This document shows, one piece after another, positions 1 through 64,000 of a stretch of DNA of 64,000 nucleotides. Position numbers and translations under genes: made by a program. Within the stretch, counting starts at the first letter, position 1. Each line of letters opens with the position of its first letter. The notes beneath the pieces were generated by a model. It ran no database searches, was not told the origin of the DNA, and saw only the letters and a program-made list of their open reading frames with translations. The stretch is from Zygnema cylindricum (lineage: Eukaryota; Streptophyta; Zygnematophyceae; Zygnematales; Zygnemataceae). The stretch is from contig JBBHKE010001445.1 in NCBI GenBank assembly GCA_037447655.1, positions 234,396 to 298,395 on the forward strand, given 5' to 3'.

Positions 1-1
1 A

Positions 2-402
2 GAAAATTTTAACAATTGGATCATACACTCAGGTGCTACTCATCACATGTGTTCAGACCCAAGACTATCCAGTGATATTAGAAAAATCACTATACCAAAA
101 TCCATCATAGTGGCTAACGGTTCGATGATGGTTATTGATACAGTGGGAACAGTACGATTGGATCTACCGACATGAGATAGGGAAGGGAAAACTAGAGTCA
201 ATAGAGTACGTTTTAATAATGTGCTTTATAATCTAGGGGGGTGCATCAATCTCTTAAGTGTCCCACAACTTCAGAGGAAAGGTGGAAGAGCCACATGCAT
301 GGAAGGGGGTAGAATCATTTTAAGTAGTAAAACATAACCATTTGCAGAGGAGGTTGTAACTGAAAATATGCAAAGTAGGCTGATTGGAGAAAACCAAGAA
401 AT
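2..402 (+). pseudogene. Copia aspartic protease remnant
   Basis: Reading from base 2 gives a Copia-type protease context: a Trp, two hydrophobic residues, then HSGATHHMC. In the family this is DSGA, with Asp as the catalytic residue; here it is His, so the protease is inactive. The usual downstream segment (a V/I-x-N-G-S stretch followed by a V-L-Y-x-P-like stretch and 'LLSVPQL') is also visible. In-frame stops occur near 172 and 337, and the next block is in another frame. It would have cut the Gag-Pol polyprotein in the virus-like particle. Confidence 0.75.
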
Positions 403-1323
403 ATGACGGCGGACGAAGAAGGGCACCTTCATTCGGCTGAGGTCAACAAGGAGGACCTCACGTTGTGGCATCATCGTATGTGTCACACTTTAGAGAGTAA
501 TATCGAAGAGATGATTCGCCATGGTGCGGTTCGGGGACTAGACGTGAGGACAGGAGAAAAGGTTATCGGATGTGTAGGATGCACAAAAGGGAAGAATAAA
601 AGGAAGCCTCATCCGGTGGAAAACCTTCAGTTCAAAGCGAATGCCCTTTTAGACCTAGTTCATGTAGACCTTTGTGGTGACATACATCTAGAAACCATTG
701 GAAAAAATAAATAAATTATGGTGATAGTTGATGATTTTAGCAGAAAGACATGGGTGTATCTTTTGAAGGCAAAATCAGAAGCATTAGCGACATTTAAAGA
801 TTTTGTGGTTATGGTTGAGAGGGAAAGTGGGAGGCAAGTAAAAGCAGTACGATCGGACCGTGGAGGTTAATTTCTTGCCTTTGCCGAATATTGTAAGGAG
901 ACGGGGATTAAGCAGCAATTCACGGCTCGTTATTCCCCACAATCAAATGGAATAGCAGAGAGGAAAAATCGGACATTGCAAGAGATGGTGAGGGCCATTC
1001 TCCATACAACAAAACTCACTTATCGTCTTTGGGGAGAGGAAATCAGGGCGGCTAATCATGGTTCCAATCGGAGAATAAACTCGGCTTTAGGTTACAAAAC
1101 ACTGGAGGAACTTTGGAGTTGACAATTGCATACAATAAAAAATTTAAGGATTTGGGGATGTGAGGCTATGGGGTATGTAGAAGAAAGAAACCGAGAGGGA
1201 AAGTTTGCAGCACAGTCATGGGAAGGATACTTTCCGCGATATAGTGAAAACTCGATGCAGTATCGGATTGATAATCCCGTTACTAGGAGGGTCCGAGAGT
1301 CTAGAAAATATAGAGTTCAATGA
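403..1323 (+). pseudogene. Copia GAG-pre-integrase and integrase
   Basis: The first ~60 codons carry the HHCC zinc-finger pattern of the GAG-pre-integrase domain (WHHRMCH ... CVGCTKGK). The DDE integrase core follows in the same frame: 'LVHVDLCG' supplies the first Asp, 'VRSDRGG' the second, and 'SNGIAERKNRTL' the Glu. Stops at 715-717, after 'SDRGG' (about 868) and at about 1120 break it into three readable pieces. The last piece (1126-1323) matches the conserved integrase tail ('IWGCEAMGYV', 'GKFAAQSWEGYFPRYSENS'). The product would have inserted the cDNA into host DNA. Confidence 0.85.
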
Positions 1324-1336
1324 AAATTTGGAATAG

Positions 1337-3345
1337 ATGGTAAAAGGAGCTAATGAGTCTAAACGCGCCCATGATTACGAGGAGGATAGTCATTATGAAA
1401 TTTTCACAGCAGAGGAGGAGGAAGAAGAAGAAGTCTTGATGGAGGTAGGGACAAAGAAAAAAGTGCGATTTATAGAGCAGGCTTTAGAGAAAGTTCCGAA
1501 ACCTAAGTCTACCAGCAACGAAGCACAAGGGGACAAGGTCACTAGAGAATCATCCACTCACACAAACAATGTAACATCAAAACAGACACCTTTTGAAAAG
1601 GAGGGTGATGACAAGATTAAGAGCAGTGATTCGGATAAAGAATTTGCAGAAGACGTACGGAAAAGCAAGAGATCAAAGAAAAGGAAGGCACCGGAACGAT
1701 TCTCACCAGGGCAATCTTATAAAAAGCAAACCAGTTATCAGAGGGCAATTTCCGAGCTTAGAGAAGGAAGGGCGGAATCCTTTCTCTTATGAAAGGCAAT
1801 TACAGAAAATCGTCCGGCCGATCCTCAATCATACCAATAGGCTAGAGACTCAGACGGATGGGAGGAGAAGTGGAAACCAACATTTATAAATGAGTATAAT
1901 ACTGTGAAAGCAAATGTGTGCTTCGAAGAAGTAGACTTACCAGTTGGTAAGATGGCAATAGACTCAAAGTGGGTTTTTAAGACAAAGATAGGTGCCTCAG
2001 GAGAAATTCCTAAGTATAAGGCGCGATTAGTATGTAAAGGCTTTCAGCAGAAGGAGGGTATTGATTATTCAAAGACTTTTGCTCCAGTGGTTAAGTTTGA
2101 TTCTTTGCGAGCAATTATTGCAATGGCGGCGGCGAAAGGAATGCATATCCAACAGTTGGATGTAGAGACAGCTTTCTTAAATGGAGAATTAGAAAAAGAG
2201 GTGTATATCAAAATTATAGAAGGAGTTCCTAGAAAGAATGGAAAAGTATGGAGGTTGTGGAAGGCTTTGTATGGTTTGAAGCAAGCACCAAGAACATGGA
2301 ACCATAAGTTTCACAAGGTCTTACAAATTTTGGGATTTAGGAGGCTTACTGCAGATTGTGGAGTGTATATTCGGGGAGAAGGTAGGGACATGATAATTTT
2401 CAGTGTGTACGTCGATGAATTCATTTCAATCTCTCACAACTTGGATTTACTTAGAGAATTAAAGATTGAATTTCGGAAGTATTTTAGAATCACAGACTTA
2501 GGAGATATACAATACATTGTGGGAATTCAAATTCAGAGGAGGAGGAACCGAGATATTAAGTTGAGCCAAGATCAATATGCAAAAGAGGTACTTGAAAGAT
2601 TTGGTTTTTTAAATTGTAAGCCACTTGGAACTCCCCTTGATTCTCGTGATAAGCTTTCTAATTTTGTTAAAAGTCCCGACGTTGATGTTCCGTATAAGGA
2701 GGCGGTCGGTAGCTTGATGTATTTAAGTGTCGGTACTAGACCTGACATTAGTGTCGCAGTGAGTGTCGTTAGTCGGTATTGTGGTAATCCGAAAAAAGTA
2801 CATTGGGAGGCGGTGAAGAGAATATTTAGGTGTTTGGCGGGAACACTTAGTGTTGGAATAGTTTATAAAAAAAATAAGAGTTTGAGTTGTTATGGATATT
2901 GTGATGCCGACTATGGAGGGGACCATGATTGAGGAAGGTCTACGTCAGGCTATGTGTTTTTACTTGCACGAGGAGCTATCTCGTGGAATTCCCGTTTGCA
3001 ACCTACCGTGGCACTTTCATCAACAGAGGCGGAGTATATGGCTACATGTCATGCTGCGAAGAATGTTGTGAGGATTAAAGAATTTCTATCGGAGGTTGGA
3101 GTGGAAAAAGAATGCATGCAAATACTAAGTGATATTATGTCTTCCATTGCACTTAGTAAAAATCCTATTTTGCATAAGCGCACTTAACACATTAAAATTC
3201 AGTGGCATTTTGTTTGAGATTTGGTTGCGGAAAAAAAAGTTGAATTTTCGTTTGTTCCTACAGAAGAACAAGCTACTGATATGTTAACTAAAGCAACATT
3301 TAAGGAAGTTTATGAGATGGGAAAGAAATTAGTTGGCATGGAGTA
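1337..3345 (+). pseudogene. Copia reverse transcriptase / RNase H
   Basis: An acidic and Lys-rich linker (1337-1890) precedes a long RT reading frame (1904-2932). RT landmarks are 'WVFKTKIG', 'YKARLVCKGFQQKEGIDYSKTFAPV', 'QLDVETAFLNGELEKEVY' and 'LYGLKQAPRTW' (each under 20 residues of any one motif). The active site reads YVDE instead of YVDD, so the second catalytic Asp is lost. RNase H continues after a stop at about 2930: 'SSTEAEYMA' and '[12 protein letters not shown]' are typical. Pol ends near 3345 with '...LVGME' and a stop. The RT would have copied element RNA to cDNA; the YVDE change and the stops make this copy inactive. Confidence 0.88.
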
Positions 3346-3380
3346 AGAGGGGGCTTTCAGTATCTCAGTAAGAGGTTGAA

Positions 3381-3860
3381 TGTTGGATTTGGAACTGAGA
3401 ACTCTGTTAGCGACGAGTCATTCTCGTAGCTAAAGCAGCGACGACCAGCGACGAAGTAGTTTCGTCGTTGGATATTTGAAGTGCGAGCGACGAAGTAGTT
3501 TCATCGCTGGATATTTGAAATGACGTAGAAATTAAATGTTTGTTTCGTTTCACGTATGTTTCAATAGTACTATAGAAGTGACGTGGAAATTTCTTGGTAG
3601 TTTCGGTTCACGGATTTTCAAGTCGTACCGTGTGATTCAAGTTGGTTCGCGGTTAATCGTACTGTGTTGTTCAAGTCAATTCAACTTATCGGTCGTTCAT
3701 TTCACCGCGTTGACTCTTACGCGATTCTAGTCGTGTACCTATATATATTGGTTGAGACTTTATGGTAGTATTATCTTTTGGAGGCGTAGCTTGTTAAGGA
3801 GGCGTAGAAAGGTCAAACGTAAAAGGAAGGAAGAAAAGAAGTTGAATTTGCATTGTGCTT
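3381..3860 (+). repeat. Probable 3' LTR of the left Copia element
   Basis: It starts TGTTGGATTTGG, a common Copia LTR start, just after purine-rich sequence that could be the polypurine tract (3350-3380). A TATA-like run (TATATATATT, about 3740) lies in the middle as expected for a promoter. The right end is not fixed, since the partner LTR is outside the window and the GA tract begins near 3931. Confidence 0.5.
3447..3524 (+). repeat. 39-bp tandem repeat, two copies, hairpin-forming
   Basis: Two adjacent 39-bp units begin at 3447 and 3486. Each contains a CGACGAA stem start; in the first the arms CGACGAA and TTCGTCG flank a short loop. It lies in the proposed LTR before the TATA-like sequence, so it may be an enhancer-type repeat (inference). 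Confidence 0.7.
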
Positions 3861-3930
3861 AATATATTGAATGCTTTTTGGAGGAACACCATTATTGAGT
3901 GTGTATTTTTTTTGGTTTGTAATATTTTAG

Positions 3931-4734
3931 GAGAGAGGGAGCTAGGGAGAGAAAGAGCGAGAGGAAGAGGGAGAGACGCGGATTGGGAGATTGGGAGAGA
4001 TCGAGAGAGGGAGAGAGTGAGTGAGCAAGAGAGGGAGCAAGGGACAAAGGGAGCGAGGTAGATAGGGAGAGATTGAGAGTGGGATATAGTGAGAGAGGGA
4101 TAGAGGTAGAGAGGGAGAGTTGGAGAGAGGGAGAGTGGGAGATTTAGAAAGAGTGAGAGAGTAAGGAAGGGAGAGATAAAGAGAGAGATATAAAAAGATT
4201 GAGAGAGGGAGAGAGTGCGAGAGCAAGAAGGGAGCTAGGGAGAGAGGGAGAGAGGAAGGGAGAGAGAGGAAAGGGGCGAGAGAGCAAGAGAGGAAGCGAG
4301 GGAGAGAGGGAGAGAGGGAGAGATTGAGTGTTGGAGAGAGTGAGAGAGCAAAAGAGCAAGAAAGGGAGAAAGTTAGAGAGGGAGCGAGAAAGAGAGGGAG
4401 AAATCGAAAGGGGGAGTAAAAGAGAGAGTGAAAGATAGAGCGAGCAAGAAAGGGAGTGAGGGAAATAGGGATACATCAACAGAGGGAGAGATTAAGAGTT
4501 GGAGAGATCGAGATAGCAAGAGAGCAAGAGAGGGAGCAAAAGAGAGAGGGAGCAAGAGAGAAAAGAAGTAATCGAGTGAGGGATAGATCGAGAGAGAAAG
4601 AGAAAGTGAGAGGGAGAGATGGAAAGAAGGAGAGATAAAAAAAGAGAAAGAGCAAGAGAGCAAAGAGGGAGAGTGGTAGAAGGAACAAAAGAGAGAGGGA
4701 GATAACGAGAGATGGAGGGAGGGAGAGTGGGAAT
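3931..4734 (+). repeat. Long GA-rich purine tract
   Basis: About 800 bp in which the + strand is almost all purine, built from drifting GAGAGGGAGA-type units with few pyrimidines. It is low-complexity sequence; the long Ser/Leu/Pro readings on the other strand are artefacts. Such mirror-like polypurine tracts can form triplex (H-DNA). Confidence 0.9.
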
Positions 4735-5659
4735 TAAGTGTTGTCCATAGCCATTTCTAGCCATGGATTCACCCTCGGAAGCACCACAGACTACCCAAAA
4801 ACAGCCTACTTTGAATCAACACAGAATTCTACAGAAACAACAAAACAAGCTGAAACTACATTAACAGATATTATTTAGGCTATAGAATAACCTCACAAAG
4901 TTTCAAACAAATATATTAAACAGAGCGATCACATCATCTAGACAAAGTTACAGAAAAACAGTTTGCCAGAACTTTGATAAAACAGACTAACTTCACAATG
5001 AAGTAAAACACAGACCAGGCACACAATAGGCCTGAAAATATGTGACAATATTAAAAATATAAAGAGGAACACACATGCAGAATTTCAGATAATTTTGCCA
5101 ACATATCTGAGAGTAATCCTCAGATAAAATTACCAAAAACACCATAAACAGTTTTTGGTCCAAAAGTTCCCCTAAGTGCAAAAATGACTAAGTCCTACAA
5201 ATATATACTAGAGCTCATTACTGAGTGTACGGAAGCATACCAGCCGTACGCAATCTACAAGCTACCTCTATTAATGTTAGTATACCCAAATACTTCGAGG
5301 TATGCCAGAATGAATAAATCTACACTAATAACTAATACACAAAAAGACAAACCATTGTTGTAAATATTTACAAAGTACACACAATCTCACAAAACGTATG
5401 CTCAGTCATGCTGAGTCACTCAACGAAACTCCTCAAATTTCGTCAAACAATCCGGGACGTCCAAAATAAACATCGTGTGATTGACGCGATTTCGCGTCCC
5501 CACTACTTGAAAAGTAATAGCGGCTTACATCCGTCGTCCGTCACTCTTATTCGGCACCCTCGATGTCACGCCACGTGGTCACAAAAAATCCAAACGAAAT
5601 CCACGCGAGTCATCAAATATCCCACGACGTCGCGAAGCGAATTCACGTCCACTTGAAAT
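4735..5659. other. AT-rich region without a recognised gene
   Basis: No coding signal. It opens with TGTTGTCC directly after the GA tract and includes a short segment (about 5225-5275) that resembles the 'caagctacctct' part of the LTRs at 10233 and 13611, so it may be a diverged minus-strand LTR. That similarity is short and I do not rely on it. Confidence 0.4.
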
Positions 5660-6055
5660 AATAATCGTACAACCGAAATCATTTCCGTACTGCAACCGCG
5701 TCCTTTGCAATAAATGCGGCTTGTCACAAATGAAGTACACGTCATTTGTCATAAACGTCGACTGTCGCATGTAAAGTACAATTGTCTAAATTAGATGCTC
5801 CGTACTGGTGACGTACATTTCGTATATTTCACATCGGATCGCGTCGCAATCCGCCGTCCATTTCTTGACGCAATCCACGCCACTCAATTACACCCTCACG
5901 TCCCTTTAATTTATTCGTACATTTACTCCCCCAATCCGTAAACCCATTCGAACCACCACATTAATTTCTAATAAATTATGCAGCACGCGAAACGTCGCGC
6001 ACGCACAAAATGTCGCGTACGCACGAAACCAACTTTTCAAAACAACATTAAGGGG
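5660..6055. repeat. Diverged direct repeat, copy 1 (partner at 8905)
   Basis: About 400 bp aligns by eye with 8905-9292. The best shared part is the end, 'gtcgcgtacgcacgaaac' then 'aacttttcaaaa', together with the 'ccgtcca' and 'gcgtcactcaat'-like segments before it. Copy 1 runs straight into a GA tract. The pair could be LTRs of an old element or a dispersed repeat; no coding sequence between them decides this. Confidence 0.55.
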
Positions 6056-7037
6056 GGTGGGAGAGATAGAAAAAGAGAGAGCGAGAGAGGGATAGAAGGA
6101 GAGAAAGTGAGAGAGAGGGAGAGAAAAATAGAGAGATCGATAGCTGGGAGAGAACGAGAGAGTGAGAGAGGAAGCGAGGGAGAGAGGAAGGGTTGGAGAG
6201 AAGTATTAATTGAAAGGAGAGAGGCAAAGAGGGAGAGATGGAGAGAGGGAGAGTAGGAGAGAGATAGATAGGAAGAGAAGGAGAGCGACCATAAGGTAGA
6301 GAGGGATAGTGGGAGAGATGGAGAGATCGAGAGAGGGAGAGTTCAAAAGAGAAACAGAGGGAGCAAGGGAGAGAGGGAGCGGGGGGGAGAGGGAGAGAGT
6401 GAGAGAGCAAGAACGGAGGGAGGGAGAGAGGGAGAAAGAGGGAGAGAGAGAACGAAAGAGGGGGATATTGAGATAGGAAAAGTTCAAGAGAGTGATAAAA
6501 TGAGAGAGCAATAGATGAAGTGAGGGAGAGAGAGAGCAAAGGAGCGAGGGCGAGTGGGAGAAATCAAGAGAGGGAGAGAGGGAAAAGGTGAGAGAGGGAG
6601 TGACGGAGAGAGGGTGCGACGGAGAGAGAGGGGATCGAGAGAGGTAGAGAGGGAGAGAAGGAGAGAGGGAAAAAGATATAGAGGGATAGGTGGAGAAAGG
6701 GAGAGATTGAGGGTGGGGGAGAGCAAGAGTGCAAAAGAGGGAGGGAGGGTGAGAGAGAGTAAAGGAGAGACGGGGAGATGGAGAGAGCGAGAGAGGGACG
6801 AGGGAGCAAGGGAGCGAGGGAGCGAGGGAGAGAGCGAGAGATGGAGAGAGGGAGAAAGGGAGAGAGGTAGCGATGAAGAGATCGAGAGAGGGAGAGAACG
6901 TGAGAGCGAGCGATGAAGTGTGGGAGTGAGGGAGAGAATGAGAGATTGAGACAAAAAGAGAGGGAGAGAGGAAGAGAGAGAAAGAGATCGAGAAAGGAAG
7001 AGAGTGAGAGAGCGAGAGAGGGAGCGAGGGAGAAGGG
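6053..7037 (+). repeat. Long GA-rich purine tract, second block
   Basis: About 985 bp of near-continuous purine on the + strand, same type as 3931-4734. Long open frames on both strands (Arg/Glu/Gly-rich on +, Ser/Leu/Pro-rich on -) result from the base composition and are not genes. Confidence 0.9.
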
Positions 7038-8904
7038 TGTTGGATCGTTACAACATAAACATTTGGTGCAAATGCAAGCGAAAGCATTAAAGATGAAACA
7101 CACACAAGAGAGAAATAACACTAAAGGAAGCCAATATATACCATAGAGAATTTTTACATAATTTCCTCTCACCCTCAAAACTTCTAACTCCTCTAACTCC
7201 TCACTCCTCTTACTCCTCACTCCTTTGACTCCTCGATAATCTACAAGGAGGACCTATGCTAACTCAATTGATAAAACCTCTCTCTCTCTACGCCTGAATA
7301 TACTCTTTCTCCATACGTAACATAACAACGTCAAACCAAATATATATTTAATACCTACTGAGGGCCCACTAATCAAACTACAACAACACGTAAAACAACA
7401 AAGTACATTAAGGTAGAAGTCAATTTTATTCAACTACACTTTAAACGTAATCCCAAACAAAATCTAGGTGCCAAACAAAATCTTAGTCAAGTATCACGAA
7501 CAACATCTCAATAAATATCACGTGCGCAGAATGCGCACATCTCAAACAACAAACGTACAAATAATCACAAGGAATAATGTACGTAGTCTTCTCGTAACAT
7601 TGTAGCTTTTTTTCTTGGTCTAAAATAGACCGGGGAGACCACCCAAATTATCACTTGTCAAAAAATCTAAGTAAGACTAAGCCAATGAACAATGATATTG
7701 AAATTCATCCTCCAAATGACAAACATGCGTACATAGATGCATCAATCAAACGTACAAAAACGCATGGCGAACACTAGGGTCTCATGCAATAAAGCTTAAC
7801 AAAGCTTCTTCATCAATAAAACCCTAGGAAAAATGAATAAAACAATGCATAACCAACAAGTATATTAATATATACATATAACAACAAATGAAAGCAATCT
7901 CACATAAACAAAAGTTTAATCAAATAATAAATGTATCACTTAAATGCATGTATCACTTAATGCTAATCGACAACTCTAAATTACTATATTTGGTCCCTAC
8001 TTTTCAAGCAAGCATTGATGATCCATTCCTAACAAATCTCATTCCTATACATACACCTGTGAGATGTCAACGAATCACTAAGTGTCAAAATGACCAACGA
8101 AAATTACATAACTTCCTATTAAGTCCTATTTACACACATAAGAACAAACTACTAAGGGTGAACCTCCATCAGGCGAAAAAGTGGGGTTCATTACTCGAAA
8201 AAGTGCATTCAGGTACAGACCCAACTCATTTCTGTACAGGGCCGCACTGTTTTTTTTTTTTTTATAAAAAATGATTACTCGAGATTCGTCAAGATTCTCC
8301 AAACTTTTAAGCTACAATGTCGACCGTCCGATTATGTGTTATTGAAGCAAGTTGTCACTTCGTCCAGGGATTAGGTAGTCTCCTCCGAGAGGAGACTGGC
8401 CAATCACCAGATGTGTAAAATGTTTACGCGTGGAAAGATCACGTACGAGCCGCGCGCCTTCAGAAATTTGCCACGCGCCTTCGGACAAGCGGGAATCAAA
8501 TCCCAAGGAAAACCACAAGAAATTCTTTGTCGAAGAATGTGTTGTGATGCCTCCTCCACCATCCGTTAACATCCGGAATTTGCGGCACCACGACGTAACA
8601 CAAACGACAAAACAACCACAAAAAGGACAAAACACGAACATACAAATTGTACATTCACAAAATTAAATTTTGCTGTTGGATGTACAAATACGAATTCAGA
8701 TATTCTGCTTTTGGAATCTTTGACATGCTCACCGTCAAAACATAAACCTACGTGCATCCAATCGAAAGATACCACGTACGCGATAGATATTATGCTGACA
8801 CGACCTGATGGAGAAATGAACGAAATATTATTGCCAGTAAACGTATCCGTACGATTATTGTCGGCGCTTGATGGAGAAGGGGCCTAAGAGTCAACTAAAA
8901 TTCT
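7038..8904. other. AT-rich non-coding region
   Basis: No domain or plausible gene in any frame. It contains a short CT-rich run (about 7185-7235, 'ctcctcact' units), a poly-T at about 8252 and a small hairpin-prone stretch near 8380 ('tctcctccgagaggaga'). Probably decayed transposon DNA, but nothing recognisable remains. Confidence 0.4.
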
Positions 8905-9292
8905 TTTTTAACGAAATCGCGTCATTTGCCAAAAATGTCGCTGACTTATTTAACGTCCACTTGCCAAATAAGACGTTCTATACCATCGACATCCTTTTTT
9001 CATAAATGCGCGTGTCACATTATGTTTCGTACGGGCGACATACATTTTCAACATTTCAAATATTTCAAAGAGCATCGCTTTCGCGATCTGCCGTCCATGT
9101 CTACAACAAATTCCATAAAATACGTGCGCTCGTTCGCGTCACTCAATTTCGATTTTGTACATCCCAAAAAAATTTATCCGTACGTTCACTCCCTATATCT
9201 ACAAAACCATTCGACCTCCGCATTACATCAGGTAACAATTTACGCACGAAAAGTCGCGTACGCACGAAACTAACTTTTCAAAAACAACACAT
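8905..9292. repeat. Diverged direct repeat, copy 2 (partner at 5660)
   Basis: Same orientation as 5660-6055. Ends with the shared 'gtcgcgtacgcacgaaac' and 'aacttttcaaaa' strings. No coding content. Confidence 0.55.
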
Positions 9293-9492
9293 AATTGTCC
9301 GTACACAATCAAAGGAATGTAATCGAATATAAACCACGACAAGGTGAAATAGAATCGGCAGTACAATATGAATGTCGCAACCTAAAGGACAAATCACCAC
9401 ACCAAAGCGAAAATAGAATCGTGCGTCGGGATGCGAAACATTGTCATTCTCACGGACGCCCGATTCTACAAGGTAACCTCAAAACCTCAAGT

Positions 9493-9946
9493 CAGAGGTC
9501 GTGAAAGGTCAACCGAAACCGTAATCGATTGTAAACCGACTGCCCGTGTGGGATCCGGAACGGATTCGGTTTCCAAATTTGAGAGGTCGGGCGGATTCGG
9601 GCGGGTGATTCACGAAAAAAACAAAAAAAAATAGTTTATGTTTGGGTAATAAAAAAACGAAAAACATTGAAGGTTTGTACTCTCCATACTATCTAACATT
9701 ATTATACTTTGTACTCTTCGTATCGTGGAAGTACGTGACATAATTTTGTGATTTTTCGGGTACGGGCGGGTAAGGGTAGTCGCGCGAAATCGAGTTTCGG
9801 TTAATTTTTTTTCCTAAACGCGTTTCAGGTAACGGTTAACAATTTAGGAGCGTGATATAACCCGGTCCGGCGTCAGGTGATCAGATTTTGTGAAAAAAAA
9901 AACGGTCGGTTTTGGTTATCTAAAATTCTGACTTTTGCGACCTCTG
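9493..9946. mobile_element. hAT-type MITE, copy 1
   Basis: 454 bp bounded by inverted ends CAGAGGTCG... and ...GCGACCTCTG and by a perfect 8-bp target duplication CCTCAAGT (9485-9492 and 9947-9954). An 8-bp TSD and YAGAGGTCGCAAA ends are typical of hAT elements. No transposase, so it is non-autonomous. Both subterminal regions are rich in 'ggtcggt'/'aaccg' motifs with poly-A runs. Confidence 0.9.
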
Positions 9947-10232
9947 CCTCAAGTGAGCCAACAAGTACCTAAGTACAAATTGACCAATCAGCAGCGGCAC
10001 GCGAAACGTGCGCCGGCAAAATACTATGACAGAATACTACCCTAAAGGCCACTGCGATCAATATGACACAAAACCGTATAGTGATCTAGACTTGTCGTAC
10101 AAATACCTAAATAGGACAATACGCAAATTACACAGACGCCAAACTAATCACTAAAGCCAAGCATACCATGATTGCAAAACCTAACAAAAAGGAGTATGGA
10201 AAAGAGGGAGAGAGGGAGATAGGGAGAGAGGT

Positions 10233-11663
10233 TTAAGAACACAAAGATTGACTCACTTCACTAATAAAAGTCCAAGATGCACAACAGAAGCTTACACATA
10301 AATAAATCAACTCACAACAAAATACATTGGCCAAACATTAATTTAATTAAACCGAAATCTTTTCCAATACAATCTCTCACTTTTACCAATCTAGCTCACT
10401 CAGATTTTCCATTGATCACATATTCTCACTCACACTGAACACATTTTGATGATATCTTTCCTAATTCTACTCACTTACTAAATACTCTCTACCATAATAA
10501 AGAACAAGTATAACAGAAAACAATACAATGCAAACAATTCCTAAACATAACAACCGAGTGCACTTTGAGTGCGCCTGCCATAGCTTGCAGCATCAAGCTA
10601 CCTCTACTCTGACAAATATGTTCTCTATAGTCTGACGGATTACTCTCTGTGAATCTCTCTATGAATCATAACAAGATCGAGCAAGATCGTAGCAGCATCG
10701 ATCGTACAATGGTATTGCCGCTTTGTCGTACACATAGAATATTCCCGCGGACGAAAAGATCGCGTCACGCTTTGCGTACCAATATTTCCTTAAAATCGAC
10801 TAGCGTCTGATTCGTGCAATTGAACCGACAAGCAGACTTCGCAAAAGTCAAAAACTTTCATACCTGAAACCGACCGTTTTTATTTTATCAAAATCTGAGT
10901 AACCGACGCCCGACCGAGTTTTGTCACGCTCCAAAATTGTTAACAATTAACCGACAGTCGTTTACGAAAAAAAAAATTAACCGAATCTTGATTTTTCACG
11001 ACTAACCGTACCCACCCGTAACCGAAAAAATACAAAATTAATCAATGTACGACGGAATAAGCCAATAATTACGATTTGTCGCGTTCCCTAAGATTTGCGA
11101 AATGAATAGTGTTACTACCGTGTCAGATTTGCGACGCTTTGTCGCGTTGCCTAAGGTTTGCAAAATGAATATTGTACTACTGTGTCAGATTTGCGACGCT
11201 TTGTCGCGTTCCCTTTGATTTGTGAAATAAAATAGCTTACTACAGTACCGTGTCAGATTTGCAACGCTAATCATGATGTCATGTACTTCCACGATGCCAA
11301 AAGAGTACAAAGTACAAGAATGTTGGATTATAGGGACAGTACATAATTTTCATTTTTTTTGGTTTTTTGGTTGATCGACCGTAACCGACCGTTTTTTTTT
11401 TCCTGGTGAATCAACTGACCGTAACCGCCCGACCCCCAAAATTTGGCAACCGAATCCGTTCTGGATCCGGCGCGGGCGGTCGGTTAACGGTCGGTCACGG
11501 TTTCGGTTGACCGTTTGCGACCTCTGCCGACAAGTACAGTACCAAGCATACACGTGAACCGACAAATGTATCAAACAAAACGAAACATAAATGTCGCACT
11601 GAAACTAACCAAACATTTAGTGGTGCGATTTCAGCCGACGTCGATTCACCCAATATCCAAACA
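10233..11663 (-). repeat. 3' LTR of gag-only element
   Basis: On the minus strand it begins TGTTTGGATATTGGG next to the polypurine tract and ends at 10233. Without the hAT MITE (10833-11526 plus one TSD copy) it is about 730 bp. It aligns along most of its length with 13611-15066; shared strings include 'gatgatatctttcctaattc' and 'gaatattcccgcggac'. Confidence 0.8.
10833..11526. mobile_element. hAT-type MITE, copy 2, inside 3' LTR
   Basis: 694 bp with a perfect 8-bp TSD CCGACAAG (10825-10832 and 11527-11534). Ends are CAGACTTCGCAAAAG and ...GCGACCTCTG, so the left terminus carries two or more changes. Opposite orientation to copies 1 and 3. The other LTR has the uninterrupted target 'acgacaagtac' (about 15029), which confirms the insertion. 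Confidence 0.92.
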
Positions 11664-12118
11664 ATCCCCCTCATATTGAGAGAATCGTTTGAAAGCACAA
11701 TACCTTTGTTGGTCGCCCCCTCTCAAACAGAATATCATACACAAAACATAAAAACCGTACTCTCACACTAAAAAAAAACCATACTCACCGAAAAAACTGA
11801 CTGTACATTTTAAAATTAACCGTACACTCATTTCGTACCTAAATTTTTCACCTCACTTCACTTCTCACGTCTGACTTCTCTCACTGACGTCTCTCTCACA
11901 TTTTGCTTACTCACTTCCTCACTAATCAATTTCAAAATATAAAATTAAAATTTCTTCTCACTTTCTCTTTCCTTGTTGTCTAACCGTACTTACACTTAAC
12001 CGACAATTCGCCCATTACCCTTTGTCGCTTTTCCGACAAGTCAAAACTGTATCGCATTGTGTACCGCAATGTGGCTGAAATCTTCATCCAAGCCAGGAAA
12101 ATATCCATGGCTTCCTCC

Positions 12119-13540
12119 TCAACCATTTTTGCGACCAATTCCGCGACCACTGACTACTCTTCCTCCTCTGTCCGAGTTCCCTTCACTTCGATCAAAACAT
12201 TGTGTACTGACATGTCCCCACCTCTGACAAAGGTAACATTGTTTTTGGAGATCTGTACATTCGGCAGCAAAATGTCCCAATTTCAAACATTTGTAACATT
12301 TGTAACACGTTACATTAGGATCAGTTTGACTTTTGTTAGCACCTGCATTTTGCATTCCTCCTCTACCTTCGTTACCACTACCACCTATACCTCTGAAGGA
12401 TCTACCACCCCCTTTTCCATTAAGTAAATTCACTGTTGCATCTGTGGAATAATTAAGGGGGGCAGATTCACCAAACGTAACAGATGCCTTCACTCCTCTG
12501 CTCGTACCATCTTGTGTTTTATCCACTCGCTCCAAGTAACTCACCGCATACTCGTACGAGCCTTTTTTTTTCGATTGAATAATGTCACTTGGAGTGCGAA
12601 GATATTCGAGAAGACCGTTCAAAAACACCTGCAATTTGTGGTATTCGTCTAAAATTCGTCCAAAATTAGTCAGCTGCTCCACAAGAATATTAAACATTTT
12701 CACTATATCGTCGATAGGTTCATTTTCCTTGAATCGAAATTGAATAAAATCTGGAAACACAAATTGCCCCTTATCCTCAACCCCTTTTTCAAATTGATTA
12801 TCCAAACCCACCCAACAATCATGAGATGTTTCATAAGCCAAAAAATGATCTAAAACTGAACCATGATAACTTTGCATTAAACCGTTAGTGGCGGCGATAT
12901 CTTTTCACTTCCACAACTTCTTTCCTAGGAGATCTTTCGGTTTCCTCTCCTCTCCATTCATAATCTTCTACAAACTTTTCAAAATTAATTCTCGTTTAAT
13001 ATATTTATTCCAAACGGCATATTTCAAGGCATTGAACAACACAGTTTTTATGGACATACGAAAATTCCCCTCAACTTCAGCCTCACTACCAAGATCTAAA
13101 TCTTCTTCGTCATCAATTTTCCCTTTCCCTCTACGATTTTTCTCCCATTTTTTCTTTTTAACTTCTCCTTCCGAATCGCCTTTATCAACATCATCCGGAT
13201 CTGCATCCGGATCGCAAAACACTTGCAACTTGCCCTTTTGAACAGCCGAGAGCCGTTCATCAAAAGTGCGAACAAGTCCATCAAATAAGATCTGGAGTTG
13301 CTCCTTAGACAAAGTAACATTAACATTTGTTTCCTTCTTAATCCATCCAAGCGGATCATTGGGGAGGACCTCTTCAAATTGGTCGCCAGTGAAGCCTTTA
13401 TCACTCGGTTCCAGCAATGTGTCACGTTGCTTTGGTGGAGGAGTCTCACTCGGTTCCGACGATGTGTCACGTTGCTTCAGTGGAGGAATAAAAGTGGGTG
13501 CAGAGACGAAACAAGTTTCTTTTTCTTCACTCCTATAACA
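12119..13540 (-). pseudogene. Copia-type Gag with two zinc knuckles
   Basis: Two reading frames (13417-12968 and 12877-12119) represent one Gag broken by a stop near 12968. The first half has an acidic/Lys-rich middle. The second half has the Copia Gag (UBN2-like) pattern: 'HDCWVGLDNQFEKG', a conserved 'VEQLTNFGRI', 'LLEYLR', and then two CCHC knuckles, CYKCLKLGHFAAEC and CYLCQRWGHVSTQC. A short N-terminal direct repeat encodes 'PPPKQRDT' twice (about 13420-13490). Gag builds the particle and packages RNA through the knuckles. No pol domain follows in the 455 bp before the 3' LTR. Confidence 0.8.
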
Positions 13541-13592
13541 ACAACACTAGCCTGATTTTCCTCACAAAATATCTTAAGCACTCAATTGCAAG

Positions 13593-13608
13593 ACCCGTTT
13601 CGATACCA
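13593..13608 (-). promoter_or_regulatory. Primer-binding site of gag-only element
   Basis: Immediately inside the 5' LTR the minus strand reads TGGTATCGAAACGGGT. It shares TGGTATC with the standard plant initiator tRNA-Met PBS (TGGTATCAGAGC), then differs, so the exact primer tRNA is uncertain. Confidence 0.6.
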
Positions 13609-13610
13609 AT

Positions 13611-15066
13611 TGTAAGAAAACAAGGATCGACTGACTTCACAAATAATAGTCCAAGTTGCATAGCGAAAGCATACACATAAATAAATAAACTCACAACAAA
13701 ATACATCGGCCAAATATTAATTAAATTATACCAAAATCTTTTCCAATACAATCTCTCAAGCTTACCAATCTAACTCACTCAGATTTTTAACTCTCGTTGA
13801 TCACATATTCTCACTCACACTCACTCTGAACACATTTTGATGATATCTTTCCTAATTCTACTCACTTACTAAATATTATCTACCATAATAAAGAACAAGT
13901 ATAACTGAAAACATTACAATGCAAACAGTCCCTAAACATAACGACCAGGTGCACTGTGAGTGCGCCTGCTATAGCCTACAGCATCAAGTTCCTCTTCTCG
14001 AACAAATATGCTATCTGTAGTCTGACGGAAGCTACCTCCACTCTGACAACTATGCTCTATGTAGTTTGACGGATTACTCTCTGTGAATTACTCTCCACTT
14101 TGACAAATGTGCTGTACGTAGCATGACGGATTACTCTATGTGAATTACACTCTGTGAATGTGAATTACTCTTTGTGAATCGTAGCAGGTTCGTGCAAGAT
14201 TGTAGCAGCATAGGTCGTACAAAGTAGAGGTCGCAAACGGTCAACCGAAACCGTGACAGACGGTTAACCGATCGCCCGCGCCGGGAATGGATTTGGTTGC
14301 CAAATTTTGAGGGCTAGGCGGTTGCGGTCGGTTGATTCACTAGAAAAAAAAACGGTCGGTTACGGTCGGTCAACCAAAAAACCAAAAAAAATGAAAATTT
14401 TGTACTTGTCCATACAATCCAACACTATTGTACTTTGTTCTCTTTGGTTTTGTGGAAGTACGTAACATCATGATTAGCGTCGCAAATGTGACACGGTAGT
14501 AACACTATTTTTTTCGCAAATCTTATGGAACGAGACAAAGCGTCGCAAATCTGAAACGGTAGTACACTATTCATTTCGCAAATCTTAAGGAACGCGGCAA
14601 AGCCTCGCAAATCTGACACGTTAGTAAACACTATTCATTTCGCAAATCTAAGGGAACGTGACAAATTGTAATTAGTGGCTTATTCATACGTCGCACATTA
14701 GATAATTTTGTACTTTTTAGGTTACGGGCGGACACGGTTAGTCGTGAGAATTCAATTTTCGGTTAACTTTTATTTTCGTAAACGCCGGTCGTTTAACAGT
14801 TAACAATTTTGGAGCGTGACATAACCCCGTTGGGCGTCAATTACTCAGATTTTGAAAAAAAAAACGGTCGGTTTCGGTTATATAAAATTTTGACTTTTGC
14901 GACCTCTGGTACAAAGGTATTGCCGCTTCGTCGTACACATGGAATATTCCCGCGGACAAAAAGATCGCGTCAAGCTTCGCGTACCAACATTTCCTTAAAA
15001 TCGACCAATCTCCGATTCTTACAATTAAAACGACAAGTACAATACAGAGCATACACGGGCGGACAA
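13611..15066 (-). repeat. 5' LTR of gag-only element
   Basis: On the minus strand the LTR ends ...CTTACA at 13611, next to the PBS. It matches 10233-11663, apart from the hAT MITE at 14225-14908 and tandem duplication of a 'gacggattactc'-type segment (about 14020-14175) that makes it longer. Similarity stops near 15066, shortly before a mariner MITE fragment, so the outer end is missing. Confidence 0.8.
14225..14908. mobile_element. hAT-type MITE, copy 3, inside 5' LTR
   Basis: 684 bp with ends TAGAGGTCGCAAA and ...TTTTGCGACCTCTG and a perfect 8-bp TSD GTACAAAG (14217-14224 and 14909-14916). The empty site is present in the other LTR as 'gtacaatggtattgccg' near 10707. It holds three diverged tandem copies of an ~80-bp 'gcaaatctgacacggtag' segment, seen in inverse orientation in copy 2. 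Confidence 0.93.
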
Positions 15067-15107
15067 ACTTTGAGGATATCAAGGAGACTATCTCCATGTT
15101 GAAAGTA

Positions 15108-15326
15108 CACCGCGAATCGGAATTAGAGTAAAAAAATGAAAAAAAATAATTAGAATTATTAACTCTAATTTGACTAATCAATTTTTTTCAATAACAAATT
15201 TTACTCTAATTTATCAATAACTCTTATTAGAATATCTTTCCGTACTAATTGTAGATATTTTTATTGTAGATTAGGTACACGTACAGAATCTGACAAAGCG
15301 TACAGTTTCACGTCATTATGACGTTG
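15108..15326. mobile_element. Mariner-type MITE fragment
   Basis: Starts after TA with CACCGCGAATCGGAATTAG, matching the terminal repeats of the complete copies at 57786 and 58771, and contains the same internal 'cgtcattatgacg' palindrome. It stops near 15326 where the next repeat begins, so roughly half the element is missing. Confidence 0.75.
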
Positions 15327-15590
15327 GTCGAGCGTGCCGGGAACAACATAGAAGCAAGTTCCCACGTTAGAATGAGTGTGCATTGGGGTCTTGGAAACCG
15401 GGAGGTTTGGGAGAGAGGTCCGAGAAGGTGTGCATAGAAGACCTGCAATCCACCCCAAATGCTGATGCTCTTCCGGATGTGTGATAATGCCCTGTTTTGT
15501 ATCTTCCTTCTCCAGGATATGCATGGGTAGAAATGAGGGAGAGAGTGAAAGAGGAAAAAGTGCCCTGGACCCCCCTTCCCTAAATTGTGC
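15326..15590. repeat. ~255-bp direct repeat, copy 1
   Basis: Closely matches 16785-17036; shared strings include 'gggaacaacatagaag', 'ccaccccaaatgctgatgc' and 'gagggagagagtgaaagagg'. See copy 2 for interpretation. Confidence 0.85.
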
Positions 15591-16784
15591 TTATTCGCCG
15601 GAAGCCCACTAAATGCTACACCCCTGAATACTACCCAAAGGATGGGAAGGGAATGCGAGTCTTCCAATCCAGCCCGTAAGAACTCCGGACAGAAACTAAG
15701 AACGACCCCAAATAGTGTGCAAATGACTTCCACGCAGAAATATAGAATAATAAATATCGGCTTTTTCAGATTCAACAATATCACATTGCCCCTGAAAAAA
15801 GAAATAAAGATATAAATCAATGAAAATGGTAAAGCGAGCTCACATAACCCGGAGTGCAACGAAGAAACAACTTAGAAAGAGAAACCTCTCTCAATTGCCC
15901 CGAAGATTGATATGATTCTCCCTCACCCCTCGGTTCCGCCGCACGGATCCGTACAGACTATTCTAAGTTTTAAACAGCGAAAATCCAAACCGCCCAAAGT
16001 GAGGATAGTGCCAACAACCCAACCAAGCTACGGTTTCCACAAAAGACAATCCAAAACAAAGATGACAATAGAGTTCACGACACTATGCAACTGTTCTCCA
16101 ACAAAAAGATTGATTGTATTTTCTGGGGGTTTTCTCGAAGACAATACTGAAAAAGCAACCTGTCTCCTTCAGCCCCAAATGCCTTATACAAGCAGAGTTT
16201 GTCCTACTGCAAGTGCCCAAGTCAAAGCAATACCTAGAGCCTATCAGCGGCCAAAAATAGTTATCGTACGGACCTAAGACAAAACAAGTTGTGCTACACT
16301 TAGGGCTAAAAGTTAGGCGTCTAGCCTTTGTTGGAATGGAAGCCACATGTCCTTCTATACGACACTTAAGAGTAACAAAGTTCTGAATCGAAGTGAAACA
16401 CCTAATCTTTGACTCTAAGTAATAAATCCTCTACCCGTCTGGTGGACCTGAGCTGACATCCTACGGACAGCTAACAACAAAATCAAAAAGACTATCCCAA
16501 AAGTTACGTGGCGTTCCACAATGTACCCCCCCACCGGAGTAGGTGGAAACGAGTCACAGGTAACAAATTGGCAATCTTTGAAGCAAAATAACTTAGTTGT
16601 CCCGCCTGTGTTAGGCGTGAAGTAAAGTGTGTTTTGCTCTGTTTGGTAAATATAAAGATTTTGTCCAGCACGGAGCACTTTTTTTCTTCGTACTTTGATG
16701 ACCGTACAGAGTAAAAAGGGTCCGAAAATCCTTGGAAGAAATGAAAGGGTGCATGTTAAGCGTCCAAGCTTGACAACTGTCGAG
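15591..16784. other. Spacer between the direct repeats
   Basis: No coding domain recognised on either strand. If the repeat at 16785 starts the Gypsy 3' LTR, this spacer would be the rest of that LTR (about 1.4 kb); the matching 5' LTR is not present, so this cannot be confirmed here. Confidence 0.35.
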
Positions 16785-17036
16785 CGTGTCGGGAACAACA
16801 TAGAAGGAAGTTCCCACGTCAGAAAGAGAGTGCATTGGGGTCCTGGAAACCGGGAGGTTTAGGAGAGAGGTCTGAGAAGGTGTGCATAGAAGACATGCAA
16901 TCCACCCCAAATGCTGATGCCCTTCCGGATGCGTGATAATGCCCTATTCTGTATCTTCCTTCTCCAGAATATACATGGGTGGAAATGAGGGAGAGAGTGA
17001 AAGAGGAAAAAGTGCCTAGGCCCCCCTTCCCTAAAT
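16785..17036. repeat. ~255-bp direct repeat, copy 2, next to Gypsy 3' end
   Basis: It abuts a minus-strand AAGAGGGGGGGGGGG run (about 17041-17056) that looks like a polypurine tract after the Gypsy coding end. This suggests the repeat is the start of the Gypsy 3' LTR and that copy 1 is the start of a second, tandem LTR. That is inference; no 5' LTR is visible upstream of gag. Confidence 0.55.
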
Positions 17037-17081
17037 TCCCCCCCCCCCCCTCTTAGTCTTGCGTGACTAAGAGGTTAAGAT

Positions 17082-17500
17082 AAATTAGCCGCCAAATTCG
17101 CAGTCCCCACAGAACCACGGATTTGCGATTTGAGAGCGGACCTTCCAAGTGGATGGTAGGCAGACGTCGTGCCGCCCTTGACGACAGTGATCACACATTG
17201 ACAAGAAGCCGGGCAAAGAAGACGTGTTACAGGGTGAGGAGCATAGGGGTGGATCAACAAAGTAAGTGAGGTGGAAAGTGGGTTCGTCTTCCAACCGTAG
17301 TACATGGGAAGGAGCCACATTAATCTGGTTTTCTTTAATTCTGCGGCCATCCTTTCCTTCCAAGGTCAAAACCCCTTTGTTAGGAACCTCCACTACTTTA
17401 AGAATCACCCGTCCGGCCGAAATGTCCAAAGTGTCTTTCTTCTGTTGCATGCGATACACGAAATCCTCGGGCATGAATCGCCGTTGCCGAGGGACATAAT
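17082..17500 (-). pseudogene. Integrase C-terminal tail plus PHD finger
   Basis: The reading frame from about 17474 starts with an integrase-tail segment ('VILKVVEVPNKGVLTLEGKD', then 'INVAPSHVLRL'), similar to the post-catalytic module of Gypsy integrases. The last ~55 residues form a full C4HC3 PHD pattern: C-x3-C, C-x2-C (MCDHC), H-x2-C (RHDVC), C-x2-C, with the hallmark Trp two residues before the seventh ligand (WFCGDC). Chromodomains are common at this position in Gypsy elements and target integration; a PHD finger could do the same by reading histone H3 tails (inference). This final stretch is open, unlike most of the element. Confidence 0.75.
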
Positions 17501-17634
17501 TGCGGCTCTTTCGTTAGGAATACCAAAGCTGATCCAAGTGCTAAGCAACCTGTAAATTTCCCATAGCGAGAGGCATTTCCCATTGAAATGCCTTGGCCTT
17601 TTCGGCAATTAGCTTTTCCACCGTCCCCCGATTG

Positions 17635-18116
17635 TCTATTTCCAAAGTACAACTACGTGAGCCGATGAAGCTCCAGAAGGATGGGATGTTGGCTAAAGAG
17701 AATAAAGTAAGGGCTATAGGAATGGAGGGAGGCCTGCCTGCTGAATCGTTATCCCATTGCTATCGATGGCACCCTTTTGTCCCATTCCCCCACATCTTCT
17801 TCCATGACATATTTTCGTAGTGACCACTTCACTGTCTGTATGCACCTTTCGGCCAAACCGTCGGCCTGCGGGATTGTCCATTTCCAAAGTACAAGTGCCT
17901 AAACTGATGCAGCTCCAAGGAGGATGGGATGTTGGCCAAAGAGAATAAAGTAAGGGCTATACAAATGGAGGGAGGCCTGCCTGCTGAATCGGTATCCCAT
18001 TGCTATCCATGGCACCCTTTTGTCCCATTGCCCCACATCTTCTTCCACAACATATTTTTGTAGTGACCGCTTCACTATCTATACGCACCTTTTGGCCAAA
18101 CCGTCAGCCTGCAGGT
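17635..18116 (-). repeat. Tandem duplication inside integrase (2 x ~240 bp)
   Basis: Segments 17635-17872 and 17877-18116 are near-identical direct repeats; both contain 'gggaggcctgcctgctgaat' and 'ggcacccttttgtcccatt'. They cover the integrase core from the 'QADGLAERC' Glu region onward, so the post-Glu half of the integrase is present twice. Confidence 0.9.
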
Positions 18117-18720
18117 GGTCTCGGCTTGTTAGACAGTGGTCCATGAGGCACTTCTCCAGAAGGTAAGTAAATTCTCCGGCAAATTTAGATCCCTGGTCAG
18201 TTAGAACCTCTACTGGCGCCCGAAATTCTGACAACACTCTTTGCAAAAAGGAGTCTGCAATAAACTTAGATTCCTTCCGGGGCATAACCACCAACTCTAT
18301 CCATTTCGAAAAATGTTCAATCATGATCAGTACAAAACGGTTCCCCTGCCTGCTGGTTGGAAGAGGTCCCAAAACATCCCCCGGATAGGGAGAGAGTGAA
18401 GCTCAGTTTCGCCTTTTTTTGTCAAAATCTGCCTTAACTCGATCGCATGAAGAGCAAGTCTGCACAATCATATTGACTTGGGCCCGCAACCCGTGCCACC
18501 AATAAGATCCTGTGACAAGAGAAGTGGTCCGTTTCTGCCCGAAGTGCCCGCATTGCTGATGGAGGCGGGAAATTAGAGTTTCTCGATCTGCGGGTGGAGG
18601 AACCTGTTTCCTCGTTCCGTCAGCCCATTTTCGGAGGAGAATTCCCCGGTCCCAGTCATATGCCGCCATCCGGGTCTGCATACGGGATAATTTAGCACCA
18701 GCCAAGTGGGGAAGTGGAGA
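17640..18720 (-). pseudogene. Gypsy integrase (H2C2 zinc finger and DDE core)
   Basis: From 18705: an integrase zinc-binding domain ('LISRLHQQCGHFGQKRT' then 'MIVQTCSSCDRVKA', an H-x-C-C type arrangement). After a stop at about 18403 the core resumes at 18372 with 'MGPLPTSRQGNRFVLIMIEHF' style residues (family first Asp region), 'VEVLTDQGSKFAG' (second Asp) and 'HLQADGLAKRCV', where the family Glu in 'GLAERC' is Lys in the copy nearer the core and Glu in the duplicated copy. Stops and the tandem duplication inactivate it. Confidence 0.85.
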
Positions 18721-18898
18721 TCACTGCTGGATGGATTGTAGAGTATCGGAGTCATTCCATATTTCTCTCCTCCCCGCTCCTATTGGTGCTTGTCCTTCAA
18801 CGTCGGCCGCAAAGTTGGATAATTCCCTTCCAGCTTGGGTAAGCAAGATAAAAGTGGAGGAGGCTCGTATAAGTCCCAAACTGATCTCTGGATCCTCA

Positions 18899-19300
18899 TC
18901 ATGTCGCGCCCGGTAGAATCCAATGTGGAGGGGTCGGGATTTCGGCTGAGTCGTCGACATTCCCGTGAATCTCTCCTGCCCTGTGGATGATGCTGAAATC
19001 GTATTCCTGTAGGATCAAAACCCACCTAGCGAGTTTGTCGGCTAATTTACTGTTTTCTATGATCCATTTTAGAGGTTGATGGTCGGTAATGAGGGTGAAG
19101 TGGATCCCGTAAAAATATGGCCGGAAATACTGAATTGCCCAAACGGCCGCCAAAAGCTCCCCATGGTAACTGTTGTAGTTCCCCTCAGCTTTGTTATTAC
19201 TCCGGTTGGCATAAGCCACCACGTACTCAACTCCTGCATCGTCCACTTGAGCCAACATTGCTCACAATCCGAACCTACTCCAATCCGTATAAAGGAGGAA
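18899..19300 (-). pseudogene. Gypsy RNase H
   Basis: The reading frame 19258-18899 has Gypsy RNase H signatures: 'VVAYANRSNNKAEGNYNSYHG', 'ELLAAVWAIQYFRPYFYG', 'FTLITDHQPLKWI' and 'LARWVLILQEYDFSIIHRAG' (each a separate motif). The catalytic Glu of 'ELLAA' and Asp of 'TDHQ' are present. A frameshift near 19260 separates it from the RT frame, whose end carries the first RNase H strand ('FLLYTDWSRFGL'). Confidence 0.88.
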
Positions 19301-20350
19301 GGGGCGCTGGTGATCGGGCATCCGAAGCACGGGGTGTTGCTTTAGGAAATCCTTCAAGAATTGAAAAGCAGTTTGCTCTTCTGCCGCCCAGTGCCACTCG
19401 TGGTCCTTTCTCACTAATAAATTCAATGGCTGGGCGTGGGAACTGAATTCGAGAATAAACCTCCGGTAATAGTTAGCCAGCCCTAAGAAAGTGCGAAGAG
19501 CAAAAATGTCTTGCGGGGGTGGAAGGGTGTCAAGGGCTGCCACCTTAACCATATGGGGACCCACTATCCGTAAAGTCACCTCATGACCCAGATAGATGAT
19601 TTTTTGCACCACAAAAATGCCCTTTCTCGGGTGACACTTCAAGCTCGCTGCTTGAAGAGCCCGGAGAACGATCTGTATATGCTCCAACAGTTCTTCAAAT
19701 GTTTTGGAGAAAATGATCACATCGTCGATGTAACATCGTGCGCAATCAATTCCTCGGAGAGCCTCGTCCATGGCCCTTTGAAAGTTGGCAGGTGCATTTT
19801 TGAGACCAAATGGCATGTACACCCATTCATATAACTTGGATCAGGCCCAAAAACCAATCCTCTCCCGATGCTTTGGCTCCATTGCAATCTGGTGGAACCC
19901 ATTTTTTATATCCATCGTAGAGTAAATGTTGGCCCCATCAAGAGAGTCGAAGATTTCTTCCGCGGTGGGCATGGGATAGCGGTCGAAAACCGTGGTCAGG
20001 ATTAGCATCCGATAGTCCCCACACTTCCGTTAATCTATAGTTTTCCCAGATGAGTCTTTCTTTTGCAGGAGCACTGTTGGAGAGGCAAACCCATGTAGCC
20101 ATGTACTTTCTTGCACCAACCCCACATCCACCAAAGTCTGGACCTATGCTGTGATGAACTCCATTTCCTTGAAGCTGAAGGGGTTATGTTTCTACCAAAC
20201 AGTCGCCGTCTCTTCGGTCAGGTCAATGCGAAAAGGGGTCCCCTTATAAATCCCTACATTCGTGACAGACCAAGAGAACACCTGCCCGTTTTCCTCTAAC
20301 AGCTTGGGGAGCCGGGCCTTCTGCAGTGGGTCTAGCTGTTCCCCCAAAGT
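19262..20350 (-). pseudogene. Gypsy reverse transcriptase
   Basis: The segment from about 20350 begins with the usual pre-RT stretch ('LPKLLEENGQVFSWS', 'GTPFRIDLTEE'), then 'FASPTVLLQKKD', 'CGDYRMLI', 'YPMPTAEEIFDSLDGA', 'DIKNGFHQIAM', and 'MPFGLKNAPANFQRAMDEAL'. The active site is CYIDDV (about 19721-19735), intact. 'FLGLANYYRRFI' marks the RT connection. Stops at about 20165, 20033 and 19848 are present in the N-terminal half, while 19822-19262 is a single open frame. Confidence 0.9.
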
Positions 20351-20639
20351 CTAGTCCATCTTCCCGAGTTCCACTGCCGCCAATGCTTCCGGTGGCCGAC
20401 CCCAAAAAGAGATGTCAAATTCGAGTTCTACCTGTGGATCCATCCCAGGCTCGGCTGCTATAGCGCTGTTGCTGACAACTTCCTCTAAGCTGTCCTGTTC
20501 TGAGCCTCCTCTCCCCCCCACTGAGGAAACTTCTGGGTGTAGTGAGCCCCCAGAATATAATTTGCTGAATTTTTCCCTTCTTGTCTTTCTCCCCCCTTCA
20601 AGCTGTAGAGTTGCTTGCCTGGCCAACAACAATGGAACT

Positions 20640-21730
20640 TGAAGGTATGTTGATCGTGATTCTGGGGACTCAAGGCTGGAGAAGGCCAGAGAATGTCGCA
20701 TCACCCATGAAATTGCATTCAAATCCATACTTTGCCCGATTAAACTGCACCTTTTCGAGGCGGAGACCCCTGGTACTGCTATGGTTGCCGGTTGAAATCC
20801 CATCGCTTGTTCCCGTTCCTCAATACTTGGTGCTGTCCACGTAGCGGTCTTCTTGTCAAAAATCATCCTTGGTGCCCCCTTCCAGTAAGCATGGTTGTTA
20901 AGGAAAGATACCAGGGTCGGTAAAGCCCTCCGTGGATTTCCGGGTTTATTGCAACCAAAGAAGGGTGCTCGGTCGGCTGTGGTCACTAGGGTGGCCATTC
21001 GCTCGGTCTGAGAATTTTTTGAACTGTGATGTTAGGATCCGGAACATGGGTGTTCAACAGCTGTTGCAAGACGGGAAGTAGAACCAAGTTGGTCCAATAA
21101 GGTCTAACTCGGTGGGCTTGGAACAGACCTGAGCTGCATGAAATACTATGGGAGTCCCCAAAACCTTGGTCACTTGGTTCCAACTGTTGACTACCTGTTC
21201 CCTTTTATCATCTGTCAAATGAACATTTTCCAAGAAGTACCCCACTGGTGTGTCGTAGCGTTCCTGTAACCCTGTTATTAGTCGAGTCATTTAAAAAAAT
21301 GTTGTGCTACAAACATCCTGGTGTCCTTTGCCCTGTCCTGCTAATGAATACCCTTGGAAAGGCCATCCAGCTATCACCAAGTCTACCATTCCAAGCTTCT
21401 CCAAATGTGATTCCGTGATGTGGTCTACATTTTGGGGAAGTGTACGGTGGGTGTTAGACATGGCCGACAGCGGGAGTTGCTGTGGGTAAAGTTGGTGCAG
21501 CTGTTGCAGTCAATTCTCACTGATTGCACAGGCCGTCTGGGTCAATCTCGACTACCGAGTACGTTGCTACTTGGTATCCCGCCATCAGGACGGCTTCCAG
21601 GTCGGAACTAATGCCGAAAAATAGCGAGAGAATCCAGAGTCATGAAGGCGGGATATCCAGTGTTACCACTTGCCAGTTGAAGTCTTTCCCTGGGTTAGGA
21701 ACCGTTGGGAGTTCAAGCCAGATGAGCTTT
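20640..21730 (-). pseudogene. C5-cytosine DNA methyltransferase domain (Dnmt3-like) in Gypsy element
   Basis: Motifs appear in canonical order on the minus strand over about 310 codons. Motif I: 'LSLFFGISSDLEAVLMAGY' (family LSLFDGI; the Asp is Phe), about 21637-21580. Motif II: 'VVEIDP'. Motif IV: 'DLVIAGWPFQGYSLAGQGK' (about 21385-21330), where the catalytic Cys of PCQ is Phe. Motif VI: 'GYFLENV' (about 21240-21220). Motif VIII: 'AHRVRPYWTNL' (about 21117-21085). Motifs IX/X: 'APSIEEREQAMGF' and 'RCSLIGQSMDLNA'. The AHR..YW and ENV forms are those of the Dnmt3 group; the order is not circularly permuted as in plant DRMs. Stops and at least three frameshifts make this copy inactive. A working version would methylate cytosine using S-adenosylmethionine, possibly on the element's own DNA (inference). 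Confidence 0.85.
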
Positions 21731-21843
21731 GTTGTTCTGTATGATATGGTGGCAAAGCCCCTGTACACTCCTCGCCGGAGTATGGCCATTTGTACGAATC
21801 TGCGTTGATACTCCGTTTCCCACCGCTTGGAGATGGGGAATTG

Positions 21844-22360
21844 CTAGATGGAATTTGCGATATGGGTGGAATCATCGAACAACTTTGAAGGGGTGGATGC
21901 AGAATACACCGGATAGCATCCAGCCACTGAAACAGTTGTTTTCCCCCGTTTCCATAAATCCAAGGGGACCACTACCTTAGTGCCTTTGGGATTTTCCGGG
22001 TCTGAAATGGTTACTTGTTCTTTCCATATACTCAGCTCCATGTTCAACCTTGTCCATGTGGCCATACCCAACAGAATTTCAAATTGCTTCCCTTCCACCA
22101 CCAAGAAGTGGAGCTGAATTTGAACATGTTGACCCGCGTCATCCGCAAATTCAATTTTCATTGCTTTAATGATGCCATATACTGGTTGGCTCCCACTGAC
22201 TATACTCAGGCATATTTCACTGGGACTCATTTTTGGCCTGATTTCCTCAGGCATTTTCTACAATGCTGAAATGGTAATGAGATTAGGAAGGGCTCCAGTA
22301 TCCACCACGGCATTTGATATCCGGTATATCCATTAAGTTTAAAATTACCTGTCCTATTCA
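21844..22360 (-). pseudogene. Gypsy aspartic protease
   Basis: On the minus strand 'VVDTGALPNLIT' (about 22310-22275) is a clear retropepsin active-site motif (DTG). It is followed by a stop, then by the frame 22254-21844, which continues the fold: 'QIQLHFLVVEGKQFEILLGM' style residues and 'TWTRLNMELSIWKEQVTI', matching the ILLG flap-end motif of retropepsins. The frame before DTG ends at 22227, so a frameshift lies just upstream. It lies directly before the methyltransferase. Confidence 0.8.
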
Positions 22361-22445
22361 GAATAAGAGCTACTGACAGGGTATTATAATCTCTATCTGC
22401 CATAGAAGTTTTCGGTTTTGCTAACATGAAGACTGTCTTTGGTGG

Positions 22446-23130
22446 TTATGCTAACGCTATGGTTTCCCTCCTGGTGTGAATCTCTTCCCTTAGGGCCTGA
22501 TGAGGATTTCTCTGGAAAAATTGTGGGAGGAAGTTAGCGTTTTGACGTGGGTCAAGGCGTAGGGCATCAAGTGTCGCATTAACATAACCGCCGATTTGGA
22601 AAACGAGGGTGAGCTTTTGGCGAAGAAATGGGTGAGTCCTCATCTTCCGATTTCTCCTGTCCCCCCCCCTTGCTTCTTCATCCTCTGCGTGAGAATTTGT
22701 TGTTGGAAGTGTAATTGGTGGATCTGCGGTTGGTCTTTCTGCCAAGTATCGATCGAACCATTCTTGATCTGTTTCAGTGTTTGAGACCTCTTTTCTCAGC
22801 TGTGGTTTCTTGTAACTTTCAAAACCAGGAGGAAGTTTCTTTGGAACCGGAGGAGGAAGACGGGTTGGTTTTAGGCCTAGCCCAATGTCGCTCTTCAATA
22901 TCACAGCCCGTGGTGTGAAGGATAAAGGACCGGTGGTTTTGCGACTATTGTCTCCCTGTTCCATTGGCTGTTTGTCCCTGGCTGTTTGTCCTTTCTTTGC
23001 GCAGCATTGGTAGATCGGAGTTGCCTGCGATTGTCCACGACTCTGATGTATAACATTGTGACTCGTGGAAAAATAAATAAATATCCGCAACGGACGCTTG
23101 ATTATACGGCTACACGTGGCATAGGCCATG
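22446..23130 (-). pseudogene. Gag-like / pre-protease region of Gypsy element
   Basis: An open frame of about 220 codons, Pro- and charge-rich ('LPPPVPKKLPPGFESYKKPQ', 'QEWFDRYLAERPTADPP'), in frame position upstream of the protease. No zinc knuckle or recognised Gag domain, so the assignment rests on position. The beginning of the frame may extend into flanking sequence. Confidence 0.5.
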
Positions 23131-23320
23131 TGCCTTCCGCCAGCGTGGATGCAAGGCCAGCGAAAGCCGAGAGAAAATCTTTGACGGAAGATATAATAAA
23201 AAAACTGGTACATTCTATATATGGGCACATAGCCTAAGTTGTAGTAGTACTTTTGATTAAATGTTTTTATTTTTTATTTTATTATGAAGTCAAAGTCGGT
23301 CAGCGCATTTATAAAAAAAA

Positions 23321-24866
23321 GGGAATTGATCAGGACTGTGACCGTTTTGGTTGCGCACAGTTCCCTGCGTCAGTTTGTCAAAAATTGTAGGTTTTGAAGT
23401 ACATATTGGTACAAACAAAGTACCGTTGAGTACAAATTTGGCAATTAATAGGTTTGACAACTTTGACTTTCAAAATATTGTTTCAACCGCCTAAAGTTTT
23501 TCCGCGCTTGCGGACGTCGACGGTCATAATAAAATTAGCAATTCACACGGGCTGCGAACGTTTACGGTTACAAAATTGCGCCAACCGCATGTAAATAAAA
23601 TGGTTGCAGACAGTCACTTTTTGTCGTTACGTGAGCTCCACCGTGAGAGCACTTAGCCCCAAAATTGAAATTGAATCGTCTAAGCGTTACATTGAACTTA
23701 GACGCAAAGTGAAATGGAACCTCTTTGAACTAAACTGAACCACAGTACTGTAAGTTTTGCATGGAAATATTAAAACGCACGAAACGAAATTTTGCTGTCA
23801 ATGTAAGAATGTTAAATCATAGATAGTGTGGCTCGATTTGGTGGCGTGTGACGACACACATTTTATTCATTTTATTTCAATTGATATTTTTACGCCGGTT
23901 CGTTTTATTCATAATTGTTCAAATCGCGCGATTTTTTCCTTTTTTCCGATTAAAACGTATAATTCGTGACGTTTGAATAAATCGGAAAAAAACGCGATGT
24001 ACTTTCTGTCCGGTAAACTGAACGGAGAATTTACGGGAACTGTACGGTACGTACAGTAACTGTACGGTTTTGTACCCAAAAAGTACGGAATTTGACTAAA
24101 AGATACGTTGCAATTTGTAGTACTTTCTGTCCAGTAAACTTAACAGAAATTTAACGGGAAACGTACGGAATTGTACCACCATTGTACGGACTATGACAAA
24201 AAAAGACAGGAACTGTACGGAAAATGTACAAATTGCGGGCTATGTAAAATTTATTTTTGTTTACATGTACGGAATAGTACGGACGAAAATTCATTACCGA
24301 TTTTTATGATTTTTTCAAAAGGTTCAATGCGTTTGTTAATTATAATTCGTTGCGATTAAATCGTTCGCACTAAACGCCGTGAACAACTATGGTTTTATTA
24401 TAGTGCACAAAGTTTATTTCGTTTCGTGCGTTTTAATATTTCCGTATAGAACTTACTGTAGTTATGTTTACTTTAAAGAGGTTTCGTTTCACTTTGCGTC
24501 TAAGTTCAATGTAACGATTAGGCGATTCAATTTCAATTTTGCGGCTAAATGCTCTCACCGTAGATCTCACGTAACGACAAAAAATGACTGTCTGCAACCA
24601 TTTTATTTACATGTGGTTGCCGCAGTTTTGTTACCGTAAACGTTCGCCGGCTGTGTGAATTGCTAATTTTATTATGACGGTCGACGTCCGCAAGCGCGGC
24701 AAACTTTAAGCGGTTGAAACAATATTTTGAAAGTCAAAGTTATCAAACCGATTGACCGTCAAATTTGTACTCAACTTTACTTTATTTGTACCAATATGTA
24801 CTTCGAACGTATAATTTTTGACAGTGACGTTCGCAACCAAAACAGTCACTGTCATGATCAATTCCC
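23321..24866. mobile_element. Foldback-type DNA transposon, copy 1
   Basis: Long inverted arms (23321-23793 and about 24407-24866) enclose about 600 bp. Ends are GGGAATTGATCAGGACTGTG and ...CATGATCAATTCCC. Flanks are A8 on both sides, consistent with an 8-bp TSD like that of the second copy. No transposase. The centre has two 'gtactttctgtcc' repeats about 121 bp apart (23999 and 24120) in sequence saturated with 'gtacgg'. Confidence 0.85.
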
Positions 24867-25129
24867 AAAAAAAATGCATTTGTTCAAAGTCGATCAACGC
24901 ATTTAAAAAAAATGCATTTGTTCCGTGCGTATATATCATTATTTTTTCGATGTTTCATGCGTGCGTATAAAACGCTTGGTACCTCTATGTCTGGAAATGT
25001 TGTACGTTTAGTTTAGTACGATAGTACCTTTGAACTGGATAGTACTTTATTTCGGCTTGTCGTTTTGCAATGTATTCAGTCTTTAGTGAAAATTAGCGTG
25101 TTCTAGTCTAATCCGTGGACAAGTGGCAC
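24867..25129. other. Short non-coding stretch between elements
   Basis: Contains repeats of 'aaaaaaaatgcatttgttc' at the foldback flank (24867-24922). Nothing else recognised. Confidence 0.4.
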
Positions 25130-25680
25130 CATTCTAGAGGTTTTTGGCGGCACACGCTCACAGGTACCGCGCCATGAGCTGGTGTAGTATTTAAGAGACA
25201 CCATGGCTTTGTGTAGGACAATCAAATGAAGGAATACCTTGAGGAATAGAAGAGATATTGAAGAAATGAAATTGTGATTTCGATTTTTTTATTAATGTGA
25301 TAATTTTTCCGAAATGTCCTCTCAATGTTAGTTCAATTTAATGTAATGCTGTTTAATGTTATGGTTTTCGCTGTTATAGTTGCTTGAATGTGAACATTGA
25401 TTTTAATATCGATCTTTTCATTTGGTATCGGAGCGGGTAGAGCTCCATTGTATTGTTGCCTGGTCTCGTTAGCGGTCATGGGGGGAAAGAATAAAAAGAA
25501 GCCCCCTTTTACTCCCTCCTCTTCAGCTGCCCCCACATTGAATCTTTGGGATAATCCCGAGGATCCGCCCAAAGAAGAAAATGAATTCACCTTTTGCGGA
25601 GCCGCATTTGTGTCATCATTCCCAACGGATTCGTTTGATCAAAATAGATCTATTTCGTTTCATTTATTCGTTTGATCTAT
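25130..25680 (+). mobile_element. 5' end of an LTR retrotransposon (LTR, PBS, gag start)
   Basis: An LTR-like segment ends CTTTTCA at 25420. Two bases later TGGTATCGGAGC (25423-25434) differs by one base from the canonical plant initiator tRNA-Met PBS. A short open frame then begins at about 25478 (MGGKNKKKPPFTPSSSAAP...) and runs to 25675, a plausible start of gag. No further element sequence follows, so it is truncated. The LTR start is not defined. Confidence 0.6.
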
Positions 25681-26819
25681 CTCGGTAGATATATAAGTAT
25701 AAAATCGTCAATGGCAGGTTAAACGTCTAGCCCCATGTCCAAATATAATCTAAGGGGCAAACTCAGATTCCCCGAGTTGAAGTTTTAAGTATTGGTACTC
25801 ATTTGTGTCTTCGAAAATTGTTGTTTTGTTACTTTAATTTATTTTCAATCGTTGTTTATCTCCTAAAACTGAGCCAACCACCGACTCCATTTTTAATAGG
25901 TATGGTTTTTTTTTTGTTTAATTATTTCAGGGTTCGATTCAAATTTTGGATTTTAATTGTTCAGAAACTAAGTTTCCTTCATGTCTGTAGTACATAGGCA
26001 TACGCAAACAAACAGTCAGAATACTTTTGATGCGTATAATATATAGGGTGTTATATCTTACAATTTTTGCAAGAATATTAATAGACTGATGGAAAATGGA
26101 AGGTTCCACTCAACTGGGGAATGGAAGACAGAATTCCATAATGATAGATGTAACTCAACCCTATAATAGTACACATAACTCGACGATGATAATTAAAACT
26201 TCACTATGACAGATACAAAACTATGATGGTAAATATACTCTGTGGTAAACTGTAGAACTTTGCAACGTGTACATAATTTTCTTGCTTTTTCAAATTTCCC
26301 CACGCAATAGAAAATATTCCATCATATTGATTTACTTTAGTAGGATGTGGGCCCATAACGTCAACATTTTCATCGAGCGGTGACATTGATAAAGCTCAAT
26401 CACGGACAGAAAAACCATAAAGAATGATGAAAAGAGAATGCACATTAATTCGGTTTGAAAAAAGTACCCCGTATATTCATATGTAAATATGATTTATAAA
26501 TATCACTGAAAATATCCAATCTTTTCACCTTCGACAAACTGACAAAATTTTGCCGCCCATCATAACACTACACATCTATCAGATGACAACAACAAAACAC
26601 CAATCCCCTATCCATACTAACCGACACCCACAAAAAAACAACTCTAACCGTTTAGTTAAATCTGCTGTCTACAATATGTCTTATATATTTGAGCCGATAC
26701 ACTATACTGAAAAAATCGCCGACACTTCTGCATCTTGATGACTTTGAAAATACCACACCATCCTTTGACATCTTTCAAACGTCTGCCACTTCAAACCGCA
26801 AAGTTTTCAAACATCCGCC
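25681..26819. other. AT-rich region downstream of the LRR gene
   Basis: No gene recognised. The part nearest 26819 is likely the 3' UTR and terminator region of the minus-strand gene. The rest is AT-rich with short unrelated reading frames. Confidence 0.45.
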
Positions 26820-27481
26820 TTACGCATATACTTTCACTTCACATAAAGTTAACTCTGTGCCTTTACGTGTTCGAACCCATAACCAACGAGCACCCATTCC
26901 CCGACAATTCTTTCGAAATGGATATGCGGTTCCATTATTGGCATAAGTGTACTTATTTGATTGGTCACATTGGGCTGCAGTGGCAAAATATTGGCTAACA
27001 GTACTTAGCCAAACTTCAACATTATTGAAGTTCTCATAAACTGCTGTGGAAGTAATATCAGATCGGCTATACAATAACACATCTTGGATGCAAAAGTAAC
27101 CCTGCAAATCAATCACCACATATGGTGTGCTTCTCTCGACTGCAGTTGTCGTACATTCAGAGGTTGAAAAAGTTCCATTTGGAGGAATGTTGCCGTCCAC
27201 GATACTCCTTGCTATGCAATCTTGACAGCCTGACTTCACAGAGCTTTGAAACACTCTTTTGTTTAAAGCCCTATTTGGCAAAGGGGAAGGTGATGCCCGA
27301 CAGGGAGGTGGAGGAGGAGGAGATGGCGGACGGGGGGGTGGACGAGGTGGAGGAGATCGTGGAAGGGGTGGAGAACGTGGAGGGGGGGGACTAGGAGGTG
27401 GTGGAGGTGATGGTGGAGGAGGTGGTGGTGGGGAAGGTGGAGGGGAAGGTGGAGGAGGGGAAGGTGGAGGTGCTGAATTCA
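26820..27481 (-). other. Exon 10: Pro-rich stalk and fucolectin-type domain
   Basis: After a TGTGCAG acceptor the exon encodes about 60 residues of SPPPP/PPRSPP repeats, as in pherophorins and extensins, then a ~150-residue C-terminal domain: 'RALNKRVFQSS', 'ARSIVDGN', 'YVVIDLQGYFCIQDVLLYSR', and the ending 'LTLCEVKVY'. The ALNK start, SIVDGN and the terminal LCEV-V-Y are marks of the F5/8C-like / eel-fucolectin (FTP) family, which binds sugars. The stop is directly after '...VYA'. The complementary + strand is GGA-rich and its open frames are shadows. Confidence 0.85.
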
Positions 27482-30400
27482 CTGCACATGATTGCGTGTT
27501 AGATTAGAACCTCATCAACTACTATTCACAATATTTTTTGCCAACCTCACATTCATGTTTTTCTAGCTATGTATTTCTCAACCATAACGAAGGGCCAGTA
27601 CACATACATGCCCGCCCGCAACTTTAAAATATTCATACGGTTATTAGTATATTGGGAGCTTGTAAAATATTATACAATCTCGTTTCCTAATTATGATTTA
27701 GGAGGGAATGGACAAAAATGGCACCATCGTTGTGGTAGAGAATGTTGACCAAGCCAGCAGATACTCAAGTGAACTTTTATTCCACATGTGTAAAACAAAC
27801 ATATTGTCTTGATTAATTTGCATTGTGCTTTACATGAATGACCAAAGTGCTTCGCAAGCGGTCAAAGTGGAAAGGGAGAAGGGGGATGGAGGATAGATAA
27901 GGGGGAGGGAGGAGAAATAAGGGGAAAAGGGGGTGAGAATTTAGGACTGTGGGTATATAGAAATCCAGAGAAAAGTTATCTATTTTGGTGGGAGTATCTA
28001 AATTTTTCCACACAAGTACTTCCAGATTGTTTTTTATCAAGTGGAATTTTTGTGTTAAACACTGAGTAGTGGAATGAAGTTACCTTTAAACCTCGGAAAA
28101 AAGCACCAAATTGCAAGTTATTTGAGAAAATGACTTTTCAATGCTCGTAATACTTCTATTTTGTTGAATTCGACGTAAAATTTATTTTTTAGTTGGGGGT
28201 TACGGAAGAGCTATAAACCAAGTAAAATATCACATGTGGAATATCAAACGTGAAAAAGGAGAGCTACGCTCCATGATTGTTCCTTTATATATTTTCCTTC
28301 GTATTTAAAAGTATATATCTGAATATATCACAATGATCAATAGTTTGAGATTGTGAATGTTGGGTATTATTAATAAGTAAATTAATATATTTTTGCTTAG
28401 AAAATTTGATAATTCGACAAAAATTAAATTCAAAAAAAAAAAAATTGTTAAATTCAACTCAATAAATAACATCTTACTCATAAAACCAAAACTCTCAGCT
28501 TGTAGAGTTACATTACATTGTTCATTTTCAAAATTTGTATGGCGAAGTGAATTGTTAGCAGTATGCATCTTGCGTGCACTTACGTTCACAATAGAAAGGG
28601 TTTGCCTGATTGTTGTATCCGTCATTGCATGCACATGTACTTGTCGACGCGTTTGGACTTGTAGAACAAACACCATTGCCCCCACAAGGCCCTGTGGAAT
28701 TCACCGCATTGCAAAACGATTCACATACACTTATAGCTCGTTGGTTGGCAGAAGGACAATCCGCTGGAAGATTGGAGTCAAAGAGGCAATTGGTTTTCAA
28801 AGAGAAACAATCTGGTTGCCCATTAATTCTTCGTATCGGACCGGTCAAGTAATTACCATAAATATACCTGCAATTTTAGAACGTCATTGCGATAGAAAAA
28901 CTTGGTAAGCCATGGAAATTCCTTACAAAAACGAGTAGCAAATAAAAGGAATCACGAAGGCATGAACCTTGAAGCCACCTCACCTCTAAGCTCCCCAACT
29001 CAACATATACAAAGAGAGGAAAACACTCCAATATGGGAAAAAAGGAGATCAACCCCGGGAGGGAGGTGGGGGGGAGGAAGTGGAATGGCAAGCAAATGCA
29101 ATTGTAAGTGAATGTTCAACTTAGACACATTTCCTATATTTTCCCTCAACTTATCATCTTTCCGCTGTAGATTGTTAAATATTGTGTCTTTGGGTCATTT
29201 TAAACATGATATTCTATTAGAAGGAAAAGGGTGGATTTGAGAGAAAAAAAAAAACGAAAGTGTTTACGAGGGTGTATATTTAGAAAAACAAGCATATTAG
29301 GTACTAAGTTGCTACTCTTTTTCGAAACTTAGAAACGATTTGGAAAATCGAGAGTGATCGTTTCAGGGTTTCTTGAAGAGTCGATCTCTTACGAGCATCT
29401 CGATGTATTTTTTATTCTTATAGCTTTAATACTTATCCTTTCAAACCTTGCCCTATTACAAATCATGGCAATTAGTGTCTCTCGATCCATAGCATAACCA
29501 TAATAAGTATCAAGTGTCTTACATGCTGCCGATGCTGCTCAATTGTTCCACGGATGATGGAATAGGCCCACTCAATTGATTCGAACTAAAATCTCTGAAA
29601 GTAAATAAAACAAAATAAAACAAATAAAAAAATGAGAAAACATCAACACTCCCTCTCCCTTTTCTCCTCGGTCCGCTTCATACTCGAAGCCACCTCTCCC
29701 TTTAGCCTCCCACCCATACACATGCAAACCAATGTATACAAAGGACGAAACCTGAAACGTGGAAAAAAATACTACAATATTTCCACAATGTTGTCAATGG
29801 ATTCATAACCCCACAGCCACCCGTTCCAACATTCGGTGACTTCATTTTTCCAATAAAAATGATATTTGAAAAATCAATAAAACCGTGAGCCCAACATAAC
29901 TAGCTTTTCATCAAATTAAGGTAAAAAATTCCGATTTTGGATGAAGAGTGAAAGCTACGTAAAAAGTTGCTATTATCAAATTTCAGTCGAATCTATCCAT
30001 GTTCGTACCATATTTCAGCCTTTAACACATACACATGCATGTGCATGTGCGTCTTTTCACGTGTTATATAACAACCTATGTACAATCGTATTCTATCTTT
30101 TGCCACCACACACTTGAACTTGCACACCCACCACATCCTTAACATGACCTACACCATTTCAAGTGTTCAAACAAATTTATATTTATTTGCAAAACCGATC
30201 ACAAAAATGAGTGCAAAGAATAGTGGAAAAAAACAATTGTGAAATGTTATGATCTTACACCATTTAATTTTCATGTATGACCCCCACGTTCCACTCTTCA
30301 TCCATCATAGACTATCAAGATGCAACATATTATTGAAACGTACAAAAAAATAACCATAGCGTAACTAATCAAAGTAAACTATTAACACACATGCCATCTT

Positions 30401-33400
30401 AGAGGTATAGGATTGAAATGTAGCATTGGAATAGTGTCTTCTCTTACATATAGTTAAGGGGTGTCATTAGACCGATCGAGGATGGAATACTTCCGCTCAA
30501 CCGGTTATTAGAGAAGGACCTGCCAACACCCAAAACCCGAACAACAAATATTAATTTTCAGGTATGCTATTTGATTTGCCATTCCATAGTATTTATAATG
30601 ACGGAGGAAGGTATATGAGGGAGAAGGGCAGAGGATAGAAAAATGATCCATATTGCGAGGGGTTTCATTTTCTGTATGTTGTTTTTTGAGTTGATTTTTT
30701 TATCTATGTTGTTTTGCACACATAATCACATGTCATGAAACAACCAATGTGATGGGAGGGAAGACCAATGGGAGGGGGAATCAAACTGTATATCCATGTG
30801 TCCTTGGTAAAAATACAAGTACATGGTTAAAGGGGTGATCAAACAAAACTTTTCTACTTTCAAGTTTGAACATCATTTTCCAATGCATCTTAGTGCACTA
30901 TACTTTTTTTAGCTCGTATTTCTCTCATGTAGAATGTAGTGAAAGAGAGGGGAGAGAAAGGGGGTGGAGTGTAAACGCTGACAAATGCAATTGAAAGTGG
31001 AGATGTTGAATTACGTTGACCCCACAACTTTCCCTCTTTCTGTCTTCATTTAACTATTTACTTTGTACACTTCCAATCATTTCAAATAAAATTATGCATG
31101 CAAACGGTGGAGTTGTAAATAAAGACATAGTTAAGTGTGTGAAGCAAGGAGTGTAGAGGGGGGGGACAAGAAAGCTTGAGGATAAGTATTTGAGGTACTC
31201 AATTCTTACTTTTCAGAATCTTGAAAACGGATTGAAAATAAAGAATGATAGGGAAAGGATCTTTAAGTGTTGATCTCTAAATTAACAATTTGTTTTTGAT
31301 TCAAACATGCAAATTGGTTCGCTTCCACCATTATCCTTTTCGCCTCTCCCTTCATCACAAACCATGTCTATCTTAGTCTACTTTTAACATTTTGATTCAT
31401 AAATTAACCATGTTATATGTCACAAGTCTTACAAGTAGGTGACTTGTGTCAACCGGACGATAGACGATGGGATAGTTCCATCCAATTGATTCCAACTTAG
31501 ATCTCTGGAAAATCACACAGTAAAAAAAACAAATCTTGAAATGAGAAAACATCTACCAGCCCTCAAACAAAATCCCCTCCATCTCCTCCAATTTCACAAA
31601 GAAAAGCAAATGATTATAACATAAAATAAATGCAGTACGCTTTCTAGATGTGTCTAATTTGAAAATCAATCGATGATCTTTAGACAGTTTCCTTTCCCCT
31701 CTTCTCCGATTTATTTCTTACCACATTTGAACATCTACACCCTCACCCCTTGTGTTGCTAAACACGTCCACTCAATCCTTCGTGTACCCCTCTCCCCCCT
31801 CCCATTTCTAGCTAGATCCTTCCTTCTCCCCCACGCTATACACGTGAACTAAACAAAATCTGTTTCCAACTACCTAACACATTAAAAATCACATACAAAA
31901 CAATCTGAAAGAAAAAGATACATTTAGAAACACATACATCACAAACCATGTCCATTTAAGTCTACTTTTAACATTTTCATCCATAAATAAACCATGTATT
32001 ATGTCACGAGTCTTACAAGTCGGTGAGATTTGTCAATTGGCCGATGGACGATGGGATACTTCCACTCAATTGATTCAAACTTAAACTTCTGGAAAAACAC
32101 AGTAAATAAAAACAAATCCTGAAATAAGAAAACATCTACCAGCGCTCAAACAAAAGCCCCTCCGTCTCCTCCACTTTCACAAAGAAAAGGAAATGATTAT
32201 AACATAAAAGAAATGCAATATTCTTTCTAGATATGTTTAATTTGAAAATTAATAGATGTTCTTCGGACATTTTCCCCTCCCCTCTTCTTCGGTTTGTTTC
32301 CTACCACATTTGAATATCTAAACCCCCACCCCTTGTGTTGCTAAACAAGTCCCGTCAATCCTTCGTGTACCCACCTCCCCCCTCCCATTTCTAGCTAGAT
32401 CCTTCCTTCTCCCCCACGCTATAGACGTAAACTAAACAAAATCAGTTTCCAACTACCTAACATATAAAAAATCACATACAAAAGGATCTAAAAGAAAAGA
32501 TACATTCAAACACCACATCCAGAAACAAAACGCCTCTCAAGTTTTTCGTGACATGTTACAGATATGTATATAGGTGTAAATTGTGTAGATATATGTATAT
32601 CTCAATTAACGGGAACAAACAAATTCTGTGTATATGTAACTCAATTTCAGGGGAGGGAGGGGGGAGTGTAAATGCCCAAATGCATTTGTTAAGGTAAGGT
32701 TGAAATTTGAAACCAATTTCTGCATTATTCCTCAAGATGACATCTCTCAACTTTAACTGTTTTAATCATTTCAAACATTAGCTGGAGGTCTAATAAAAAA
32801 TATAGCCAGTTTTGAATGCATTTGAAGGAACAACGTTATCACTTTATTCCACTCTTAGTATGACGAATTAAGGATTTTTCTATTTGCATTTCTTAGGATC
32901 CTCTCTCACCCATCCACAAACCACGTCTTTATAGACTTCTTTGGACTGTTTCGATCCATATCATAACTATGATTTGTCTCAAGAGCCTTACAAAGATGTG
33001 AGATTTGTCAATTGGCCGATAGACGATGGAATACTTCCACTAAAGACACAGCGATCTGCCACTCTGAAAATAGATAGAAAAAAGACAAATTAAAAATAAG
33101 AAAACATCCACCGCCCCCCAAAAGCACTCCTTCCCCTCCCTGTCCACTCTGACGAAGACAAGCGAAAGATTGTAAGAAAACAAAAGCAATTCTCATTTTA
33201 AGCAAGATATATCCAGTGATCAACCAATGATAAACTTTATTCGTTAGTTTTTAGTTATTATACTTACAGCCGGGTTAATCCTGTGAGGGATCCAATCTCC
33301 GGTGCAATATTCCCCGTTAATTCCAAATTATTTAAATTCCTACACACCACCCCCACCCGTCAGTTGTCAGACGAGGTTCCTTCCATCTCCCCATCTTCTT

Positions 33401-34549
33401 CCCTTGCCCCTTCTCGTCTATCGCTTATTGTCAGATGAGTTCTCTCGTTCTCGCTTACCCGCCCTTCACCTAACAGATCTTTGTCTTTCACAAGCTACCC
33501 TATCCTCCACACCTAGCCCCCTTTCCGCCTGTTATATACTGGTCAACAAACAATAATTTGCACCTTCCTCACAAAAATTCTCAAGCAAGACCTTCCCTCT
33601 CCCCCGGCCCTCTCCTCCCTTTTGATCCTCCCACATATTCCCACACACGTCTGGATATTTGCACCTCGATCATCTTGGTCACTAAACAAGTCCCCTTTTC
33701 CAGGCCGCCGTCCCCTAAGATCTTTCACTTTCTCTCCCCGCCCCCTCTTTCATAAAAGGCTTCCCATCTCCATCTACATCTCTCTCTCTCATTGGTCATT
33801 AAATGAGTTCGTTCGTTCCTTCCTCCTTCCTATCTAATATACCCAAAGAGATAGCGAAACCGCCCTCCCAATGATCGTCACACAAGTAGCTATTATCCTT
33901 CTCTCTCCCCCCTCCCCCCTCGCCTCTCCCTTTTCCTGTCGCTCTCCTCTGCTCTCTCTCAGGCCTCCCAAGCGCCCAAACATCCGACAAAGAGTGCACA
34001 CAAACTACAAACACGAATTCAGTGCGAAATTCAGTGCATAGTCCTCCTAGCAGAGAGTGCATAGAGCGCATGAATCCAAGTTTCAGTGCGGAATTTAGTG
34101 CGTGAACGCTGCACAGGAGAGTGCACGGAGCGGTGATCACTCACAGCAATATCACGCGGCCGTCATCATTGCACGCGATATTGTACGCATACAAATCACC
34201 GCAATAAATGTCCGGAAAATTCCCAGTCAGGGCCGCCTTCACCGCCTCCAGAGCCGCCCCTGCAGCGACAATAGATAACGACAAACGCGCGTCAGAGGAG
34301 CGAATCTTTTTGATATTTCCCCCATCTGTTACAACTGTCACACATCTGTTACAACTGTCACACATCTGTTACGACTGTGACACGTGTGAAATTCACACGA
34401 GCTACAGACAAAGACATGCGCAAATGGAAAGTGCAAGGAGGGAAAGACGTACTATCTCCAGCGTCCATAGTCGGAAAGGGGTCTCCTGTAACGTGTGCCA
34501 CGTGGCATGCTAACATAATTATCGCCACAATGGCGGTAGCAGCCGCCAT
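26820..34549 (-). CDS. Secreted LRR - EGF-like - Pro-rich - fucolectin-domain protein (10 exons)
   Basis: Exons read from the minus strand: 34453-34549, 34145-34259, 33268-33339, 32992-33063, 32017-32088, 31433-31504, 30448-30519, 29523-29594, 28584-28867, 26820-27481. Every junction has AG acceptor and GT donor (mostly GTAAG), all phases agree, and the total of 1590 nt gives 529 residues. Residues 1-22 are a signal peptide (MAAATAIVAIIMLACHVAHV); about 33-70 an LRR N-cap ('AALEAVKAALTGNF', 'CNDDGRVILL'); 71-220 about seven LRRs of SGxIPxxIxxL type; 240-309 an EGF-like module; 313-375 a Pro/Ser stalk; 380-529 a fucolectin-like domain. No membrane segment, so the likely site is the cell wall or medium, with a recognition or adhesion role (inference). 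Exact function unknown. Confidence 0.82.
28584..28867 (-). other. Exon 9: last LRR half and EGF-like Cys-rich module
   Basis: Starts with the first half of an LRR ('YIYGNYLTGPI') and then a Cys-rich region; 'CESFCNAVNSTGPCGGNGVC' followed by 'STCACNDGY' and a last Cys is EGF-like (CxGNGxC and CxCNxGY). Ends at a strong GTAAGT donor, phase 1, which joins exon 10 by completing a Leu codon. Confidence 0.82.
29523..33339 (-). other. Exons 3-8: six single-LRR exons of 72 nt
   Basis: Each exon (29523-29594, 30448-30519, 31433-31504, 32017-32088, 32992-33063, 33268-33339) is exactly 72 nt, starts at phase 2 (one base) and ends with two bases, so each adds 24 residues. Sense: 'NQLSGPIPSSVEQLSS', 'NRLSGSIPSSIGLMTP', 'NQLDGTIPSSIVRLTQ', 'NQLSGSIPSSIGQLTN', 'VFSGSIPSSIGQLTNLTS' and 'LELTGNIAPEIGSLTG' in order of increasing coordinate. 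The fifth lacks the conserved Asn, so that repeat is slightly degenerate. Introns are 204-974 bp within this block. Confidence 0.9.
31371..32540 (-). repeat. Tandem duplication of LRR exon plus intron (~584 bp)
   Basis: 31371-31955 and 31955-32540 match over exon, donor side and long intron stretches. Shared strings include 'ctagatccttccttctcccc' and 'gaaaacatctaccagc', offset by about 584 bp. It shows directly how one LRR was gained by duplicating an exon with its intron. Confidence 0.85.
34326..34385. repeat. 20-bp satellite, three units, in intron 1
   Basis: Three tandem copies of about GTTACAACTGTCACACATCT in intron 1 of the LRR gene. The same unit is expanded in the duplicated locus at 38233-38509 and 44946-45170. 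Confidence 0.9.
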
Positions 34550-34552
34550 GGC

Positions 34553-34592
34553 TCTCCTCTCTCCTCTCTCCTCTCTCCTCTCTCCTCTCTAA
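34553..34592 (-). repeat. GA-rich 5' leader of LRR gene
   Basis: On the minus strand AGAGAGG/AGAGAGGAG units run directly up to the ATG at 34549. In the duplicated locus the same place has a shorter CT run. It may act as a GAGA-type promoter or leader element (inference). Confidence 0.6.
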
Positions 34593-34682
34593 GGCACCAC
34601 TGTCGAGGACTGAGTGAAAAAACTATATGGAAGAAGTTCCGTTCTTCATATCGTATTCGGCTCGAGTCGACTCTGCACTTTG

Positions 34683-34818
34683 TAGTCGTTTCCCACACGT
34701 GCGAAAGCACTGCGTGTAGTCGTTTCCCACACGTGCGAAAGCACTGCGTGTAGTCGTTTCCCACACGTGCGAAAGCACTGCGTGTAGTCGTTTTCCACAC
34801 GTGCGAAAGCACTAGACT
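34683..34818 (-). promoter_or_regulatory. Four 34-bp tandem repeats each carrying a G-box, upstream of LRR gene
   Basis: Unit starts at 34683, 34717, 34751 and 34785 (period 34). Each includes CACACGTGCG and so the palindrome CACGTG, the plant G-box bound by bHLH and bZIP factors. The array lies about 134-270 bp upstream of the predicted start codon. The duplicated locus has only one, changed, unit (near 45478, CACATGTG). Confidence 0.75.
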
Positions 34819-34834
34819 CAGGTTAGCGTTAGCG

Positions 34835-35960
34835 TTAGCACTTATCCGTTCGAACATGCCATCATTACATACGACAAAATCGTCGCAGGGCTCTCTATAA
34901 CAATGAACAAGACCTATCACCTTCTACTTTCGAACTTTAGTACTTTTGTACTTTTTCTACTTTTGTACTTTCGTACCTACCTATGGTACCACGTGGCCTA
35001 CTATCTACTAGGTAGGTAGTACCTACTTTACCTAATAAGGCTAGGTGGGACCTACTTTTGTACATTTGTACTTTTGTACTCTCGTCTCGTACCTACCTAG
35101 CATTGGGGACCCTGTGGAACGATTCTTTCGAGTTTGCGCAACTGTGTACCTCCACTAGGAGAAATCTGCCGTACGATCTCGGGCCGCCCATCCGTACTAT
35201 TTGCAACGTGGCCCATTCGACAATGTGTTTTAGATTGTCGTTAGTGAGTCGTTGCTTGGCTTTATTTTCGGCACAAACGACAAAACGTATCATAAACAGT
35301 ATTTGCGTTATTTCGTACTCATTCTTGATGCGATCGAATCCGTATTCCTGAGATCGCTACTATTGATTGTGTTTTATTTTTGTCGTTTTCTACACGTTCT
35401 GGATGATTCGCTCATGTACGGATGTTTTATATTTTACAGGCGTTTATACAAAATTGTAAAAATGCGTATTCGTATTTCACGTACTTTTTAATTTGCACGT
35501 GCGACCCCTTTCTCGTATATTACAGCTTGAAGTCGAAGAGCAGGGCGCCTGGACCCTTTTTGCCCGGATTTTACGGAACGACAAGATTCGTTCCTGCGTG
35601 ACGACGCGTTGTTTTTTGAGTCGTCCAGTGGTCCCCACTTTGTAGACCGTACAGCCTATATAGGGGACCGCACGTGCAAAGAGAAATGTACGCGGTAAAC
35701 TTTATTCGAAAGGAATATTAAGAGTGGACAAAATGAAAATTAATCGTACCAAGGGGTGTACGGTAAATGGACCATAAGAACTGACCGCCCAAACCCGTCA
35801 GGATTTGTCTGCATTACTGTACGGCGTCTGACACCGAATCTCTCACTCGATTTTGTCTCTTCCGGTAGCCGCGGAGCAATCGGCGGCTTGCGGCAAAAAT
35901 AGAGAGGTCTTGTTAACAATGGCTGAATGAGAAGTTTAAAAAAAAGAATTTGGTACTTCA
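34835..35960. repeat. Upstream repeat unit A
   Basis: Related to unit B (about 36100-37365) and unit C (about 45510-47130), all in the same orientation. Shared strings include 'cattacatacgacaaaat', 'gtttgcgcaactgtgtacct', 'gcgatcgaatccgtattcct' and 'gtaaactttattcgaaagga'. Non-coding; the small frames are not conserved between copies. Also has short 'acttttgtact' and 'aggtagtacctac' runs. Confidence 0.85.
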
Positions 35961-36099
35961 CATGATCCGGTCGACTCGAGTTTTCACTTTATACACGTTT
36001 ATTCACACGTGCGAACCGACCCTGACGACGTCAGCCGCAAAAGGTAACGGAGGCGTCACCACTTGTAGTGGGAACATGAATTGCTGTCAACGGCGTATA

Positions 36100-37365
36100 A
36101 GTTAAGAAATCATCATTACATACGACAAAATAATCGCAGGCTCTTCACACAATGAAGGTGACCTTCTACCTACTTATAGGTAGTACCTACCCAAGTGGGA
36201 AAGGTACGGCCAACCCACTAAGCTTGAATTTCTGTCTACGAGATATACGTTTGTAAATAATCATTACATACGACAAAATTGCTGCAGGGTTATCTAAAAC
36301 GATGAACATTACATACTACCTACTTTAATTAGGTAGTACCTACCTTGCCACCCACTATTGTACGGAACTATGGAGTCCAATTCTTCCGTCTTTGCGCAAC
36401 TCTGTACCTCTGCCGTAGGAGGAATCTTCCGTACAACTTTTTTTTCTTATTATTTTTTTTTTTTTTTTAACGTCAAACCGTTCTCTTTGGCTCTTTGCAA
36501 TGTTGGCCCATTCGAGAATGTTATTATTTTGTCGTTAGTGAGTCGTGGCTTGGTTGTATTTTCAGGACAAACGACAAAACGTATCATAAATAATATTTGC
36601 ATTATTTCGAACTCTTTCTTGATGCGATCGAATCCGTATTCCTGAGATCGCTACTAATGACTATATTCCATTTTTGTCGTTTTCTACACCTGGCCGCGTC
36701 TCTACGCGCGTTGTCAAAGGTATAGTCTTAGCCACCGATCGTACGGACATAACGGTTGGATGGTTCGCTCCTGTACGGATAATTTATATTTTACAGGTGT
36801 TTATACAAAATTGTAAAAATGCGTATTCGTATTTTACGTACTTTTTTATTCGCACGTGCGACTACCTTTCTCGTATTGTACAGCTTGAAGTCGAAGAGCT
36901 GGGCGCCTGGACCCCTTTTTCCGGATTTTACGGAACGACAAGATCGTTTCCGCATGACGACGCGTTGTCAATTGAGTGGCACAGTGGTCCCCACTTGTAG
37001 AATGTAGGCCGTACAGCTTTTAGAGGGGACCGCACGTGCAAAGAGAAAAGTACGCGGTAAACTTTATTCGAAAGGAATATCCGAGTGGCCAAAATGAAAA
37101 ATTATCGTACCAAGGGGTGTACGGTAAATGGACCATAAGAACTGACCGCCCAAACCCGTCAGGATTTGTCTGCATTACTGTACGGCGGCTGACACCGAAT
37201 CTCTCACTCGATTTTGTCTCTTCCGGTAGCCGCGGAGCAATCGGCGGCTTACGGCCGTACATCGGCCCGTCGTACAGCGGCCGGCTACACGACGATTTTT
37301 GCCTTAAAGGGAAGTTTAGTCGCTGGACGACAAAAGAAAGGACAAAGTTGGTGAATCGTCAAAAG
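36100..37365. repeat. Upstream repeat unit B
   Basis: Second copy of the unit; it provides the intact (empty) target for the MITE found in unit C ('gtcttagccaccg', about 36726). Ends at 37365 where a hAT-like element begins. Confidence 0.85.
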
Positions 37366-38191
37366 TAGTGTTGGGTATCGGGTAAATTCATATCGCGATA
37401 ATTTCGATATTCAATATATCGAATATCGATCGAGGAAACTCTTCGATATATCGTACCGAGACCAACATAAACCATCGCGATATATAGTATTTTTTTAAAT
37501 TTAATATTTTATATTTTAATATATTATGTTATTTTAGCGAAAAAAACAAATTGTCTGATACGCCTTGTACGACGTGAATTTCGTTCCGTGACTTAAAGGT
37601 AGACGCCGCAAAATGTAACCGACAAAAAAGTACAAATTCTGTAATTCATATGATTACTTATTTGGGGTATGGTTACATGAGGACTCTGTAATAGTACGGA
37701 CAGCAAACTCTCAGGCCTCGATTAACATCGCGTATCTTCTGAAAACAAGTTTTTACATACGTGTTTTGATTTGAGTGGTTCCTTGTAAGTTGACGATCAA
37801 ATCTCTAAAATCGTCAAAGATTTGAGAACCGACCATTTTCGTATATAAATCCGTACTTGCGTATTATGTACGTGTACTTTGCAAGTGTACCGCGTCAAAT
37901 GTACCTCACAGATCTCCTTCACTCTGCTGACTTTCAGGAAAAAACCGTATTTTTTTTCGGCAAAGATTTTACGGTCACCTTGTCCGATGGCAAGTGACTT
38001 TGGAGACGTCAAAATTTTCATTTTTTTTTTTAATGCCCCGATATATTGGCGATACGGTAAATCGGCGATATATCGGCTAAATATCGCGATATTACGATAA
38101 TCGATATATCGGGGCGATATATCGATTATCGAATACCTAAAATTCGGTTCATTTCGAATATCGGCAAGTGGTCCTCGATACCCAACACCTA
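37366..38191. mobile_element. hAT-like element rich in cgatatatcg, copy 1
   Basis: Inverted ends TAGTGTTGGGTATCG and ...CGATACCCAACACCTA with subterminal palindromic 'cgatatatcg' arrays. The left flank GTCAAAAG is not repeated on the right. The right end lies exactly where exon 2 of the duplicated LRR gene should start, so a rearrangement followed insertion. No transposase. Confidence 0.78.
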
Positions 38192-38232
38192 CAGCGACAG
38201 TAGCGACAAACGCGCGTCAGAGGAGAGAATCT

Positions 38233-38509
38233 GCTACAACTGTCACACGTCTGTTACAACTGTCACACATATATTACAACTGTCCCACATGTTACAAATG
38301 TCACACGTCTGTTACAATTGTCACACGTCTGTTATAACTGTCACACATCTGTTACAACTGTCCAACATCTGTTGCAACTGTCACACATCTATTACAACTG
38401 TCCCACATATGTTACAACTGTCCCACATATATTACAAATGTCACACGTCTGTGACAACTGTCACACATCTGTTGCAACTTTCGCACATCTGTTACAACTG
38501 TCACACATC
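38233..38509. repeat. 20-bp satellite array, left of Copia insertion
   Basis: About 14 imperfect copies of GTTACAACTGTCACACATCT. The preceding 38192-38232 matches the end of intron 1 of the LRR gene, so this is the expanded intron repeat of the duplicated copy. The array resumes at 44946 on the other side of the Copia element. Confidence 0.9.
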
Positions 38510-39567
38510 TGTAGAAATTAATGGTCTTTTAAAAAAAATTCTAGGTCTGGATAGAAATAAGAAAGAAGCCGAGGCAGTCTACCTCTAACTTCTCTCTCCA
38601 AGTCTCAAACTTGTCGCAGTCACTGAGAAATTGGAGAGGGAGCTAGAGCCATGGCTACCTAGGCTATCCAGAGGTTTACGGGAAAATATATTTTAGTTAG
38701 GGGTTTAATTTACTAAAAGATATGTGCCGGCCACAGGATTTGATCCTGGTACCTACCGGCCAGCAGACAGCCGGTAGCCGATAGCCTTAGCCGTTAAGTC
38801 TAGAAGTAGTGTTACGCATTATAGGGTTTGATATTTATTTAAACATTTATACGTAGAAAAGTTCATTTAACTATATCTGATTACGAAAGACATATATCCA
38901 ATAAATCTAAAAGTACGGATTCCGGTACGGATAAGAAACCAATACCGCGCATTTATTTCTTTAGTGAAACGGATACTGCGTATGTATTTATTACGGCTAC
39001 GATTAAATGTGAATTTAATCGGACGGCCGGAATTAACGCCGAGATCGCGGAAGAATATTTCGGCGGTTTGTGGTCATCGCCACATCGGATGACACGTGGC
39101 GGAATGACATTGGAACGCGGCATCTCCGAGGATTAAGGGAGGGAATCCGGACATACCATGTGTCGACATTTAGGCCATGTCGTACAATGGTCGTACATAA
39201 AGTACACCGGCAGCTGTAATTTTGTGTACGAAACTGAAATCTGATTGGCTCCGTACATCAGTAGATAGAGTCTGTGAGAGAGATAGGACTTAGAAAAATT
39301 AGAAGATAGGACCATCTCTCCCAGAAAGAGCTTCTATACAAAAGGTCAACTTTGACCCTCCATAACTCAATGCTCAAGGGAGCAAATTCAGAGATTTTTT
39401 TTGCTATCGACTTAAGGGAGTCTTGTCTTCAGAGCGGTGAAGTTGGTCAGAGTTTTTGTGTGCCAGGGTGGCAGTTATTTTTGCTGAAACACAAAAGGGT
39501 CAGAGTTATCCTAGAGGCTTCTTGGAAGCTGTCCACTGTGAGGACTTATGGAGGTCTCAGAGTTTCA
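38510..39567 (+). repeat. 5' LTR
   Basis: 1058 bp. Highly similar to the 3' LTR; the 3' copy lacks about 26 bp present here near 38960-38985 ('tttctttagtgaaacgg'). Confidence 0.95.
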
Positions 39568-39582
39568 GGTTATGGGCCCACC
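39568..39582 (+). promoter_or_regulatory. PBS complementary to initiator tRNA-Met anticodon arm
   Basis: GGTTATGGGCCCACC directly follows the LTR. It is the exact complement of the anticodon stem-loop of plant initiator tRNA-Met (GGTGGGCCCATAACC, from memory), not of the tRNA 3' end. This is the half-tRNA priming known from Drosophila copia. The ATG inside it (39572) is in frame with gag. Confidence 0.8.
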
Positions 39583-40830
39583 CTCTAGGGTACCAATCTT
39601 TAATGGAACTGGCTTCATATACTGGGAAAGTATGATGATAGGAGCTCTATGCGAAAAAAGGTTTGGGGGGATAGTGAGTGGACGGTTGGGGCGTCCATCA
39701 AGTCTTGGTATTCCTCCAAGTTTTGGAGGAAGCAGATTCACCAGAAAAGAGGATCCACCTTCAACGGAGGAAACAAAAGAAGGAGAGGTGGTGGACAAAG
39801 GAAAGGAGAAAGAGGCGACCACACCAATAACAACTGGTTCGGCATTCATGTCACCTATTCCGAGGAACAAGGAAAATGATACTGAAACCTAGGACTTCAA
39901 CAATATGGCGGCAAAGCACTTCATCCTACGCCATCTCACTCAAGGACTTGCATGTCCTCATTTGCAGGTAGAAAGGGCATCCGATCTTTAGATGGCTATC
40001 ATAAAATGTACCGAAGTGGTACGATTCAGCAACAACAGGTGGCTGATCAGAAAGTTAAGGAGTATGTATACAAAGGGGGGAAGATGTTGGATTTTTGCAA
40101 TGAGCTTGCTACACTCTTCATGGAGCTAGAGAGTGCGAGAAAGATTTTAGTGAAAAAGAAAAGGTTAACTGTTTACTGATGAAGTTACCCGATGAATTCG
40201 AGAACATAGTCAACCGTGTGCGGGACTTTCCGGACTCAAGGTGGATATGGAACTTAGTGGTAGTGATGATTCTCGTTCGGGAGAATACGATTGAGATCCG
40301 AAGGGGAGGAAAGAGTGGCCAAGCCATGGCAACTGCGACCGATTGGAGGAACAAGGATTCCCGGAAACCGGTCAGAAACTATGGGGGGAGGGAGCAGAAA
40401 AATCAGACCGACGAGTTCGGACCAAGGGCTCCCAAAGGTTTATGTCATTTTTGTAAGAAACTTGGGCACTATATGGCAGAGTGCACTAAGCTAACCGAGC
40501 TTCAATTAAAGGAGGGGCAGACCGGTGGTACCCCGAGAGGAAAGAAAAAGGCCCTTGTGACACAAGTACATGAGGCGGAATCCGAGGACGAGAACGATGA
40601 GCTCCTTTTAGATGAGGAGTTGGAGGCGAAAAACAAGGTCAAAATACCACGAAGGCAGAAATGTGCTTACGGTGGATTGAAATGTGAAGCAGGCTGGATT
40701 GTAGATTCTGGTGCCTCCATGCACATGTGTAAGGATAGGCACATGTTCACTAAGATAAGAAATATTCCCACCGTAGAGATAGAGTACGGGGATGGGAGGA
40801 TAGTCACCAGTACTCTTGAGGATCGGTAGA
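39572..40830 (+). pseudogene. Copia Gag and protease
   Basis: From the ATG in the PBS: 'VPIFNGTGFIYWESMM', a usual Copia Gag start, then a charged stretch and a stop near 39890. Frames shift near 39950 and 40180. A CCHC knuckle (CHFCKKLGHYMAEC, about 40441-40482) and the protease site WIVDSGASMHMC (about 40695-40730, catalytic Asp intact) follow. A stop at about 40828 ends the frame; the rest of the protease domain reads on to 41092 in other frames. Confidence 0.88.
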
Positions 40831-40831
40831 T

Positions 40832-41946
40832 TTGAAAGTGTTACTAGAAGGAAAGACATCCATAGTAACATTCTCCGATGTATTGTTTATTCCGGAGCTG
40901 AACAAAAACCTCATCTCTACATCCGTATTAGATGATAAGGGTTTTTTTACTAGCACTAGGGAAGGAGTCTTTACTGCTATTTTTGAGGAGGATGTCTATT
41001 TCATTGCTGAGAAAGGTAGCCATGGGATGTTTAGGCTGGTTTTAAGTAATGAAATGAAGAAGCTTTATTATGTTGTGTGCATGATATTATGATATGGCAT
41101 AAGAAGCTTGGGCATGTGAATCTAGACAAGTTAAAAGAGATGAAAAAGATGGGAGTGGTGGAAGGGACAAAGTTTAGTGAGAATGATAATATAAGTGATT
41201 GTAGTGGATGTGCTCAAGGTAAAACACACAGATTACCCTTTCCTAAAACAGCCACCTATAAGGGAGAAAAAATTCTAGATCTAGTACACACAGATATTTG
41301 GGGACCAGCTAAAGTGCCCTCACCGGGGGGGAAGAGATTTATGATGACTATCACTGATGATTGGTCTCGGTATTCCCGAGTGTATTTTTTGAAAAACAAG
41401 TCCGAAGCTCAAGATTGTTTTAGACAAAATAAAGCATGGAGCGAAAAACTTCATGAAACTCCAATCAAGAGAATAAGGAGTGACAATGGTGGAGAGTATA
41501 CTTCTAACCAGTTTGAGGATTTTCTAAGGGAAGATGGGGTCCAACACCAAAAGACAGTTCCAGAAAACCCGGAACAGACTGGGGTAGCTGAAAGGTTAAA
41601 TAGAACACTAAGTGATAATGCTAGAAGTATGTTGTCAGATAAGAAGATAGGAAAAAGGTTTTGGGCAGAAGCAATGAACTGTGCTAATTACCTCAAAAAT
41701 ATAGTTCTTATTTCAGCTATAAAAGATCAAACACCTTATGAGAGATAGACAGGCCAGACACCAGACTTATCTCACTAAAAGGTTTTCGGCAATCAAGTAT
41801 TCAGTCTAGATACATATCGGTCTAATTGGAAGCTAGATCCTAAAGGAAAACCGGGATACTTATTAGGATATGATGAGGATGTTAAAGGATATAGAGTTTA
41901 TGATCTAAAAAGGGAAGATAAAATCTTAGTAAAGCATCTAGTAGTT
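40832..41946 (+). pseudogene. Copia GAG-pre-integrase and integrase
   Basis: HHCC finger 'WHKKLGHVNL ... CSGCAQGKTHRLPFP', then DDE core: 'LVHTDIWGP', 'RSDNGGEYTS', 'EQTGVAERLNRTL'. All three acidic residues are present. A stop at 41746 and others up to 41775 interrupt the tail ('GYLLGYDEDVKGYRVYDL'). Confidence 0.9.
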
Positions 41947-43900
41947 ATGGATGAAGGAAAGTCTGTGGATCCCTTCAAATATACAATGTCAGTAAGAATC
42001 AGATTTGAGTCAGAAAATTCCGATGACTTTGAGCTCCCTAACTATCCAGGTTTTGGAGAAGATGACATTCTTGCAGATACAAATAAAACCGAAAAGGACT
42101 CGGCTGTGGAAACTCCAGTGACAACTCTACGCGAAGCGGAAGACGTGGTGGAAATTTATTCGGAATTAAGGGATAGGGGAGAAGCCGAGTTTGTTCGAAA
42201 AAATCCACGAGAACCATCTATTTCAGCCTCAGATTTTGAGGGGGGATGGAGAAGTAGCAAAAGCCTACAAGAAAAACAGGTTAATAACAAGGTAACTAAA
42301 CTATCTCATCAAGATGAACCTCAAACTTATGGAGAGGCGATGACTTGTCCACAAAGAAACCGGTGGAAGACAGCCATCAATGAGGAGATGGCCTCCATTA
42401 TGGCAGCTGATACTTGGGAGCTGGTGGATTGTCCACCTAACCGAAAACCAATCGGTTGTAAGTGGGTTTTCAAATTAAAACTGAACCCAGAAAACACAAT
42501 CGAGCGCAACAATGCTTGATTAGTGGCAAAGGGATTTACACAAAAAAAGGGAATTGACTACGAGGAAACCTTTGCCCCGGTGGTCAGATTTCCCTCCATC
42601 CGCATACTTCTCAGCCTGGCAGCAGCGCAAGACATGGAAGTGCACCAGATGGACATCAAGACAGCCTTTTTGCATGGAGAATTGGAAGAGGAGATCTTCA
42701 TGCGACAATTCGAAGGGTTTGTGGAGGAAGGAGAGGAGAGTAAGGTATGCTGGCTGATTAAATCTCTTTATGGTTTGAAACAGGCGCCTCTACAGTGGAA
42801 TAAGAAGCTTGATGAGTTTCTTACCGGTCTGGGATATATCCGGATCAGCTCAGATCACTCAATCTATGTTTTCGAAGATGAAGAAGGTTTTATATTTATT
42901 GCAATTTATGTTGATGATTTGCTTGTCTAATGTAAATCAATGGAAAAAATTAATAAACTGAAAACCGATCTTAAGGGGAGATTTGAAATGAAGGATATGG
43001 GGGAAGCAAAATATATTTTGGGAATTCAAGTAGAGAGAGACTGAAAAAGAAAAATTATAAGATTGACTCAAAAGGAGGCAATAGGGAACATGCTTGAAAA
43101 TTTTCAAATGGATAAAGCTAATAGTTGTACAACTCCAATGGAGTTGAAGAAGGGAAGTGAGGGGAGTGAGGAAGAAGGAGTCATAGTCTTAGACGAGGAA
43201 TTATCTCCTGAAAAAAGAAGTTCATGCAGACTATTCTTTACAGGCAAGTAGTGGGAAGTTTAATCTATTTTATGAATTGTACCCGGCCGGATTTTGCTGC
43301 AGCTGTAGGAGTGCTAAGTAGAAGTCTAAATGCTCCCACTAAGAGGGATTGGGAGGCAGCTAAGAGAGTCCTTAGATACTTGATAGGAACTAGGGATCTA
43401 TGGTTGCATTTGGGTGGGGAGAATACTGACATCACTACTTAGAGTGATGCCAGTTATGGTGATGCTCCGATGAGGAGATGCACTTCTGGATATGTATTAT
43501 ATGTGGGTGATGGGGCTTGCTGTTGGAGTAGCAAACAGCAAAAATTTATTGCTCAGTCCACCATGGAGGCTGAGTATATGGCCTCTTGCTCTGTTGTAAA
43601 AGAATTGATGTGGGTCAAGTTTTTGCTTGGTGAGCTTGGTCAACTTAAGAGTGGTGTGCAGAAAATTTGTTGTGATAATCAGGCAGCAATCGCTATTTCT
43701 GCCAATCCTTAACATCATTTTATAGTTAAACACATGGACATTAGTCTCAGCTTTGTTAGAGAGAAAGTAGAAAAGAAAATAATCAGCTTAGAGTACCGAC
43801 CAGATAGTGAGATGGTAGCAGATATGATGACTAAACCTGTGCCTTCCCCTAAGCTAATTTTTTGCTGGGAAAAGTGTGGTCTCAAATTAAAGATTGACTA
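41947..43900 (+). pseudogene. Copia RT and RNase H
   Basis: Linker then RT: 'GCKWVFKLKLNPE', stop near 42517, 'AKGFTQKKGIDYEETFAPVV', 'HQMDIKTAFLHGELEEEIFM', 'LYGLKQAPLQW', and the active site 'IYVDDLLV' directly followed by a stop (42928). RNase H: 'SLIYFMNCTRPDFAAAVGVL', 'SDASYGDAP', 'STMEAEYMAS' and 'CDNQAAIAISANP' then stop. Catalytic residues are kept; stops at 42517, 42928, 43043, 43441 and 43710 and a frameshift near 43225 inactivate it. Confidence 0.92.
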
Positions 43901-43914
43901 GAAAATAAGGGGAG

Positions 43915-44945
43915 TGTAGAAATTAATGGTCTTTTAAAGTATTTTCTAGGTCTGATTAGAAATAAGAAAAAAGCCGAGGCAGTCTACCTTTAACTTCTCT
44001 CTCCAACTCTCAAACTTGTCGCAGTCACTAAGAAATTGGAGAGGGAGCTAGAGCCATGGCTACCTAGGCTATCCAGAGGTTTACGGGAAAATATATTTTA
44101 GTTAGGGGTTTAATTTACTAAAAGATATGTGCCGGCCACAGGATTTGATCCTGGTACCTACCGGCCAGCAGACAGCCGGTAGCCGGTAGCCGATAGCCTT
44201 AGCCGTTAAGTCTAGAAGTAGTGTTACGCATTATAGGGTTTGATATTTATTTAAACATTTATACGTAGAAAAGTTCATTTAACTATATCTGATTACGAGA
44301 GACATATATCCAGTAAATCTAAAAGTACGAATTCCGGTACGGATAAGAAACCAATACCGCGCATGTATTTATTACGGCTACGATTAAATGTGAATTTAAT
44401 CGGACGGCCGGAATTAACGTCGAGATCGCGGAAGAGGATTTCGGCGGTTTGTGGTCATCGCCACATCAGATAACACGTGGCGGAATGACATTAGAACGCA
44501 GCATCTCCGAGGATTAAGGGAGCGAATTCGGACATACCACGTGTCGACATTTAGGCCATGTCGTACAATGGTCGTACATAAAGTACACCGGCAGCTAAAC
44601 TTTTGTGTACGAAACTGAAATCTGATTGGCTCCGTACATCAATAGATAGAGTCTGTGAGAGAGATAGGACTTAGAAAAATTAGAAGATAGGACCCTCTCT
44701 CCCAGAGAGCTTCTGTACAAAAGGTCAACTTTGACCCTCCATAACGCACTGCTCAGGGGAGCAAATTCATACATTCTTTTTGCTATCGACTCAAGGGAGT
44801 CTTGTCTTCACAGGGGTGAAGTTGGTCAGAGTTTTTGTCTACCAGTGTGGCAGTTATTTTTGCTGAAACACAAAGGGGTCAGGGTTATCCTAGAGGCTTC
44901 TTGGAAGCTGTCCACTCTGAGGACTTATGGAGGTCTCAGAGTTCA
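43915..44945 (+). repeat. 3' LTR
   Basis: 1031 bp, TGTAGAAATT to GTTCA, preceded by the polypurine tract and followed by the TSD ACATC. Confidence 0.95.
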
Positions 44946-45170
44946 ACATCTATTACAACTGTCACACATATGTTACAACTGTCACACGTCTGTTACAACT
45001 GTCCCACATATGTTAGAACTGTCCCACATATGTTACAAATGTCACACGTCTGTTACAACTGTCACATGTCTGTTACAATTGTCACACATATGTTACAACT
45101 ATCAAACATCTGTTACAAATGTCACACATATGTTACAAATGTCACATGTCTGTTACAACTTTCGCACGTG
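44946..45170. repeat. 20-bp satellite array, right of Copia insertion
   Basis: About 11 imperfect copies of the same 20-bp unit as 38233-38509; the element split one array. Confidence 0.9.
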
Positions 45171-45233
45171 TGAAAACATAAGCCATAGACAAAGACATGC
45201 GCAAATGGAAAGTGCAAGGAGGGAAAGACGTAC

Positions 45234-45330
45234 TATCTTCAGCGTCCATAGTCAGAAAGGGGTCTCCGGTAACGTGTGTCACGTGGTATGCTACCACAAG
45301 CATCGCCACAATGGCGGTAGTAGCCGTCAT
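45234..45330 (-). pseudogene. Duplicated exon 1 (signal peptide) of the LRR gene
   Basis: 97 nt, same length and same GTACGT donor as exon 1 at 34453-34549, encoding MTATTAIVAMLVVAYHVTHV and the following 'PTMDA'-like residues with few changes. The matching intron sequence continues through satellite, Copia element and satellite to 38192. Exon 2 is gone: at its expected start a hAT-like element begins. No LRR exons follow, so the copy is a 5' remnant that could at most give a short secreted peptide. Confidence 0.82.
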
Positions 45331-45509
45331 GGCTCCACTTGCTCCTCTCTCTCTCTCCTCTCTCTATCAGAGCTATCGCGGACTTGCGATCGACGCCAGA
45401 GTGAGAAAGGGATAAAAAAGGAATTCCGCTCTTTGCACAATAAGGATGAGGCGACTTCGCACTTTTTACTCTTTTTTCACATGTGCATAAGCACTAGACA
45501 GAGGTTAGC

Positions 45510-47130
45510 GTTAGCATTTGCACTTATCCGTTCAAACATGTGTTTATGTCAACGGGATGTGGGGTAACAAGCCACCATAACATACGACAAAATTGTTGCA
45601 TGGCTCTCTATAACAATGCACATGGCCTACAACTTAATAAGGTTAGGTAGTGCCTACTTTTGTACTTTTGTACTTTTGTACCTACCAAATGTTGGGGAAC
45701 CGATGGAACGATTCTTTCGAGTTTGCGAAATTGTGTACCTCCACTAGGAGAAATCTGCCGTACGATCCTGGGGCGCCCATCCGTACAATTTGCAAGTGGC
45801 CCTTCGAGAATTTGTTTTAGTTTGCCGTTAGTGAGTCGTTGCTCGGTTGTATTTTCAGCACAAACGACCAAACGTATCATAAATAATATTTGCATTATTT
45901 CGTACTCTTTCTTGATACGATTGAATCCCTATTCCTGTGATCGCTGCTAATGATTGTGTTTCCATTTTGTCCTTTTGTACACGTTGGCGGTGTCTCTACG
46001 CGCGTTGTCCAAGATGTAGTCTTAAGCATAGTTCAAAAGTAGGTGACCGTACGCCCATACAATATGCATATTGTATGCAAAACATACAATATGGCCTTAA
46101 GACCCATATTGTATTGGCCGCAAAATGAAATAAAATAGTAACAGGGTTGAGTTGCACATGGATCGATAGAGAATTAAACGTCATGTCTAAATTTGAAAAA
46201 AAAAATGGACAAAAAAATCTTTTTCTATGAGTTTTGAGCGACTTTTTATTTAAACCGTCAGATCTAGACGATCTAACGGTCGTTGATGAAAGTAACGATC
46301 TAAGAAGATCGCATGAAAAGCCCATAACACAACTTACGATAGGACTATCGTCAGATTCGGACGATCGGACGGTCGCTGATGAAAGTAGCGATCTAAGAAG
46401 ATCACATGGAAAGCCCGTAACACAACTTACGCTAAAGGCGGCCTACAAAAGGCCTACCAAAAAACGCCTACTTACTATGGTCTTAAGCCACCGTCCGTAT
46501 GGACGTAACGGTTGGATGGTTCTCTCGTGTACGGATATTTTATATTTTACAGGTGTTTATACGAAATTGTAAAAATGTGTATTCGTATTTTACGTACTTT
46601 TTTCTTAGCACGAGCGACCCCTTTCTCGTATCGTAGAGCTTGAAGTGGAAGAGCTGGACCTCCTTTCCCCGGAGTTTACGGAACATCGAGATCGTTTCCG
46701 CGTGACGACGCGTTGTTATGTGATTGGTCCAATGGTCCCCATTGTAGACGGTAGACCGTACAGGCTTTTATAGGAGACCGCACGTGCGAATAGAAGAGTT
46801 CGCAGCAAACTTTATTCGAAAGGAATATCCTGAGTGGCCACAATGTAAAATACCGTACCAGGTGGTGTACGGTAAAAGGACCATAAGGACGGACCATCCA
46901 AACCCGTCAGCATTTGTCTGCGTCATGGCATCTGACGCCGAATCTCTGACTCGATTTTGTCTCTTCCGGGAGCCGCGGAGCAATCGGTCCATGCAGCCCT
47001 TAGCGGCTGACAGCCGTACATCGGCTCACCGAGCGGCAGCCGGCTACACGACGATTTTACTTTAAAGGAGAAGTTTACTCCCTGGATGACAATAAAAAAG
47101 GACAAAGTTGGTGGATCGTCAAAAGGTCAC
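45510..47130. repeat. Upstream repeat unit C
   Basis: Third copy of the unit seen at 34835 and 36100, carrying a 453-bp MITE (46027-46479). Its position relative to exon 1 copy (45330) is the same as that of unit A to the LRR gene, so it is part of the segmental duplication. Confidence 0.85.
46027..46479. mobile_element. hAT-like MITE with CATAGT ends
   Basis: 8-bp TSD GTCTTAAG (46019-46026 and 46480-46487); unit B has the single uninterrupted site. Ends CATAGTTCAAAAGTAGG and ...CCTACTTACTATG are imperfect inverted repeats. It contains the 20-bp palindrome ATACAATATGCATATTGTAT (about 46057-46076) and two ~103-bp tandem repeats ('aacgatctaagaagatc'). The open frame across the repeats is not a gene. 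Confidence 0.85.
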
Positions 47131-47392
47131 GCAACAGTGACGGTTCCGATCCGTACAAAGTAAATATAAATATCTATACCGGTTCACTGTCAAACTTCAC
47201 ACGTCAGAGCTAAAAGTCGTTCCGCGTGACGATGACGTAAGCTAAATCAACAGACCTGCAAAAGCTGAATAATCGCGCGATTGCAAGAGCCGCCAAAAAT
47301 CCGGTGGGCCCCAGCTGATCGATTTTAAAAGGGAAAAAAAAAAAAAAAAATCCCTACAAAAAAATCTTTGGAGAGCTAACCAGAGTCATTTG

Positions 47393-47625
47393 CAGAGGTC
47401 AAAAAAGTCAAAAATTTAGAAACCCGAATCCGACATTTTTTTTTTTTTTTTTGTTCAAAATCTGAACACCCGAAATCCGGACGCGTTATGTCACGCTCCT
47501 ACATTGTTACCCGGTAACCCGATACGCGTTTACGAAAAAAATAGTTAACCGGAAGTCCGAAACACTATTTCTAGCGATTACCCCTACCGCCCGTACCCTA
47601 ATAATTACAAAATTACACCGCTCAT
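47393..47625. mobile_element. hAT-type MITE, partial copy 4
   Basis: Begins CAGAGGTCAAAAAAGTC and follows the first ~230 bp of copy 2 (10833) with divergence ('gtcacgctcc', 'taccgcccgta'). The far end is missing, so no TSD. Confidence 0.65.
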
Positions 47626-48200
47626 AGTTATTAGCGTTAAAGATTTATTAGTGTTGAATGCGAAATTAAAATTGATAATCCTAATTTAGTGCAAAGAGAC
47701 GTGGCAGGTAGTATTCCACGTCAAAATAATGTTGTTACCTTTATTTTGTGATTTTTGGCCAGAAATAGTAGCGACCGAATTAGTGTTGTTACCACTAATA
47801 GCGATGAGCAACAAAGAGGTACATTTACTTTTGAAGTATCCCTTGTATCCATGTTGGACCGTTCACTATATTCCGTTAAATGGTAAGTGTGCGTATGATG
47901 TCCTTATTAGCGTGTAACACTTCATATCTGTATCGATATCGTCTAAAACAAATTGATACGAACGACGGCTAGGGCGGCTAGTTGGAATCTTTAGGACGAA
48001 GATTGAATCATGGTCAATCCATTTCTTTTTGTCATAGGCTACTTTGCCTCTTTCTCTATCTTTGCCTTACTGTATCACTTTGGGTCCCAAGGAGGCAGCC
48101 ATAGCTCTTTCTCTCTCTCATGCCCTTCGATCTTGGTGAGTCAGATATCCTTAGTAATCGAGGTGTAAAAAAAAAAGATAAAAATTACCCCTTTTCAACA
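47626..48200. other. AT-rich region, probably including the LTR of an old Copia element
   Basis: On the minus strand TGTTGAAAAGGGG at 48200 follows a purine tract (about 48201-48212), so the 3' LTR of the older Copia element should start at 48200 and run left. Its outer end is not defined; no coding sequence. Confidence 0.45.
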
Positions 48201-48784
48201 CTCCCCTGATTTTTAGCTTCCTTTCTCCCTTAAATTAAAACAATTTATGCAATAAACTAATTTGGAAGATGGGACACACTTGGTCACGATGTCTGCAAGC
48301 ATTTCCTCATCTAGCGTATAAATTAATTTGATCATTTTGTTTTCAACCTTTTCCCTTATAATGCTAAGTTTGATATCCATGTGTTTTGCCTTAAAGAGGT
48401 GTTTACGATTGGCACCAAATGCTATTGTTGCCTGATTATCACAAAAAATATTTTCCACATTATTTTTAATAAATCCCACTTCTCCATATAAAGACTTCAC
48501 CACCATTAACTTTTTCACAGCATCACAAGAGGCCATATACTAAACCTCAATTGTGGACTAAGCAACAACTTTCTGTTGCTTCCTGCTCGACCTACAAGCA
48601 CCCAAAAAAATTCGCAAAACATACTGAGACGTTGACTTTCTCAATGGCAATTCCCCATAACTGGCATCACTCAATTGGTGATGTCAGTACAATCCGTGCA
48701 TGTTCAACCATAATTTCTTATTCCCACCAGATATCTCATCACCCTATTGGCTTCCTCAAAATCCTTTATTTTGGGATTGTTCAG
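48201..48784 (-). pseudogene. Older Copia element, RNase H part (left of insertion)
   Basis: Frame 48536-48213: 'FCDNQATIAFGANRKHLFKAKHMDIK', a typical RNase H end, and 'MLADIVTKCVPSSKL'. Upstream on the minus strand, 'KDFEEANRVMRYLVGI', 'SDASYGELP' and 'STIEV*YMASC' continue to 48784, where the younger element was inserted. The protein continues at 55242. Confidence 0.85.
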
Positions 48785-48789
48785 ACTTC

Positions 48790-49845
48790 TAAAACTTTGA
48801 GACCTCCATTGGCCCTCAGAGTAGGCAGCTCACTCGAAGCCCCTATGATAACCTTGACCCCTTTGAGTTTCAACAAGAATAACTGCCACCCTAACAAATA
48901 AAAACTCTGACCAACTTCACCTTGTGAAAACAAGACACCTTTGATTTGATAGCAAAAAAGAATCTCTGAATTTGCTCCCCTAAGCAGTAAGTTACGAAGG
49001 GTCAAAGTTGACCTTTTATACATGAGCTCTCTAGGAGAGAGGGGTCTACCTACTAAATTTTCTAAGTCCTAAATCCCTCTCTAAACCCTATACTACTTGA
49101 GTATATTACCAATAAGATTACTGTGTTCTACAAAAAAGTACAGGTGCCTATGTAATTTTTTGTACAATCATCGTACGGCATGGCCAAAATGTCGACGCCT
49201 GCCATATCCGGATTTGTTCCCGTATTCTCCTTTGATGCCGCAAGCCAATGTGGTTGTGCCACATGTCACTTGACATGGCGATGACCGAAAACCGCCGGAG
49301 CGCCCATTCCACGATATCGGTATCTATTGCGGCCGTTCGATCAAGATCGGCTTTTAATTTTAGCAGTCGAAAATAATTGCGCGGTATTTTTTTGGCCGTC
49401 AAAAAAAATGCACGGTATTCGTTTCGTGGAGTATCGTACACCGTACTATTCAAAACTGTATCTACGTCTAAAATCCTGTTCGCGCTGTTAAATGAATTTG
49501 TCTACGTATAAATTAATAAATACTTATGAAAACTTATATCCCTCGGCACTGATCCTAGACTAATAGGATAAAGCTACCAGCAGTTAGGGACTTGACAGCC
49601 GGCAGGGACAAGGATGAAGTCCTGGGTCTGTCAAGCTCCATGTTGGTAAACGTACCAAACTGTTACTTGTCTCTCTTTGGAGAGTATAGGCAGCCATGGC
49701 TCTAGCTCCCTCTTCAACCTTCTATGACTACGACAAGTAAGGGAGTTGAAGAGAGGAGTTAGAGTCAGATTACCTATGTTTCTTTTTTGTATTTTATCTT
49801 TACAAGTTTAAACCTATAAATACCAAAAATAACCTATAGTTTTCA
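48790..49845 (-). repeat. 3' LTR
   Basis: About 1056 bp; on the minus strand TGAAAACTATAGG to TTTTA (canonical CA end altered). Matches 54211-55236. Confidence 0.9.
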
Positions 49846-49849
49846 CCCT

Positions 49850-51240
49850 CTCCTTATTTTATAGTCACTCCTCAATTTTAGACCACACTTCTCTCTACAG
49901 AAAATTAGCTTAGGGGAAGGCACAAGTTTGGTCATCATATCTGCTACCATCTCGCTATCTGGTTTGTACTCTAAACTGATTGTTTTGTTTTCTACCTTCT
50001 CTCTAACAAAGTCGAGTCTAATGTCCATGTGTTCGGCTTTAAAATGATGCTTAGGATTGGCAAAAATAGCGATTGTTGCCTGATTATCACAAAAAAAAAA
50101 TTGCACCACTCTTAAGGCGACCAAGCTCACCAAGCAAAGACTTGACCCACATCAATTCTTTTAGAGCATAGCAAGAGGCCATATACTCATCCTCCATTGT
50201 GGACTTAGCAATAACCTTTTGTTGTTTGCTACTCCATTAACAAGCCCCATCACCCACATATAAAACATATCCAGAAGTACATCTCCTCATCTAAGCATCA
50301 CCAAAGCTGGCATCACTCCAAGTAGTGATGTCAGTATTCCCCCCTCCTAAATGTAACCATAAATCCTTAGTTCTTATCAAATATCTAAAGACTCTCTTAG
50401 CTGCCTCCCAATCTCTCTTAGTAGGAGCATTTAGACTTCTACTCAGCACTCCTACAGGTGCAGCTAAATCTGGCCAGGTGCAATGCATAAAATAGATTAG
50501 GCTTCGCACTACTTGCCTGTAAGGAATAGTCCGCATGATTTTCTGCTCTTCGGGACCTAATTCCTCGTCTAAGATTGTGACTCCTTCTTCCACACTCCTT
50601 TTACTTCCCTTCTTTAACTCTATAAGAGTTGTACAACTATTAGCGTTATCCATTTGAAACTTTTCCTACATGTTCCCTATTGCTTCTTTTTGAGTTAGTC
50701 TTATAATCTTTCTTTCTCGGTCTCTTTCTACTTAAATTCCCAAAATATATCTTACCTCCCCCATATCTTTTATCTCAAATCTCCCTTAAGATCGCATATC
50801 ATTTTATTAATTTTGTCCATTGATTTACTTTTAACAAGCAAATCATCAACATAAATTACAATAAAAATAACACCTTCCTCATCTTCAAAAACATAGATTG
50901 AGTGATTTGAGCAGATCCAGATATATGCCAGACTGGTAAGAAACTCACCAAGCTTCTTATTCCATTGTCGGGGTGCATGTTTCAAACCATAGGGAGATTT
51001 TATCAGCCGGCATACCTTACTCTCCTGTCCTTTCCCCAGAAATCCTTCGGGTGGTCGCATGAAGATCTCCTCTTCCAATTCTCCATGCAAAAAGGTTGTT
51101 TTCATGTCCATCTGGTGCACCTCCATGTCTTCCGGTGCTGCCAGGCTGAGAAGTATGCGGACGGAGGGAAAATTTGACGACCGAGGCAAAGGTTTCCTCA
51201 TAGTCAATTCCCTCTTTTTGTGTAAATCCTTTTGCCACTA
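49850..51240 (-). pseudogene. Copia RT and RNase H
   Basis: RT frame 51238-50770: 'AKGFTQKEGIDYEETFASVV', frameshift, 'HQMDMKTTFLHGELEEEIFM', 'PYGLKHAPRQWNKKL' and an intact active site 'VIYVDDLLV'. RNase H 50653-49843: 'SLIYFMHCTWPDLAAPVGVL', 'ATTWSDASFGDA'-like end, then 'CDNQATIAIFANPKHHFKAEH' split across a frameshift near 50100 and 'MVADMMTKLVPSPKLIF'. Stops at about 50290, 50210 and 50670. Confidence 0.9.
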
Positions 51241-51443
51241 ACCCAGCCTAGTAGCGCTTTATGGTGTTATCTGGGTTCAGTATTAATTTGAACACCCACT
51301 TAGAACCGATTAGTTTTCGGTTAGGTGGACAATCAACCAGCTCCCAAATATCGGCTGTCATAATTGAGGTCATCTCCTCATTAATGGCTGTCTTCTACCG
51401 GTTCCTTTCTGGACAATTCATTGCCTCTCTATAATTTTGAGGT

Positions 51444-52830
51444 TCATCCGGATGAGTAGTTTTGAGACCTTGTTATAAACTTGTTTTTCTTGCAGTATTT
51501 TGCTACTTCCCCTTCCTCCCTCAAAATCTGTGGCCGGAATAGATGGTTCCCGTGGGTTCTTCGAACAATCTCGGCTTCTCCCCTGTCCCTTGATTTCGAA
51601 TCAATTTCCAACACGTCTTCCGTTTCGCGTAGAGTTGTCACAGGAGTTTCCGCGGCCGAGTCTTTTTTGGTCTGTTTTGTACCTGCAAGAATGTCATCTT
51701 TTCTGAACTTGGATAGTTAGGAAGCTCAAAGTCATCGAATTTTTTTGACTCAAATCTAATTTTTATTGACTTTGTATACTTAAAGGGATCCACAGACTTT
51801 CCTTCATCCATAAGTACTAGATATTTTACTAAGATTATAACTTCCCTTTTTAGATCATAAACTCTATATCCTTTTACACCCTCATCATATCCTAATAAGT
51901 ACCCCAATTTTCCTTATTTAGGATCTACCTTCTTATTAGACCAATCTATATCTAGATTGAACACTTCACTGCCGAAAACCTTTAAGTGAGATATGTCTGG
52001 TTTCCGGCCGGTCCATCTCTCATAAGGTGTTTGGCCTTTTACCGCTGACGTAAGAACTCTATCTTTGAGGTAATTAGCACAATTTATTGTTTCGGGGCAA
52101 AATCTTTTTCCTTTCTTCTTATCCGACAACATACTTCTTGCACTATCACTTATTGTCCTATTTAGTCTTTCAGCTACCCCATTATTTTAAGGGTTTTCTG
52201 GAACTGTCTTTTGGTGTTTGACTTCATCTTCCCTCAAAAAATCCTCAAACTGTTTGTAGGTATACTTTCCAACATCATCACTCCTTACTCTCTTGATTAG
52301 GGTTTCATGGATTTTTTCACTCCATGTTTTGTATTGTCTAAAACATTCCTAAGCCTTTGACTTATTTTTCAAAAAATACACCCTGTAATACCGAGATGAA
52401 TCATCGGTGATAGTCATCATAAATCTCTTCCCCCCGAGTGAGGCCACTTTGGCCGGTCCCCAAATATCTGTGTGTACTAGTACTAGAATTTTTTCTCCCT
52501 TATAGGGGGCAGTTTTTGGGAAGGGTAACCTATATGCTTTACCTTGAGCACATCCACCATAATCACTTAGATTCTCACTCTCACCAAACTGAATCCCTTC
52601 CACTACTCCCATCTTTTTCATCTCCCTTAACATATCTAGATTCACATGCCGAAGCCTCTTATGCCACAACATTATATCATGAACACCAACATAATAAAGT
52701 TTCTTCCTTTCATTGCAATAATTCAGCCTAAACATTCCTTGGCTACCTTTTTCAGCAGTGAAATAAACTTCTTCCTCAAAACTAGCAGTAAAGACTCCTT
52801 TCCTAGTGCTAGTATCAAAACCCATATCAT
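51444..52830 (-). pseudogene. Copia integrase and linker
   Basis: Frame 52825-52349: 'HDIMLWHKRLRHVNL' and 'YGGCAQGKAYRLPFP' (HHCC finger), then 'LVLVHTDIWGPAKVASLGGK'. The rest of the core lies between 52348 and 52133 with stops (near 52187), then 'RFCPETINCANYLKD' and the tail 'GYLLGYDEGVKGYRVYDL'. The linker to RT runs to about 51444. Confidence 0.88.
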
Positions 52831-52831
52831 C

Positions 52832-54206
52832 TTATACAGATGTAGAGATGAGGTTTTTGTTCAGCTCCAGAAAAAACAATACATCGGAGAATGTAACTAT
52901 GGATGTCTTTCTTTCTACTAACACTTTCAGATCTACCGATCCTACAAGAGCAGTAGTGACTATCCACATATCCTCGTACTCTATCTCTACGGTGAGAATC
53001 TTTTTTATCTTAGTGAACAGTTGTTTATCCTTACACATGTGCATGGAGGCACCTGAATCTACAATCTAGCCTGCTTCACCTTTCAATCCACCAAAAGCAC
53101 ATTTCTGCTTTCGTGGAATTTTGACCTCGTTTTTCGCCTTCAACTCATCATCTTATAACAGCTCATCGTCCTCGTCCTCAGATTCCGCCTCATGTACTTG
53201 TGTCACAAGGGCATTTTTCTTTCCTCTCGGGGGCCAGCCGGTCTACCCATCCTTTAACCGAAGCTCGGTTAGCTTTGCACACTCTGTCATATAGTGTCAT
53301 GGTTTCTTCCAAAAGTGACACAACCCCTTAGAGACCCTCGGTCGGATTCATCAGCCTAAGTTTTTTGTCCTCCTCCTCCATAATTTTCTAATGATTTTCG
53401 AGGATTCTTGCACCTCCAATTAGTTCCTATTGCCAAAGCTTGTCCACTTTTCCCTCTATTCGGATCTCAAATGTATTCTCTCGGACGTGAATCATCCCTA
53501 CCACAAATTGCAGATCGACCTTGAATCCGACAAATCTTGCACACGGTTGACTATGTTTTCATAGTCATCACGTAACTTCATAATCAAGTAGTTAACCTTC
53601 ATGTTTTTTATTTCTACCTGACCAGCACTCTCTAGTTCTATGAAAAGGGTTGCAAGCTCATTACAAAAGTTTAGCATTTTTCCCCCTTTGTAGGCATATA
53701 CATCTATCTTTTTATTAGCCAATTGTTGTTGCTGAATAGTACCACTCCAGTACATCTCTATGAGGGCAATCCACATATCGGATGCCCTTTCCAATGCAAA
53801 TGAGGAGATGCAAGTCCTTGAGTAAGATGGCGGAGAATGAAGTGTTTTGCCACCATATTGCTATAGTCCCAAGTATCAACATCATTCTCCTCATTCCTCG
53901 GAATAGGTGACATGATCGCTGAACCGTTTGCGATAGGTGTTGCAATCGGTGTAACTTTCTCCTTATCTTTCCCTTTTACCATCACAATGCTCTACGCGTC
54001 CTCTGAATCCTCCGTTGGAGCTAGATCTTCTTTTCTGGTTGACCTGCTTCCCCCAAACCTTGGAGGAATGGTTCAACTAGATGTACGCCTCACTCGTCCA
54101 CTTATTATCCCCCAAACCTCTTTTTGTATAGAGCCCATGTCATCATAATTTCCCAATATATGAAGCCTGCTCCATTAAATATGGGTACCTTACAGGGTTT
54201 GCCCAT
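52832..54206 (-). pseudogene. Copia Gag and protease
   Basis: The ATG inside the PBS (54206-54204) opens gag: 'KVPIFNGAGFIYWE'. Gag continues as 53794-53498 ('YWSGTIQQQQLANKK', 'MLNFCNELATLFIELES'). The knuckle near 53300 is damaged (second Cys is Trp, and a stop lies inside). Protease 'IVDSGASMHMCKDKQ' at about 53060-53020 keeps its Asp but follows a stop. Confidence 0.85.
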
Positions 54207-54210
54207 AACC
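54195..54210 (-). promoter_or_regulatory. PBS, anticodon-arm type
   Basis: Minus strand GGTTATGGGCAAACCC immediately inside the 5' LTR. First ten bases are identical to the PBS at 39568; the remainder has changed. Overlaps the gag ATG as in the + strand element. Confidence 0.75.
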
Positions 54211-55236
54211 TGAAACTCTGACACCTCCATTGGCCCTCAGAGTAGACAACTCACTCGAAGCCCCTATGATAACCTTGACCCTTTTGAGTTTCCACAAGAA
54301 TAATTGCCACCTTGACTAAAAAAAACTCTGACCTACTTCAACCCTTTGAAGAAAAGACTTTGTTGAGTCGATAACAAATAGAATCTCTGAATTTGCTCCC
54401 CTGAGCAGTAAGTTATGAAGGGTCAAAGTAGTATTTTTGTATAGGAGCTCTTTGGAGAGAGGGGTCTACCATCTCAATTTTCTAAGTCTTAAATCCCTCT
54501 CTAAACCCTATACTACTAGAGTACGGCACCAATAAGATTACTGTGTTGTACAAAAAAGTATAGGTGCCGATGTACTTTCTCTACGGTCATCGTACGGCAT
54601 GGCCAAAATGTCGACGCCTGCAATATCCGGATTTGTTCTCGTATTCTCCGGAGATGCCGCAAGCTAATATGGTTTTGCCACGTGTCACTTGACATGGCGA
54701 TGACCAAAAACTGCCAAAGCGCCCATTTCGCGATATCGACATCTATTGCGGCCGTTTGGTCAAGATCGGCTTTTAATTCTAGCTGTTGAAATTAAGTGCG
54801 TGGTATTCGTTTCATGGAGTACCGTACACCGTACTATTCAAAAACTATATCTATTTCTTAAATCTTGTTCGCGCTGTTAAATGAATTTGTCTACGTATAC
54901 ATTAACATATACTTTTCAAACCCTATATCCCTCAGCACTGATCCTATACTAATAGGATAAAGCTACTGGCTGTTAGGGACTTGACATACGGCAGGTTCCA
55001 AGATCAAATCTTGGGTCCGTCAAGTTCCATTTTGGTAAACCTACCAAACTGCTACTTGTCTCTCTTTGGACAGCATAGGCATCCATGGCTTTAGCTCCCT
55101 CTTCAACCTTCAGTGACTGCGACAAGTGTGGTAGTTGAAGAGAGGAGTTAGAGGCAGACAACCTCTGTTTCTTTTATGTATTTTATCTTTACAAGTTTAA
55201 ATCTAGAAAATACCAAAAATAACCTTTAGTTCTACA
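54211..55236 (-). repeat. 5' LTR
   Basis: 1026 bp; minus strand TGTAGAACTAAAGG to GAGTTTCA. Flanked outside by the TSD ACTTC. Confidence 0.93.
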
Positions 55237-55241
55237 ACTTC

Positions 55242-55744
55242 TACTGAGGACTCCTAATGCAGCTACAATATTTGGTCGGGTAAAGTTCATAAAATAGGTT
55301 AGAATTCCCAGAACAACCTATATGAAATTGTTGTATAAATTATTATTTTTTTGGACTTATCTAGTTATCTAGAGCTATGACTCATCCCTCGACATTTCCT
55401 TCCCTAAATATCTTTAACTCTATGGGTGTGGTAGATCTATTTGTTTTTTGTTTTTGAAATTTGTGGAGCTTATGACCTAATGCTTCATATTGAGTTAGTA
55501 TCACTATTTTCTTGTCTCCACCCCCTTCTATTTGTATTCCAAAGATGTATTTAGCCTCTCCAAAATCCTTCATGTCAAACTTGCTACTCAAAATCATTTT
55601 CAACTAATTTATTTTATTTCATAACTTAGAACCAGCAGATCATCTACATAGATTGCAATAAAGATTGACCTTTTTTTTTCCTCAAATTCGTAAATAGAGT
55701 GAACTAGCTGATTTGAATATATCCCAAACTGATAAGGAACTCGT
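55242..55744 (-). pseudogene. Older Copia element, RT part (right of insertion)
   Basis: Minus strand: 'FIAIYVDDLLVLSYEIK' (YVDD intact), 'FDMKDFGEAKYIFGIQIEG', 'TTPIELK', and then the 'FTRPNIVAALGVLS' region that runs into the insertion at 55241. After removing the young element and one TSD copy the reading continues at 48784 with 'SLNNPKIKDFEEA'. The upstream end is cut at 55744 by another LTR. Confidence 0.85.
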
Positions 55745-57290
55745 TGAAATTTTGTGGCCTCCATTAGCACATAGAATATGCATTTTACATGTAGCCTGTA
55801 GGATAAAAAAGGCCCTTCTATGTTTGACCACAAATATGTGCCGCCCTTGAACCCAAAAATTTTGACAAACCTCACCTCTGTGAGGGCTCAAATTCCTTGA
55901 GTTAGACACAAAAAAATCGATAAGTTTTCTCTATTGAGTTATAGGTTATGGCATGTCAAAGATGACCTATTTGTACAGAAACACTCCGACACACAAATGG
56001 CCAAAAAAATCTAAGTCCTAAACCCCTAGTCACAACCCCTTACTACCTAGTACGTCTACCAATAAAAAAAAAACACAGTAAAAACACAATATAGTACAGA
56101 ATGTACACGGAATAAAACACTGCCCGCCATACGAACTGTACGGCACTGATAAAGACGTGGTATCTTGCATATATGACGTCATGGCTTTGTCTCCTTCTTC
56201 ACTAGCGTCCAATGTGTTACTACCACGCGTCACTTCGTGTTGCTTTTGGCGTAAGCCGCCTAAAGAGCCATTCCAATGTATCCGCTTTTGCGTGAACCCT
56301 CAAATCACAAAATTATATTGAATATCGTCCATTCGCTATAATGTTATTAAGAGCATTCAGTGAAGTACGTCCTTTCCATGTGCGACCATTTGAATATTTT
56401 TGTCAAATGGTTTATAGGCGCGAGTGACGGTTTATTACGAAACCAAACCCTATGTGCGTATCGAATCTTCTACAGTTGTTGGATACGGTGGACAACTAAT
56501 GTTGGATACGGTGGACGACTAATATCACCAACGGTGATTTTGTAAGTCTAGGTTAAAATTTAAGCAAATCACCACATTTTTGTTTGCGGCTAAGTCTTTA
56601 GCTGCTTTAATCTGTCTTTTTAACTGCACAAGGGAAACCATAGATTCAGTTTGTCTTAGCTCTAATCCGCAAAACTTTAGATGTACAAGTAGAAGCTTAA
56701 AAATTACATTTTAACACTCCCCTTGATTTCAAGTCTACTTTTTCTTTTTGTCCACAGTTCTTCCTTTATAATATAAATTTTGGGGAAGTGACCGATTTGG
56801 TCATCATGTCAGCTACCATTTCCCCATATGGTCTATATTTTAAATTTATTATTTTATCCTCAACTTTCTCTATCACAAAACTCAACCTTATGTCCATTTG
56901 TTCTGCTTTGAAACGATGCTTCGGATTTGGTGCAATTGCAATTGAGCTTGATTATCACAAAATATTTTTTGAACACCATTCGTCATATTTCCGAGCTCTT
57001 GGAGTAAGGATTTCACCCACATCAATTCTTTCACAGCAAAACAAGACGCCATATTCTCAACCTCCATAGTGGACTGAGCAACAACCTTTTGTTGCTTATT
57101 GCTCTAATAGCAAGTTGTATACCCGACTTGCAAAACATATCTAGACGTGCATCGCCTCATTGGCACATCTCGATACTTAGCATCACTCCAAGTGGTGATG
57201 TGAGTGTTTTCCCCACACAAATGCAACCATTAACCTGTTATTTCTATCAGGTATCTCATGACACTGTCATTTTCCCCACACAAATGCATC
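55745..57290 (-). mobile_element. Third Copia element: RNase H end and 3' LTR
   Basis: Minus strand: 'SDASY'-like region near 57190, 'STMEVENMASCFAVKELMW' and 'NRINKMDIRLSFV'-type tail down to about 56740, then a purine tract (AAGGGGAG) and an LTR at 56716-55745 (TGTTAAAATG ... ATTTCA). The LTR end aligns with those of the two complete elements ('cctccattagcacatagaat' vs 'cctccattggccctcagagt'). The rest of the element is missing beyond 57290. Confidence 0.75.
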
Positions 57291-57785
57291 GCGTCCACGT
57301 GACATCTCATTTTTACAACATTAAGTGCTCTCCGCATATAAATTAAATTTCACTACCAGTAAGCCGCCGGAAAGAGCGGAACATTACAAAATATAAAGCA
57401 TAAAATAGCGTAAATTTTACTCTAATTTAAATGTTTCGTACGATTTCCACACCGCACAAGAACGTATGTCGGCGAAAGCTGTCAGGATACTACACCTGCA
57501 CCTGAAATAGTATCGATGACAGGTCAGCGTACACCCTAACGAAGTCGACACACAAATTGGCGTTAAATGCCAAATTAATGTTAATGATATTTTTTTTTTG
57601 GACACTGAATTATAAATTAGCGTTATTAGCACTAAATTAGCGTTTACGCTATTTTTTTTTTAACACTAGTATTGATTAGCGGTGTACTTTACTGTACTAG
57701 ATCTTGCAATTTTTCGCCCTTACGGAGTACCGTACCACGGGCAGGTGTTGAACCGCCGTATATTAAACAAAACAAAAGTGCAGTA
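57291..57785. other. Non-coding AT-rich region
   Basis: Contains a direct repeat of 'ttttccccacacaaatgca' (57209 and 57271) and 'aattagcgtt' runs near 57615-57650. No gene recognised. Confidence 0.4.
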
Positions 57786-58296
57786 CACCACGAATCATAA
57801 TTAGAGTTATGTACGCTAATTCCGTCACCCCAAATTTTGACTCTATCACTATAAATATAGTACATTATTCTAAATTATTTTTTATGTTATTTAAGGTACT
57901 TTTTGAATGAGCGTTAATAACTATAATACTGTGCCGTTTTAAATAGTGTGGCGTACGATCAATACTTGACCGTGCAAAATTGTACTTTATTAAGTAAAAA
58001 AGTACAAATATTGATTAAGTACAGGCCGTTTTCATGTAAAAGCGTATTAACAAACCACTTAATGCAAGCGTCATAATGACGTGAAACTGTGCGTTTTGTC
58101 AGATTTTTTTCTTGTATTTAATTTACAGTGGATGTATTTAACGCCCAAATTTACGCCCAAATTAGAGTTATTGATAAATTAGAGTAAAATTCTTTTTTAA
58201 AAAAGTTATATCACACAAATTAGAGTTGATAACTCTAATTTTTTTTTTTTACTCTAATTTTTTCTTTACTCTAACTATGATTTATGATTCGCGGTC
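57786..58296. mobile_element. Mariner-type (Stowaway-like) MITE, copy 1
   Basis: 511 bp with TA on both sides and inverted ends CACCACGAATCATAATTAG and its imperfect counterpart (GACCGCGAATCATAAATC read inward). Internal palindrome 'cgtcataatgacg'. No coding capacity. Confidence 0.85.
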
Positions 58297-58439
58297 TACA
58301 GTACTTTGACACATATTGTGAAACCGTACTGAAAAGCGAATCACGCCACACGATGACAATCAAACATAATCAAATCGGCACGTGCCGATTTTCAACATTG
58401 AACCTAACAACAGACAGATAGTTATATAGCTACAGATAT

Positions 58440-59733
58440 TAGTATTGGGTATTGAAGACCAATTGCCAATATTCGATTTATATCGAATTTTAAGTGCCCG
58501 ATAATCGATATATCGCTTCGATATATCGAAAAGCTAAATATCACGATATATCGCCGATATATCGCATCGCCGATATATCGAGGCTTTTAAAAAAATATAT
58601 ATATATATATATAACTATGCTTGCTACATAATTTCTGATAAATTTTCCAACTCTACTATTTCCATATCCGAAAGCAGTTCAGTGTCGTTATCCTCTTCGC
58701 CTCCAGTGTTGCCCCCAATCCCTTGGGAATCCATGGAGAAAATTAAAAATGTAACCTTTCTATAATACTACACCGTAAATTGTAATTAGAGTAAAGGAAA
58801 AATAAGAGTAAAAAAATAGAAAAAAATAATTAGAGTTATGAACTGTAATTTGTGTGATATAAATTTTTCAAAAGGAACTTAGTCTAATTTACTTTAGTAT
58901 TCTAATTTGATGCGCTGAATATCTCTACTATAAATTAGGTATTCGTACAGAATTTGACAAAACGTACAGTTTATCGTCACTATGACGTTTGCACTACGCA
59001 ATTTGTTAAAACGTAGTTACATGACAACGGCATGTATTAAATCATTATTTATACGTTTTTACTTAATAAAGTACAATTTTGCACGGTCAGGCACCGACCG
59101 TACGCCACACTATTTAAAATAGCACTGTATTACAGTTATTAACGCTCATTCAAAAAGTACCTTTATATAACGTGAAGAATAATTTATAATAATGTGCTAT
59201 ATTTATGGTGATAGAGTCAAAATTTGGGGTGACGAAATAAGCGTATATAAATAGAATTATGATTCGCGGTGTAGTCGCTAGAAAAGGATATGCAGTAATG
59301 GCTTCCAATTGCATGCAAATTGGTAGGTATTCATGTGTGATAGCCTGAAATGAACAGTCTGCGATTTTTTTTTTCAGATCATTCTTTGACTAAATTAGTG
59401 TGAAATTTTCGTATGTGAAGTTCTCTACGTACTAAATAAGTAATTATATGAATTACGAATTAGTATTTTTTTGTTCGTTACATTTTGGGGCGTGTACCTT
59501 TTCAGTCATGGAAGGAAAATCAATTCGGAAGTGGCGTATCGGACAATTTGTCTTTTTCGCTAAAATAACTTATTATATAAAATATTAAATTTAAAAAAAA
59601 CTATATATTGCGATATATATCGTAATTATTTATGTTGGTCTCGGTTCGATATATCGAGGAGTCTGCTCGATCGATATTCGATATATTGAATATCGAAATT
59701 ATCGCGATATAAGTTTACCCGATACCCAATACT
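58440..59733. mobile_element. hAT-like element rich in cgatatatcg, copy 2
   Basis: Ends TAGTATTGGGTATTG and ...GATACCCAATACTA with near-perfect 8-bp TSD (ACAGATAT / ATAGATAT). Inverse orientation to 37366-38191. A mariner MITE (58771-59271) sits inside. A short minus-strand frame near 58735-58630 (MDSQGIGGNTGGEEDNDTEL...) ending in LSEIM might be a transposase remnant; unproven. Confidence 0.82.
58771..59271. mobile_element. Mariner-type MITE, copy 2, nested
   Basis: 501 bp between TA dinucleotides, CACCGTAAATTGTAATTAG to ...GATTCGCGGTG, in inverse orientation to copy 1 480 bp away. Interrupts the hAT-like element. Confidence 0.87.
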
Positions 59734-59976
59734 AATAGATATAATGGTCGACGCTAGGTGAGCCAGATGTCGTTCGACTTTTGGTGCCACGATGCCTTTC
59801 ATAAACTATAAAAGGCCAAAGTGGCGAAGATTGGGCTTTTTTTTTTTTTTTTTTTTGTGGTGTAAAGCTGTAAATTGTTGCTTTCCTATGGACGACAACT
59901 ATGCTTAAAACAAAATAAAAAAAAGTAAAGCTTAAAGTACAGCTGGAATTCCATAAAATATTGGGAGATTATTTTG

Positions 59977-62595
59977 GGGAATTGATCATGACAGTGACTG
60001 TTTTGGTTGCGCATAGTCACTAACGTCACTTTGTCAAAAATTGTACGTTTGAAGTACATATTGGTACAAATAAAGTACCGTTGAGTAAAATTGTGACGGT
60101 CAATCGATTGGACAACTTTGACCTTCAAAATATTGTTTCAACCGTTTAAAATTTTGTCGCGCTTGAGGACGTCGACCGTCATAATTAAATAAGCAATTCA
60201 CACGGCCGGGGAACGTTTACGGTAACAAAACTGCGGCAACCACATGTAAATAAAATTGTTGCAAACAGTCACTTTTTGTCTTTACGTGAGCTCCACAGTG
60301 AGAGCACTTAGCCGCAAAATTGAAATTTAATCGTCTAAGCGTTACATTGAACTTGGACATAAAATGAAAGAAACCTCTTTAATTTAAACTGAACTACTGT
60401 AAGTTTTGTAGAGAAATATTAAAACGCACGAAACAAAATTTTGCTGTCAATGTAAGAATGTTGAATCGTAGATAGTGTGGCTCGATTTCGTCGCGCGTGA
60501 CGAGGCACATTTTTTTCATTTAATTTCAATTGATATTTTTACGCCGGTTCGTTTTATAATAGTGTACAAAATTTATTTCGTTTCGTGCGGTTTAAATTTC
60601 CGTACAAGATTTATAGTACTTTAGTTTAAAGAGGTTTCTTTTCATATTGCGTCTAAGTTCAATGTAGCTTAGGGTACTTTCGCATGTAACCGAAACTTAG
60701 TATTGTTACTTTGTTTTTTAGTGAAGATTCTCCGTACATCTTTTAGAGCATTCGTATGTAAAGAAAATGAAATCGTAACTTTAGATTGTGACGGATGTAG
60801 ACGTAGGTGCAATTTGTGACAATTGTAGACGCGTACAAAACTCGCGACAATTGATGATGTTTTCAAAGTAGAGACGGTTGTAGACGTCTAGCTACTTGTG
60901 ACATTGTAGATATTAAGGGTTTGTGACATTTTGACGTCACGCGTACTTATGATAGCGTCGACGTCACAAATTCCAAAACATTCCGCCATGGTTTCCCGAT
61001 TTTGTTTTTTCGTCCGTTCTCACTCTACTTGCCACCAAAATAAGCTTAAAGACAGCCAAAAGAAATATTTTCATAGATCTTTCATTTGATACCTTTCTTG
61101 CCTTTTTTCATTGCAAGAATTGTGACATAGAGTCGTTAGTGGGAGAGGGAGAGAGAGAGAGGCGTTTTCACGGACTTCGCTTTTTGCGAAATGCCGTCCG
61201 TTGGTCGAAACCCCTCCACAGCCCCTGTACGGAAAAAAACGCACGGAAAAAGGTCACGCACAAGCTAGAAACGTGCGGTGGGTTTTTTGGTCCTCCGCGC
61301 TCAAAAATTATATCAAACTTGTGGCACGTGCAACAACACCCGCCTATTCGTTTACGTCATAGAACTTTATTTAAAATCACCTCGCGAGGTGATTTGAAAT
61401 AAATTTCGAAGATGAGATGGAAGGACCCGAAAGTGGGTAGAAATGCGCTAGACGACAAACTACTTCGCGCTAGACGACAAACCGTGGTACATTTAAAGTT
61501 GTAAGGAAACGTACCTTGTACGGTGTTAATTTCATTTTTTTGGTACGGCTGCTGATTTTCTCGTTTTTGCTTTGCCCTTTTTCTAAAAGGGAAAAACATT
61601 GTAGTCGCCTTCGTCTCTGGTGACAACGAAAATTGACCGTCGATTGTTTTTGTGTAAGATCTTGAGCCGTTGAGTGATTTGAGTTTTGATTGGCTTTGTC
61701 ATGTTCCAATTTTGATGTAATGAAAAGAGACACGTGGTACAATCTTATTTGTTGTATTTCGCGTGGTTGTAGTGGTATGATTAAAGGCCAGACAAAATTG
61801 ACGTCACGCCAAAATGTCGTGTTATCAATGCCGGTTGAGTAACGTACAGTAACGGCGCGAGGCGTTGTAAAGTGAAATTGGAGTGAAAGGAGTGAAAGGC
61901 GACGTGGACCCCTTCACACGCGACCTTCACTCCTAAAAATGCAAGATTCAGAACCGTACTTTTCACTTTGACTTGAAGTTTGGTCTCCCAAACGCGTGTG
62001 TTCGGAGCGGTAAGTGCTATCGTGTCACACCATGTCACCACCATAATGTCAGTGATAGCGTCACGTAAAATGGCCGTACAAAATACGTACAGTACTATCG
62101 CATTACACATAGTACTGTACAAAATCGAAAGGCCCTTAGCAACCAAAGGGCAAAGCACCGGGTCGCCCGTGACTATTGTTGTCTAAGTTATGGAGGAAAA
62201 CGACAGAAAATAGCTGTAACTTTAGCACATGCGAAAGTACCCTTAGACGATTAAATTTCAATTAAGTGCTCTCACCGTGGAGCTCACGTAAAGACAAAAA
62301 GTGACTGTCTGCAACCATTTTATTTACATGTGGTTGCCGCAGTTTTGTTACCGTAAACGTTCGCCGGCCGTGTGAATTGCTAATTTTATTATGACGGTCG
62401 ACGTCCTCAAGCGCGGCAAAATTTTAAGCGGTTGAAACAATATTTTGAAAGACAAAGTTGTCCAACCGATTGACCGTCAAAATTTTACTCAACGGTACTT
62501 TATTTGTACCAATATGTACTTCAAACGTACAATTTTGACAAAGTGACGTAAGTGACAGTGCGCAACCAAAACAGTCATTGTCATGATCAATTCCC
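59977..62595. mobile_element. Foldback-type DNA transposon, copy 2
   Basis: Ends GGGAATTGATCATGACAGTG and ...CATGATCAATTCCC with a perfect 8-bp TSD TTATTTTG (59969-59976 and 62596-62603). Long arms match 23321-24866. Without the nested element (60672-62242) it is about 1045 bp, shorter than copy 1. Confidence 0.92.
60672..62242. mobile_element. Harbinger-like element nested in foldback copy 2
   Basis: 1571 bp with perfect inverted ends GGGTACTTTCGCATGT and 3-bp TSD TTA (60669-60671, 62243-62245). The pre-insertion sequence 'cgcttagacg' is seen (reverse strand) in copy 1 near 23683. TTA target and GGG ends suggest PIF/Harbinger; no transposase is recognisable. An ORF at 61139-61402 has no known domain. 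Confidence 0.82.
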
Positions 62596-62603
62596 TTATT
62601 TTG

Positions 62604-63283
62604 GCCCTGCATAGATTTATTTTGTCCGCAATCGCTATCTTAACCAATCAAAGAATCGATGGAAAAAATAAGAAATATAAAAAAAAAAGTTTGATGCGAT
62701 TCTACGTACGGATGACGCCAGTTGTCCATATCGGTCGAATTTCCTACATCGTCGGTGCGATCGCAATTTAGCGCGCCATTTTTGTCGCGTAGTGAAGATT
62801 GTCCGTACAGTATATTCGGCGCCCCAAAGTGACACTTTAATACTGTGACAATTGTAGACCTTGCGCGTCACAATTTTGCGACAGTTCACGAGATTTACGG
62901 AACTGCCACAGTCAAAACAGTTACCGACGTTGAACTGTCACATGGAAACGAATAAAACGAATAAAACGAATAAAATGGAAGTGGAACGAAGCTGCATGGA
63001 AGCTGCGTCTAATATTCTAAAAATTCCCGCCAATCTTATTTTTGAATCCGTTTTCTTCCATCTTCCACGCGCGATCTTCGACAAAATCTTTTACAAAAAT
63101 ATACGCGAAAAGAAAGCATTCGTAGTAAAATAAAATCATGCGATTATAATATGCAATCGTGTTTCGTACTTTAACATTTTTACCATAGCGTGCGTTTTCG
63201 GAAATAAAATATTTTTCCTCATTAGTACTAAAAAAAGTTTTACAACATTCTTGTCGGGTCCACATCCACTATCTTCGAGGTTT
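62604..63283. other. Non-coding region
   Basis: A 90-codon + frame (62861-63133) spans a triple 'aataaaacg' repeat and has no recognisable domain; I do not call it. Otherwise AT-rich with scattered GTACG motifs. Confidence 0.4.
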
Positions 63284-63590
63284 AAACCCTAATTTTTTTA
63301 GGGTTGCGGGAAATCATCTACTTTAGAATTTGTTGTAGGGTTTGTTGTAGGGGTTTTTTTTAGGGTTTTTCATAGGGCTTCTTTTAGGGTTTTTTTAGGA
63401 TTTTTTTTAGGGTTTCTTTTATTTTAGGATTTTTTTGAGGGTTTTTTTAGGGTTTTTTTAGGATTTATTTGACGGTTTTTTGAAGGTTTCTTTTAGGGTT
63501 CCCTTTAGGGTTACTTTTAAATTTTAATAAGGGTTCTTTTTAGGGTTTTTTTTGGGTTTTTTTCAGTGTTACTTTTAGGGTTTCTTCTTT
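63284..63590 (+). repeat. Degenerate telomere-type tract (TTTAGGG-like)
   Basis: About 300 bp of T(3-8)AGGG(T) units such as TTTTAGGGTTT, TTTTTTAGGATT and TTTAGGGTTAC, all in one orientation. Resembles the plant telomere repeat TTTAGGG but with variable T number, so it is an interstitial or satellite form. Confidence 0.7.
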
Positions 63591-63819
63591 GTGGGCAGTC
63601 ATCTTTACTTGGTTTCATAAGTATTGGCGGTTTCTTGTTTTCTAGCTTCCCTAATCTTGTTTCTTAATTCTCTTTCGCTTTGCCTATTTTTTATTGACTT
63701 TTGCCGTCTTTGAAAATTACTTTTTGTTTTTACCCCATTTATACCCCAATGGTTTTCCATTGACTTTATCAGAGTTCATAACCCGTAAAATAGTGTTGAA
63801 AACACCATTTAAGGGAGTG

Positions 63820-64000
63820 GACTCATCTTACTCTCCCTCCTAACTCAACACCCCTCCCAGCTGCCTCTCTCTCTCTCTCTCCCTCCCCCCCCCCCCTACA
63901 TTGTTGTGACGTTGCCCAGGAATACACTAACCAAAATGTTGGCCACCCCCTCTCTCCCGCCCTTCCTCCCTTCCCTTCCCCCCGTTATCCCCTTCCCTCC
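63820..64000. repeat. CT/C-rich low-complexity end
   Basis: Contains (CT)n followed by C13 (about 63862-63895) and further CCCTCC-rich sequence to the window end. Confidence 0.7.

Follow-up and report, generated by a model that had tools for sequence, protein, structure and literature searches.

What is a cytosine methyltransferase (MT) doing between the protease and the reverse transcriptase (RT) of a Zygnema retroelement, and is it a lasting part of that element or an accident of one locus? The window analyzed here is a 64,000-nucleotide stretch of DNA, and its minus strand almost certainly holds the remains of a Ty3/Gypsy-type element of lineage A in which a Dnmt3-type MT lies between these two domains (15327..23036, delimited by blastn against relatives and by the end of a repeat). 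The first-pass annotation had proposed this arrangement, and both the minus-strand motif order and the Pfam profiles of relatives bear it out. It had also placed the element at 17037..23240, an extent that had to be corrected on both sides. On the left, homology to relatives ends at 23036 (blastn), and the copy is thus 5′-truncated. On the right, the element continues through the repeats B1-A2-B2 to 15327, where the end of B2 adjoins another repeat (15105-15325). Scans for tRNA genes and Rfam families over the whole window found none, and rbcL, sought as a host marker, has no match in the assembly.

All domains of the window copy lie on the minus strand. Remains of a Gag-protease linker (22446..23036) were recognized by tblastn to the relatives L001, L002, and L009, and a Pfam scan of this segment gave no match. 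The adjoining aspartic protease (21847..22311) was identified by tblastn to relatives and by the motif AVVDTGALPN (22311-22282, containing DTG); in the intact relative L031, the protease matches Asp_protease_2 at 0.00021, which is below the cut-off. An in-frame UAG (21844..21846) followed by CAATTC precedes the MT (20700..21843), which is spread over three frames, interrupted by frameshifts and stops. RT and RNase H (18899..20350, with stops; RVT_1 3.6e-17, RT_RNaseH_2 7.1e-9) retain the RT motifs GFHQI (19900-19865) and CYIDD (19735-19709), and are followed by an integrase H2C2 zinc-binding domain (18403..18720; PF17921, 5e-16) and core (18079..18402; rve, 3.7e-8); the integrase region contains a tandem duplication of 243 bp (17630..18115). 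The order RT, RNase H, H2C2, and rve is that of Ty3/Gypsy elements (Metaviridae). The C-terminal piece (17085..17513) ends in a PHD-like finger (17100-17195; PF00628 at 0.00055, below the cut-off), for which the relative L033 gives 1.5e-9. Chromoviruses carry a chromatin-reader type of module C-terminal to the integrase, and the Zygnema element likewise has a reader-type module in this place, but it is a PHD finger; the Pfam scan of L031 and L033 gave no chromodomain match. Features beyond the first-pass annotation are this finger, the UAG before the MT, the split repeats, and the wider distribution described below.

By the usual motif names (I-X), the MT of the window copy contains motifs I (21633-21586), II (21552-21538), IV (21386-21330), VI (21233-21219), VIII (21140-21120), IX (20818-20795), and X (20749-20705) on the minus strand. 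The reported motif order therefore stands, with the qualifications that motif VIII is only a remnant and that motif IV reads PFQ and has lost the catalytic Cys. This order is the canonical one, not rearranged as in DRM, and PDB and fold matches agree with Dnmt3. In Dnmt3 enzymes, the MT is accompanied by an ADD or PWWP domain; the Pfam scan found neither next to the element MT, and the PHD finger sits separately after the integrase. While RVT_1 was strong on the window frames, PF00145 was weak on the broken MT pieces (0.0023; 17.8 bits against a cut-off of 22). In unbroken relatives, however, an MT at the same position scores 8.2e-13 and 2e-11, and the window pieces share 59-88% amino-acid identity with the nearest six genomic loci, which together place the window MT beyond chance.

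The other copies are under purifying selection with their catalytic residues kept, the window copy itself excepted. Among the 25 distinct lineage A/B copies compared besides the window copy, 23 have the catalytic Cys, ENV and further MT motifs are retained, and the median dN/dS across copies is 0.28 for the MT and 0.22 for the RT, in a sample chosen by MT similarity and hence biased towards well-kept MTs. Lineage C reads ECQ instead of PCQ in motif IV. We also considered CpG depletion as a footprint of self-methylation and rejected it: the value is 0.63 in the element, and three Copia-like segments of the window that lack an MT give 0.54, 0.58, and 0.76, leaving no MT-specific signal (lineage C copies, 0.83-0.89).

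The window copy is the fossil of a large Gypsy-type family, in part recently active, in which the MT is a standing Pol domain. At least 154 genomic matches to the window MT half were found. Among the 60 best RT matches, an MT match is listed 0.3-3.5 kb upstream of 33, and all 6 that were fetched from the other 27 also contain an MT, so that the arrangement is established in all 39 of the 60 that were checked. Unbroken relatives share the domain order Gag-PR-MT-RT-RH-IN-PHD, and one of them consists of one open frame of 2,395 codons, its A repeats being identical; at least one genomic relative is thus intact and very young. An apparent 5,743-aa frame at C961 is artefactual, caused by a run of N. 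The many copies with the MT-RT arrangement and the unbroken frames rule out a chance run of motifs or a single captured host gene, the case that would have spoken against the first-pass annotation. Its expectation of intact relatives elsewhere in the genome was likewise confirmed, as was its view of the window copy as a fossil.

The ends of the element do not form an ordinary LTR pair, since A stands at one end and B-A-B at the other. In the window, again on the minus strand, a 13-G run that is likely a polypurine tract (17038..17050) lies immediately before repeat B1 (16778..17037), which ends in CA and is 92.7% identical to B2. Two extra bases (GT, 16776..16777) separate B1 from A2 (15587..16775), which begins with TG and shows an 80% match to the 5′ repeat A1 of C1374, and B2 (15327..15586) forms the right end of the element. 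The full order A-coding-B-A-B is found in C1344. Among the first 40 of 52 DNA matches, 11 are B-A-B (window included), 20 A alone, 4 A2-B2, and 5 other. DIRS/PAT-type elements have split repeats in this same A-coding-B-A-B order, and DIRS elements use a tyrosine recombinase and lack target duplications. The Zygnema element, in contrast, combines DIRS-like split repeats with a DDE-type integrase (rve) and target duplications, and tyrosine recombinase (PF00589) was not matched in the Pfam scan of the L033 and L031 frames. As it does not have one LTR per end, we file it as a variant Gypsy-type element.

The ends read TG...CA, and exact target duplications of 4-5 bp flank four of six copies. For lineage C, the ends of eight copies were fetched and both were found in C1344, C449, C829, and C1915; one or both ends are missing from C1407, C2577, C284, and C783, which were excluded from the end analysis. 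The lineage A pairs fetched were C1718, C1837, and C121, with both ends readable only in C121, where they lie ~20 kb apart and a nested insert is therefore assumed. In C1374, A1 spans 20612-21797 and a first tail runs up to a B repeat that stops at 31632; a second tail, B1-GC-A2-B2, follows after another 3.7 kb (35349-37083). The left flank agrees with neither of these two right ends, and no matching duplication was found; this copy looks rearranged and was counted as a failure of the duplication test.

The in-frame UAG before MT-Pol is present at all 21 readable places, directly followed by CAATTC at 20 of them, a pattern that points to a likely readthrough site; its 3′ context presumably resembles the tobamovirus UAG-CAR-YYA. 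Invariance of this kind would also fit a host that reads UAG as a sense codon, but 102 Hsp70 exon matches hold internal stops of every type (16 TAA, 10 TAG, and 8 TGA) and the two longest hold none at all, making that reading very improbable.

The closest described system is KnitGypsy-Dnmt3 of Klebsormidium nitens (de Mendoza et al. 2018; available text of PMC5890265), a Gypsy element with Dnmt3 inside Pol that corresponds to the charophyte case named in the first-pass annotation. We infer that P0020 (KFL_009030040) is one of its copies. Like the Zygnema element, KnitGypsy-Dnmt3 has a Dnmt3-type MT between protease and RT (P0020), keeps its key residues under purifying selection, and, according to a figure legend of PMC5890265, combines a DIRS-like repeat order with Gypsy domains. 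The Zygnema element differs in its host, in its many more copies, in its described ends and target duplications, and in having a UAG before MT-Pol as well as a PHD finger C-terminal to the integrase; the words PHD and UAG were not found in the main text of PMC5890265, and the C-terminus of P0020 is partial. The same text reports that the Klebsormidium MT gave no methylation in yeast, a result called inconclusive, and describes two Symbiodinium retroelements carrying Dnmt, SymbioDIRS-Dnmt3, with Dnmt3 at two different Pol positions, and SymbioLINE-Dnmt. These are a tyrosine recombinase DIRS element and a LINE, whereas the Zygnema element has an rve integrase. DCM-encoding Ty3/Gypsy and DIRS elements are also mentioned for green algae and charophytes in the available text of a review (PMC6338049). 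The Zygnema element is thus of the KnitGypsy-Dnmt3 type, a known kind extended by the PHD finger, the UAG, the ends, and the copy number.

Relatives occur not only in Klebsormidium but also in chlorophytes, where Gypsy elements of the order RT-RH-MT-IN-PHD (Haematococcus QJQ45_013313, Monoraphidium MNEG_11595, and Chromochloris Cz02g39130) carry a related MT and have the integrase-PHD tail as well. Unlike in the Zygnema element, their MT lies between RNase H and integrase, and some have a G-patch. The RT+RH tree, which has no outgroup, divides cleanly by MT position and groups P0020 with type 1 at a 100/99 branch, which supports common descent of the Zygnema and Klebsormidium elements; the integrase tree, also without an outgroup, has little resolution and does not separate types 1 and 2. 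This clean division, together with the different place of the MT in Pol, would fit two captures from related cellular Dnmt3 genes, one per domain-order type, a scenario to which we give a real chance, though below even. Against it, type 1 and type 2 MTs detect each other at 32-43% identity, a weak argument given that the MT tree has a single distant outgroup and unsettled bootstrap. Only tentatively do we propose an ancient green-lineage clade whose members acquired Dnmt3 in one capture before the streptophyte/chlorophyte split (or spread between the two groups later), with the MT moving within Pol, methylation of its own cDNA, a PHD finger on the integrase, and split repeats used with a DDE integrase. 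Under this one-capture proposal, that last combination implies that integrable DNA would need a reverse-transcription route unlike that of ordinary LTR elements, via the fused-end B-(GC/GT)-A junction.

What the MT does can be approached through the life cycle that the sequence suggests. Ribosomes would mostly terminate at the UAG after Gag-PR, and occasional readthrough would yield the MT-RT-IN-PHD part. The packaged MT may then methylate cytosines of the element cDNA ahead of or during integration, and a newly inserted copy would in this way resemble host DNA on entry. A template for fusing the two element ends in reverse transcription could be provided by the internal B1-(2 nt)-A2 junction, the integrase would trim the ends to TG...CA and insert with a ~4 bp stagger, and the PHD finger may anchor the integrase at histone H3 tails, thereby directing the choice of insertion site. 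Taken as a whole, this account of a Gypsy-type family with an MT and such a life cycle is about evenly poised between right and wrong.

The first-pass annotation had offered self-methylation, silencing of competitors, and escape from host defence as possible roles. Action mainly on the element's own cDNA is our best guess for the MT, at slightly under an even chance. The enzyme might instead target other DNA, silencing competing elements or host genes, or damp the element's later expression and so spare the host. The many copies make action in trans feasible, and the available text of PMC5890265 discusses host methylome effects and slower transposition, but in every order seen the MT is part of Pol, next to RT and IN, which favors a role in the replication complex and leaves a trans-acting enzyme unlikely. 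Retention for nucleic acid binding or polyprotein folding, without catalysis, seems rather improbable: the motif IV Pro is replaced in lineage C and in many type 2 relatives (by a crude pattern, EC in 62, PC in 22, and 23 unread of 120), yet the Cys is kept in most lineage A/B copies, and ENV and other motifs are also retained, as described above.

These findings turn one described case into a testable family: one relative is intact and young, the methylase is conserved, and a histone-reader finger is present. Surveys based on PF00145 may undercount such elements, since many chlorophyte-type entries do not list it among their precomputed domains. The PHD protein family is reported to be at least 9-fold larger in Zygnema cf. 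cylindricum SAG 698-1a (PMC9915684), and if this strain is the host, as we infer, the elements may explain that enlargement. The family also bears on how a DDE integrase functions with split repeats. With more than 100 relatives in one streptophyte alga, one or more of them young and intact, evolution has kept an element predicted to write the host's silencing mark, which bears on why transposons carry an enzyme class that is used against them.

A decayed retroelement was found at window positions 15327-23036 on the minus strand, comprising from its 5′ side the remains of a Gag-protease linker, an aspartic protease (DTG), an in-frame UAG, a C5 methyltransferase (MT), a reverse transcriptase (RT; CYIDD), RNase H, an H2C2 finger, an integrase core and a PHD-like finger. 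The first-pass annotation had placed an MT between protease and RT on a single strand, which holds with the order read on the minus strand; its span of 17037..23240 misses the limits of the element, which reaches to 15327 on the right. The MT, split across three frames, shows motifs I, II, IV, VI, VIII, IX and X in canonical order, except that VIII is only a remnant and motif IV reads PFQ, so that the catalytic Cys is lost. A 243-bp tandem duplication lies in the integrase region. Since the match to relatives ends at 23036, this copy has lost its 5′ repeat and the beginning of Gag.

Several other features were observed in the window. A diverged repeat (15105-15325, 58069-58299 and 58801-58989; 71-72%) has one copy ending beside the right end of the element, and is probably the sequence that received its insertion. 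Adjoining the truncated left side is a multi-copy repeat (23314-24875, 59977-60557 and 62239-62602), which at one place forms inverted arms (23321-23790 and 24416-24866) with about 0.7 kb between them. A pair of Copia-like stretches (38562-44943 and 48793-55174; about 6.4 kb) with Copia-type pol fragments lie in opposite orientation and are 79.5% identical. The region 9489-15037 holds long direct and inverted repeats near 10.2-11.5 kb and 13.6-15.0 kb, with short arms up to 97% complementary. Extended GA-rich purine tracts (3930-4732 and 6075-7037) showing a weak periodicity of 8 bases and a degenerate TTTAGGG-like array resembling plant telomere repeats (63322-63586) were also noted. A 227-aa frame at 26823-27503 (minus strand) has a proline-rich run followed by a stretch resembling a discoidin-type extracellular domain, and is possibly a host gene.

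The MT-carrying element is a family and not an accident. As proposed in the first-pass annotation, the genome (352.8 Mb, 2689 contigs, window included) was searched for further MT copies beside the same RT. The C-terminal half of the window MT gave at least 154 matches (1346 candidates, 150 scored), and all 123 scored PF00145 matches (782 candidates) exceeded the cut-off, at least one being a host enzyme, a chromomethylase-like exon (L007). The window RT gave 150 scored matches from 3210 candidates; a listed MT match lay 0.3-3.5 kb upstream in 33 of the best 60, and all six inspected among the other 27 had an MT with 65-75% identity to that of the related locus L031, bringing the count to at least 39 of the best 60. 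Three lineages were distinguished, namely, A (window, L031 and others), B (L003, with an MT about 59% identical to that of L031) and the distant C (L004, L005 and L033).

Of 25 distinct copies other than the window, 23 kept the catalytic Cys, which was unreadable in L016 and L018; L014 and L015 were left out as repeats of L006 and L009. Across 178 pairs of 21 MT copies the median dN/dS was 0.283, and across 170 pairs of 19 RT copies it was 0.216, both medians being raised by the inclusion of fossil copies; for pairs with dS of 0.5-3, the values were 0.183 and 0.13. Cys retention and low dN/dS thus indicate, at the level of sequence, that the MT is under selection, kept somewhat less strictly than the RT.

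Searching proteins with the L031 MT recovered 26 relatives. The MT preceded the RT in seven (P0001, P0002, P0004, P0012, P0014, P0025 and Klebsormidium nitens KFL_009030040), one (P0003) had protease and MT only, and five were of unsure order. In the remaining 13, including Chromochloris Cz02g39130, RT or RNase H preceded the MT, followed by an integrase in 12. A query from this second type (MT between RNase H and integrase) found 252 proteins, and in 105 of the best 120, with Haematococcus and Monoraphidium among those named, the MT followed RT or RNase H and preceded the integrase. A PHD was present in 107 of the 113 with an integrase after the MT among these best 120, and was not found in P0012, which has an integrase. 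ECQ in place of PCQ in motif IV was common in second-type relatives and lineage C; among the best 120 second-type proteins, a crude pattern read EC in 62 and PC in 22 and left 23 unread, and ECQ also occurs in L005 of the same genome. A G-patch match followed the MT in two of four second-type proteins scanned (P0011 and P0019). P0011 and P0013 extend beyond the PHD without a Pfam match, in a stretch (DPWAG...SPWF) that by eye resembles amino-methyltransferases. P0235, a family member labelled as coming from a Minisyncoccia bacterium MAG, probably stems from algal DNA misplaced in a bacterial bin.

In an RT plus RNase H tree (16 rows, no outgroup), a 100/99 branch separated the two domain orders. 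The MT tree grouped the second type with five rows of unsure order (99/99) and did not recover the MT-before-RT kind as a single group, and the integrase tree did not separate the two orders. The K. nitens element KnitGypsy-Dnmt3 fell on the window family's side of the RT plus RNase H tree, suggesting either that the MT, through one capture or possibly two, was gained before the K. nitens lineage arose, or that the element moved between hosts.

The codon between protease and MT-Pol was TAG in all 23 readable rows (21 distinct places, window included; five further rows lacked a readable start), followed directly by CAATTC in 20 places and TAATTC in the other. This TAG is also kept in lineage B and L034, and no stop codon occupies the position in lineage C (L033). 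Internal stops in host Hsp70 exons (102 matches) were 16 TAA, 10 TAG and 8 TGA, making UAG recoding in the host unlikely and programmed readthrough the simpler reading. The UAG context presumably resembles that of tobamoviruses.

The element ends carry split direct repeats. Contig C1344 has the order A1 (931 nt), coding frame, polyG run, B1, extra GC, A2 and B2, with A1 and A2 identical in aligned pieces, B1 and B2 99.6% alike, and no B in the 657 nt read upstream of A1. The window retains B1-GT-A2-B2 (B1/B2 92.7% alike), and C1374 has B1-GC-A2-B2 (A1/A2 97-98.5%, B1/B2 99.5%). Among 52 genome matches to the window B1-A2-B2, 40 were classed: 11 full B-A-B (window included), 15 A alone with both edges, 5 A alone with the right edge, 4 A2-B2 and 5 other. 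DIRS-type elements share this layout, and a DIRS-like one was reported for KnitGypsy-Dnmt3 (Fig. 4c legend, PMC5890265). The integrated ends are TG...CA, and of six both-ended copies, three had exact 4-bp target duplications (C1344 TTGG, C1915 CCCT, C121 TCAT), one an exact 5-bp duplication (C829 AAAGG), one agreement at three of four bases (C449), and one, the apparently rearranged C1374, none. Together with the rve core, these ends and duplications point to insertion by a DDE integrase. The sequence following A1 in C1344 does not start with TGG, leaving no evident tRNA primer site of the usual kind at that point. The B1-GC-A2 junction would template fusion of the element ends. At C1374 31633-35348 (L031, L039), 3.7 kb are bordered on both sides by a copy of PHD end, polyG run and B (325 bp; 97.9% identity between the copies). 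The first B ends in CA and continues into unrelated DNA; the arrangement may reflect integration of a form lacking A2-B2, or it may have arisen by recombination.

Dnmt3 within a Gypsy Pol was already known from K. nitens (PMC5890265), green algae and charophytes harbour Ty3/Gypsy and DIRS elements that encode a DCM according to a review (PMC6338049), and a 2025 paper restates that DNMT3 is embedded in retrotransposons of streptophytes and dinoflagellates (PMC12344493), in agreement with the first-pass annotation, which placed such elements in charophytes and dinoflagellates. The PHD finger, UAG site, target duplications and two domain orders appear new for this family, no description having been found in the open-licence literature searched. 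Among the named proteins listed, a host HSP70-14-like exon was closest to Mesotaenium endlicherianum (code Mesen1; 81%), ahead of Physcomitrium (78%), Apium (77%) and Closterium (74%), with further assemblies reaching 96%; taken with the chromomethylase-like exon, this suits a streptophyte, probably a zygnematophyte alga. For Zygnema cf. cylindricum SAG 698-1a, the preprint text gives 359.8 Mb in 3,587 scaffolds with 73.3% repeats, and a PHD family at least 9-fold larger (PMC9915684).

Two observations count against methylation of the element's own cDNA. The Klebsormidium enzyme gave a negative result in yeast, inconclusive according to its authors (PMC5890265), and there was no MT-specific CpG depletion, the ratio being 0.63 in the window element versus 0.96 in the remainder of the window, 0.54, 0.58 and 0.76 in its MT-less Copia-like pieces and 0.83-0.89 in lineage C. 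The L033 PHD is nearest in sequence to PHF12, Lid/KDM5, BAZ2B, WSTF and PHF21A fingers, a class that reads the tail of H3, in many cases with K4 unmethylated, so it may guide the integrase. The best supported proposal is that the MT, a standing Pol domain, would serve replication, most likely acting on the element's own cDNA, where methylation resembling that of the host could conceal the new copy or determine its chromatin state.
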